Assembly: GCF_949628265.1 (NCBI RefSeq)
Contig: NC_088787.1
Coordinates: 25,100,501-25,164,500, forward strand
Reading direction: 5' to 3'
DNA: 64,000 bases
From: Cloeon dipterum
Taxonomy: Eukaryota; Arthropoda; Insecta; Ephemeroptera; Baetidae
In this document: one piece after another, positions 1-64,000 of the stretch
Numbering within the stretch: position 1 is the stretch's first letter
Layout: the number at the start of each line of letters is the position of its first letter
The notes under the pieces: model-generated
Seen by the model: the letters and a program-made list of their open reading frames with translations, nothing else
Databases searched by the model: none
What the model was told of the DNA's origin: nothing
Program-made: the position numbers and the translations under genes

Positions 1-71
1 TTGCTAATGTCAAAATCTAGACAGAGTAAAGTGGTTTTATTTTGTTATTTATTTTGAGATTTGATATTTAC

Positions 72-1657
72 TTTGTTATCGTCCATCACTGTGTTCAAAC
101 TTTCAATCCACATGGGATCAATATCCCCATCCAGCACGATCCATTTAGGGTTTTCTCCCAGCATATTCGCCTGATCCCTCATTATGGCAGAAAACAAACC
201 TATTTAAAAGGATAGCGGATTTTTAAAACAAAAATTATCACAAAATAATATTTTACCATCTTTCCACTCCCGAGTGGCAGGGTTGATGACACCGAAAAGT
301 TCATCGTTTGTAACCGCTTTTGGATTCAAGTCGCTAACAACTGGCCGCCGCTTCATATTTGAATAGGTTTTAGAAAGAGTTCTCCATACCTATGAATTAT
401 TTAAATTAAATACGCAGATTCCATTTCTGAGATTCCTTAATTTTACTTGAGTTTTCCCTGCACCTGCTGCTCCAACAATAAATACAGAGTGGCGCACTTG
501 CAGGAGTTCCTCCAATTGCACAACCTGACCAGGAGAATTTAAATATATTAATGTTATTACTTCATACACAGTCATGTGAATATATACTTTTAAAATAAAG
601 CCATCTTCCGGCTGCAGCTTAAGATCTGTGGCAGCCTGTTTGACTGATTTTTCAAAATCAATATCTCTTTTTCTTGGCACATCCAGCGCTGGGAAGAGAT
701 CGCCAATTAGGCCCATGAACACTGGCACGTCGTCGGCCACGATTTTTGGAATGTTAAAATCCCTCAGCGCTCGCATCAGCACTTGCTCTTCGGGCCTCTC
801 TCGATCACCACGCTAATAAAAATTTAAAATTTTCAAACTTTCAATTTTTTCCTTTCAGAAGGTCTCACTTTCAAAGATCCAGCAACAACTAATACTGATT
901 TGATCGCTCGCAGTCCCCAGTCATAGTGGTCCTGTTTAGATAGCAACTCGCGGCATAGAGAGTAGAGCGTAATAAATTTCCGCGCCAGCACTCTCGCCTC
1001 TTGAAAGCCCTCTGCCACAAGCATTATTTCGCAGATCAGCTCAAAGTCAGGAACGACCATCGCACATGGCCTAAAGTGATACCAATAATTTATTGTGAAA
1101 ATACAATTGGTTAAAGTAATTGAATTTTAAAGGAAATACAAAAAGGATTTTTACCTGAAAAGAGCTTTTAAATTTTCAGGAAGTTCAGTTCTTCCTGCAT
1201 ATCCAGGGTTCATTGTAACAAAAATTCCGACTGAAGGCACAAGTGATATTTCATTCCCTTGGAAGTCGAACGTTTTTTTCTTTTCTCTTATTGCGTCCTT
1301 TTAAAATATTAATCAAAGCGAAACTCTTTAAATTTTAAAACCATTTTACCAGCAGACTTTTAACTTGCACAGCGACAACTGACAGCACCTCAACAGAAAT
1401 CCGATTAAATTCGTCAAAGCAACCCCAGGCTCCAGTTTGAGCAAGTCCTTTGTAGATGTTTCCGCACGACTAAAATTGCGAAGGTTAAGCTTTTTTAATA
1501 ACAAATCTTACAATTTTCGAACCTGGTAGTCCATTTGCTCGGAGCAGTTGAAAACATAGACCATCATTCCTAAAGCTCGTCCTAAATCTTTGGTTGTCTC
1601 AGTCTTTCCGGTTCCAGCTGGACCGGCTGGTGCACCTCCCATTACTAAATGAAGTGA
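72..1657 (-). other. AAA1 and start of AAA2 motor modules of the beta-type dynein
   Basis: These exons encode a textbook main ATPase site. AAA1 has Walker A GPAGTGKT (exon 1657-1523), Walker B CFDEFNR (exon 1469-1350) and sensor-I region TMNPGYAGR (exon 1297-1155). AAA2 follows with P-loop GAAGAGKT (exon 524-447) and the acidic stretch [10 protein letters not shown] (exon 199-72). This intact site is the internal reference against which the second dynein in the window looks degenerate. Confidence 0.9.
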
Positions 1658-4600
1658 CTGGAAAGTTTTGACTTTGAAAGTAAAAAAACGGCAGTTTTAA
1701 GATCTCCAGTAATCCAGTAAATTTTTTAGAGCTGTCTTTGGCAATTTTTATTTTATTTTAATAGAGATTTTTTGTTCATTCCTTTGACTATGTATAATAG
1801 TTTTTCATCATATTTTACCTGAGTAAGTGTAATGTAGCATCTGTCGGTGAGAGGCGTTATAACGAGGCGCGGTGTGTTTCCCAAGTATTCGTGCGCGTAC
1901 TGAAATTGTGCGTCGCAAATATTGATGAAGCAGTCTTTCCCAATATCATCCCACCTATAAACAGACACAAGAAAGAGGTTTTATTGCCACAATGAGGCCA
2001 TTTACGTTTTTACCGGTGCCGCAGCTGACTCTGCCACTGAAAAGCAGACACAGATTCCACTCGCAGCTGCACTAGTTTCGACACAACGTCCCTTGCGTGC
2101 ACGTCGATTGTGCACAATGTCATGATTTTCTGTCTTTGCTGCTTCGTCAGTTCGCCGAGTAATAGAGATATCAACGTGTTCAGCTGCGAAACCTTTCGAA
2201 GTATTTAACACAATTAATAATTTCGTTGTATAAGTATTTTCTGTGAACGTACTTGTTTTCTTTGATAGTCTTTGAGTGCATTTTCGTAACCTTCCTCCAA
2301 GCGAGTAAAAGCGGCAGCAACCTCAGCCGTCCACCAAACCTGAGACCCGCAAAGAGCGACCTGAGCAGGGTAGTCAAAAAGCCATTGGTCTCTGGGTTTA
2401 TCTTCGTAGGATGTAACGGCATTTTCCAAATACTGCCTGATCGTGCTTTTCATGTGCTTCTCTAGCCTGCCTAACCAGATCTCTACCTGTTCTCAATTAA
2501 TTTTTAAAAAATGTGATTTTTTTATTGAAAAAAATCACCGGTCCCCTGCATTCCAGTTCAGATTGGAATTCCACGAGTTCACCGTCTTTGGCGATCATTC
2601 CGGAAGCAATATCTTTTACATCAGTTATTATCGTAACGTCTTTGAAGGTTAAATGCGCCACTGAATCGAAAAGTTTTGTCAAATGCCTGAAATCCAGATA
2701 TTTAGAAATAAAACTCACTCATAGGAAACCGTTTAATAAAATATATTGCCTTGCAACGCGCAAAGGATGGTTTCCGTTGGACAAAATATCTAGCAAATCC
2801 GCTGAGGAGACAAAATAAAACCTCGGAAATGCGAGTCTTTTCGTCTCCAAATACTCTGCCAGTGCTTTCTCGCAGAGAGTAAGTTGACCCTGAAGCTTCT
2901 CCAGGTTCTCATAAAGTTCCGGCTTGTTCGTCGCTTCGACCACAAGCGGTTTCATTTCTGCCAGCATTTTCTATCTCAAACACTCAATTTACGCGTCCCA
3001 ACAATGGAACGAAAATAATACCCTGAAATCGGAATCTACGTGGTCGAACCTGTCCGAGTCCTCCGGCAGTTGCTGTCGAATGTCTTCAGAGGCCATGAAA
3101 ATTGACTGCAAGTGCAGCCAGGTTCGCTGCACCTCGAACCAGATGCTGATGACCTGGTCGGCGTTGGACAGCTTGACCTGCCACGCGGAAACCTCCTCGA
3201 GGAAGAAGGCGATGTACTTGGAGCCCATCAGGTTCTGCAGTTGCACCTGGTTCTCCTCCAGGGTCTCGATCAGCTCCTCGGACGCCCTGAGCACACTGCA
3301 GCCACACCCTGTCTGCGAGTCCCTTTCGAAGCGCATGGTGCGCCACGTCTCCTCGAGGTCGCGCAGGACGCGTTCCATTCCGCGCTCCTTGACCGCCTGC
3401 TCCACGATGCCGCGCACTTCGTCCTCGAACTGATGCAATCTCAGGGCCAGCAGCTCGTTCAGGGTCGTCTTCGCGTCCATGATGAAATGCACCTGGATCG
3501 GGGAGTCTCATAGTAGCCGATATTTTGGCGTGAATTTTGACAGATACGTACGAGTACATGCTTTGATGGCTGATTATGCGTGAAATACAGAAAAGCCCTT
3601 TGCTTTTGCCTTCGCCTTAATTACTACTGTTTGTACTTTCCAGGCACATGCTTTTGAGGAGTGTGAAATGAAAATGCGGCAACTGTTGCAAATGTGAAAA
3701 TGTGCTTTTAATCGCTTGCGCTGTACTTGATTGCTCTGTGCAATAAAATGAATGACAATAATGGACGATCACATATTACCTTATAGTTATGCATTTTATA
3801 GGTTTTAGAAATAACAGATTTTTGCTAGAAGGGTGTTAGAATGTAGACGAGCAGCGTCTTTTGTTTGTGTCTTGTCTAACAAAAGCATATATACAGGAAC
3901 TATAAATAATTGAAATATTTAATTATGTTATTTGTATAAAATATTTCCCAATTTAGTACAAAAGCCAATTATTTATCTGACAAAGTGTCTGAAACGATGA
4001 GTATTGTTTTATGTATTAAATGATCGTGCAAACTTTGGACTGTAAATTTTCCGCTGGTGGCTCGTGGTTACTTACTGAAAAATCCTCAGGAATGTGCCCC
4101 GCCTCCTGTGTCCGGTCGAAATAAACATGCAACACGTATTGGGGATAGATAAATAATAGAAATAAGGCATTCCCATAAGCACATTGACTGGTTCAACATT
4201 GAACATCCAGAAAACATTCGAAATATCGTGATGTATGGCTGGAATAAATCAGCACATTTTTTCTGAAAGTATTGCTCCAAGGAAAATTTAATATCACGGG
4301 CTGCTCGATCTGGAGTGTGCGAGTGATTGACGCCATAGGAAACAAGATATCCGAATCACCCTGATCGAGCACCCACCATTCAACACTGACCAAGAATCTG
4401 ACCTTTGTGGCAGCCATCAGTTGCTCCCAGTGACGCTCTCGTATCGCAGGATTCTGCAGTTCGGCCACCGCTCGTAAGCTGGTGATCATATTTCGAACTG
4501 TCGCCTCCAGTGCTAGGTAGGCGTCGCAGTGCCGCAGCTCTTTGTCCATCACTTCCAGAATTAAAGGGAACAATAAATACATTAAAATTTTTTGTTTCAT

Positions 4601-7600
4601 AGATTCTTCCATTCACAACTCACTCCTGATTTCTTTAGCAAATTTTTTGCACTCAATATCCATATTTTCAACGTCAATCTTTTTCCAAGGTGTTGTTTTC
4701 CAGTCGTCGATGCAGGACCTCACTATTTCAATAAAGTCCCAAAGATGCTGCAGCAAAATATTTTAGTTGAATTTTAATTCTTTGAAATACAAATAAATCT
4801 AACCTTTACTAGCTTCATGTCACGTCGGCAATTAGCAATTGGCCTCAGTTCTGGGACAAAAACCTCAAACAGTGACGCTGTGTCACGTATGTGGTCAAAT
4901 TCCCTCTCCAGTTCGAACAGCAGCGCGTCTTCTGCATTCAGTAACTCGTAGCTATTGGAACAATCATACCTGGAAAAAATTTTAGCTTGGAAAGAGAAGC
5001 AGCAAGTTTCAAACATACTTGAAAAAAAGAGATTTCTTAAATCTTTCGTAATGCTTGGCTTGTCTCCCTTCAAAGTCGTGGATTCTGCGTTTGATCAGTT
5101 CCTGCTGGATGCTTCTGAGCGGCGCAACTTGCTGTCGAACCATGTCAGCAGACAGTTTCAAATTTCGCCATTGCTGTGGCAGTTCCTAAAAATTAAACAC
5201 GATAGAAATGGTTATTGGTCGAAATAACGGAAAAATTTTCACTTCAAGCAAAACGTGTATTTCCTCTGGCATTTCGTGGTCATACACTGCTAAAAGCTCC
5301 AGCGTCTCTTGAAGTGGAGCAAACATCTGATCTGTTTCTAGCGCTCTGGATTTTATCTGTTCCAAAATCATTGGCCTGATTAGTTCCGTTTAAAACTGTC
5401 GCAAATTGATTTACCTGTCTTAAGAAACTCATTACGTTAACCAAGGACTGGTAATCGTTATCTTTGACGGCTTTCTGCAAGCCAGCTTCGGCTTCCACTA
5501 TGAAAGAGGACAATGAAGACAAGCTGCTGATGACGTGGTTTTCCAGGTGGTGCCTCATCATGGCGCCCCACTGTCCTGCTTCGTTCAGCAGACTCTGCTT
5601 GAAGGGTTGCAGGTCGATCATTAGCCAGTTGTGGAAAATTTTCCTGTCGGGAATGTTTGATAGTTCACTCTGCAATGTGGCAAACGCATCGATCTGTAGC
5701 AAGAAGAAAATAGAAAGATTGCTAAAAAGAGGCCAGTTTTTAAACACCTGTTCCTTGAATTGCTCAATTTTCGGTGGTCCTGCTTCTTCTTCAGTCTCAT
5801 CTTCAGCGATAACGTTCACATCCTTATTCGTATCGACAGGAATGACATCATCGCCACCCATAATTTTTGAGCCAGACGTTAAAAAATCTTGCAAAAACGC
5901 TTGTTTGTCTTCCAGCCATAGGTATGAATAGTTTTCGTATTCAGAAGTGTAGTTCATTGCCTGAAGGCAAGCATTGTACTAAAATTTAATATTGAAGAGT
6001 TGAAATATTTACTTCTTCAATAGCTAACACCACTCTACTGGAAATGTCAGTGTTCATCTCGCTGATGTCCGCATTCTCATTTATGTCGGTCTAAAAAGCA
6101 ATTATTTATTAATTTGTATATTTTGTTCTCTAAATGTACGATCTTACAAAATAGTCTTCCTGCTGCTTCCGCGAAGCTACCCTAGTCACAAGCTTTGCTA
6201 TGTAAGCGATTTCTTTTAATAGGCCCTCAAGCAACATCGCAAACGAATCTTTTTCGCTGGGCTCAAGATCTGGCTTGAAAACCATTTTCTGACCGAGTAG
6301 CTCCAACTTAACCTCAAACAAGGGTGTCAACCCTTTCCGTGGCGTCATCTCGTCAAGAATGTAGTTTAAACTGACAGTTTATTAGGAAATAAGAATATTC
6401 GAAATTCAGCGTGGCTACCTGCAGCCTACGGCCTGTTGCAAGCATTTCGACACTATGTCATCGACGTAGTCCTCGTAATCCTGCCAGAGGAGCTGCCACT
6501 CCTTGTCTTCTGCTTCTCCCTCGCTTTTAGTTTGGCAGAAAAGCTTTCTGTTCTCCAGCATCAGTTTTTGGACCTCTTGGCCCGCATCAACCACCTCTTT
6601 AAATCTACAGAATTTTTTTGAAAAACCTTCTATTGTTGCATCTTTGAGTATTTATATTTTTTCTAGTTTCACTTTGAGTTTATTAATTTTATTTCACCTT
6701 TTGTTTTGCGCGACGATAGATTCGTCATAAGGTTGTGGCATGGGCAGAGGGTTTTTACTCTTGCCCCGCGAGTGTAGTGGCTCTCTGGACCACGCTGACG
6801 CAGCAGTCCTGATATTGCACACGTTCCGCTGCGTCGTTCGCAGGCGCGAGTCCAAATCTTGCACATTGTCTCGTAGCTTTGCTATAAACTCCCATACGCC
6901 TGTGAAAAGAATATTCAATATTCACACAAACAAACACCAATAAATAACTCTTGTCTCTAGAAACTTTGAATGATACGATCGAGTGTGGTTAATGCGCTCT
7001 TTCCGTTTTCTATTGCCATTAAATACAAATACAAAGCACTGCACCAAAAACTCCATCTAGGATTTCACCATTCGATCGGTGGCTAAGTTTACCTTCGCTG
7101 TCCCAGTTGAGATTCTGCTGTGCGTGATCGACTTCCAAATCGAGCTCACGAACCTCACGTTCGAGCAGTCTAAACTCGACCGGCTGACTTAATTTCCGCA
7201 CACGGTTGTACCTGACAGAATTAACAGTTTGAAACGTAAACACACTCTCGATATCGTGAGAAGGGCAATTCAATCACCAATTGATTGCCAGATTCAGGTT
7301 GGCAGAGTACTGTCGGAGAGTCTCGTTACGAGCGTAAATATCCAACGCCACTGCGGGGATTTTCTCGTGCAAGCCGAGCTTCATGAAGTAGTGAACCTCG
7401 CGTAAAACACTTACGAGCTGAGAATTTAAAACATTAATTTTTGATTTAAGTTAATTAAATTATTGTCCACCTGAGGATGAAAGTTCAATGCGAGTTCTTT
7501 ATTTAACTTTCTCAATAGAAGCGCCTGTTGTAAATTATCACGAGACAGATGAGTAACTTCCTCTGACCAATCTTGGAAAAGTTTTTCTTCGAATCGATCG

Positions 7601-10600
7601 ATCGTCACGACCAAGTTTTTGTATCTTTTCTTCACTTCTACTGCTCTCTCCGATTTGTTTAATCTGGACAAAAAATTTATTCTAATCGAAGAGAATCAAG
7701 TTCCAAATCCTACGGAATGGTCAGTTCAAAGAAGCTGGTGATGGGTTCCTGGAGCCTGAGCTTGAGTTTCCTGCTCCACATGAGAGTGCCTGCCACCGGC
7801 GGCATGTTCTTGTCCAACTGGCTCGTTAACTTTTGCCCTTTTTGCGCAGCAATCAAAACCTGCACGAGAAAGAATTCGTTTGCCGATGCATTTCGCTTCG
7901 TGAACTTTATTTCCGAAGCAAATTGAAAAGTTAGTCAGCGCGCCAAACTGCGATCATGCATGCGATCGCGTGCGGCCGAGTAGGCAACCGGCGTGGCGTG
8001 ACTGCTCTCCAGCTTGCCAGCACTCTAGCGCTGTAGGCGCTAAAAATGTTCCGCTTGCCGACTCACGTGTCGTGTTTGTTTCTCCGCCGATTGTTTTGTC
8101 GCAAAAAATAGTCACTCACCTCGACGGCGTCTAGCTCAGCTTCGAGCATTTCAAGGATGCGACCGAACTTGGGCGTCAACTCTGGCTTCACCAGCGGCCG
8201 CTCCAGCAGGGCTGCCCCGACGTACATGTACTGCGGGGGTAAATCACACACACGACGCGTTAAGCTCCGAATTTATTGCCGACTGTGCCTTGCACCAAGT
8301 GATACAGTGGCACCACATGACGCGTCGATGGGTTTCAATCTTATTGCAATTATAGTCACTGTAGAGAACTTGCCACTTGAGATTTCGTCAGTTAATGTAA
8401 TAAGCCATATTCTCAAATATTTTTTAGTCAATGTCCGATATAAAAAGGGGAATTTTCCAAAAAGGTTTAAAAATTTGAGTGATGAAGTATTTTTATAAGT
8501 TTTGTTGAATAAAGTAAAGGAAATAATTTCAAATCAATTTAATATTTTAGCTTGCGTACTTTGTAAATGCTGTTTGGTGTGTTGCACTCGTCAAACGCCT
8601 GGCAGAAGACGACGGCCATTCGGCGCTCTAGGTCTTTAACCTTTTTCTTGAAATGGATGAAGTGAGCCTGGAATCGTGGGTCTTCCGGCTCAAGCGCGTC
8701 GTAAGAGCTGTTAGCGAACTCGCTTAAAAGGGACTCGAACTGGGCCAAAACTTGAGCAACTTTCTGGCTCAGCTGGCGCCCTTTCGTTCCCTCCAACTCG
8801 ACCCTTTCCAGCCTGCGAAACTCGATCGCAGTCGTGAAGTAATCCTGGCATATTAAATATTTTCATATTTTAGTGGCAAAATTTAATGCAATTTTTTTAT
8901 TCTTATACTTATTAATTAACATTTATTTCATTACCGCTGAAATTTACGATTTTTCAAAAAAAGTTTATTTTCTCAAAATTAAGGTTTGAAAGCAATTTTT
9001 TAGATTTATTTTTACAAATACCTGGAGTACGAGGAGTCGGTTTGTGAATGCGTCGATCCTCTCAAAGACCATAGGCAGTGAAATCTTCCACTCTACGGGC
9101 TCTTCTTCTTTAAAATACCTCTTTATTCCGAGTTTGTGCTGTTCAATCATGTTCCTAGAAATGCAGTAATAAATCGTTCCGCCTTTTAAGCCGTAACCAG
9201 GCATAAACTAACTTATAATCGGCGAGCGTGGAAACGACTGCTTTCACGCGAATGTTGACATCTTCCACTTCATTTTGAAAAAGCGCATTGGCGTCGATGT
9301 AGCACTTGGCCTGCCGCGAACAATAGGTTTAGAAGCGAAACACAGAGTCGCGTGTCACCGCCAGTTTGCTGGCAGTTTAATTCTCAACAGAACTCGTTAA
9401 GCAGGGTAGCTGTTTTGTGTCCAATAAAGAAATCCCCATTATGAAATGCGATTGCAATAGTTCTAAACCCAAAATTACATGATATCAAGTTTGCCCATTT
9501 TTTTCCAACTTTGACTATGTTAAGGATGCAGTTATCTTTAAAAAAGATTAAATAAGCAAACTAATTAAGAATAACTTATACGGTGACTTATATAATTTGA
9601 TTTTTTATAAATAGTTTCATCACTGTTCCTAAAAAATTCTATAACTTGACCGAAGTGCGCGAATTAAAATATTATTTGTTGATGCTATCATTCATTTTTA
9701 GACACTTGGTGGCGACCCCAATTAACGACGGTGGCATTCTGTAAAGCGTTACCTGTTGAATGAGCAGGTTGCTAATCTGCCTGAGCAGGGTGAGGAGGCG
9801 CGAAGCGCGTCGGTAGTGAGGGCAGTGCGCCCAAATGAGGCACACCAGGTGCAACAAACAGTTCAGGGGGCCAGCCGCCGCCTCCGGCAGCTCTGCGTTC
9901 GTGAATGCGTCTACGTAGCGTTCCAGTGTGCCCAGATGCGTCGCCACGGACTTTGCTTCTTGCAAAGCTACAATTTTCGGAATTTCCACAAATAAGCAAA
10001 CTGATAGCTTTTGCAAATTTCTGACTCTTTGGTGGTTCAAACGATGAAATTTCATCAAAATATTGTAATTTCATTTCTTAGTTTAAAAGTAATATAAAAT
10101 TTTAACTGATTTGAATGCGAAATATAAGATATACGCCAATTTAATACTACATTTTGATCTCTGCGTAGTTTTCCTTATTAATGAAATAAAAAATATTTTA
10201 AAATGTATTCAATTGCAATTTTCTTGCAATGTACTGTCTCTAACTTTTAGAGGAGTCGTAAAAAAATAAATTCCGGCTTTTGGTTTACCTGTGATGAGGT
10301 TCTTGAAGAAATTGGTGAAGGTGTGGTAGTAATTCGACTCAGTTCCTGCCAAAACCAGGGCCATCTTGTGCACTCGCTCGTCCTGCAGCTGTTCGTAGAC
10401 GGCCTGCAGGTTGTGTTGCCTGGAGCGCCAGTAAGCAATTTCCGCCGACGGCCCCGGGTGCCGGTCGGTGGCCGACGCCTCCGTCGACTCCTGCTTCAGT
10501 ACTTTATTCACCTGGGCCACCCACTTGGCCACTGTAGACTCGATAGCGCTCTTTAAGTGCTGATCGATTTTCGCACCACCCCTTTGTACAGTTATAAGTT

Positions 10601-12200
10601 CATATAATTAATATTTCCGTTTTCTTATTCTTACGTGGATGAGGAAAATGTGATTTTTGCATCCTAATTTTTGGTATTCAAAGCAAAGTTTGCTTTTGCT
10701 TAAAATATAAAAAATTATATGCGGGGGGATTGTGATTTGAGCTTACGTTTCCCTCATGTCCTGCTCGACCTGGTGGATGCTGTCGATGCCGTGTGGCATT
10801 GGAAGCAGGGTTTGGCCGCGCATTTCGCTCAACGTCTGCTGTATGCAGTTGCGTAGGCTATATGAGCTCAAGTAAACGTCTTGCGGCACGGCATTAGGCC
10901 AGCCTTTCTGGTTGGACGGATTTACCAGTAGAGATAGCAGAACCTTAAAAATAAAAAAAATACTACTGCATAGACTATTAGAGATAAATAAACAGAGGGC
11001 AGTGAAATTTAGACGGTAAGTTTGTTAGAGAGCTGAAATTATGTTTCATTGCAAGCGTGTAATGTATTGTATAATTTATTAATTAATTTTATATTTTGAT
11101 GGCGAAAAGTCGGATTTGATCTTGTTGGAATGAAATCTCAAATATGCAGTAATCTCTTATATCTTCTTCACGAAAATGGTCCCATAAATTGATAATATTT
11201 ACTGTTATAGCAACAGAAACCATTAATATCACAAGAATTTATTTAACTCATGAAAAAAATTGATTTGAACACAAAATTTCTTACTCTAATCAAATTAAAT
11301 ATACTCCCTGAACTTTCAACATCACCTCCAGTAAACAAATTATCCGAAACCTTTAAATTTTATAGCCTTATAAAAAATCAACTTATTTATGCTGACAGTG
11401 AGTAAATATCTTTGTCCAAAATTTTAGACAGAATAATAGATTGAAGCAATATCTTTTTCTGCTTGCCATTATAAATTTTACGAAGTAAGAAGTCATGCAA
11501 GGATCAGCAGATATTTAGAAAAGGCAATACACCGTGAGAAGTTGAATAATCAAAATATATTGTTGCCAAGTCGAAATAAATTCATGCCGAAATATACGTC
11601 ACGGATTCAAATAATCTTGATGAAAAAATACGATTTAGTATGAACCCCCATTATTTCATGTTATGCAATGTGCTTGCCGCCTCTGCTACACAGGTTGCAT
11701 ACTTAATGAATCAATTTTGCGTTTTAATGCATTACTGTGTCGACAAGGACGGCGAGCTGCTCGCCTGGCCTGGGTGCGAGGTCTCCGCAGGCAAGCACGG
11801 TTCGCACGTTCTCGAGGGTGGCCTTCTCCCTGAGGCGGCGGACGAAGAAAACGGCTTTGCTCTTGAGCGGCGCCGGAAAGCCGAGCACGGGCGTGAGCTG
11901 CATGAGCGGACTCAGCGTGACCACGAGCACCTTCTCGGCGGGCGCGTTCAGGAAGCCGGTCATCAGCAGGAAGTTGTCCTCGTTGGCGCACATCTTGGCC
12001 CATTTTTCCGGCTTCAGGCGCAGCGACTTGAGCGTGAAGTTGGCGAGGAAGTCGAGCCGCGCGTCCTCCAGCACCTTCTTCTCCGGCTTGTCGGGCTCCA
12101 TGCTGCTCGACTCGGCGCCGCAGCCGTCACTGCCGTAAGGGCTGCGCTGCCGCCGGCCGTCGGCTCCCTCGCCAGGGGCCAACCGCCGTCTTGTTGCCAT
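72..12200 (-). CDS. Axonemal dynein heavy chain, outer-arm beta type (DNAH9/11/17 class), N-terminal half, partial
   Basis: Motor heavy chain of the outer dynein arm, which slides doublet microtubules in cilia and flagella. The start is the ATG at 12,200. I place 37 in-phase exons (high-low): 12200-11736, 10943-10747, 10581-10289, 9967-9753, 9310-9213, 9154-9022, 8844-8560, 8230-8120, 7859-7714, 7663-7471, 7417-7278, 7211-7093, 6899-6698, 6604-6419, 6370-6148, 6090-6013, 5960-5748, 5693-5415, 5356-5243, 5185-5019, 4969-4804, 4747-4624, 4551-4403, 3492-3022, 2970-2750, 2686-2539, 2486-2253, 2183-2014, 1954-1819, 1657-1523, 1469-1350, 1297-1155, 1070-869, 812-588, 524-447, 389-257, 199-72. This is 6,840 nt (2,280 residues): tail, linker, AAA1 and part of AAA2. 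The tail matches DNAH9-type sequence (GKTLLPLP-like, CLIWA, NLLIQQ motifs). The rest of the motor lies left of the window. Class assignment is from remembered family sequence; assigning 9 versus 11 versus 17 is not possible. Confidence 0.9.
2687..2749 (-). other. GC-AG intron in the beta-type dynein gene
   Basis: The exon at 2970-2750 must end after GTT GCA AG to join, in phase, the exon at 2686-2539, giving the expected family sequence V-A-R-H-L-T-K-L-F. The intron then starts with GCAATA rather than GT and ends with TTTCAG. The only nearby GT would drop conserved residues and break the phase. Confidence 0.75.
3493..4402 (-). other. 910-bp intron of the beta-type dynein; no gene seen
   Basis: This is the second longest intron in the gene, bounded by AAG|GTCAGA and ATCCAG|GTGCAT. 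It is AT-rich with no RNA gene, repeat family or conserved reading frame that I can recognise. The following exon (3492-3022) is clearly GC-richer than its neighbours. Confidence 0.6.
10944..11735 (-). other. First intron of the beta-type dynein; no gene seen
   Basis: A 792-bp AT-rich intron separates the GC-rich first coding exon from the second. I see no RNA gene or repeat in it. Confidence 0.55.
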
Positions 12201-13644
12201 GGCGTTGTGTACACACAGCACTTAATAAATCTTAACTAATACGTGCGTAGAACACCACTGCACTTTTTCCTGCTCACCCTAGGGACGTGAAAAGTAGGAG
12301 AATCTAAAATTATTTTCAAGTTCTATTTAAAACTAATTCAATTAGGAGAATTTTAACCAGAAAAATATTGCTTGATTTTGAATTTTTCCTTTTATCTTTT
12401 GCTTGATGGCAAATAAATAATGCCGTGTTGTTCCGTTAGGAAAATGGTAATTTATAATTTGCGATATTTAAAAATATCCTACTTAAGAAAATATCGGAGA
12501 GGAGAAAATAAATAAATTAAATAACTGTTACAGGTTTAAGAGGACATTACAAAAATATTAAAATTTAGTGATTTAATTCAAGTTGGTGCCTCATTTTATT
12601 CGTTATTTTCTCTACTTAGAATTTTTCAATGAAAAATGAAGCATACCGAATTTTAAAATATTTAACTTAAACGAAATATGTGTGCTGAAAACTTCTTATA
12701 GTTTTTCTTAAATGCACTCACTTTTTTGATAAATGCCGTTGTTCCGGTGAATTTTAATTTGAAGATTATTTTTAGTTTGTCTCTGCAAGAAATGAAATAC
12801 CAGAAAGGCAACTAGGTAAAAATTAAGAGGAAAAGAAAAATAAGAATTTATACCTGATATTTATGAAAAATATCATATTTTGAAATGTGTAGTAAAAAAA
12901 ATTAGTTTAAGAACAGCAGCAAAGATTTGTAAGAATTGATTGTATAGGATTAGTGTCGCACGCATATATGCGTTTAATAATAAATTCATTCATACCTGAT
13001 ATTTATTTTTTCGTAAAATAATCGTCACAAGATTTAATTCCGCCCTAAGCAAAAGATGTTTCGTCCAATTCAAAGAGCTCTTTCAGAAAAGAAATATTTT
13101 CCAAAGAATATTTATCGCTTCGAGATTTTTGCAACTATTTATCACGTCCCTAATGCTCACCATCCATTGCACCTGCAGTACACGCCTAAATAAATCGCGG
13201 CCTGTGCAGGGTCGCGGCCGACTATTGACCCACGGGGCTGGCGGCCAAGTCGCTTTTGAGGCAAACAAAGACGTGCAAGCCGCCTTTTATCAGCGCCTGC
13301 TGAGAAAATTCGCACCTTCTGCACGGCACGCTCACGGAAAATTCCATTTAATCGCGTGGGAGGAGCCATTACAAGTGTCAGTTTTTCGTGAAAATGCACA
13401 AAAGGCGCTGTTTCCCAGCCGCACAATAAAAAAAGCATCAAAGGCTAACAGCCAAATTGGTCTGACCGGGAAATATTCACCCAAATGATGGGAAAATAGA
13501 AATGTGTCCAATAGGAATAAATAGCGCTGATTTCGTGAATTTTTAGTTCACGCACGGATTTATAAATAAAACACACATTATTAATTACGAATGAATCTTT
13601 TAAATCCCACAGTTATTACAATTTAAATAGTTGATCAAATGATT
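12201..13644. promoter_or_regulatory. Upstream region of the beta-type dynein, with a GC-rich island near 13,190-13,410
   Basis: This gap lies between the dynein start codon and the PTRH2 stop codon (both genes on the minus strand), so it should hold the dynein promoter and the PTRH2 3' UTR. Most of it is AT-rich. An island around 13,190-13,410 is much richer in G, C and CpG and is open in more than one frame on both strands, but no frame resembles a known protein. A distal promoter or enhancer is one possibility; this is inference from composition only. Confidence 0.35.
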
Positions 13645-15148
13645 TCACAAGAGAGACAAGTGTCCAGTCACTTTGTCAATAATAGAACTGGAAGCGGGGC
13701 CAATGCCGAGAACAGTAGTCGAGCCACGCGCAATCTGTGTGCGTCCCTGGTCCTGGATAAGGCTCACCCCGAGGCCGTTTAACCGTCCAACTTTGGCTAT
13801 TTCGCGCAACTGCTCCTCACTGGACACCTTTAGAGTAACCTTAGCCTGTCCACTCTGCTCCCAGTTCCTCAATACGTCTGGGTTCCAACGCTTAGCCTGC
13901 TTGTACGCCGCAACAGCCGCATGCGCTACCTATTTTAATTTTAAAAATAAACTCTAATTATGATTATTTGCAAACACAAAGTATTTTACAATGGCTACTC
14001 TTATAGGCAAAAAAAATAAGGAATGGGTGTTGCTCAAAATCATATTAATTGCAAAGAAAATAATGGCACTTGTTTTTGTACCGTACAGTTCGCTATTTCG
14101 GCCGCGCAGGCCTCAAAATATAAAAACGATAAAAGATGAATACCTCATTTTTTTCTGAAAAAGAAGGGAAATAAAGTCCGTGTACCATATTGAAAGCTAC
14201 TAGCTGCTACCCATCAAGAGGATAAAGGATAAAAACAATTGGCGAAAGCTCTACAGCACAAAAACTTGTGATGTTATTTTCTTTGCAGTTTTCAATTGTT
14301 TAGCTTCCCCATTCCTTATTGGTGTTTTGTGTTTCACCCAATATTGGAATGCCCGAAAAATATCTAACGCTGAGGGTGGAATTCCCGAAATTCTTTATAC
14401 TCATTCTATAGCACATTCTTAGCGAGAACAACGATTAGATTGATGAGAGTATTGCGAAACTCGAATTATTCTTTTTTAAATTGAGACATTTTTAATAAAT
14501 AAAACTAACTTTAGGCTAACTGAGGGATATAGCTGGCCTTCAAACTTAAAAGAGATCTGATTTAAAAATTTAAATAAGTTTTTGTTAAATTTACTCTTGT
14601 CATTTTTCGGGCATTTCCATTTTTTCTGCTCTGGCATTCCATATGTATTGGCTGTTTCGGGCAAAACCAGACTTATTTATTCACTTATTTATTCACCTCT
14701 GCAAGTTTGTGAAATCCAATTTTCATTAAATCACCCCACATGAGTGATTTTTAATTCAAAAAAGTTTATTTCGAATGAAATTTTAACTTAGTTTCGTGGA
14801 TTTTTATAAAATGAAATTTTATATAATGATATACAAACCTGAGCAGCAATTTTTCCTTTGCCCATTTTAAGGTCGGTGCGGACCACGACAACCAACTTGC
14901 AGTCACCATCATCGTCTGAGCTCTGTATATTATGCAATAGGGTAACAGGGCCAATTTTAGAACAAGCATCTCATTTTTGCAGATGAGATGCAGAATTATG
15001 AACGAACCTCCTCCTCGACCTCTGGTCCAAGCTCGATTGGTTTTTTGGGGTTTCCTGAACTCGTCGTGGTAGTTCTCCTCATTAGCAGCCACACGAGACA
15101 GGCGCCACAACCAATTCCGGCCAAAAATGATTTGTTCAGCAGGTCCAT
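13645..15148 (-). CDS. PTRH2: Peptidyl-tRNA hydrolase 2, mitochondrial (PTRH2/Bit1)
   Basis: Hydrolyses peptidyl-tRNA released from stalled ribosomes; the vertebrate protein sits at the outer mitochondrial membrane and also promotes anoikis. Three in-phase exons, 15148-15008, 14922-14839 and 13929-13645, encode 169 aa (human about 179). Residues about 8-25 form a hydrophobic N-terminal anchor, followed by a polar linker. The Pth2 domain begins with the signature VVVRTDLKMGKGKIAAQ and continues through AHAAVAAYK; near the C-terminus are the family motifs GLGVSLIQDQGRTQIA and VLGIGPA. The gene starts 738 bp from the divergent TLDc gene. Length and motifs leave little doubt about the family. Confidence 0.93.
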
Positions 15149-15886
15149 GGTTCTAAAATTGCTTTCAGATGATTACTACCACCGATGCCCAAAGTCGGAC
15201 TTGCCGTTGCCGGCTGTGACCACGCCTCCTTTATTTCTATGGACTGGCTGTGACACTAAATTTGACAGAAAACACGCGGTAGTCTTAAGCGTAAACAAAT
15301 AGCCAACCAAATATAGTTAGCGCTAATTATGTCCAAGAATCATTCCGCTTTCAATGATACTTTATTTTGAATTTCATATTAAAATAAAAAATTGTGTTAA
15401 AGAACGCGTTAGTTTCATAGAATATTCATAGAATTTGTGAATTTTTCGAAAATAGGAAATCAGGTTGGGTTGGTAATTTTTCCTTTTCTAAAAGCAGAGT
15501 GGGACTGTCGGCAGCGCTTTTAAAAAAGAGACAAGGGCAAATAATATATTATTGTTGATAACTATAATTTAAAACTATTTCAACTTACATATTTTCTAAA
15601 AAAAAAAAAACAATATTTTCATAAGATTTGAATGATCTTTGCCATAACATCTCGGAGGCTACTGTATGAACCTTGACGTACCTTGAAACCCCTTAGCTCC
15701 TTTTCAAACTCTTCAACATTTCAAAGGGAATGAATATCGCAGCTGACAGGCAGCCCGTTGAGCCTGTGTCGTGCTTGTACCTTTCGGCGGCAATTTTTAG
15801 GTCATTTTTCGGAATCCGATAAGTCACAAAATTTTTCAGCAAGTTTAATGGCCTCCTGAACATCGTGGTTTTGTCGACCAAACGAA
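15149..15886. promoter_or_regulatory. Divergent intergenic region between PTRH2 and the TLDc gene
   Basis: The two start codons face away from each other across 738 bp, so both promoters must lie here. The centre is AT-rich with a poly-A run near 15,599-15,611. A short minus-strand frame (15,693-15,881) lies here but resembles nothing and has no splice partner. I see no TATA box that I would defend. Confidence 0.5.
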
Positions 15887-18800
15887 ATGGGCGTGAATCA
15901 CAGTTCAGACTCGACAGGGAAGAGTGGTAAGGGCCACCACGACGAACAGGCCAAGGCCGAGAAGCCTGAAAAACCCTACGAGTTCCTCCTCCCTGTGGAG
16001 AAATTATGCAGAGTGAGTGACGCTTTCAGTACATATTTTGTTAGCATTAAAATGAAACCATTTGGTGATGACACACGTCTTTTAAGCTCCTGCGATTTTT
16101 ATTGGATTTATAAAATTTGTGACTCATAATGAGGAGTTAACGGCAAGATTATGTATTTGTCAATTTGTTCTTATCTTGCTTTTTACTCAAAAGTAAGCAG
16201 TTGGTGCGATAAACAGTCAAACCTATTTTTCAGTTTTCCGCGCCCATTGCGACGTTGCTCATATCCTTTTTTACAACTTACCGTGTGATGAATATACCCT
16301 TAATTTAATACCTTTATTACAAACAATAATGCGCAGCAACCATTAGGTATAAATTTGTACTAATATTTTTCCTTTTGCTTTCACGTGTATCATAACAACT
16401 AACTCTACTGTTGACGATGGAGAGTATGTACTAATTTTTGTAGTTACAAGATGTCCGCATTAAAAAGTTTGATTAGATTGTCTTTAGAACTTCTCACTCG
16501 GATCGTGCTATCCTTAATTCGCACTGTGAGCTTAAGTTTCCTTTTACTTAATTAAAATTCGAAACTTAATTCATTAGCTGTCAGTCCGCTTACGTATTTA
16601 TTTTTCGTGTGACGCTAGTTTGTTAGTCTAATGACGTCACCCACGCGCTTACAATTAGCAGCCGCGAAACTGATTTGGATGGCCTAAGCAGCAACTAACT
16701 CCCCAATTTAAAGGTGTTGTTTTGTTTTTAATTATACATGCAACAGCAATTTTTTTAATTGATTATCTTCAAATTACTACCGCCATTGTGGCAATCATAA
16801 ACAATTAACGACAGGAAGCGGAGGAGATACACTTTAACTTTCTTGCTCAACACAATTTCAATGACTATGACACCTGCTGCTGGAAATATGTGTATTATGT
16901 TAAATCTTTTGGGAACGTGTCTTTTAATGAAATGAGTCTTACAGGAGGCTGAAGCATGGGCTTAAAAGGCAACTATTTTCATTTGCTTCAACCTATAATG
17001 GGATTGAAAATTAGTTGGAAACGGACGAGATCAGCGCCTGTTTAACTAATTTTGAGATAGAGAAAAATACCGTGAGTTTACGATATCGTGATACCAACAA
17101 GGAAGCATACTGACTAAATTAAAAGTTATTTCTTATTGTTAGCATCATGCGGATTTTCATAAAATTAAAAGGCAATGACCGATGAAAAGTTTTTTTATAC
17201 ACCATAGGTGAGAATGGAGTCAAACCTAAGTATGAGGTCTAACAGGTATATTGGGGATTTCCATGTCAATTTTTTAGCCTTTGGGAAATTTGATATTATA
17301 CAGATTTTCCTCGTATAGTAGTAATTTTGACTATTTCTCTGTTTATCTCCATTCAATTCCATTTTTAAGTTAAATCATATTTTAATTTATTGAAAAAATG
17401 TTTATTTTTCAGCATTAAAAATAAATATGTGTGAAAATACAGCGAAGTTTAATAGCTTTTATGAAATCAAGAAGTTTTTGGGGAAATTTAAAATATTTAC
17501 AGTGTTTTTCTTGCCTAAGGTGATCTTAATGTAAAAGCAAAGTGGCTTTTAGAAAGTCAAAAACGAACCACCAACCGATTCGTCTTGTCAAGGGGTATGT
17601 AAATACCAAAATTCATCATTATAGAGCAAAATTGGATTTTCAAATTGATTTTTTTTTTTAATTTTATCCCAAAACTTTGTCCAGTCGGAAGCTCGAAAGC
17701 AATGCCAAATAGAAATATTTTTATTGGTGGTACATGTTAAAAAACATCACAAAATTGTACACGTTCAATGCAAATAAAAATAAATGTTGGAGGCGGAAGG
17801 ACTGCTGGGTATTCTTGTTAGAAACCAAATATGAAACGCCTTTTTGCATTGATTTTTGATGTGGTAATAAGTTTTTGCAACTGCAACTCTGCTGTAAAAT
17901 TTGGAAAAAACAAACAGGTAGAGACTAATTGTAAAAATAATAATCCTTGTCTATTGGTCGTAATACTCGTGACTCAGCGGTCAGACGCCGTGACCCATGG
18001 TGACAAAGTTCATCGGCTCGGTCGTGCAGGTGTCTTTCGTTTTCGTTCGCGGCGTTCGAGTGGGGGCAGGAGAGGTGAAAAGGGAGCGCGCGAGCGAAGG
18101 AACGAAACGAAGGCGGACGCAGAAAGTGAAAGTGGACCAAGGGCGCCCTCTTTGCGCTTCAAATTCCGACTCATTTTATTTTGCTTTTTAAATCCGCCTG
18201 ACCAATATAAATGTTGCCACCGCAATTAGTGCTAATGAGACGTTGTTGCATAGTCAAATGCAGTATTCTCCGAAATCTCATTGATATATATCTGGGTGCT
18301 CTGAATTAATTAATCTCTGTAACTTGTCCTACAAATGCAGCAATACAGTCGTTCGAGGTCCCGAAATACGTGATTTGCATGCGTAGGTGAAATACAACAA
18401 TTTTCTCCAGATTAAGGGTAAATTTTTATTTTATTTATCGATTAAACCACTTAAATTCAACATTTGCGAGTAAATTAGCATTTAAAGTAGCTAAATTAGA
18501 AAAGAACACTGACCCAGGAAGATAATTAAATATAAAATTATAGCCCTACCCTGCCCGTATTGACCAAGGATGTGAACGGCTTTGAGTCAAATTTTAAGGG
18601 AAATTTGATCTCGCAAGTTCTTGCACTGAACAACCGCTGTTTCACCCATCAGGCCTCAGTAGAAAATTTTCCTGCAACCAACATTACAGTGCATTTTTTA
18701 TAGAAATATTTTGTTGATGTCCTTTATGAGAACGTTCGAGATAATTGAATTTCTTTAATAAATCCTACCACCAGTCAACTCGCGTAAATTAGAGTTATAT

Positions 18801-21800
18801 ATTGTGATTCTTTTTTTCATTGAGTGTGTTACCTTTTTTTGGTTTAATTTTATAAACTAAATTAGCCGTTGACTCAGGATTTTGTGCTCTTCAATTTTTC
18901 GCCAATGTTTTCCTTTTGTTTCCTTGTACGCCAATGAGCATAAGGTGTGAAAATGGGCTTGGCAGAATTTATCTCACAGTCAATATATTGATATCTCTTG
19001 ACGTCAATGCTTTTTATTGATTTCATATTATTGCATTATACTGTATGGTGAGGAAAATTGTTAGTTTTATATCTGTGCAAATTATTTACTTTGACAGGGG
19101 CTTTGGTACATTTTGACACAGTAAAAGTTAATGTCAAATTGACGGTCATTTAATCTTGTCAAGCATAATTTCCTCATCAAATGAATGGTGAAAGGGAAGA
19201 CAATGAGAAGTGATAAGGCTAGAATTGATCTATCGCACCTTTGGCGTCGTTTTTAATTTCAATTATTGTGCTATGTCGATTGCTTGTTATCTCCTTAGGC
19301 TGGAATTTCCTTTTCTGTTTCTCTTAGTATAGTTAGTTTTATAGATTGGCACTTATTTGCTTTCCGTTAAAAAAATGTGTCAACATATTTCTTGATGTGT
19401 TGGTTTAATACAAAAAAAAGCGATAAAAATCTGGTTTTAAGGGGACAACCAGCAATGCATTCGACGAATTTCATTTGAACTGAACAATGGATTTCCCATG
19501 CCGAAAACAATTGAGTGATAAAATTTGCCGCTTCCTGTTAAATCTCGAGGTTGCGTTTTTACGCGTGCAAAATAGCGGAAAATTGAGCAAATTATGGACA
19601 CAAACATTGCAAAAATGTAAGCATTTTGAAAATTCTGAGGAGTGACGCTTTCATGTGCGTTTGAAAAGCTTGAAATTAGTGCCGCATCGTCATCCAATGG
19701 AGAATTTGCGATTCACGCCGTCCTTTTACCGTCGGTCATGTTGCTTGATAATTCGATAAGGAGGCAAATATTTTTTCGTCACCGCCGCAGCGTCGCTCTT
19801 TATCGTGATTGTCGCACCTGCCTCGTGATCCAATTACGGCGTTATTTGATTTTTACCCGATTGTACCGGTTTAAGTGCGGACAACTGGGCATGATAGCAT
19901 CAAAATGCAAATTCACAAAGTGGAATTAAAAATTACGTATCCCCTCTTTTTTCGGAAATTTTTGCATCTTAAAAATAAATGTTATCCCACTAACACTTGC
20001 TTGGTTAACTTGTGGAATGAAATTATGCAGCTGATCATCTATTTCAATAAATAAACGAACGTGCAAATTATCAAAAATACAAAAATTCCTATTTGTTTGC
20101 GCCAAAGATTGGCAAACAGAATAATCTGGACTCTGCAATCGACACAACATCCGTTTCGCCCCCGGTGACTAACTCGGCACGCCAATATTCATAATAACAT
20201 AGCGTGCCGCTCGCGTCGTGCTGACTTTGAATTATTCTCGCAGCGAGGATGGACTGCATCACAGCAGGCTATTGTGTAAATCCTTCCTGCTGGATTTTCC
20301 AGAACTTCTCAAGTGCAAAAAGGGCACTCGAGAATTCAACAGCTTTGATCGCTGTTTTTTGTCGCCCTGCATCATCGCACACTTCTTGCCCTGACGTCTT
20401 TAAACGCAGAATAATCAAAGAATTAAAGACCCTGCCAGGACAGGCGGCGTGTTAAAAACAGCTAACACTCATTGTCAGTCATAGAAAGTTAAATATCATA
20501 ACGCATACATGTTTAGAATTTGCTTGACAATGTTATTTAATCATCCGCCAATACCAGTTCTGTGGTATTTTTCTAATTGCCATGTTTTTTACTGTAGTAA
20601 GGTTCATCACGATTATGCTTCCTGGTTTGCGGGCATTGAGTCATTAATTATTTAAATTAAAAGTATATTGATAGGATAATGGAAAATTGGAGATGGAAAC
20701 TTGCACTCGCCTCGTGTCCAACTATGTAAAGCGCCAATTGGCTGGACAATGAGTTCCGATTTCCTCGAGTTGTCGTTGCCCGCAATGATCTCAGAAGGCC
20801 GCGGTACCTGAGCTACAGGGCAATAAGTATTATTTTCCACTCGCCTGCGAAGAAAATGACGGCCGTTAGAAAAGGTCGGCGCCCCTTTCCGCACTCGTTC
20901 GAGAGGAGTTGCAAAACAAACAAAGTGTTTTCCGACTCGGGGAACAGCACATGTGCGTTAAGAACTACAAGTCGACACAAATTGGCAAACCGAACGATTT
21001 AATGTTAGGTTTTCCTATTGCGTATACAGGAGCGTACTTTTTATTCAACTGTTAAAAAAGTCTGTCACCAATATTACCAAGTTTTATTTTTGATTCTGCA
21101 AGTTATTTCAATTAATTTTGAAGAAAAACAGCACTTCATGTACATGTGTTATGTTTTCTGCGCCCCAGTGGGCTATTTGAAATAAAAAATATTATCTTTT
21201 ACGTAACTGCTCTGGCTTTCGCCCTTCAGTCTATCCGCGTGCGACTCCGAGTGCACTACACGTTCCAAATTGATCAAAGACGCAATTCATGAACCCTTGA
21301 AGCGTCTCAGAGGCAGAAGCTGTCTCCCTTGAACACCTGGCCACCCTACTAGCACGTCAGGTCAGGGGACATTTATTTGTCTGTGCGCCTAATTGGAGCC
21401 TGCTCCCCACCTACTCGGTGCTTGACGATAAGCAAGCGAGGCCGAGATTCGCTCTCAGTGTGGGGGCAGTCGCAGCCGGTGCAGCACCTGAACAGACCTG
21501 CAGGTGCCATGCCGTTCAAGCTGAAGTTTAGCAACTTTTCCATCGGCGCCCTGAACCGACAGAATTCGGCGCCGGCAAAACTCGACTCCGAAAAGATCAT
21601 TAGAACCAACCACAACAATAATAACATCAATAACAGCATCGTGTTGGACTTTAAAAAGTTCTGTAAGGTAGGCATGAAAAGTAAAAGTTAAATCAAACCG
21701 GAAAAAATAATATTTTTGTGTTGAAGATTTCATTTTTTATTTTTGGCAATTGGTTGGCAATTAATTTTTAGTTTTGGAGCAGTATTTTTACTTCCCTTTC

Positions 21801-24800
21801 CACGCGTTAATATTAAATTTGTATTTCGGAAGAATTCACTCTCTTGTCCAGAATTTGTTACTGCAAATTCTCAATTTGTGAGCACAGTTTGTCTCATCAC
21901 TTGCAATGAAAAGGTTTGCCAGTCATGAATAAGTATCGTAAAGGCTGCCATCTAAAAATCTTGTAAATTAATCATATTAATCAAGCTATAAGAACAAATA
22001 ATAACAAAAGACATATTTCCTTTATTATGAATGGTTATTTTAATATCTATGGCCATCATTTTCTCACAAAGTTTATCTTATGTGCAAAAAATTGAAGGAA
22101 GTTTCAAAGTGTTTCCTTGTGAAAAGATTTTTATTAAAAATTTCCCGTGTGTCATAACAGCAGCTAATGCGTGGAACTACAAGTTAGACCTTTTACAAAT
22201 CCCATTCGTACGAGCTATCATCCTTGGAGTTGGACGGTTGTGTGCGGGCAAACTACTTCCTGGCCGCAATATTTAATTTGTTTTCGTGCGAATTTGATCG
22301 AGAATATAATGCCGAGCGCGATCCAAGGCAAATGCACCTTGACATTAATTCGTGGGCCTGGCGTCGAAGGTCCGGGCGGCGCGCCACTCTGATTCACTCG
22401 CGTTTGGCGTGCGTAAATGCACCGCCCGCTGCTCCCTTTTGCGAATTTCGTTCGTGCGAACAAATAACCCGGCGTGGGGTTTGCCCCAAAAATGAAATCG
22501 AGTCGCGCGGACAAATAATATATAAGCGACCGTATTATTTGTTGTTTGCCGTGATAATCTCGACTCGGATCGCTTTTCTGGAGCACATTTGTTGACTTTT
22601 ATTCGTTTACTCTTCGCTCATGCCAGCAAACCGTCAATTAGAATTTAAGACTAATACATTTTAAACATACCGCTTATGTAGCAGCTCACAAAGTCAGGAT
22701 TGAAATTGGGACAATCCGATAAAAACGAAACTTATTGTAATATCTGGAAATAAATCAATAAACATTTGTCAATTAGTCGGGAGAGTTGTTCTAGATGATA
22801 TATTATTATTTAGGTTTATCGCGTAAAGTGCGAGCACGAAACATGACTACGTCGGTGAAGTTGATTTCTATACGTGTACGTTACTCAATAGTCCCGAGTG
22901 TGTTATCAACACAACCCGCATAACTTGAAAAAAGCGCATTCAAGTCTGAATGAAAGTTCTTTCTTTATCCACGAGCTTCATTAAGGGAAAATGCAACTTT
23001 CAAAAGCATCAATTGTTTTAGTTGGAAATACCAGCATATTATTTGTTTCCTTCTTTTTCGCATTGGCTCTTTCAAGATGTTTTTGTTGACCTAAAGATAA
23101 GTATTCCAACCGAATCATAATACACATCCTGGGCTTTGATGCTTTCAAAGGGTCGAAGAACTGGTATAAAACTGATTGCGAACTGTAAAGGCGGAGAGGA
23201 CGAAATACGAGATATCAATTGGGAATTTCTGGTGTGTGATCTCTGGATTTTGTATGCCGGATGATTAGCTGGAAATCGAACCTTATTCATTAAAAGATAA
23301 ACGAGTCGTATAATGCAAAGTCTCTTCACGCTCGGAGAGTCGCAACTGGCGATATCATATCGCTCCACCTGCGAATTGATTGTGTAATGATGAAACATTA
23401 TTTATGAACCAGAAGTCTGACCGCAATGTTTGCAACCAATTACACAATTTATATAAATTTATCCTTATTTTGCCGGGAGCAAACAAATATTTGAGTCAGT
23501 CGAGTAAGTTAAACCGTGTTTTGGATATATGCGTGTTGAAAAATTGACAAATTCATTTCTCTGAATGTATATAGGTTTAAAATAAGATAAGAAATTCAGG
23601 GATTTCAGTCAGGCAGAACTCCCCGTGAAATTAATTTACGAAAAGTGTTGAAAATTTTCCAGAAAAGGCACAGACCGAAAAAAAATAGATTTTCATCTCT
23701 TTCAACAAAATCTTTGAATTCTGCAATTTTTCGAGTTAGAGAAAGATCTCAAGAACAATGCTCCCCTTGAATGATACAGAATGATATAGCAGTAAATCTG
23801 TCTCGTTTAAGGAATAAAGCCAATCGAGGTGTGTGGTGCTCGCTGGCTTTGTCGGCGCGAGGTCTTTTCCTCGTTCAAGGTGATTTACGTGCGGTGACGG
23901 CGCCGCACTGTCTTTTTCTCACAGCTCGTGTACTCGCTTTTCGGACGAAAAACCGCGACCGACTTGCGACAACTCGCGTCTAATTACAACAAACGAGTAT
24001 GTCGGATAAAAAAGGCTGGCCGTGTGCGTTGCACTCGCTGCAGTGCTCAGAACAAAAGCCAAGGCGCTTTGTTGGCGAAGAAAAAAAATGTGCTCTCACT
24101 GAGAATTGTATTCTGAAGCCTCTGGTTATTTTCTCACAATAACGGATAATCTGAAACAGCATGAAATTGAATTCATTTTCCAATGGACACTTAACAAAAC
24201 TATTTAAAGCAAGTTGCACATTTTGTATTTGTTGCGTCTTTGTCCTGTTCAAGGTTGCTGAGCCGCTTTTAGACTAATTAATCGCGAAATGGTCGAGATT
24301 TATCGTAAACGCGTGTTAGTGCCAAGTTCGAGTATTGACTCTATCTCTCAATTGGCCTATTGTTTTCCCTTTATCTCCACGTGGGAAATCACAGCTTGCT
24401 GCTTGCCCACAGTCCAAGTCGAGTCATCGAATTTCAAGTGCCTCCCCTCATCCGAAACAATCTTAATTGTCATCGCGTTGACTTTGCAAATTTCTCTTTT
24501 GTTGCAGAAATTAGAGGAAATCACAAACAAAGAAGAATCTCTCAAAGGAATCAGCCTGAATGTCTTTCAAGTGAGTGGCTGCCGCCAGAAGAGAATGTAT
24601 CTAATAATGACATCTGATTTTTTGGAACCGTAGACCCGAGTGTTTCCGGTTTACCCGGAGCTTGCCAGTCGCATCTACGCCTTGTTCTGCCGGGTGAGCG
24701 GCCACAAGGGCAATGGGCCGATCCCGGCCAGCTCCTTCTTACAGGTGGCCGAAAAATTCATGAACATCATGTCTGACGAGAAGCAGACCGAACTCTACCT

Positions 24801-27800
24801 CAAGGTGAGCCGATAGTGATAGTGCTCTTGTTTCTAAAACATTTGATTAAATATGTGTCTCTTTTTATCTCGAATAAGTGACACGACGCGAAAGAAATTC
24901 ATTGAGATGAATGCCTTCCTTTTCCATCGAGAGTTTAATCAATCATCGTTATTTATCCTACGCAAATAATAACAACACAGTTTTCAAATAGTTCTATTTA
25001 TCTCGGGAATGACTGAAGAATCTTGAATGGCCCCAAGTTTGTTCTGATAAGCGAGCTTAAGCAAGACAATATTGAACCTGAGCGTTGGTTAACTTGGTAA
25101 TTTACATAATTCTTCCGTCAGATGTATGCCGAAGAAAATTTGAGTGAGATCAAGAAGGATAACTTCCAGCAGCTGGCCACCTTGTCGCACACCGTAGCGC
25201 TGGACCACTACCCCGAAGGTCCCCGGTGCTGTGCGAAGACCAGAGAGACCCTCGCCACGCTCGCCAATGCAGCGGTGAGTTTTTCGCCCCTTATGTAATC
25301 ATGCGAGAACGTCTGCTTTTAATTGCGTCGTCAGAGACGCTCGGGGGAGAAGAAGAATCGAGTTCAGTGAAGCGCGGAGATAATTGCGTTTCATAACAAT
25401 CTTCAACACTCGACAAGTCGCCGCTTCTCATCATGTCTCGAGTAGTCTCTGCTTCTTATTCCAAAGACTCGATCTTGTGTGTGTTATCTGCTGCAACACG
25501 CGTGTTTTGCGAAATCGAACACAATGCACCGACGAGACCAATTAACAGTGTGTCGCCGCTTCCCGTTTGCCATTCCAATTCGACGCTCACGCGACTTTTT
25601 AAATATCAATTATCGGTAACCTTGACTTTTGCTTTGCATGCAGTTCCACGGCAAGGAGGTGCTCTCGCTCACCTACTTGGCCCATTGGGTCACCGAAAAT
25701 AGTCCGCGGCTGCTGCTTGGCCTGCACCGGTACGTCGTGCACCATCTCAACACTTCGTACAGAACCATCGACCAGCCCCTCAGCTCCGGTCCACAAAATG
25801 AAGAGGTAAATAAGTTCTTTAAATTTACAAAATTATCCTGCGACGAAATGTCACTGGTCACAGGACAAAATTCGCATGAGGTCAAGCAAACTAACGAAAT
25901 TTACACTAGAAAGCAGTTTTTTGTTAGATTACGTCATAAAAATGTTCAGACAATATATTGATTTATGGATTGTTTGTCCTCAGACCTATGACATTTCGTT
26001 TTGTGGTACAATGAACTCGTACTAGTTAACGGTCTCGGCTTGTAAAATAAAAATAAATTTCAGTCAAAACTCTAATTTACTCTTACATTATGAAGGGGTT
26101 CGTTCTTGAGCTCTATGCTTCAGCTATAACGTTATTTAACAAAATTGAACAGGAGAAAAATACTGAATATGGTATCTTAATTTTGCTTCTTTTTAAAAGA
26201 AAATTTAAATCCCTTAGAGGCAAGAATCATAAAATTGTCACTTAAAAAGTGCTGCCCCGATTGTTATTTCGACCCAAATATATTGTCTTTAAATTAAAAA
26301 AAAAACTAATGCAGTTAAATGGTTCTTTCATGCAAACGCTTCACAGGAAAAAAAGGTTGATTCAAAGGTAACTCATTTAGTTGCCACAAATATTTATTTT
26401 TATATTTTTATAACGCTCAAGGGTTAAAAATATTAAATATTTCTTGTGAACAGAACATGGACCTGGGCACGCCAGTGCTGGAGAGCGAGCCGCACTTCCC
26501 GGACAACGAGGAGGCAAAGCCGCTGCCTCTATCCGAGGTGTGGCTGCTAGCCGTCAGCCTACCCAAGCTGTACATCCAGCCGTCGGTCATCCACTCACCG
26601 TCGTCGAGCAGCGGCCTCGCCTCTCTCGACTCGCAAGGAATCATCGCCCGATTTGTTCGTGTTGTCGCCTGTTCTCCCTTTCACTCTCAATATCAATGCT
26701 TTTCCCGCAGCTCGGCACAATTTGTCCATCGCACTGGACGCCACTGTACAACAGCAACAACCACGGCCTTGGTGCCAACAGGTAATGTGATAATCGTATT
26801 AAATTTTTGCTTTTTTTGATTTAACTGGACAAACTGGTTATATTTTGCTCCTCGTCGTCGTGAAAATAAAGTGAATATATAAATTTTATCACCTTGACCA
26901 TGAATTTGAATCATTAATTTTTGCAGTAGCAATAAAAGTTTGAACAATTTCATCCTGGTCCCGGCAAAATTGCGCAACGTTCAACAAACACCCAAATTTT
27001 CATTGTCGAATTGATTTTTGACCTTTTCTTGCAACAAGGAAATTCGGGTTTGGTCGTTGAAAGTTACGCAATTTTGCCGGGACCAGGACGATTTAGTGTT
27101 TCAACGCATCATGATAAATTTTGAATTAATGGAATGGTGCATTCTAGATTTTTGACGCACGTGCTCAACTATCGCGGACCGACGTTGACGTTTATTCGCG
27201 GCGAAGGCGACGTCGAATTCTGTATCGGCTCGACGGACGAGTGGAAGGAAACGCACATGTACTGGGGCAAGGAAGACTGCATCGTGCTGCAAACTAAACC
27301 ATTATTCCACATTATCGAGCGTGAGTTCACTTTTCTTCATCGGTTTCGCATTAATTGCACGCTTTCACATTATTGTTTATTTCACACTTCATATCTCAAT
27401 AGGGAAAAAAATAAATAAAAATAAATAATATTCTTCAGAATTTATGAAACAGTGTAGAGCGAGAAGTAATTAATTACAGCTAAAAAAAGAGAGGTATTTT
27501 GTTTGAAAAGCGTAAGTCAGGTCCAAGATTAGCGTTGAATCGAAGAAAAAATGCAGGGGTACATTGTCTCACCACCGGATTTTTTCGCTACTGGTTTTTA
27601 CCATTGTTATTGTTTGGTATTGACCAATTTATTGCTTAAGAAATAATATAAATTAAACTTTCGATTTTTTCCCAGCAATACAATGCAAAATTTGCGGTTA
27701 TAGGTAAAAAAATCAGCAAAGCAGCCAGTGCTTTGTAAATTAATAGTTTGAAAATACTCTGCTTTCCCATTACTCAAGTCGAGGTTCGTGGGAAGAAAAC

Positions 27801-28733
27801 AGAAAAAATTAATTGTAAATTCAATGAAAATGTCTGCAAGTTATTTATATTAAAATACAAAAAAAAACTACACTGTATTTAAACAAAAACTTGCGGGTAT
27901 TTTGCAACCCTGAAAAATGACAATCTTAGAGGAAAAATTCAACCTACAGAACTCTTACGTCATTTTTTTAAGTTTTCTTGAACGATCAACCACAAAACAC
28001 ATTAATTCTTGCTCCTAAATCACGCATGTAAATATTTCAAATTATTTGAATAATTTTTTAATTAAAATTGAATAATAATTACTCAATTAGATTCTTTCTC
28101 TCGACTGAATTTGTTTTATGAAGCCACTAAAATTCTTGAAATTTCTAACATTTTATTCCTTATATGTAGGTGGGCCAAAACTGATGTACCTTAACACCGG
28201 CATCCGTGGTTACCCATTGGGCCTGCGCGCCGGTCTTGACCCGAGAAAACCCACGCTCAGCATCAACAGCGGATTCACGCAGGTTGAATTCAAGGCGATA
28301 CCGTACCCCCTGTTCAGCGTTGAGGTCTGGGGATGCGGAACCTCACAATCCAGGTAACCTTCCGTCTAAAAATTTGTTTACCTCATTGCTGAGCTGTTAA
28401 TTTTAGACCATCAAATATTTTTTCTGAGCTTCCAATCGTTGCGGGAAGCCTTTCGAACCATGCTTGAATTTGTCTAATACCGTCTAAATCTACCAAAACC
28501 AACTAAATTGCTCCAAAAACCGTCTAGAATTATCGGAAGCAACGACCTTACTCATGATATTAATTTTGATCTCTTGGATTAGAGAGGCGCAGCTGGACAT
28601 CAAGAAGTGGCAAGTGAAGCAGGCCGAGCGGCAGAGGCAGGTGAAGCTGTCCGCGGCTGACTGGGTGGACCACCCAGACAGATATTTGCTCGAGCTTGGC
28701 GGTCGCACCACATACAATGAGCAAGGCACCTAG
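15887..28733 (+). CDS. TLDc-domain protein, MEAK7/TLDC1-like
   Basis: Human MEAK7 is an N-myristoylated lysosomal protein that supports mTOR signalling. In-phase exons here are 15887-16012 (first exon a), 24508-24570, 24634-24804, 25122-25274, 25644-25805, 26454-26654, 26711-26781, 27148-27320, 28170-28353 and 28583-28733, giving 484 aa (human 456). The product starts M-G-V-N-H-S-S, a good myristoylation context. The middle is helical, and the C-terminal TLDc domain starts near ICPSHWTPLYNSNNHG and contains FLTHVLNYRGPTLTFI, a G-T/W-rich core and VEVWGCG. The donor at 26,655 (GTTCGT) is weak. AATAAA lies at 28,929-28,934. I am sure of the TLDc domain, less sure of strict MEAK7 orthology. Confidence 0.75.
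16013..21508 (+). other. First intron of the TLDc gene; compositional island at about 17,940-18,170
   Basis: A 5.5-kb AT-rich stretch between the two alternative first exons. I find no credible coding exon or RNA gene. The block at about 17,940-18,170 is CpG- and purine-rich, opens with a TGACTCA (AP-1-like) site near 17,970 and stands out sharply from its surroundings, so an enhancer or untranslated first exon is possible. The remaining sequence shows nothing I can name. Confidence 0.4.
21509..21667 (+). CDS. Alternative first coding exon (b) of the TLDc gene
   Basis: An ATG at 21,509 opens a 53-codon frame ending at AAG|GTAGGC in phase 0, exactly the phase of first exon a (CTGCAGA|GTGAGT-type end at 16,012), so it can splice to the common exon at 24,508. 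The total would be 495 aa. The end of each exon is similar in style (F-L-L-P-V-E-K-L-C-R versus I-V-L-D-F-K-K-F-C-K). This form starts MPFKLKFSNF, so it lacks the Gly2 needed for myristoylation, and has an Asn-rich stretch. Transcript data are needed to confirm use. Confidence 0.55.
21668..24507 (+). other. Intron of the TLDc gene with islands at about 22,216-22,595 and 23,820-23,990
   Basis: This intron follows first exon b. Two blocks are GC-richer than their surroundings. The first is open on both strands for about 120 codons and holds TATATAAG near 22,518-22,525 inside a short inverted repeat (ACAAATAAT...ATTATTTGT). The second is CpG-rich. Neither resembles a protein I know; core promoter or enhancer function is inference. 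Confidence 0.35.
26954..27087. repeat. Intronic inverted repeat (long hairpin)
   Basis: A perfect 21-base arm at 26,954-26,974 (starting CCTGGTCCCGGCAAAATTGC) reappears as its reverse complement at 27,067-27,087. Similarity continues imperfectly inward for about 25 more bases on each side, leaving a loop of roughly 35-40 bases. It lies inside the 366-bp intron 26,782-27,147 of the TLDc gene. A small MITE-like element or a hairpin RNA are both possible. Confidence 0.8.
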
Positions 28734-28928
28734 CACCCGCGCCACCTCTAGTCACTCGGGCCAGTTTTTCGTCACAAACATTATGCTAAGTCTGAGAACT
28801 ATTCCATTAAATGATGTAAATTATGGAGCGGGAGAAGAAGATGTTGAGCTATATCCACTTAGAAATTCCTACTAACTGTGAAATTTGATTAAGACCTTAA
28901 ATATTAAATTAATTGTGCATTGCATTTC

Positions 28929-28934
28929 AATAAA
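28929..28934 (+). terminator. Polyadenylation signal of the TLDc gene
   Basis: AATAAA lies 196 bp after the TLDc stop codon and only 33 bp before the stop codon of the convergent gene, so the two 3' UTRs probably overlap. Confidence 0.6.
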
Positions 28935-28966
28935 TTATAAAATTTATATTTAATTTGCTTGTGAAT

Positions 28967-31211
28967 TTATATTGTAGACCTGAGGCGCGTGTGGAAATTG
29001 AATCTGGTATTTGGATCAGCAGTTGTCTTCAGGATAGCCAGGGAGACCTGGCGAACCTTTTCCCAGGTTCCAAGCAGCGGGTAGTTATCCCTGGTCAGGG
29101 CGATCGCCTGCTCTAGAAACTCGCGCATCAGCAATCCGTTAAGTTGGCTTGGGATGGATTTTGGATCTTGTAAACGTATCCATGAGTTGAGAAATTTGTC
29201 AGCGTACTCCTCGACCTTTTCCTTGCTCATTCCCTCGTTCAGGTAGATGAAAGTCAGAATGGACACCTGCGTAACCGTCTCTTGCACATCATACCTGAAA
29301 ATATTTATATCAAAAAATTTGAATTTACTTGCACTTACTAGGGGAGGTATTCTAATAATGCATCACAAACCGATGTATGAAATTAAAAAATTAAGAAAAG
29401 TTTCCTGTAACCCTAAGTAAGTATAGGTAACCAAATTCAAATTTATTTTCTTTTATATGAAGTTTGTTAATTTAAATAATTGCTGGAAAGTGACAATTTT
29501 CGTAGAAAATTAGTCATTTTTAGAAATTTTTCTGAAAGGGCAAGTTTATTCATTCGCATTTCTCTTTAATCAAACCACCAACTGATAAGATATTTTTTGT
29601 CCTTCATTTTAAACCTTTTAAATCTTTAGTCAGGCCAACACTAACAAATCATAAAGAGACAGAGGAGGTTTCTGCACGAGTTTATATTTTACTATTTACT
29701 TTGGTTCTAGCAGGAGGTTTTCTCTGCAGATGAAGTCCTTGACTATGTCCACGGTCGGCAACCAGCAAAACACTTTGTACTGTTCCTCCAGGCACTTGAA
29801 TTTTTCCCAAAACTCGTCCTTCCTCCTGTACAGCTCCTCTTGTTTCCACGTCTCGGCCTGAAGCAGCATGCTGTCCTCTTCCTGCTGAAGGACAGGCCTG
29901 TCCGTGCCTAAGTCCTTGCGTCCCAGACTCCTTGTCCCATCAAGGGCTTCCCGCGTTTGAAGGTCCACTTCGCCGCAGTATTTCCTCACCCACGCCTCCA
30001 TTACCTGAAACACGTCGAAGCCATCGTCGTTCGGCCGCTCTTGGTCCACCCTAGCTGGTTTGCTTTCCTCAAGTTCGTCATTCGCCAGGAATCTCTCTTT
30101 CCCAGACTTCAAGTTTGCCTCTAATGCTTCGGACCAACGGGCCTGAATTTCTTCAAGAGCTTCCACTCTCTTCGGCAGGATGACTCTGTCCTCCACCTTC
30201 TCCCCCAAAGCTTTCTGGTCAAAATCAGGGTCGCTGACACCCCTTGCTGTTGCAGGAACGGTCAGATCAATCTATAAATAAACAAACACATAAAAAAACA
30301 TTAAAAAACTATTGCCTTGAAACCTCTCTCAAATTTAAACATTTGTCCTTTAATGCCAAGCACATCTCTGCCTCCACCCTCGCATTTTCCTCATTTCCAC
30401 TCTCGGCGTAATGCCAGTCCATCAAGTCTTGGAAGACCTCCTGCAAAGTCTTCCTCCGCGTGATCAGGTGCGCTTTGTGCGTTTCGCTGTTGAACGTTTG
30501 GATTTTCGGCCGAGCAGGAGTAACGAAGAAGGTGGCGTACTCGGCTCTGTCGATTTTGTTCTTTGCCCAGAAGTACTTGTCTTTGACGCGCTGGATTGCC
30601 TGGTCGCGAGCCTCCTTCTGTTTCCAAGCTCTGTAAATCAGTTTTCCAGCGCCAATAATCGATTTGCTTACTAATTAATTTTCCTTTGAAAATTTTAAAA
30701 TCACTTTTAAGCCGAAGGCTTTTCAATTAGTGCGTTGAAAATTGTCTTGATCTTTTTGTAATGCAAGATTGAGAACCACAAATATTGAAATTATGAACGA
30801 TCCTTGCCTTTCATGTAAAAACTGGACGTGCCTCCTCTTCATCTCCCTGCTTTTGTTAATCTCCTCAGCCTGCTCCCATTTGCTATGGTAAATTTTTCCA
30901 AACTGCTTCCAAATCCGTTCATCCTCAGACCGACACATGCTGGCCAGACACTCCTTGAACCTAGGTAAGTCGGCAAAGGTCGGTTTGATGCTCTTGGGTG
31001 GCACAAATCTGGTTATATTGGCCCACTCAAGCATGTTGTCCATGGCAGGCGAGTGGAATTTCTTAGAAAAATACTGCCAGTAGATGCCTGCATCTCTGGC
31101 TGTATCTTCATCATCTCTAAATAAATTTATAAAATTATTTTTCTTGAATCAATGCATGGTTAGAAATTACCTGTAATTTAGAAAAGACAAATCTACCTCA
31201 AAATCTGTCAT
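28967..31211 (-). CDS. Unidentified 518-aa charged, tryptophan-rich protein
   Basis: I do not recognise this protein. Five exons join in phase to 1,557 nt: 31211-31171, 31116-30808, 30630-30324, 30271-29700, 29294-28967. The product starts MTDFEVDLSFLNYRDDED. The N-terminal 200 residues are rich in W, K, R and E with likely helices (segment around HSKWEQAEEINKSREMK); a variable acidic middle follows (about residues 225-350); the C-terminal 110 residues look helical (VQETVTQVSILTFIYLNEG). I see no membrane segment or signal peptide. Intron 2 (30,631-30,807) has a GC donor, AAAG|GCAAGG, and intron 3 has the weak donor GTTTCA; both are forced by phase. It is convergent with the TLDc gene. A structural cytoplasmic or axonemal role is possible but nothing in the sequence proves it. 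Confidence 0.7.
30631..30807 (-). other. GC-AG intron in the unidentified 518-aa gene
   Basis: The donor reads GAAAG|GCAAGG, the usual consensus for GC-AG introns, and the acceptor ATTTACAG|AGCTTGG. Only this junction keeps both flanking exons in frame (H-E-R joined to A-W-K-Q-K). Confidence 0.75.
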
Positions 31212-31625
31212 TTTAATGTGAAACAAAAGGTCTGGCAACAATGATTAAAAGAATATTGTTCGTAGATAAATAGAGATACATTATATTTTAATAAGAGCTT
31301 AGCTTCCAATAATGATCCACATTAATTATCACTTTCAATATTGCATGCTTCAGACAGACTTACACGCTTACAATTTCAGTTATCGTATCAGTGTAAATTA
31401 TTTAACATTTTTACAAAAAATAGTTATTGTGTACATGTGATGAACGCAATCATGGCACTGTGCTTCGATTGTGAAAAATGCTCATGTCAGATGCTTTAAA
31501 AACCCCTGCTTAAAGGCCCAATTTCTCACGCGTGAAGCTGCCTAAAATAAATAATAACATTTAACAAATAAGTGGTCAGTAACAACTAATATTCTGCTGC
31601 GATTGAGAACGAGGACTCCCGGATT

Positions 31626-34600
31626 TTAAGATGCCAAACGCTGTCTCGATTGGGTGACTCTCAGGTTACTGCTCCAAGGTTCTGCTTGAAGTAGCCTGAA
31701 AAATTTATTTAAAGAATTTTTCTGAATGATTTGCTTTTGGCTTACCTGCTATTAAGGGTCGGACTGTAGTGCTCCTCCTCATCCGCCAGCCACTTTGTGA
31801 TGTCGTCTTTGTACATTTTCATTTGTAATACTTCGGTTGTACGCGCTCTTGTACCAATGAAAGATGTACTTCCCTGATGAACATAAAGAAAGATCCATCA
31901 AATCCTCAAAAACAGGGTGACATTATTTGTTTTTCTCGAAAATGATCCAGTTAAATTATTTTATTCAACTTGGTTGATAAATTATCTTTACCCCGTGAGT
32001 GATGCCAACGCCAATCTCTTCAGCGATGAACGACGGCGAGTGCTTTGGGAAGAATATAGCCAACTCTTCCCAATGCAGAATCACCTCCACCGATAGCATG
32101 TGTCGCTCTAGAAAAAAAATTTTATCTTCTTCATCAAACACTCGATTCTCTGATGAGTTGTTAAAAATCTAGTTAACAATTTCAATTCGCGACTCAAAAA
32201 AATGCTACAAAATAAATGAGGGAGAGATTAAAAAAATTACTAGTTTAAATTTTAAAAAGAATAATTTTGTAAACTTCTTATTGAGTTAGAGTACTTTTCA
32301 ATGAAGAAAACTAAGATCAACAGGTGAAATGGTTTTGATCTAGCCATAGTAACTTATGGAGCTCGAAAGGTTCTAGATCAAATCTTGAATAACGTTTCAA
32401 AGTCTTGAGATAATTTACTCAATTCAGAACATATTTTCAGATGCACAGGCTAATGAAATATAAAAAAATGAAATTTTGTCCGCTTTTCTAATATTTTTTG
32501 TAATTTTACTCTCAGGAAAGTTGTTAAAAAGATAAAGAGCCCAGAACAAATTATTTAAGAATATATATTATTTTTACCGGAGTATCAAATATTACCCATC
32601 AATCAATTCTTATCAAAAATATGCTTTGATACAAATTCCATGAAATATGAGACACAATTTTATTTTAGAATCAATTTGATTTTTTGGCATTTAGCTTTCT
32701 ACAGCTCCGTAAATTTCTTTGAAAGATCGAAAATGTTTCCACCACTGCACCTGATTCAGTTCACGACGAGCTATACGAGTTTAATGAGTAAGATACATTT
32801 AAAAAAGCTTTCTCCCTTTAAATGGAAACAAACCTTCGGCCTTGCTTGTCTGCTCCTTGTACTGAATCCTGAAGCGGAAGGCGCCCAGAATAGATGCGAC
32901 CACAATAGTGAACACAACCTTACATCACATATGAATTTAGGTCTGTTCTGCCCCAATTAGAAGAATAATTTACCATGGTGACGAGATTAAAAAGCATAAA
33001 GAAGAGCCGGCTTAGGCCGTTGCCGCTTGCTACTGCGTAGCCTTCCATCGTGACGTGCCAGTTATTCACTACGCTTAAGTGGAAAAGCACCACTCCACTG
33101 GCCAACAGGTCCGAGAACGAAATGAAATAGTACAGGGCAACACCTCCTTGCTCTTTGCCTAGGTAGTACGACTCCACGGTAGAGTTTCTGAAACAACCAA
33201 TTAGTTAGCCTCACCGATTTCGTTTTGATAATGAACGTTTAGTTTTGTTCACATTTTTTTTCAAAATTATTAAAAGAGACGCAAAACCTTCTGCAGGGTA
33301 GCTTGGAAAAATTGACATTTAATCTCTTCTTTTATCTTAAACTATGATTATCTGTTTCTAAAAATATTAGCTTCATTCTTTCAAAAATTATAAGGATGTT
33401 TTACATACACGCAGCAGTTTTTTAACTCGATGTCTGAAAAGAGCTCCATGCCGATGATGCCGAAGGTGAAGTAAAGGAGTAGCAACACAGTGGCGGCGGA
33501 GCTCATGCGAGGCATCATCAGCAGCAGCGTGCCAAACACGTCTCGGAAGCGCTTCTTCACTTTAAAAACGCGTATAATGCGCAGCGGACGGCTCAGCACA
33601 AGGAATGACATATCTGGGTACAGGCTGACAATGGTCATTGACAACACGAGCAGCAGGGTTGACGCGAAGTCATAGCAGTTCCAGCCAGAGGCAAAGTAGC
33701 GGGTGATACCAAGGGCTCCGCACCTGATGCACGCCTCCACGATGAACACTGCAAAAAAAATTATGTGAAGGGTACAATATAAAATATCACTAAAATTGAA
33801 TTTTTAAAATCAAGATGAGCAATTAAAATTCTATAGACTTACGTTGTTATTTCTAGAAAAAATGTTTTATTCCAATTATTTGCAAACTTCAAAGAATTAT
33901 TATCAATATAAAAATTCCTGCTTTTTCCATCAATTTCATTCCCACTCTTTTAATTTATTTAATATAATTTTATCACATGCTGAAACCTAAAATAAAATAG
34001 CACTCACGTCCTGCAAAAATAACAGTGTCCCACGACGCTATGAGGCTGACAGCAGAGTGTTCGATAATGGTAGTCGTTCCGAAAATCCTGAACGCCATCA
34101 CAAGGACATTCAAGACTACGGTGAAAACTGCAAAATTACCGCACGATTAGTCAAGTTGACGTGCAAGTAGAGAAATCGTTCCCACTTACAAACCACACGC
34201 TCAAAGTGAACCCAGTCGAAGATGGTCGCGGCCGCCTTGCCGAACAAACGCCACGACGACTGTGACGAAGTAAACCACACCTGCTCGGGCCCATTGGGCG
34301 CCCAGCGCAGGTTTACGGCTTCGTAGATTTGCACGAATTCGGACAGCGTAAGGCGACCACGACCGGACACATCAAGGTGCTTGAACGTCAGCAACACGTC
34401 TCGACGGGCTGTGAGTGAAGAGGACACAGGTCAAGTGCGAATTAGATCAAAGTCATTGCCGTTGTGAAAAATTTAGTTTTTTTTTAATTGAAGAAAAAAG
34501 AAATACACTTGCAGGTTATTAGTTAATTTAAAATGAATGAACGGCTCTACTCCACGTAGAAATTAATTCAAGATGGTCCAAGATTTCTAAATTAATTAAC

Positions 34601-36982
34601 CTAAAGTCTTCTACATTTTCCCTTCCAAGAAAGCCCGTTTACACATATCATGAAAATCCCGAGGTGAGTCACGAGATCAAAAGGTTCATGTTTATATTTA
34701 CATTTTTTGGGCCGGAAGTATTTCATGAGTCCAGAGAATCTTCGGAATGTGACGCTAGAGTGGTCCCCAGGTCCAACCAGCAGGGAAAATGCCCTTTTGG
34801 CCCCTTCACGCTTGTGCAAAAGTAGTTTGCGAAATTTATCCTTCTCAATGGAGGTAAACGCTTCATAAACGACAGCCAAAAGCTACGCAATTTTAAATTA
34901 ATAAGAGAACCAACCAAACAATTCGTTAGTGTACCAGATTCATCAGCAAGTACAGAACGATTGATATGTACGATATGAAAAATATTGAATTCCACTTTGA
35001 CTTGGCATATGATGGCATCATTACGTCTGGAAAGCTGTGGAATTTCATTATTAAAAGTGTTTAAAAATAAAGAGGAACATACTTTGCAGTTGTTAGCAAG
35101 ACAAAGAGGCTGACAAAGGAGATGGGCAACGAGCTGAAATAGGAATCATCTTTGTCGAGGCCGAACAAAAACAAACCAAGCAGCGAGTAGAGAGCCACCA
35201 TCAGCATTATCATCCCGAGCATGTCCAGAATGGGAGGCAGCGATTGCAAAATCTATGAAATTGATGGTGTAGATCTATCCAAGATGCCGAGATGTTTAGC
35301 TTTACCTGACGCACGAAGCGCCGAACGCCGCCACTATACTTGTTGTCGATCACGAAAATGGGTCGCAGCGCTCTTGTTACTCGGAAGTGCGACGACTGGC
35401 GGACTATCACAACGCACGCCTCAACTACCATTATGATTAGGGTCAAACCCTGCAAAGAAATTCCAAGCAGATTTAAAACATGTGTCAAAAATTGAAAAGA
35501 ATTCAATTAAACACAATTTTCAAGATGTTAAATATAAAAATATAATTTCAAGATAGAACAAGATATTTTTTCCAAGATTGAACAAAGAAATTAAAATAAA
35601 ATTCAAAATTTTGATGGAGGATTTAAATTGTTATTTTTTAGTAAAATATAATTATCTCATTCAATCTTGTGATTTTGTTTTTTCTATTTTATATCTTGAC
35701 AATTATGCTGCCTGTCCGTGCGGATAAAATTGAAATTTAAGTATCAATTTGAATAAATTAAACACCTTTATTGCTGTTCTTTTGTGGGTGAGGAATGGTT
35801 TCCAGCCGAGCCATCGCAGCTTCATGGCCTGCTCAATGCCAATCACAATAAGCGCCACCAATTCGATGGCTCCGTGCACGAGAATCGGGAGCTGCCATTC
35901 AAGACCGACTTATTTTCATCAAAATAAACTATTTTTCGAATCGCACCTCAAACTGAGGAATGGCTGGTGACTCAGCGAGGGCGAGAACCAGAAGGACAAT
36001 CGAGGCAGCTAGATCCAGACTGTGATACCAGCTGCTGTGCACGATGAGGTACGCTGGCAGTGCTGCAGGGTTTTTGGGGTGGAAATCGAACTTGTCATTG
36101 TTTTCTCCTTCCTGCCGACAGTTATTTCTTGATGCCAATCCACAGAGTAAATTTTAAACTAATTAATGTTACCTCTAAAAATATCGCTGCCTCGTGGTAG
36201 TTCATCTCCCAAAGTGCCTTGTCCTCATCCTGCGGAGAATTTAACTGGGCCAGCTCTAGGTCGTTTGTTACCAGGTCTTGTTGGAGAATTTCGTCAAACT
36301 CGGTACCCTCGTTTGATACTTGGGTGGGGGTCCCTGCATTTTTAATTTAAATATTTAAAAGGAGAAAAAGAGAAAAGGAATTCTAAAAAAATATCTCGTG
36401 AATGTATATAATATAAATGATTTACTTTGCACAAATTAAGATAAATATTCCCAACCTTACTAATGAATTTGAAAAGGCTTAAGGAATGTTGAGATGAAAA
36501 CAAAAATAATGATTAATTTTCAATGAATCAACTCCTGTGTAACACTCAAAATATTTTAACGTGTCAGAACAGATTCAGAATTAAAGTGATTTCATTGCAC
36601 AAAAGATATTTTTCTTCCACCATCCACCTATAAAAATTTGATGTATGATACATAAACATAACGTATCTCTGTTATCGTGTTTGATTTATTAATTTATTTG
36701 ACTAACATTAAATATTTCGGCAGGCACGAGGAGAAAAACAGGTTGAAAAATTAAGATATGTATTTCCGTGTCACATATACAGAGGTTTGCAGAAACAGAT
36801 CGAGTAAAAAGCGTGATTTTTTTCCATTTACTGTCCTCATAATAACATGTACATAATCACCAAATTAAATTAAGTTGCTTACTCTGTCTGCCAGAGTCGG
36901 ACAAGAGGCGGCTAACTCCTGTGACATCGTGGAAGCGGTTATAGCCGTCGGTGGAAATGTCTCCGCCACGATCTCGCGACAT
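31626..36982 (-). CDS. TPCN1: Two-pore channel 1 (endolysosomal cation channel)
   Basis: TPC1 is a two-repeat voltage-gated cation channel of endosomes and lysosomes, gated by PI(3,5)P2 and linked to NAADP signalling. Exons (high-low): 36982-36883, 36333-36173, 36111-35947, 35891-35766, 35449-35306, 35252-35083, 35034-34935, 34882-34702, 34408-34190, 34127-34008, 33748-33409, 33187-32974, 32918-32834, 32107-31992, 31874-31746, 31695-31626; about 812 aa (human 816). Diagnostic pieces are [13 protein letters not shown] (IS4), GGVRRFVRQ (S4-S5 linker), filter [17 protein letters not shown], filter II VVNNW, and IIS4 [17 protein letters not shown]. An EF-hand-like loop in the linker ([12 protein letters not shown]) has R at position 5, so calcium binding is doubtful. 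The tail [14 protein letters not shown] matches TPC1 C-termini but needs a one-base shift at the junction 31,992/31,874 (see findings). Confidence 0.93.
32108..32833 (-). other. Large TPC1 intron; no gene seen
   Basis: A 726-bp AT-rich intron between the last pore-helix exon and the C-terminal tail exons. I recognise no RNA gene or repeat in it. Other long TPC1 introns (33,749-34,007; 34,409-34,701; 35,450-35,765; 36,334-36,882) are likewise featureless. Confidence 0.5.
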
Positions 36983-37948
36983 TTTTCAGTCTTTTGACAC
37001 TTGCATTGGCCTTTGACCTTCAGCAGGCAGCGCTGTCCATTTCACCCTGTTTGACGTTGTTAGCCTGTTATGTCTACTCCGCTTTGTTTACATACGTTAA
37101 TTTCATTGCTCAAACAGGTTAACACCCCCCGTGTACCACTAGTTGGAATTTAAACTAGAAGTTGACGATAACAAGAGAGAGTACATAAATACTGAACAGT
37201 AATGGACGAATAAATTTGTCATGATGATTTATTTTGACACAAAAACGTATGTGGTAATAATTAATGGCAGCTAAAATTGTATTATTTGGTGAAATTTTTT
37301 GATTTGAGAAAATATTTTTTTAGCTCCTCATCCAGCTCACCATGTACGTATTGTGTGTAATACAAATTACAATTTTTGTATAAAATAGTAGAGCTTGAAG
37401 CATTAATCTCTCTTTGTTTTGATCATTTGTGATGTATAATTTATGGAGAAATAATTGAAAGGCTCTCTGAGTATGATAATAATTATTGTAATTAATATGC
37501 ATGAAGAATAAGCCTTCCATCCGGCTTATCCTTCCTCATCCTCCGCGAGTGCGCGCGCCTCGCGCCTGTGGCTCCTCGTTCTGGCTTCGCCTTCGCACGC
37601 AACTCAAATCAGCTGTTAAAAAATAACAACACATGAGTCCCTGTCGCCCTTGCTGTAATTATTTCAGAGCTTGAATCTCTTCAATTTGAATCAGAAGGTA
37701 TAATTTTTAAATAAATTGATGTCCTTCACGATCTTTTAAATTTTTGCTGAAAATCGACTGCCGGTCTGCTACTCACATACAACCAGCCGACGGCTTAAAA
37801 ACTCATAGTACATACATACCCATAGTACATACCCAAGATTATTTTATTTTTAAATCACTTCAGTTTTTCACTACTTACTATACGTTTAAAACGATTTTAG
37901 CATTTCATCGACTTAACAGTCCTCTTCGATAAGTGAGCAGAGCAAATA
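36983..37948. promoter_or_regulatory. Divergent intergenic region between TPC1 and GLRX5
   Basis: TPC1 (minus) and GLRX5 (plus) start codons face away from each other across 966 bp. A CpG-rich patch at about 37,515-37,600 is the best promoter candidate. The rest is AT-rich with short direct repeats near 37,806-37,830 (CATAGTACATAC twice). Confidence 0.45.
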
Positions 37949-38380
37949 ATGAACGCCCTGAGACAGAACATCCAATCGATCGGCCTGAGGCCGGTGCACA
38001 TGCTGCGGCTGTTGTCCTCGGCGGCGCCCAAGCAGGAGGAGATTGGCCAGTTGGTCAAGCAAAACAAGGTTGTCGTATTCATGAAGGGAGTGCCCGCCGA
38101 GCCAAGGTGCGGCTTCAGCAACGCCGTCGTGCAGATTCTACGCATGCACGGCGTCAAATACGACGCGCACGACGTGCTCAAGGACGAGGAGCTGCGTCAG
38201 GGCATCAAGGAGTTCTCCAAGTGGCCCACCATCCCTCAGGTGTTCATCAATGGCGAATTCGTTGGCGGCTGTGACATCATGCTCCAGTTGCACCAGAGCG
38301 GAGACCTCATCGAAGAGCTCGAGAAGGCTGGAATCAAGTCTGCGTTGCTAGACGACGCCAAGGGCGACGAAAAGAAATAA
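37949..38380 (+). CDS. GLRX5: Monothiol glutaredoxin 5, mitochondrial
   Basis: Transfers [2Fe-2S] clusters in mitochondrial iron-sulfur protein assembly. It is a single-exon gene of 143 aa. Residues 1 to about 26 are rich in R, L, S and lack acidic residues, as expected of a mitochondrial presequence. The glutaredoxin domain has the active site CGFS (within RCGFSNAVV), the glutathione-binding stretch [18 protein letters not shown], and the KGVPAEP loop typical of monothiol class I. AATAAA lies at 38,486-38,491. The absence of introns in an otherwise intron-rich window is unusual; an ancient retrocopy that became the functional gene is possible, but the sequence alone does not show that. Confidence 0.95.
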
Positions 38381-39481
38381 ATTTGAAAATTATCCTTTTT
38401 AGCTGTGTATAGTACAATATTGAAGAATGGGGAATTTGATTGTATGAGTGGCTGTTGATGATGAATATGGAGTTGTTTGATTTATAATAAAAACATTATT
38501 GTTTAGTTATTAAAATTGCTAATTGCTTCATTTACTTTCGCACCCTGCCATGCACTAACATGGACCTTTCACGTGGACATCTGAACTGAGGACGCCATTT
38601 AAACACTTTTTGCTGCATTTAACTATACTGATAGATTTTGTAGGCATGTTGCTCTTACTAAAATACAAGCAGCAGTAGTTGATATATAAAAAGCAAAATG
38701 ATTTATCTGCACCAGTAAGTCAGCTTCTTAGAAAATTTTGCAGTCTTCTTGATTTCCATGGAGGTAGCATGCTAAGTTTATTCTTTTCTTGAATGGGATT
38801 GAAGTGGCTCACAAAAAATACAATACCACAAAAAAGTCACGTCCCCGATTTTTTTTTGTATTTTTTTATGAAAAATTTACATCAATACACGATATTATTC
38901 GACTATTCAATGTTGTGTGTATTTGTTCAAACAATATGAATCAGGCTTAGCTTAAAATGTACAAGCTAAATCGATCAATTTGAGGATTTTTTTAATAATT
39001 TAGCGAAATTAAATTATTAAAACATCACTAAAACCGGCAGCCCATACTATACGTTCAAGGTAGTGCAAAATGACGTGTAGCTTCGTAGCTTTTCCCGCGT
39101 TTAAAAAAGGTTCAATTTTTGGCCGCTAGATGCTGCCTCGTTCGCTGCAGACGGCATCCAATTCCACAAGCGCTGTTATCCTCGTGGCTTGCGGCCGCCG
39201 TATTTTTGCCTATTTGGTGGTAATTAAGATAATATTTGCCCTTTTTCTTTTTGAAACCCTTTAAATTAAGCTTATTGTGAAAATTTCTGATGTTCTAATT
39301 TAATTTTTATCGTGAAATGGCTCACAACAGCCCTTTGTTTTCATTGTACGCCCCCTTGCATTGCCATTGATATTTAAATTTTCTCAAGTGTATCACACGT
39401 ATTTCTTCAGAAGTCCTCATTCTAATTTATCAATTCCACTTTAAGGACTGTCGATCTGTGTTGTGAGATTGATCCACTGAA
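38381..39481. promoter_or_regulatory. GLRX5 3' region and eIF3c promoter region
   Basis: This 1.1-kb gap contains the GLRX5 polyadenylation signal (AATAAA 38,486-38,491). A GC-rich patch at about 39,120-39,205 is the likely eIF3c core promoter area. Downstream, a pyrimidine run CCCTTTTTCTTTTT near 39,239 resembles a 5' terminal oligopyrimidine start used by translation-factor mRNAs; this is only a suggestion because the transcription start is unknown. Confidence 0.4.
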
Positions 39482-42400
39482 ATGAGTCGGTTTTTCGCCA
39501 CCGGAACGGATTCTGAGAGCGAAAGCTCGTCGGAAGAGGAGCAGGTTCAGCGCCAGCCAGCAGCAGCTTTCACAGTATGCTAATATTTTTCATTTCGAAA
39601 CATATTTTCGGATACTAAAATTTTCTACTACAGTTCAGCGATGATGAGGAAGAGACCAAGCGCGTTGTTCGGTCAACAAAAGAAAAGCGCTATGAGGAGC
39701 TGACTAATTTGATCAAGCAAATTAGGAACCATAAGAAGATCAAAGACATGAGTAGCATGTTATCATGTAAGTTAGCCATATTGCTTAGGTTGCCTTTGAT
39801 AATTAATTTTGAATTGCAGCATTTGAGGATTTAACACGGGCGTATCAAAAAGCTCTCCCCGTAATAGCAAAGGAGGAAAGTGGGGTCACTCCAAGGTTCT
39901 ATGTTAGGATTCTCGCTGAGCTTGATGATTTTATCAATGAAGTTTGGGAGGACAAGGACGGAAGGTTAATATCAAAATCGTTTAATTCAATTCGATTTTT
40001 ATAACTTTTCCTTTTCAGGAAAAACATGAACAAGAACAACTCAAAGTCTTTGGGTTCAATGAGGCAAAAGCTGAGGAAGTACATTAAGGACTTTGAAAAG
40101 GAACTCACCACCTTCAGAGAGGCTCCTGATGGTGATGATGAAGATGAAGCGGAGGGTGAGTTGGCCTTGCCTATTTTATTATGCTTCTCTAAATAATGTT
40201 GTGCATCTTTTTCAGAGGAAGATGTTGACTCCGACGACTCTGACGCAAAGCCAGTCAAGAAAACTGTTCCCAAACTGGAGCAAGAGAAAGCAGCAAAGGT
40301 AAATTTCTCTAGATTAACAAACTGACGAAATAAGTCTTCTTTTCATTAATTGATTGGTTTGGAATTTACCAGAACCAGGTGGTAATTAAGCGTTAATTAC
40401 TGGTATTTACCAGTTTTAACTTATTCTTTTGGTGCAGGGCACACTTTCAACTACTTACTTTTTGTACTTAACCATGCTAAAAATTTCACTTTCCTGGTAA
40501 ATACGGTAAATACCACTTGGTAAATACTTGTGAACACTGTTGGGGGTGATTGCCCTGCAATTTGTTCGTTGAGTAAAATATTAATTGGTCCCTCTATCTC
40601 TATTTCATAGAAACCCACTGCAGGTGATGATGGCGATGAGAGTGACGACTCCATGGATTGGGGCAGTGATTCGGATACTTCCTCTTCTGAAGACGAAGAA
40701 GACATTTATACCAACATTCGCGATCGCTTCTTGAAAAAGTAATTCATAAGATTATTGGCAAATTCCAGCGTCCTCATTTTGTGGGTTTTTTCAGGCCTGA
40801 GAAAGAGGAGGAAGAAACTAAGAGGGAAAAGAAGGAACGCCGTGATCGAGTGAAGAAGCGTGAGGAGGAAGATGACGGAGGCGTCTGGGAAACTGTCCGT
40901 GGAGGAGTTGCCATTCCTTCGGTTAGTTTTATTTTTATTTTGGAAGCTAAGGGTTGAATATATCTTTTTGCCTCTTAGGAAAAGCCGAAAATGTTTGCCA
41001 AGGATGCTGAGATCGACGTCAATTTGGTGGTGCGCAAACTGAGTGAAATCATGGCCGCCCGAGGCAAGAAGCGTACTGACCGCAGGGAGCAGATTGAGTT
41101 GCTGCACGAGTTGCAGAACATCTCTGAACTGCACAACCTGGGGCCTGCCATCAACTTCAAGATCAGACTGGCGATCATTGCTGCCATTTTCGACTACACC
41201 CCTAAAGTGTCAGATGCAATGAAGCCTGAGTACTGGACCAAGTATTTAAATTTCTCTTGATGGAGGAACAATTTTGGCTGATTATTATGTTCATCATAGG
41301 TTGTTGGACCGCATTCCTGACGCTATGGATGTGCTTCTGGCCAATCCAGACATGCAAGTGGCAGAGGAAATACTGGAAGAGCACGAACAGTTTGACCAGG
41401 AGCCCTACCAAATCAGGGGATGCGTCCTGACCGTCGTCGAACGTCTTGACGAGGAATTTGTCAAGCTGCTGAAGGAGTGCGATCCACACAGCAATGAATA
41501 CGTCCAGAGGTAAGCTTAAAGAGTTATTTAAACTCTCTTACCAAATTTAATTATAAACTTGTAGGCTCAAGGACGAAATCAAGGTCACTCAAATCATTGA
41601 TAAGGTGCAGACGTACATTGAACACCAAAACAAGCCTGCGGAAATCTGCAGAATTTATCTGAGGAAGATAGAGCACCTCTACTACAAGCTGGATGGCACT
41701 GTCCTTGAGAAGAGAGAGGTAAATCATTTATTAAATTAATTTTGACTTATTAATTAATTCATTACAATTTTTTATTTTTGTTCTAGGGCCGAATGCCTGC
41801 AGACACTGTTACAAGCGTGGACGTGATGGAGCGCCTGTGCAAGTACGTGTACGCCAAGGACAACACGGACAGGCTGCGAACGCGCGCCATCCTGTGCCAC
41901 ATATACCACCACGCGCTGCATGACAACTGGTTCGAGGCGCGCGACCTGGTGCTCATGTCGCATCTGCAGGAGACCATCCAGCACTCTGACCCGTCAACTC
42001 AGATCCTGTACAACCGCACCATGGCCCACCTGGGCCTGTGCGCATTCCGTCACGCTAACATCAAGGACTCGCACAGCTGTCTTGTCGACCTCATGATGAC
42101 CGGAAAGGTCAAGGAGCTGCTCGCTCAGGGTCTGCTGCCTCAGGTTAGCTCAATTAGATCAAATCAAACACTAATTTTTCATTTATGTCTTTATATGAAC
42201 AAATATACTATTACATTACTGATAATCAAGACTTGAGTATTGATGATATTTGGTTTAATTGATATATTATGTAGTCATAAATATCTGAAGATGAGTTGAA
42301 TATTAACTTTAATACCAATTTTTCAATAGCGCCAGCATGAGCGAAGCAAAGAGCAGGAGAAAATAGAGAAGCAACGCCAGATGCCATTCCACATGCACAT

Positions 42401-43259
42401 CAATCAAGAACTACTCGAGTGCGTCTATCTTGTGTCCGCGATGCTCATTGAAATCCCGTACATGGCTGGTAATTTGAAATCAACTCTTGTTTCAACAGAA
42501 TGCTTATATTTTTGCATCTTTCAGCGCACGAGTTTGACGCCCGCCGCAGGATGATTTCCAAGACATTCTATCAGCAGCTGCGTTCTAGCGAAAGGCAGAG
42601 CTTGCTGGGGCCTCCTGAGTCAATGAGGGAGCACGTTGTGGCTGCTTCCAAGGCTATGAGGAACGGAAACTGGAACGCCTGTTTCACTTTTATCATTAAT
42701 GATAAAATGAATGCTAAGGTATGCGTCTCAAACATTACCAATGCATAAGGAATTCTTGAAATTATTTTTGTTTCAGGTGTGGGATCTTTTTTCTCAAGCA
42801 GACAAGGTTCGCACAATGCTGAAGAGGCTGATCCAGGAGGAGTCGCTGCGCACGTATCTGTTCACATACTCAAACGTCTATGACTCAATCTCGATGGAGA
42901 AGCTCTCGCAGATGTTTGAGCTGGACAAGCCTGTAGTGCACTCAGTTATCAGCAAAATGATCATCAACGAGGAACTGATGGCCTCGCTGGACGACCCAAC
43001 GCAGTCGGTCGTGATGCACCGCTCTGAGCCGAGCAGGCTGCAGTCGATCGCGCTGCAGCTTGTCGACAAGGTCAACAACCTGGTCGACTCAAACGAGCGA
43101 ATCTTCGAAATGAAGCAAGGCAACTTCTTCGTCAGAGGTGGAGGCGGCGGTGGCCAGGGCAACTTCCGTGAGCGTCAGAATTACAATCGTCAGGGCCAGG
43201 ATTGGGGCCGCCAACGCAGAGACAGAGAAAATCGTGACAGAGAAAACAGGGCCTACTAG
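39482..43259 (+). CDS. EIF3C: Eukaryotic translation initiation factor 3 subunit c
   Basis: Core PCI-domain subunit of eIF3, binding eIF1/eIF5 and the 40S ribosome during start-site selection. Fourteen in-phase exons total 2,646 nt (881 aa; human 913): 39482-39574, 39634-39766, 39820-39964, 40019-40155, 40216-40298, 40611-40738, 40795-40921, 40979-41241, 41300-41509, 41565-41718, 41787-42143, 42330-42468, 42525-42718, 42777-43259. The protein starts [20 protein letters not shown], has acidic serine-rich stretches, a helical repeat middle, the PCI/winged-helix part ([20 protein letters not shown]) and an RGG-like tail with repeated R-D/N pairs. AATAAA is at 43,404-43,409. Intron 40,299-40,610 carries several copies of GGTAAATAC. 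Confidence 0.96.
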
Positions 43260-43403
43260 CCGCAGGTGGAAACTCGTTTAGTTCTGCATGCGACTCTGCG
43301 GGAAATGCTGTGCCCGAGGGGTTGAGGGCGTCGCAGCCCCCAGCCCCTCGGGTCTCTGTCTCAATGTCTCTTAAGGAACTTTATTGTATTACCCTGGTTT
43401 CGT

Positions 43404-43409
43404 AATAAA
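43404..43409 (+). terminator. eIF3c polyadenylation signal
   Basis: AATAAA 145 bp after the eIF3c stop codon. The convergent small gene has its own AATAAA on the minus strand at 43,483-43,488, so the two transcripts end close together. Confidence 0.7.
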
Positions 43410-43503
43410 CTATGTTAAATCAAGACTTATATTATTTTATGAATTGTATGCCCTTAACAAACAAAAAACAGCCAAGTTTAAATTTATTTGATAGAAAAAA
43501 ATC

Positions 43504-44147
43504 TTACGATTGTGCTGCCGATAAATCACTAGATTTGCGGCTAATGTTCTCAAGGTAGGCAGAGTTGATTGACGCCACCAGGCCTGCCGGTAAACATTCT
43601 GCACAAAAAAACTCATTAAAATGATATCTTTCTCCCAGGTAGTGATTCCCGCCACAGGCAAAATTTAGTATTGGATTCCCTGTTTTTTGTAGGTAAATAT
43701 TAGACAAATAAATTCCAAAGTGCAACGTATGCGACGCAGTCAACAAATTCCCGATAGTGCCTGGCATTTTAAACTTGCGAGGCACAGAGTGCTATACATT
43801 TTTGTTAACTTACTGCCATTTGACGTTAAACGATCGCCGATAGAAGTCTTGGCAGAAAAGAATTGAGCTCCTTCGAAGACCGTTTCCAGAGGTAAAACTA
43901 AAAGCACCGTTGTATACCTATAGAGTTGAGAGCTCTCTTTTTTTCTCTTTCATTATATTACGCGCCTCAAAATAGCATCATTAATGCTTTGGATTTCTTA
44001 TGGAAATTTCCCTTCAAGTTAAACACATTGTTATACACAGAAATTCATTAATAGTCTCGCTATACTTAATGCTGATGTAATCTGGAGTAACACAACTTGC
44101 ATTTTATAACACTTACTAACGAGATGAAAACTATTTTCCCTATACAT
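43504..44147 (-). CDS. Unidentified small protein (123 aa), three exons
   Basis: I do not recognise this gene. Exons 44147-44117, 43897-43814 and 43760-43504 join in phase to 372 nt (123 aa plus stop). Splice signals are good (GTAAGT donors twice; acceptors TTTTAG and GCCAG). The product starts MYRENSFHLV and includes SHTLHFGIYLSNIYLQ and NPILNFACGGN, the latter loosely like motif I of class I methyltransferases, but the protein is too short for that fold. A minus-strand AATAAA lies at 43,483-43,488, just past the stop. Its start is only 79 bp from the start of the divergent eIF3c copy. A gene remnant is the main alternative. Confidence 0.45.
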
Positions 44148-45037
44148 CTGGAGCTCCACCCAAACTATTTAAGTATTACCTTTTCACGTTCGTTTTTTGC
44201 TACAGTATACTGCTCACGCTGCCAAAATGAGTCGATTTTTTCGATATCCGTTTGAGAGCGAAAGTTCGTCAGACGAGGAGCAGGATCAGCGCTGCCTGCC
44301 AGCCCGATTTAAGAACTGGGTGAGAACATATATTATTTTACGTTTGGTATTAGGTGTTACATAAAATAATGCAATCTATTTGCCTATATAGTCTGATGAC
44401 GATATATTTGAGGAAGAAGCTAAGCGCGTGTTAAGGACAGCTAAGGAAAAGCGATACGAGGAGTTGAACAAACTGATTCAACAAATAAGAAATCAAAAAA
44501 AGATCAAAGACTTTGTCAGTGTGCTCACATGTGAGTTTTTGTCTCATTACGTTTTCCACGTCATTTGTTCAATTACCTGTATATAGCATTTGAGGGTCTA
44601 AGACGTGCGTATGAGAAAGCCCAACATGGGACATTAAAAGAAGAAAATGATATCACGCCAAGGTTTTACGTCAAAATTCTTGCTGAACTTGATGATTTTA
44701 TCAATGAAGTGTGGGATGACAAGGAAGGAAGGTTATACATATAGGGTTTTCGGTTTGATTTGGATCAAAATGTGATATATTTTTTTAAAGGAAAAAAATG
44801 AACAAGAACAACTCGCGTTCTTTAGCTTTAATGAGGCAAAAGCTGAGGAAGTTCATTAAGGATTTTAATGAGGATCTTATTGCCTTCAGAGAAGCCCCTC
44901 ATGCTGTAGATGAGGAAGTAGAAGGTGAAAGAGATATAGTGGCATTTTTATTCCTTAATTTTATTAAACCTCATTTCATTTAAGATGAAAAATCTCCCAT
45001 GGAATCTACCCAGCTACCAGGAGCCACGATAAAACTG

Positions 45038-45647
45038 GTAAAACAAATACTCTGAATGCTGTGTAGGTCAAGATATAGTCAGGCACATTTTATTGCACTT
45101 ATTGGACGCCCTTAAAAGGCGCCTAATTTTTTTGTTAGCATTTTTTTGTAATATTTAATTTTAGAATTTTTTGTTTCTCTTGCAAAAATACAATTAACAT
45201 CTAATAGATACAAGGTTTTAGATAGATATGATGATATTTACTTTTTATTTCTACATTTCATTTTAACCTATAGCTATAGTCACACTGCGCGCGCCTTCTC
45301 AGTAATGATCAAAGAATTTTTGCTCGTTTCACATTTAATAGAAATAAGTTAAATTCTTCTGAAATCAGCCCATTGGCTCGCATTGTAAAGGAATTCTAAG
45401 TCATTGTCTAGTCAAGGGAAAGGTGTTTCTTATGTGAGCGAGAGAGAAATACATGTGTTAGGACGAACAAGAGCGCAACCCTCTCTGGGGCAAGCGAAAA
45501 TTCGCGCAAGGGTATGAAAATAGCGTTCCATGCTACCGATTTTAACTCAAATGTTAAGCACCCCAAGCACCCTTTATTAATAGTTATAACTATTCTGGCA
45601 TAATTAATATTTTTTAATTTTTTTTCACTTGTAAAAAAATTTAACAG
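45038..45647 (+). other. Long intron in the eIF3c copy
   Basis: The corresponding parent intron (40,299-40,610) is 312 bp; here it is 610 bp. The part at about 45,285-45,510 is GC-richer and contains the CpG blocks GCGCGCGCC and TTCGCGC, so an inserted element is possible, but I find no clear terminal repeats or target duplication. Confidence 0.35.
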
Positions 45648-46549
45648 GAGAGCCCTAAAGCTCTTGACACTGAAAGTGACGATTCAACCTCAGGATGGGG
45701 AAGCGGATCTACAAAGTTGAATGAAACTAGCCAGCGAGTAAACTTCCACGCTCGGTTCTTAAAAACGTAAGATTATGGAGTTCCCATTTATTTGATCGTA
45801 TGTTTTCTCATTCATTTGACAGCAAAGGAACGGTGAAGGTTGAGAAGGCAGAGCGACGTGAGAAAGATCCACACAAAATAAGAATAAAGGAAGAATTTGA
45901 AGATGACTTTACGCTTGTTCAAAGAAGAGGAGCCAGGAAAGAACCAAAGCCAACAGCAATTTCCCAGGATTCTGAAATCGACGTCAATTTAGTGGTGCGC
46001 AAACTGGGTGAAATCATGGCTGCCCGAGGCAAGAAGCGCTCTGACCGCAGAGAGCAGATAGAGTTGCTGCACGAGTTGCAGAACGTCTCGGAACAGCACA
46101 ATCTGGGACCCGCCATTAACCTCAAGATCAGACTGGCCATGATTGATTTCACCTTTGACTTTTCCCAAAATATTTCAGAAGCAATGAAACCCATAAAATG
46201 GACTGAGTAATATTGAAACAATTGTTCTTATTTCTATAGAAAGGCAGCTTATTTAAATTATATACTAGATTGTTAAACTGCGTAGTTCCCGACGCTCTGG
46301 AGGTGCTTCTGGCCAATCCAGATATGCAAGTGGCGGAAGAAATACTGGAGGAGCATGAGCAGTTTGACAAGCCACCATATCAGATCAAAGGGTGCGTCTT
46401 GGCTATTGTTGATCGCCTTGATGAGGAGTTATTCAAGCTCCTAAAGGAGTGTGACCCGTACAGTGATGAATATAGAGAGAGGTTAAGTCTACAAAAAGAT
46501 TTTGATAACCCCATTTAATTTATTTTTCACAGGCTTAAAGACGAAATAA

Positions 46550-47150
46550 AGCTCACTCAAATCATTGATAAGGTGCAGACGTACATTGAACACCAAAACA
46601 AGCCTGCCGAAGTCTGCAGAATTTATCTGAGGAAGATAGAGCATATTTACTACAAGCGGGATAGCACTGTCTTTGAGAAGAGAGAGGTAAATCATTTATT
46701 AAATTAATTTTGACTTATTAATTAATGAATTACAATTTTTTATTTTTGTTCTAGGGCCGAATGTCTGCGGACACTGTTACAAGCGTGGACGTGATGGAGC
46801 GCCTGTGCAAGTACGTGTACGCCAAGGACAACACGGACAGGTTGCGAACGCGCGCCATCCTGTGCCACATATACCACCACGCGCTGCATGACAACTGGTT
46901 CGAGGCGCGCGACCTGGTGCTCATGTCGCATCTGCAGGAGACCATCCAGCACTCTGACCCGTCAACTCAGATCCTGTACAACCGCACCATGGCCCACCTG
47001 GGCCTGTGCGCATTCCGCCACGCCAACATCAAGGACTCGCACAGCTGTCTTGTCGACCTCATGATGACCGGAAAGGTCAAGGAGCTGCTCGCTCAGGGTC
47101 TGCTGCCTCAGGTTAGCTCAATCAGACCAAATCAAACACTAATTTACCGT
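46550..47150 (+). other. Near-identical tract shared with eIF3c (probable gene conversion)
   Basis: Here the copy and the parent (about 41,582-42,180) are almost identical, including the 68-bp intron 46,687-46,754 (about 2 differences from 41,719-41,786), the 357-bp exon (about 5 differences) and about the first 35 bases of the next intron. Exons upstream and the exon at 47,782-47,978 are far more diverged. Counts are by eye. Confidence 0.75.
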
Positions 47151-47172
47151 ATATGGAGCAATTGTAGTATTA

Positions 47173-47274
47173 TATTTATATATAATACTACAATATAATA
47201 TATTTATATATAATACTACAATATAATATATTTATATATAATACTACAATATAATATATTTATATATAATACTA
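47173..47274. repeat. 28-bp AT-rich tandem repeat, about 3.6 copies
   Basis: Units at 47,173-47,200, 47,201-47,228 and 47,229-47,256 are identical, followed by an 18-bp partial unit. Each unit contains TATTTATATATAATACTACA. It lies in intron 47,112-47,468 of the eIF3c copy and has no counterpart in the parent intron. Confidence 0.9.
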
Positions 47275-48551
47275 ATATTTATATAATATATATAAATGTT
47301 ACTGACAATTGAGACTTGAGTATTGAGATGGCATGCCTAATGGATGAATTAGGCTAGTCAAAAATACCTGACCCTTTTTCATAAAATAGAGGAGTACATG
47401 TATTATATTACTACTTACAATCATCAGATGAATTTAATATTAATCACAAACCTTTCATCGCTGAACAGTGCCAGCGTGAGCGAAACAAAGAGCAGGAGAA
47501 AATAGAGAAGCAACGCCAGATGCCATTCCACATGCACGCACATCAATCAAGAACTACTCGAGTGCGTCTATCTTGTGTCTGCGATGCTCATTGAAATCCC
47601 TTCCATGGCGGGTAAAATCAAGTTTATCTGACTGGGTCATTTTAAACTCGTACATGACTAACCTCTCTTTTAAACAATTATGTTCAAACTGATATTATTT
47701 TGTCTGGATATGGCAATGTATGGGGCAAAATAGCCCTGCAGAACCACAATAAAGAATTACTTTGACACTAATTGACTATAGCAACTTACGAGAAAGAAGT
47801 TCGAAGAAGAATTAATTCCGAGCACTTCTATCGCCTGCTTCGTGGAAGCGAAATGCAGAGCTTTGTGGGGCCTCCTGAATCCATGAGGGATCATATTGTG
47901 GCTGCTTCCAAGGCTATGAGGAACGGAGATTGGAGCTCATGCTACAATTTTATCGTTAATGAAACGATGAATCGCAAGGTAAATGGTATTTACGGGTCTT
48001 TAAAATCACATTAAATTGAGTTATTTTTAGGTCTGGAATAACTGTGCGCAAGCAGATAAGGTTCGCACAATGCTGAAACGGCTAATCCAGGAAGAGTCGC
48101 TGCGCACTTATCTGTTCACGTACTCAAATGTCTACGACTCCATCTCGATGGAGAAGCTCTCGCAGATGTTTGAGCTGGAAAAGCCTGTGGTGCACTCAGT
48201 GATCAGCAAAATGATCATCAACATGGGGCTGATTGCCTCGATAGATGAACCATCGCAGTCGGTCGTGATGCATCACGACTTAAGGCCGAGAAAGCTGCAG
48301 TCGATAGCGCTGCAGCTAGCCGAAAAGGTCAGCAACCTGGTTGAATTGAATGAACGTAGATAGAACGGAGAACAGAAGAGGCAACGTCTGTGGTAGGGGC
48401 CATGGCCAAAAACGCAAGGCACTTTAGCATGGACGTTTTGGACTTGCAACAAAAGCAATTTGCCGGGAGTACTTCATAGGATCTCAAAAATTTTGAAGAT
48501 ATTCAAGGTTGTTTTAGTATTTATTGTTTTTACGAATGATTCAAAAAGTCC

Positions 48552-48586
48552 AATAAAGTTGCTTGTCTTAAGATCTATTTTTTATT
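48552..48586. terminator. Facing polyadenylation signals of the eIF3c copy (+) and divergent dynein (-)
   Basis: AATAAA on the plus strand is at 48,552-48,557 and on the minus strand at 48,581-48,586. Each would serve the gene on its strand, so the two convergent transcripts should overlap slightly. Confidence 0.55.
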
Positions 48587-48630
48587 CACGCTTTAATCAT
48601 AGAAAATAGAAAATCGACACACGTTTTTTC

Positions 48631-51600
48631 TTACTCTTTGCTGAGAACAAGCTTAGTTCCATGGAGGATAAACGTACTTGGGTGTTCACTGCATGGAAGG
48701 TCAAATTCCCAAATTGTGTGGGTAGTGTGCGAGCTGGTGAAATACAGCGGCATCCGAATCTGATGCTGTTCGCATTTTAGTCAATATTAAATGCATATTT
48801 TAAGGAAAGCAAGCTCACCCCATGTGGCTCTGGAGTGTTTTTGACAGCCGTGATTTGCAGTACAGGCAATGACTGTGACAGCACGCACACTTCTGCTGGC
48901 TGCAAACACTGCTTTTCCGCGTCCCAGCCTCCGTGCTGTATGTAAATTCCTTTTACATAAGTTCCCTGGGTCGGATTTTTTTTATTTAATGGCACCAAAA
49001 ATATATTAAAATTTACGTCTTTGAGAGCTGGAAGGTGTTTAGTTTTTGTAACCACTGCCTCTAAACCAGCTTGTTCGATCGGCCAGTGGTACTTTCTGCA
49101 AGCCATTTGGAGAATTGACAGCAAGTAAGAGCGCGGATTAGACAGACCAGGCAGCCAGGCAACCAGAGGTTCGTGCTTCATCACCTGCAAACACAAACAT
49201 TTTAAACTTTGGTTTTACTTGACATGCTTGCTAAAAGTCTTAGGGGATCGTTCAGGCGCAATTTCATTTAAATAGGATTAAATAAAAATTTCAAAAATTT
49301 TTATCAATAAATAATTTAAAGCGTGTTACCCAGTCGTAATACTGCTGGAATCTGCGTTGCAAGTGTTTAAGCCAAGGCGCCAGTTTTTTGTTGCAAGGTG
49401 GGCCGAGTGCCTTCCACTGTTCCGGCACCTGGTTTTCCATGATGGCAGCCTGTGATTCTTTTAGTTCGCGTGTCAGCTTTCCTTTACCTTTCATTGCCTG
49501 GGATGATTTAATTTTAAAATTACTCAGTGAGTAACGATAGCTCATATCACACATTTTCAAGCGCGTCGAGAGTGAATCTAATAAAGTCGAGCAGGTGGTT
49601 GAAAATGCCGATTTCCTGCGCAACAAAGTTTTCCAAAGCGCACATGCACTTGGCAGCTCGCTTGATCCTCGCAGGGTCTACGTTTTCTGGCACCAACTGC
49701 CGGATTCGCTGCGTGGCTCGCACCAGCTCTGTTTGATGAGCTAACACATCTTCTCTTAAAACTGAAAACAAATTTGAAACTCCAATGGTAACATGATTTT
49801 CATTCGTTAATTCTGTTTTGAGATTCACAATCGCTCGGATATGCAACCCGCACGGTACAGCTGTAAAACGGCACAGCTTGTTCTCTCTATCAAGGCGCGA
49901 ATTATGATGTCACACGTTTCTAAGTTTCCCCTTCCACACCAAAATTTTTATAAAAAATTAATTCAGTAGACAAAAAATATCAAAATACTAAAAAAATCTC
50001 CGAAGTTACAAAATTTCTTACTTGGCTGTGGCTGCAATTTAGCCAAATTCATGACCAAGCTCTTCAAACTTTGCTTGTTGTGCTCCACGTCAGCGTTGCT
50101 GTGCAGTCCCAAAACAACGGGACTGTAATTCAGTGGCAAATTTTGTACATAAGCTAAAATGAGAATACTAGTTTATAGAATGTTAACCCTTTGAATATCT
50201 TTTTACCGAGGATTCCGAACAGGTTTTGAATGCTGGGAAGGCCGTAAGTGATGTTTTCGTCTTGGTAGAAAGCAAATTTCGGCGCGAAAATGTGCGCGCC
50301 GCAAAATTCCTGCAGGTACGTGCGTACCACCCGCAAATCGTATGCGTCTGTCATGTGCGCGCCGTAAACCACCTTCTCCATGAAAACCTGAATGCTCTCC
50401 CAGGGAATTTTCCTCACGGGAGCCGCGGCCAGAAACTTGCCAAGAAAAGCGGCACAGGCGTCGAAATCGGGCTTGGCGAAGATATATTTTAAATTCCAGC
50501 CGACGTTTTTGAACTCGCCTCGTTCCTAAAATGCAATTATTTTTTTTATTTTGTCGTAAAAACTGCAAAGTCTCATGCCTGGATTGTTGCATGGAAATGT
50601 GCAAGAGCGTAAAGGATCTTTCCAAAGTCTGAGTGCTTGCTTTTGCCCATTACTTCTGGCTCAATTTTCCTGAAAGTGCTGTTCAGCTTGAGCTTCAGCC
50701 CTCTCGGCGTCTCCAACACGACTGCACAAATTAATTACAATAATTGCCAGAAAAGCAAATGAATTTCCAACCTTTCAGCGCGTTGTGCAGCAGGATTGGC
50801 GGCAGTTCGGTGGACCGGTCCGTAGTTATCCACAATCGGAATTTCTCGTGTGGTGAGCTTTGGTCCAGTTGGCACCACACCAGCGCCGGCAGATTCGGCA
50901 CCAAGTGACAGTTGACCAAGAGAAGCCACTGGCCGCGCCGAATCGCGTTTTCCAAGGCAGCCATCGCGTTCTGCATTTAAGAAACCATTTTAACCATCTT
51001 TACGTAAAAGGGATTTGCCATGCCTTTTCAGAACCCTTTCCAAGGGCTAAAGAGACGAACTGACCCCGGTCGAGGCCCATTTGCCTGGAGAGGCGATGCA
51101 ACTCCATGCTGGGGTCGACGCCGCCACCGCTTACAATGAAGATGATCGGCACTTTTGCTGTGCTTTCGCTTAGCAACGAACGCATGCTGCAAATTAACCA
51201 ACAAATTTCAAAATATAGAATTTAAGGAATTTAACTTTAAGTTGTTTTTTTTATCACGTGTTATTACAAATGTTTTTCACATAGGATTTTAACTATCATA
51301 TGTACATAAAACTGTGATTGTTTTGACTAGAACTTATTTCTACGAGTTAAATGATAATTTTTAAAGGCACAAAACGGGCGAGAAGAGTAGACAGTAGAGT
51401 CAAAAAGTGAAATGTGTAAAATATTTCGCAATATCCTATCAGATTCCAAGTATTTCATTCGTAATTCAATACAATATTAGAAAGTATCCCAAAATTATTC
51501 ATGTCGCAGTTTTTATTTTATTAAATTTCAAAGCAGGGAGTTCACAGTCAAACTCGGGTGCATCAGTCCACTCATTAGCCACTTTTCCCGAACCAAAGTG

Positions 51601-54600
51601 ACCGCCAGTCTGCTAGCTCCCCCTCCCATCGTCCCTATTCTCCCTACGACGCAAGATCAGATGAGAACAAGTCAGCTGCTGCGGCTGGGTTTTAGCAATG
51701 CTTGTACTTTGTAGCAGTCCGGTTTGTTGTGTTCACAATGTGATGCAGTGTATATATCATCTTATATTTTTTTACATTTTTTATAAATTCGTCGACTAAA
51801 AAGAAGACCACCAAGGATACTGATTGTGAGTAAGAAAATATCACCTTGCATCTTGAGCTACAAGGTGCGATTTTATATAAATATGGGTTTCGTCCATAAT
51901 GTGTGTGTATATCCCGATTGAAAACGTTAATGTGCATAATATGTTATTGATGTACCTGGGTATGATTGGTGTGATAAAATGCGGCCCAAAAATATCTGCT
52001 ATGTAATCGAGCAAAGCTGGAATTACTCGGTCAGATCGCAGAGCTTTCACGAGGAGTAATTTTTGGATTTTAGACAGTCTTTCAGCATAATCCAGAGGAA
52101 TCGGTCGCGTTTCAGGTCGAGCATCATCAATCCACTGCAATCGCCACCAATATTTTAATAAGAGGCGAAAGAAATATAAAAAGGGTTTCTAATTTTTACC
52201 CTTTTCCAACCATCTGAGTTTAGATCATTCAGTAAACTACCAAAAACATTTGGGAATTTTTCTTTCAACTCCGTAACAGCCGAATAGGCCTGAAATTTCA
52301 GGTTTTTAAATCTTCAGTTAAGTTTGGCGTTCATAAATTTTTTTTGCCTCATTTGACATCCATGAAGGTGACACTTCTTGTGATTCCTCTGACAAACTCA
52401 AAAAGCTACGCACTTCATCAGATGAGATTTCACCGTTGCTCAGCTGAATGCGCAAAATCAGTGCCAACGTGAATGGCAATTGGTGTTCTGCAAAAAGACC
52501 TGATGCAAGCAGCCAAAACATTAAAGTTTACGCAATTTCCCTAAAAATATTACTTCTGCAAGTGAAGCTGTGGACGTTCATCGTGATTATGTCCGCTACG
52601 TTGGCGCTTTGTCCGTCCTTTTCTTTGGCGTCCGCCTCGGCGAGCGAGGAGGTCATTAGTTCGCGAAAGGTCGTCAGGGAGAACAGATAAGTTGCGCCCA
52701 TGTGCGCCAGGTCGGCCAGAACGGAGAACAGAATTGCAGATCTGCGTGCAATAGCGCTGAACTCGTCACACACGCTGTCCAGTTGGCCGTGAGCGGACAG
52801 CAAAATTTTCTCTTCGGCCGACGCCTGGAAAAATTTATTCGACTTTTATCATTAAAAAATTTCATTTTTATACTTAACGAAAATTTTACTTTAATATCTG
52901 AAAGCTCCATTGCTTATATTTAAATTTTATTTTTCTGCCCATTGAATCCAGTGAATCAACAATGAGTTTAAAATGTATCCATGTCGAATTTAATTAAATA
53001 ATTTGGAATTTAATAGACTCCTCTGCAATGGAACACTGAAAACGCATTTTATTACTAATTATAAATAATCTTTTGAAAAATGCGATCACTCGAGGATGAA
53101 GCCTGATTTTAATTATTTTCAACATATAAATAATCTTACTTTATCTATCTCTCTCTTGGTCTCCTCGAGGGCTGAGAGTAAGTGCTGATCGTCCAAAATT
53201 ATTGTGTCAGTCGATCTGACCAAACTCTGGACCAGCTGCACGTGCAATTCACTCAACTTTCTCTTCAGCGCTTCCCTTTGCAGTTTGTAGCACCGTCTTT
53301 TCTCAAATCTCTCAGCATTTTTCACTTTTATCACGTCCTTGGCCAAAACTTCTTCCAAAGCCTATAAAATTAAATCGTCGCAATGTTCTAATCTGCAAGC
53401 TTTTCTACGCACTTGGGCAGTCATTGTGCAATCGATGACAGTGGTTTTTGAAAACACGTCAGCGTCTAATTTAGAATTCGCCTCTCGGGTGTTGAAGTAG
53501 ATTCGAAATTTGGTATTAAGCTGCACGGCATTGTCGCCTATTTTTACCGTCCTTGCGGTGCCATTTTCTGAAAAATCCGTTATATTCATTGAAATTTCCT
53601 TTAATTACACAATGAAAGATTAACCCGAGTATATTTTGTCCAGCAGGTCAAACAAAGCCGAGCTGATCGAGTGGCTCACGTCCTGAAGCAGGACAGGCTT
53701 GCCAGCTACCATCGCACCCTCGACCTTCTCGACTAAGTCGCAGTCAAATGCTGATGCCAGCACCAGGTCCTTCTCCGCAGCTTTTATCCATTCTGCCGCC
53801 TTAGAAGGTAGGTGTAAAAATTGAGAAGGAAAGAAAAAATCTAATGCAATGACCGAAAAGAATTGAAATATTTTCCGTAGGAATTATCAAAGTTAGATTT
53901 GATTTGCCTTGAATTTTACCTGCTGCTGTGGATCGATGCACAAAGGGGCGCGGACAGCGCAAAATACTAGCAGCAAATTGTGCAAGGTAGCATCGTCCAT
54001 TTCGTCCCATTCAACAAATCGATTCCTGTTTCTATATTTTATTTTATTACTTAACAAACAAAAAGCACGATTTAACATACTCTTTGATGTCTCGGAGATC
54101 CAAGTACTTTTCCGGCGTGAAATTATCACTGTACAAAATATTTATGGTTGTAAGATTACGAGCCCAGTTATGCACGAGGTCCTTGCGTGGCCCCAGGGGA
54201 CTTAGGGGCCCACAATAGCTGACAAATGCTGCCGTCAACAGACAGTCGCCAATCAATTTTGATGCTTCTTCGCGCGACTGCTCCATGTTGGATTCCATTC
54301 TGCCCAGAGAATTAATATTTATTCGTTTTGGTTAAGTTCAGTGCATACTTGGTTCTTTCGATTTCCAAACTGGAAAATAAACTTTGGGTGCGATTCAGAT
54401 GCGATCGTATTTCCTCCGCAGCGTTATGGGACGCGTTTAGTTTTTGCTCCATGCTCGCCCTTTCCCCTTCCAGAACTCGCAGTCTCTCTTCCACCTCCTC
54501 GACTTCCTTCCTGAAGGTTGAAGACCTTTTCTCTGACTGAGGACCCGCAATCAATTTTGTATTGAACAACGACGATTAATATTTTTCCCACGCACCTCCG

Positions 54601-57600
54601 CTAGCTCCGCTTTGCTTGACGCAATCTGCTCTAATTTTGGCTTAACTTCGCGTAAAACGTTGCAGTAATGCAAGACAGCATTCACGAATTCCGCTATTGT
54701 CTTGGTCACTGGGCATTTTACAAATAGCTCCTCCAAATTGCCACACTTCTGTCAGGATAATATTTCGTATTGGCATGCGCTAACTTTACTGAGAACGTTT
54801 GAGCGGGTTACCTTTAGTTTCACTTTGACTTTTCTACACGTTGAATGGGAAATGTTTTCGCAGTCCATCAAAGCCAGCTTGTTGATTCCCTCTGTGTCAC
54901 TAAATATTTCTTTTAACTCTTGGACTGTGGAAATTTTTTCACTTTGGAGCAAGAAAACGCTGTCACAAAGTGTTTTAAAACTCTCCAAAGGCTCATCCAG
55001 AAAACTTCTGTAATTTTTAAAACTTGTAATTCTATCAGTATTTAAAAATGTGTGTGTGTGTGTGTGTGTGTTTTGTTAAAATAATTCATTTCTATAACCT
55101 TAGGTTTTCTAACTGCTCCTGTTTAATATTTTGCATGGCCTGCTTAGCTGCACTCAATTCAGGGAGTGCACAGTCCAAGATTCTTTGCACTTGTATTCGC
55201 TCAGATGCAATAATTCTGATTTGGCGCTCAATCCCTCGATCCCACTCGGAGTGAAGGTGGATTTTCTTTTCCTTTAACTCATTGACTGCGTACAGACAGA
55301 CAGTAAAAAAATGCAAAATATTTTCAACCACACACCTTCTAGAATTTGATTAAGTAGTTGGCCTAATGCTGATCTGTTTTCATCAAGCTGCTTTGACTTT
55401 TCTTCAAGACGTTTAGTCAACTTCAAAACTGCATCGTTTGCAACTTTAAGCTTCGCCAACGCTGTTTGTAGCTCATGGAACTGGACATTATTAATAATTT
55501 GCTTAAATTTAATCAGCGTTGAAAAAGGAACATTTTACTTTGGTTTCGATTTCTCTTGAATATCTGTGCAGGAGTCGAAGGAACAATTTGATGAAATCCA
55601 CGTAGAGTTTAGGTGAGCAGTTACTAGCTTCAGTTGTGCTGCTTTGATGGTACATTTCATGTGCCATCGTGTGTGTCGACCACACGTGGCTTAGGACGGC
55701 TGCTTTTCTGTTTTCTGGTATTAACTCGACCTAATTTGTTAATTATAGTCAATTCATTAGCCGGTAAGCTGTATGTTACGTTTGATATGTGGTATTTGGC
55801 CACTTTTTGAAGTGCATTCTCGTTCCAAGGCCTGTACCAGTCTAGCATGGTGAAGGTCAAAAACTCGGGGTACTCCTGCGTCAGCGATAGGAGCGTTTCC
55901 CTTTGCATGCTCAGCACGACGTGGAGTCGCGAAACGCAGTCTTTCTGGAAAGTCGACCAGGTCTTGTCGGACGATTCTTTATCTTTCCCAATGCGCTGGA
56001 TGATTTCGTCCTTTTCTGATTCGTCAAAAAGTCCAGGAATCCAACCGTTCGAAATCGCGTGGTAAATAATCTCGGAAATTCCTACAAGGGGTTGAAATTA
56101 TTGGTCTAAATATAGTAATCGAAGGTTAGAATTTTTTATTTTTCACCTGGTTGCTTTAAATCGGCGTCCGACACAAACAGGACGACATCCGTCTTCTCCA
56201 CGCCCATCAATCTGTACATGTGCTTGACAGCTTTTTCAACCGCGTCCACGGCAAAAGGTAGCCGGAAGGTCTCGTAGTGCGCCGCGGTGGCTGCCAACGT
56301 GAAAATAGACTTGCGACCTGTGCCTGGCTCGCCGATCAGCACGGCGTGGCCTCTGCGCATCCTGAGGACGCGGTGCAGACGAGAGAGGTGCTCGAGAGCG
56401 CTGTCAAAGAGGACAATGTCCAATTTCTGTTCCCTCTCCTGTTTGTTGTACTCTTCAAGAACCTGGGAAAGTTTAAATGCACACTTAAAATCCGACTTCT
56501 TTAAGTAATGTACCTCCTGAAAAAGAAAGAAGACGGCTTCAAAGTCGAGCAAATCTTCGTAACAGCGCTTCTCCTCGCTTTGAGTGAGTGCGTTGCGGAA
56601 ATCTCCAAACAAGACAGGATCTCTCAGTGTGTGTGCCTCAAATGGCTCAAAGTAGTGTTTGATGGCATTTTCAATAAGCTTTTCAATCAGTTTTTGGTCC
56701 TAAAAAATTTATTTTAATAATTCAAATTAATTTAAAGTAATTAAAAGGAAACCTCGCTTGTTTCAAGACGGTCATAAAATACTCTGTTAACTTCGTGGCG
56801 CCACGCTCGGACGAATGTTTCTGGCTTGGTGAAATTCAGAGGTTTCGTTTGGCACAAACCCCCAAAGAGGCTGGTCAAGTCTCTAACGCCAATGTGGCAC
56901 ATCCACCTGGCAGGAGTTGGAGGCAGAGTGTGATTCAAAACCTGGACAAGGGTGTAAATCAGATAAAGGTATAGAGGCTTTGGCTCTTGAATGCCTTGAA
57001 CAAATGTAAACTGGCGGTGACTACATCTTCAGATAGCTGTTTGACTTCTGTAGTGAAATGTTGCAAATGTTCGCTTAATATTCTTGAGTATATGAAATGA
57101 AGCAGCTTGTCGGTGAGCTTGGGCGTGTAAATCAAATTCAATTTGGCTATAAATCTTGGGTCCAGTTTTGCGGGAGTCATCGTGTCACTCGTAATGGATC
57201 CAATAAACCCTGCAAAGATTCGACGAATGAAGCAACTACAAATTTTGCATTCGTTGAAAAGTATTCGACCTATTTCTTTAAGTTCCACCCAATCATAATC
57301 CGGTCCATCGCAATAAAGTCCTCCCTCTTGGAAAAGAACCCTTAAAAATTCTATAGATTCTTGTGAGCCAAATTGGTCGCACTAATAGGCATGAAAATAT
57401 TAGTTTTTCATTGCTTGATTCTTTTCATTTGAATTACTGTTGGCATGTTCAAGTCATCAAGAAACAAAATCAGCTTCTTTTGCTCTTCTGGTTGCATGAT
57501 GTTCTGTGTCCTTTTATGCATGACAGATTTTATGGCATTCCGCACATCTCGTGCTGTTGTTTGCAGCGAAAAATTGAACCTTTGCCCAAGCTGAATAGAA

Positions 57601-60600
57601 TGTATTAATTTTCTGACTTTTAAAATAGTTTAATTTGTCTCACAAATATCAACGGGTTGAGCTTTTCTATGAAAGATTGTATCATCAACGTTTTTGAAGA
57701 TCCCTCACATCCAATCAAGACCAGTGGCCGTTTTATCTGCCAAAAGAAATGCAATTTATAAAGGGAGTTGTTAATATGTGATTTTATAAATGTTAACCTC
57801 TCTGAAAACGAGATCTCTGAAGTTCCTTTCACAAAATTTATTCATGAGCCAATGATGAAATGCGGTCAAAGGCGTTGAAATCATGCCCCTCTTAGCGTCA
57901 TCTGTGGATTCTTCTTTCCACTTTGTCCAGCGTCCTGTTGCGTCGTCCCACAGAAACTCAAACAAACTTGTTTCGGGCAAAAGATCTCCAGTTGGCGATT
58001 TTCCATTATTCTTTGTCTTTTCTTTTAATAAGGCATCAAATTTATCTCTGTCGTGCGCACGTACTATGTGCGAGCCAATGGATAAATAAAGCGCTTGCAG
58101 GAAAATGTGCTTCAAATTTTTTACGTGGTCAGCTTCCAAAACATGCAGCACATCCAGAAGCTGGTTCAACGCATTGATTTCACTGAAGGGAACAATTGTT
58201 TCTACGTTATCAAGAGCCATTTGTTTTAAAATATGAGGAACGTATGTTTGGTACAATGCATCGAGTTCACTGGATATGCTCTGAAATTTCGCATTGATTC
58301 CCGTAGCCCAAATTGCGTGATGCAGGTCCGTGACTTTATTGACATAAATTATTGGCGATCTGGGTAATATGCTTGGCGATGCAGAGCTGAAATTTCCAGA
58401 TTCGAATATAAATGAGAGATTTCCTCTATCGTAAAACAGTTTGTCCCCATTCAATAGAGTGACACATTGGTGGATGTCGAGAACAGAATCCATACAGCCA
58501 ATCCAAGTCGAGTCCACTTGCGAATCAAACACAAAAACGGACTTTGCACGAGCCTCACATGCTGCTTTGAAAAGGTGCGGGAAGAGACCATCGCTGTATT
58601 TATCGCTTTGAACGTGACCGAAAAATTCGACCGAACTGATCGCTTTTGGACTGACAAACACGGGAACTTTATCTTTAAGCACCTTCAGCGCAATTTTTAC
58701 TATTACCGACTTGCCCACTCCACTTTCGCCGAGGATAAGAGCGCTATTACTGTTTCGCAAGGCCTCCAGCAAATAAACGGTTTTTTCAATCTGAGACTCG
58801 ATGACTTGCCACCCTTGGGCATCAATAACTTGGCGTACTAACGAGAAATATTCGGATTCTATTTGCAATTCGCCAGTTCTCGGGAACACATCTTTCACGA
58901 TTTCCTTGTAAATATTCACGTCTTCTGCGCACAATTTGTGGACAGTGTTGTTTTGCACTGCAGTGAATACAATCCGCTCTTCGTTGTCCTCGTTAATTGA
59001 TTCTGTCACCAACAATTTTTCGAGATTGCAGAGAATTGTGGAAAGCTGAAGCAAACCAAATTCGTAGTGCTTCTGCTTGGACAGTTTGTCGGAACACAAC
59101 TCGCAGAATTTCGTAATCTTACTGGCCAGTTTCTAGGAAAGGATTTGTATTAATAAATCAAATAGAGTTTGAGTCGGTTCAAGGCACTCACTTTGTACTG
59201 CACGAACATAAAAAGCTGCAGTTTCACCGAGCAGATTGTGTGCAAATTGGGCGTAGAGCATGCTGCGGGGCGAAATAGGGCTTTCAGCGAAGAAGGCAGC
59301 TCGGTTCTCCCAAACTGTCCGGGACGGAGAGTCGCGAAAATTGCCATTGAACTATCGAGCGTCACCTCTGTAGCGTTGAAGTTGAAAGTACGTAATTTCA
59401 TGACCAATGCCGTCTTTAAAGTTTGCAATTGGGACGCTATCACGGACATACTGGATGGTGCGAGCGAGTCCAGTTGCTTGAGACACCCCCAAAATCCACT
59501 TTGGGCCACCCCAGCAAGGAGATGGGCGACACTCGGCCAAGGTGTAGCGTTGGTACAGTCCAGTGTGACCAAGTGGCGGCCTAGGGTCCGCGCAAGATCG
59601 CGGATAATTTCACTCTTTCCAGTACCTGCATGCCCACATATAAGTACACCCATCTGGAGGCTGAGCGTCTGTGTGATAATCAGTATGACATTGTCCGATT
59701 CTGGAGTGCTTATCGGTGTGTCTCCCAAACCTTCAAAGGATATTTTTATTTTAATGATGTGTACGAGTTAAATCACTGAAGGGAAGAGTTAACAAATGGC
59801 ATGCTCTGAAAGGGTGTGGTGATTTTTTTACAATTTTTCTTGAATTTTTGCAAAACAGTCATTTTAGTAAATAAATAAGTTAAGAAAAGGTGTGACGGCA
59901 AACTTTTTGAATTTGTGCACTTATGTGACACAATTTTTTTCAAAGAAAATAATAAAGGTGCGCAAACCAATTTTCACTATTGTGCTGTTAGAATTTAAGG
60001 AATTTAATTTTAACTTATTTGTTGATCGTTTAAAACTAATTGCATATTTTCTTTTAAAATATTTCATTTTTACCTGTAAACTCGTAGCCATATTCAAGAT
60101 CACAAAACGCCTGTCTGATGTTCAGGCCGCGTTCCTTTTGGTAGTAGAATCTCAATTTTGAATCCCACAAGAATTCCTCTTTGTGGACAACTCCGCTATG
60201 CACAAGCTGTTCCATTACGTCCTTAAAATACGTAACTAGAGTGAACGCCGACGTGAGTTTCATCTTTTGGACGCAGCTTCCTCCGTGCTCTTTGAGTTTT
60301 TCCATGATTTTCATAAGTCCATCATTGGCTTCTATCATAAATCGGCGCAGCGCCTTGATGTCTCCTTCCCCGAGGAGCGAGAGTCTTGCTTCGACTTCTT
60401 TTGACCAATAAACGTACAAGGCGGGTTGATAAAAATTTGAAGGGCATTTCAAAATATCGTCCGGTGCAAACGATTGCACGTGGGAAACGCTGATTTGAAT
60501 GTGATTTCGCACTGCTTCTTTAATAACGGCGTCCAGTTTGCACAAAAGCTCGGTGGTTTGCTCCTCTTCAAATATAAGTGGTTTGTCGAAACTGATGTAC

Positions 60601-63600
60601 TCGCCGTGCAGCGACGTGAAACCATAAGCCTCGTATCCTTCCTCTTCTTCTCGCTCGTGTACGTGTATTTGTGAAATGAATGGATAGGAATTTTTCTGAA
60701 ACATAATTAAAATTTCAATTAAAAGGAAAAAATTAAAAACTAATCTTAACCATCGTTGCTATCCTGTTGAAGCAATCAGGAGGCACGCTTGCCAAAATTG
60801 ATGTTAAGTCGCAGTCGTTGATGAAGTATAGTCTTGGAAATATTTGCCTTTTCATGAACAGATATTCGCGGAGGTCCAACTGACACTCTTCAAGATTAAC
60901 CGACAAATTTCGCACTTCATTCAAATAACAATTAGTGCAAAATGTTGATATTATTTGTGGTTTTTGTGCAATATTTTTCAACATTTTGTGGTGCGTATTT
61001 CGGCACAAATTGAATCTCTTCTGAGCAGCTTCAGTCAGATGAATAGCGATTTCTGCTTTTGAAAAGAGAACCACAAGATTGGTCCAGTTTTTGTGGATTC
61101 GAGTCCAAAGATCGATGCATTCCTCAATTTTTGATAAGGTTTCCTCCCAAAAGCGCACTTGGTCCAGAAACGGTTTGACGAAACTACATAATCATTTATT
61201 ACCATGGTTGATTAGGAAAGTGATGTTATATTAGTTTAAAAATTATAACTTACATTGAAGTTGACAGAAAATGTAGTTTTAATTGGTCAGCCTTTAATTT
61301 ATCGAGTATGGCATCAAAAGATCCTAAAAGAAGACCAAAATCTTCGCCCCTAAATATGAGTTTCATGACTCTGCAATCCTGTTGCTGCCAGGTTTTCTGC
61401 ATCGTCTCCAACAATGTCTCGATTTTTGACTCCTCCTTTGCTTGGAGTAATATTTGTCTTGTTGCTTTTTCATGGAGGTGCAGTTGCATGTCAAACAAAT
61501 TTTGCAAACTAAGCCGATCCGCAGCCGTATTGAAGCTGTTGCCCGTTTCCAACATTAGACTGCGCCAGTGCCTTTCTCTTAAAGCATCGCATTTTAACTC
61601 TTCAAACAGTGGTATGGAACTTTTAAAGCTGTTAATTTCTTCCTTAACATGAAAGGCAACCTCTTCACTTTGGGCTTGCGAGGATAAAGATGCAAACTTT
61701 GCGTCAAATTCTTTTATTCCTTCCGAGAATGCTCCTGGTGAAATGTCAACCCACAAAGTCGAAGACCACTTCGCCTTCGTGCTCTGGGCAGGTTAACTCG
61801 TGTTTTTAGCAAATCTGTATTTTGAAATCATATTTTTACTACCTTCAACTGGTTGAACAGCTCATAAACCTCATGCAAGCAAGCCATTCTTTTCTGAATA
61901 TCTTTCATTTTTGAAAAGTCTGAGAGGGGCAGGTCAAACAGGTATTCATCTGCTGTCAGTTTTAATTTTCTCTCCTCTAACTCATCAAGCTCGTTTTTGT
62001 ATTTTTCCATGAGCAGTTCTCCACTCGCCAAGTCCTTTCCTACGCATCCTGGACCTGATTTGCGAAAACTCTCTTCAAGTTCTGTGCAATTTTTAGAAAA
62101 GTCCTCTGCTGCTTTGAGGGTTATATCTGAGTAGTGCTTGCGAATGCCAGAAAGTTTATCGGCTGTTTTCTTAGACGCTTCAAATAATTCTTGCCACATG
62201 GACCACAAAGCGCCTGACATGCAGAGGTCTTGAGCATCCACCTTTAAAAAAAGCAACAGCAAGAAACGAAAATTTTATAAACTGCAATCCCCACTGGTAG
62301 GAGGTTAAAATAGTATTGTAATTAAATAATTTTATTCCAAAACTACATATTTGTTCAGAACTTTTCTGATAACTGAATCTTTTATTGCCAGCAAAATATT
62401 TTATCAAACTGCTAATTTCAAAAATAAGTTTGTTTCCATAAAATTTCAATATTTCATTTTTGTCTACTATTGTTATATATATATGTAATAAAATCAAGTA
62501 ACTTTTCTAATAGAATTGTAGCATTTTTCCTTGGTAATAAGATTCAAAAGTATTATTGTATTCAGCAAAATAAGACACACGCAGGAACTTAATCGAACAA
62601 AATATTATTAGATTCCTATCTCATACTACATCTAATATTTAAAAAAAAACTGCCTAAGGAAATAGTTTAGAGACAAACCTGGATGTTGTGTGCAGAGATA
62701 GTCCGATAATTTTCTCGAATGAAATATGCCTGAACTTCTCGATCTGTATTGTTATTTCTGATCTTGACGATGGTTTCTATCACTTCTCTCAATGTCTCTG
62801 GGTCGTTTTCTTTCACCTGCTGTTCCAATTCAGCCTGCAAAGTCCACATTGACCACAAATACTGTTTCATCTCCTTTTTCGACGTAGAAATTATGTTCTG
62901 AGCCAAATGCCACCTCCACTCGGCAGCGTGCTCCGCAATCTTTTCGACAAGCGGTCCCAAATTAACCCTGACGCAGCCAATGTCCATGTGCTTTGTTGCT
63001 GTTTCCATAGTGCTCACTATGGACGTAAAGTAAGCTAGTTTTTCATCACGTTCAACCATTGTTGGTGATTTTGCGGAGAACTTCTGACATGTGGTCACTT
63101 TGTCGTAGCTCCACAAAATTGAATACTTCTTCCATCTGAAAGAAAATTTTACCAATTATTAAGTCAAAGTTAACCGAGAAATTAGTGAAATTGTTTGATT
63201 TTCAGAAATATGAAACTGTTTAGTGAACTTACGAATAGAGTTTTTGCTTGACTTTGATAAGGACATCTTCCGCTATAACTTTCATGTTAGCGTACTCATC
63301 TTTTACTTTTTCCACTTTGGCGACATCGTCTAGAAAGGTGGATTCGGTCGACCAAATGCACGTTCCGTCAGCCCAACGATGAAAATTGCCAGAGGTCAGA
63401 ACCACTTCCTTGGCACTTGACATCAAAACGGAATATGCTTCTGCGGGTAGCGGTTCAAGACGCAAATCATTGTTAACGAGCGAAAAATCGATCTGTAGCA
63501 TCACCACGTTGCCAGACAAGGCTTTCGAGAAGTAAATCAAGCTGCCTATAATTGCCCTTAAAATGATGATTTTTACAAAATGTGCAAGATTTTGATGCGT

Positions 63601-64000
63601 CTCATTATAATATACTTTAGCAGTGCTTCGAAAAATAGTTGCTCCCAATGCAAATAATATTTGGTCATGCACTCCTTTTTTCCTGATTGGGTTTTGTCCA
63701 GGAGGTACTCCAGGTCAACCAAAATCTTTGAAAGATTTTCATACCCCAGCAGCATCTCTTTAACACTGTTGTCTCTGCTCATCGACGCTCTTTTGAAAAA
63801 CTCCTGAGACTGAAAATGAGCAACACAGAACACATCGACTCTATTATTTGTCTTACGTTCCAAGGCACAACACCATCCATATTCTGCACGTAAAAGAGAT
63901 TGAACGACTGAATCAGGTGAACTTGTCGCTGCGCATTATTCGAACAGAGCATAAATTGTTTATAAGAGGCGCTGAAAACTTGCACTGCTCTCTCCAGAGA
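48631..64000 (-). CDS. Divergent axonemal-type dynein heavy chain, partial (5' end outside window)
   Basis: All C-terminal dynein modules are present. The stop is at 48,631-48,633. Firm exons include 48765-48631, 49184-48819, 49497-49330, 49761-49553, 50153-50022, 50525-50207, 54748-54597 (low end approximate), 55007-54812, 59132-57798, 59730-59192, 60695-60074 and 61183-60751; further exons are clear by homology up to the right edge, where the tail is still being read. From high to low coordinates: tail and linker (60,074-64,000), AAA1 (59,192-59,730), AAA2 (57,798-59,132), AAA3 (about 57,430-57,740, with LILFLDDLNMP), AAA4 (about 56,148-56,463, P-loop GEPGTGRKS), stalk (about 54,597-55,480), AAA5-AAA6 (about 51,957-54,300) and C-terminal region. 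Many motor motifs are altered. I found no stop or phase break where I checked, so it looks functional but specialised. The subclass (inner or outer arm) is unresolved. Confidence 0.85.
50526..50578 (-). other. GC-AG intron in the divergent dynein
   Basis: The upstream exon ends ...ACA ATC CAG and the intron begins GCATGA; the next exon starts after ATTTTAG with GAACGAGG. Reading past CAG gives GCA TGA, a stop, so a GC donor is required. The joined protein H-A-T-I-Q-E-R-G-E-F matches dynein C-terminal regions. Confidence 0.7.
51188..51956 (-). other. Long intron of the divergent dynein; no gene seen
   Basis: About 770 bp of mostly AT-rich sequence between the AAA6-region exons. I find no recognisable RNA gene or coding exon. 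Similar featureless introns lie at about 59,731-60,073 and 62,243-62,680. Edges of this and the last intron are approximate. Confidence 0.45.
54597..55480 (-). other. Stalk and microtubule-binding tip of the divergent dynein
   Basis: The exons encode a coiled coil (segment KLTKRLEEKSKQLDENRSAL onward), the tip (exon 55007-54812 and the start of 54748-54597) and the returning coil (VLREVKPKLEQIASSKAELA). The tip is about 80 residues between the coils, a little shorter than in DNAH9-like chains, and the conserved tryptophan segment before the third tip helix is missing. A (TG)11 microsatellite at 55,049-55,070 lies in the intervening intron. Boundaries of the outer exons are approximate. Confidence 0.65.
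55049..55070. repeat. (TG)11 microsatellite
   Basis: Uninterrupted TG dinucleotides in an intron of the divergent dynein; no functional meaning is implied. Confidence 0.95.
59192..59730 (-). other. AAA1 exon of the divergent dynein with degenerate ATPase motifs
   Basis: This exon encodes Walker A GHAGTGKSE, close to the usual GPAGTGKTE. The Walker B region, normally [11 protein letters not shown], reads G-F-W-G-C-L-K-Q-L-D-S, so the metal-binding D and catalytic E are K and Q. The sensor-I region, normally T-M-N-P-G-Y-A-G-R, reads T-L-R-P-G-Q-F-G-R, so N is R. The following LPSSLKALFRP is normal. The exon is in phase at both ends (59,730 phase 1, 59,192 phase 0). Confidence 0.88.

Follow-up and report, generated by a model that had tools for sequence, protein, structure and literature searches.

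Can a dynein heavy chain be kept once the catalytic residues of its AAA1 site are gone? This question is raised by a gene in a 64,000-nucleotide stretch of the Cloeon dipterum genome (contig NC_088787.1, positions 25,100,501 to 25,164,500), hereafter the window, in whose numbering features are given. According to passages of two published sources (PMC7215579; PMC12338079), dynein mechanochemistry is driven by AAA1. The preliminary description of the window proposed a chain retaining the architecture of a motor with AAA1 naturally inactivated, and not a plain pseudogene.

Class and domain order of the heavy chain

A search of PDB sequences with a 1,143-residue query spanning AAA1-AAA4 recovered two chains named DNAH10 at 614.5 bits (8j07_k8) and 609.2 bits, followed by 9fqr_Hl (609.1 bits, in a record named for another protein), 8glv_Cn (519.7 bits, generic name), IDAf-alpha (490.6 bits) and 9y6s_7G (440.0 bits, generic name). 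Three of these six best sequences (614.5 to 440.0 bits) are named DNAH10 or IDAf-alpha, and the next family, DNAH6, follows at 388.1 bits. The chain 8glv_Cn was taken as the algal 1-alpha chain on the basis of its rank and not of its record name. Identity to 8j07_k8 amounts to 264 of 838 aligned residues over query positions 2-869. Alignment with the dynein families thus gives DNAH10 as the best match by a wide margin over AAA1-AAA4, and on this sequence similarity the gene is of the DNAH10 class, the alpha heavy chain of the two-headed inner dynein arm I1/f. It resembles the DNAH10 and algal 1-alpha type also in its domain order, yet differs from it in having lost the Walker B D-E pair and the sensor-I N, and in the weak score of its stalk.

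The gene lies on the minus strand, running from 64000 down to about 48634 (48634..64000), and its start falls beyond the window, where open frames with tail homology extend to about window position 67,940 (locus L019) and, once joined, match the dynein tail profile DHC_N1 with 176.5 bits. The gene model was built from open frames, homology (including the PDB matches) and splice sites, and comprises 29 exons down to 52329, with further exon pieces reaching the C-terminal region. The modelled part encodes 3,019 codons and no stop, an absence partly built into the model since introns were placed where frames change. Of its 28 introns, 27 are GT-AG with consistent phase and one is GC-AG (56995/56941). 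At the junction 52329/52289 there is no normal donor: dynein-like sequence stands on either side in different frames, with no GT donor in the interval 52289..52329, and this could mean an extremely short, atypical intron, a lesion of the gene or a wrong consensus. The earlier statement that the frame is intact where checked therefore stands for the 3,019-codon model, with the reservations of frame-derived introns, the GC-AG intron and the donorless junction. These last two irregularities would fit a DNAH10 gene that only recently became a null allele or pseudogene in the strain sequenced, but the consistency of the 27 GT-AG introns upstream of the junction, the persistence of dynein homology past it and a divergence of AAA1 too large to be recent make such an allele improbable.

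All six AAA modules and the C-terminal region were recognized, through Pfam in the case of AAA_6, the AAA lid, AAA_8, AAA_9, AAA_lid_11, D6 and Dynein_C, and through alignment in the case of AAA2-AAA3. In the spliced model the linker (DHC_N2, 246.6 bits, profile positions 1-401 of 403) maps to 60497..61908, followed by the AAA1 exon. The end of AAA1, AAA2 and the AAA2 lid are encoded in a single exon of 1,335 nt (57798..59132), identified by sequence, Pfam and alignment, in which the AAA2 Walker A (GESGVGKS) is retained; this exon, reported previously as lacking a stop, is real and open from 59132 to 57798. The AAA3 exons (56753..57736), delimited by alignment to PDB chains, retain Walker A (GCEGSSKT) and Walker B (LDDLNMP), have lost the GGGRN stretch, and hold the GC-AG intron (56994-56942). 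The AAA4 exons (55780..56699; AAA_8, 146.4 bits) carry a Walker A-like GEPGTGRK loop. The stalk and microtubule-binding domain (54349..55730) is strongly diverged, its Pfam MT match being weak (36.8 bits) though above the cut-off of 24. Further downstream are the AAA5 and AAA6 exons (52329..54299; AAA_9, 147.2 bits), the D6 P-loop region with AAA lid 11 (50157..51221; Dynein_heavy 84.6 bits on pieces joined by hand, AAA_lid_11 79.8 bits), the exons of the dynein C-terminal domain (48780..49677; Dynein_C 47.5 and 81 bits) and a last exon at about 48780-48634, judged by eye. The architecture first described (linker, six AAA modules, stalk and C-terminal region) is thus recognizable, with the tail in addition, though the stalk is only weakly so.

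Other genes share the window. A second dynein heavy chain, of outer-arm beta type and with FDEFNR and TMNPG motifs, occupies 1-10070 on the minus strand and continues to 25095006, under 40 kb away from the DNAH10-class gene. On the plus strand are two tandem eIF3c copies (39818-43018 and 44585-48272), one with an eIF-3c_N match; nine matched stretches between them share 76-95% identity, and the variation of this figure along the gene suggests that gene conversion or selection of uneven strength has acted. A run of open frames on the minus strand (28967-31148) forms a multi-exon gene, four pieces of which gave no Pfam match above the cut-off. Also on the minus strand, 33384-33803 encodes an ion-transport domain (64.1 bits) with an EF-hand-like stretch nearby, and by eye looks like a two-pore channel gene.

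The AAA1 site and constraint on the motor domain

The AAA1 exon (59192..59730, minus strand, read from 59730 to 59192) is bounded by an AG acceptor and a GTGAGT donor, and the Pfam profile AAA_6, which describes the hydrolytic ATP-binding site of dynein, matches 59153-59728 (E 6.1e-47, 160.7 bits). Direct reading and alignment with the human DNAH10 chain 8j07_k8 and the Chlamydomonas chain 8glv_Cn confirmed the changes reported in the preliminary description. Walker A is retained at 59612..59635 as GHAGTGKS (canonical GPAGTGKT). At Walker B, the D-E pair present in both reference chains is replaced by K-Q (codons AAG CAA, 59474..59479), the motif reading WGCLKQLD here against WGCFDEFN in the two references, and at sensor I the N of both is replaced by R (codon CGT, 59324..59326; FATLRPG against FITMNPG). 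Around the site the alignment is free of gaps, and substitutions have altered several adjacent codons. An assembly or consensus error at 59,470-59,510, earlier considered as a possible source of the K-Q codons, is hardly credible, given the gapless in-frame substitutions across many codons and the related losses at five other loci of the genome (see below).

The AlphaFold2 model of the AAA1 exon (178 residues), computed from an alignment of 23 fragment rows from dyneins of the same genome, reached a mean pLDDT of 86.8 and a pTM of 0.79, and the first Foldseek match of this model was 8j07_k8, human DNAH10 (TM 0.82 by query length). On the strength of that pLDDT and that match, AAA1 is predicted to retain its fold although its catalytic residues are lost. 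A parallel can be drawn with engineered Walker B E-to-Q dyneins, in which E to Q alone favors trapped ATP, and which share with the present chain a glutamine in place of the catalytic glutamate and a conserved Walker A. They differ from it in that here the aspartate has also become lysine and sensor I carries an arginine. The ATP-trapped state cannot be assumed for this AAA1, and extrapolation from E to Q would be unsafe because of the K at the Asp position and the R at sensor I.

Replacement extends well beyond the catalytic residues. Among positions identical in 8j07_k8 and 8glv_Cn, the chain keeps 86 of 215 in AAA1 (40%), 51 of 135 in AAA2 (38%) and 54 of 130 in AAA3 (42%). Judged from these alignments, constraint is relaxed across the whole motor and not in AAA1 alone, and a change aimed at AAA1 alone is disfavored since replacement is equal across the three modules. 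The initial picture of a chain in which just AAA1 has been inactivated finds no support in that form, with the GGGRN stretch of AAA3 gone and the stalk weak as well.

Substitution on this scale has nevertheless left the reading frame open. In exons 9-10, which encode AAA1 and AAA2, 213 of 350 fixed positions are replaced and no stop occurs, against 13.1 expected under neutrality (P0 2e-6); this comparison is independent of intron placement because it is confined to those two exons. With AAA3 included, for which introns were placed by hand and one is GC-AG, 289 of 480 fixed positions are replaced and 17.8 stops would be expected (P0 2e-8), while the AAA1 exon alone gives 3.2 expected stops (P0 0.04). 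These estimates cover the 480 positions at which 8j07_k8 and 8glv_Cn agree over query 2-869, outside one Chlamydomonas block at query 486-568, and they assume that all 289 replacements were unconstrained and that nonsense and missense changes stand in a ratio of 0.0616 (DNAH10-class gene, kappa 2). The gene is thus probably not a plain pseudogene, as had been argued from the open AAA2 exon. The preliminary description had further held that orthologues with D-E coupled with neutral decay would speak against its reading; the human and algal chains, which are distant relatives, do have D-E, but the reading frame shows no neutral decay. A comparison of the AAA1 exon with a collection of genome contigs yielded 318 pattern matches, none of them confirmed.

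The chain could in principle still be an active motor, hydrolyzing ATP at AAA3 or AAA4 or by some unusual chemistry at AAA1, and the AAA3 Walker A and Walker B and the Walker A-like loop of AAA4 are indeed largely retained. This is very improbable, however, with the acid pair and sensor I of AAA1 and the GGGRN of AAA3 all gone, and with AAA1 described, in passages of PMC7215579, as the principal hydrolysis site in studied dyneins. The explanation we prefer, at a probability of about one half, is that the gene encodes a hydrolysis-dead, full-length-looking inner-arm chain of the DNAH10 class that is retained for structure or passive cross-bridging. Counting against a retained pseudo-motor are the motor-wide relaxation of constraint, the weak stalk and the donorless junction.

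Inner-arm and outer-arm chains elsewhere in the genome

An AAA_6 profile search of the 190-Mb assembly returned 38 exon matches, which were grouped by position into 12 loci; this number of heavy-chain loci is a lower bound (at least 12), because genome searches score only the best candidates. AAA_9 supports 11 of the 12, the exception being the DNAH2 locus, and the same AAA_6 search in control genomes gave matches in 3 of 14, none above the cut-off. Only one DNAH10 was found in the assembly, the other 11 loci being of other types as assigned by PDB search (eight loci), by identity to L011 (one, outer-arm beta) or by motif only (two, cytoplasmic). No DNAH1 was seen among the at least 12 loci, and the set resembles that of Drosophila as given in a passage of PMC6367277. 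No telomere motif was recognized in the opening 300 bases of seven contigs or the opening 600 of three others, Rfam yielded no match in the window or in three contig starts of 9.9 kb, and a TTAGG pattern search over the genome, with a tool that passes over simple repeats, was negative.

AAA1 is intact (Walker A, FDEFNR, TMNP) at six of the 12 loci: two cytoplasmic, three outer-arm and one inner-arm. L009 and L012 are presumably cytoplasmic 1 and 2, as judged by motif. The outer-arm loci, all of them intact, are L010 (DNAH5 447.5 bits, Chlamydomonas gamma chain 349.4, DNAH17 299.3), L011 (DNAH17 707.5 bits, DNAH9 680.2) and the second dynein of the window, 169 of whose 180 AAA1 residues are identical to those of L011. 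Of the inner-arm loci, seven in all, the sole intact one is L013, a member of the DNAH3/7/12 group (DNAH3 558.0 bits, DNAH7 556.0).

The six loci with an altered AAA1 are all of inner-arm types, namely DNAH10, DNAH2, DNAH6 and three DNAH3/7/12-like chains. In the order Walker A, Walker B and sensor I, and with approximate exon joins in L014-L018, the five besides DNAH10 read as follows: GPVSSGKT, WICLDELDS and LATLGNAG in L014 (DNAH7-like, 751.6 bits); GPACCGKS, WCLLDEVHQ and CVTSQRP in L016 (DNAH12-like, 389.6 bits); GDPAVGKT, WLCLKNVEH and FATTLRA in L018 (DNAH3-like, with 9fqr_Xx, a record named for another protein, at 499.0 bits, DNAH3 at 476.2 and DNAH7 at 473.6); ESSRASGKF, WAVIKNYLD and FLAST in L015 (DNAH2 best, 156.1 bits); and GESAVNGKR, WCCLSNTEN and ITMISSTG in L017 (DNAH6, 194.0 bits). 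The sensor-I Asn is lost in all six altered chains, its exact alignment in L015 and L017 being less sure than the loss itself, the Walker B D-E in four and the Walker A GK[ST] in two, L015 and L017, which are the two most diverged inner-arm chains. That catalytic residues of AAA1 are missing from six of the seven inner-arm chains in a single genome is of greater interest than the one gene.

The DNAH2-type chain (L015), which is the I1/f beta chain and hence the I1 partner of the gene in the window, shares with it an altered AAA1, with K-N at Walker B and sensor I lost. It differs in that Walker A is also lost (ESSRASGKF) and in its stalk (91.2 bits), which is better kept than that of the DNAH10-class chain. 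At this locus AAA_9 gave no match at E 0.001 and the joined C-terminal pieces no Pfam match, while dynein-like open frames, followed by eye, continue to the C-terminal end.

Several replacements recur among the altered chains at sites otherwise invariant in eight intact chains: the P before Walker A has become I in five of the six (simulated P 0.00025), the F of Walker B has become L in five (P 0.00075) and a K has become R at one site in four (P 0.0035), under a BLOSUM62 null that ignores codon and structural bias. At Walker B, the D has become K in three of the four chains that lost it (DNAH10, DNAH2 and DNAH3-like), and the E has become N in three of four and Q in the fourth, each at about P 0.03, uncorrected for 35 sites. 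Odds computed after the fact are 0.001 for D to K and 0.0005 for the four amides; such odds are not a fair test, so both parallels are only suggestive. Lysine for Asp in three chains together with an amide for Glu in four might point to a locked site independent of Mg2+. Taken as sequence patterns, the parallel replacements suggest a shared regime.

The same chains bear on a further explanation, namely relaxed selection toward loss, under which most inner arms would no longer serve this lineage as motors and their genes would drift, AAA1 residues going along with others, with no special new role for the proteins. The even replacement over AAA1-AAA3 (40, 38 and 42% kept) would fit such drift. 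So would its variable degree: out of 59 AAA1 positions invariant in the eight intact chains, L014 keeps 35, the DNAH10-class gene 32, L016 27, L018 26, and L015 and L017 18 each, counting gaps as not kept (two in L014, none in L016, five in L018, six in L015, where no upstream exon was supplied, and four in L017). Graded decay also fits because DNAH2 and DNAH6 have lost Walker A too, and the missing AAA_9 and C-terminal Pfam matches at the DNAH2 locus point the same way. Set against these observations are the stop-free exons 9-10 of the DNAH10-class gene where 13 stops are expected, the stalk match and the extended open frames of DNAH2, the parallel replacements, and the retention of radial-spoke and DNALI1 genes. 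Relaxed selection is less likely than not, yet it is the foremost competitor of the preferred reading. The preferred reading of the DNAH10-class gene may be extended, tentatively and with rather more doubt than belief, to the whole group: at least six inner-arm chains of different classes, both I1 heads included, would have lost AAA1 hydrolysis in parallel and persisted as pseudo-motors of full length, serving to build and stiffen the axoneme, with sliding left to the outer arms and one inner-arm chain.

Axonemal context and significance

Matches to DNALI1, RSPH3, RSPH4/6 and DRC1/2-type NYD-SP28 were found in the genome, together with a single weak match to CASC1_N (49.4 bits, with two stops in the matched stretch). 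In view of these matches a spoke-bearing axoneme is likely; a chain of the DNAH2 type, the partner of DNAH10 in I1, is also present in the genome. Gall midges have axonemes with outer arms only. A comparable axoneme was considered for this insect and rejected, since radial-spoke, DNALI1 and DRC1/2-type matches are present; gall midges were not mentioned among the matches listed in a literature search on outer-arm-only axonemes. According to published passages, I1/f presumably opposes other dyneins (PMC6367277), and tethers connect its motor domains to the A-tubule (PMC6249098).

A retained DNAH10-class pseudo-motor might operate as follows. With Walker A kept, AAA1 would still bind nucleotide or be frozen in one state, and with no hydrolysis there the head would lack a power stroke. 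Tail, linker, ring and stalk would be needed to build the inner-arm row, where the chain may link one doublet to another, whether passively, as a tether or as a source of drag, force being supplied by the outer arms and the one intact inner-arm chain. A partial precedent is mammalian DNAH12, described in a passage of PMC11949491 as being without a microtubule-binding domain. It is likewise a natural inner-arm heavy chain without a standard motor part, but the part missing there, as far as that passage goes, is the microtubule contact, whereas here it is the catalytic residues. Among the literature matches listed, none was recognized as describing an axonemal heavy chain whose AAA1 is naturally inactive.

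The roles of inner arms as force generators and as regulators or brakes are difficult to tease apart, since both disappear when an arm is removed. If the proposed reading is true, a lineage that retains its inner-arm chains yet dispenses with their AAA1 catalysis would provide a natural separation of these functions, and several pseudo-motors would have evolved in parallel in a single machine. The axoneme predicted for this mayfly would then have its inner arms present, its sliding driven by the outer arms and its waveform changed.
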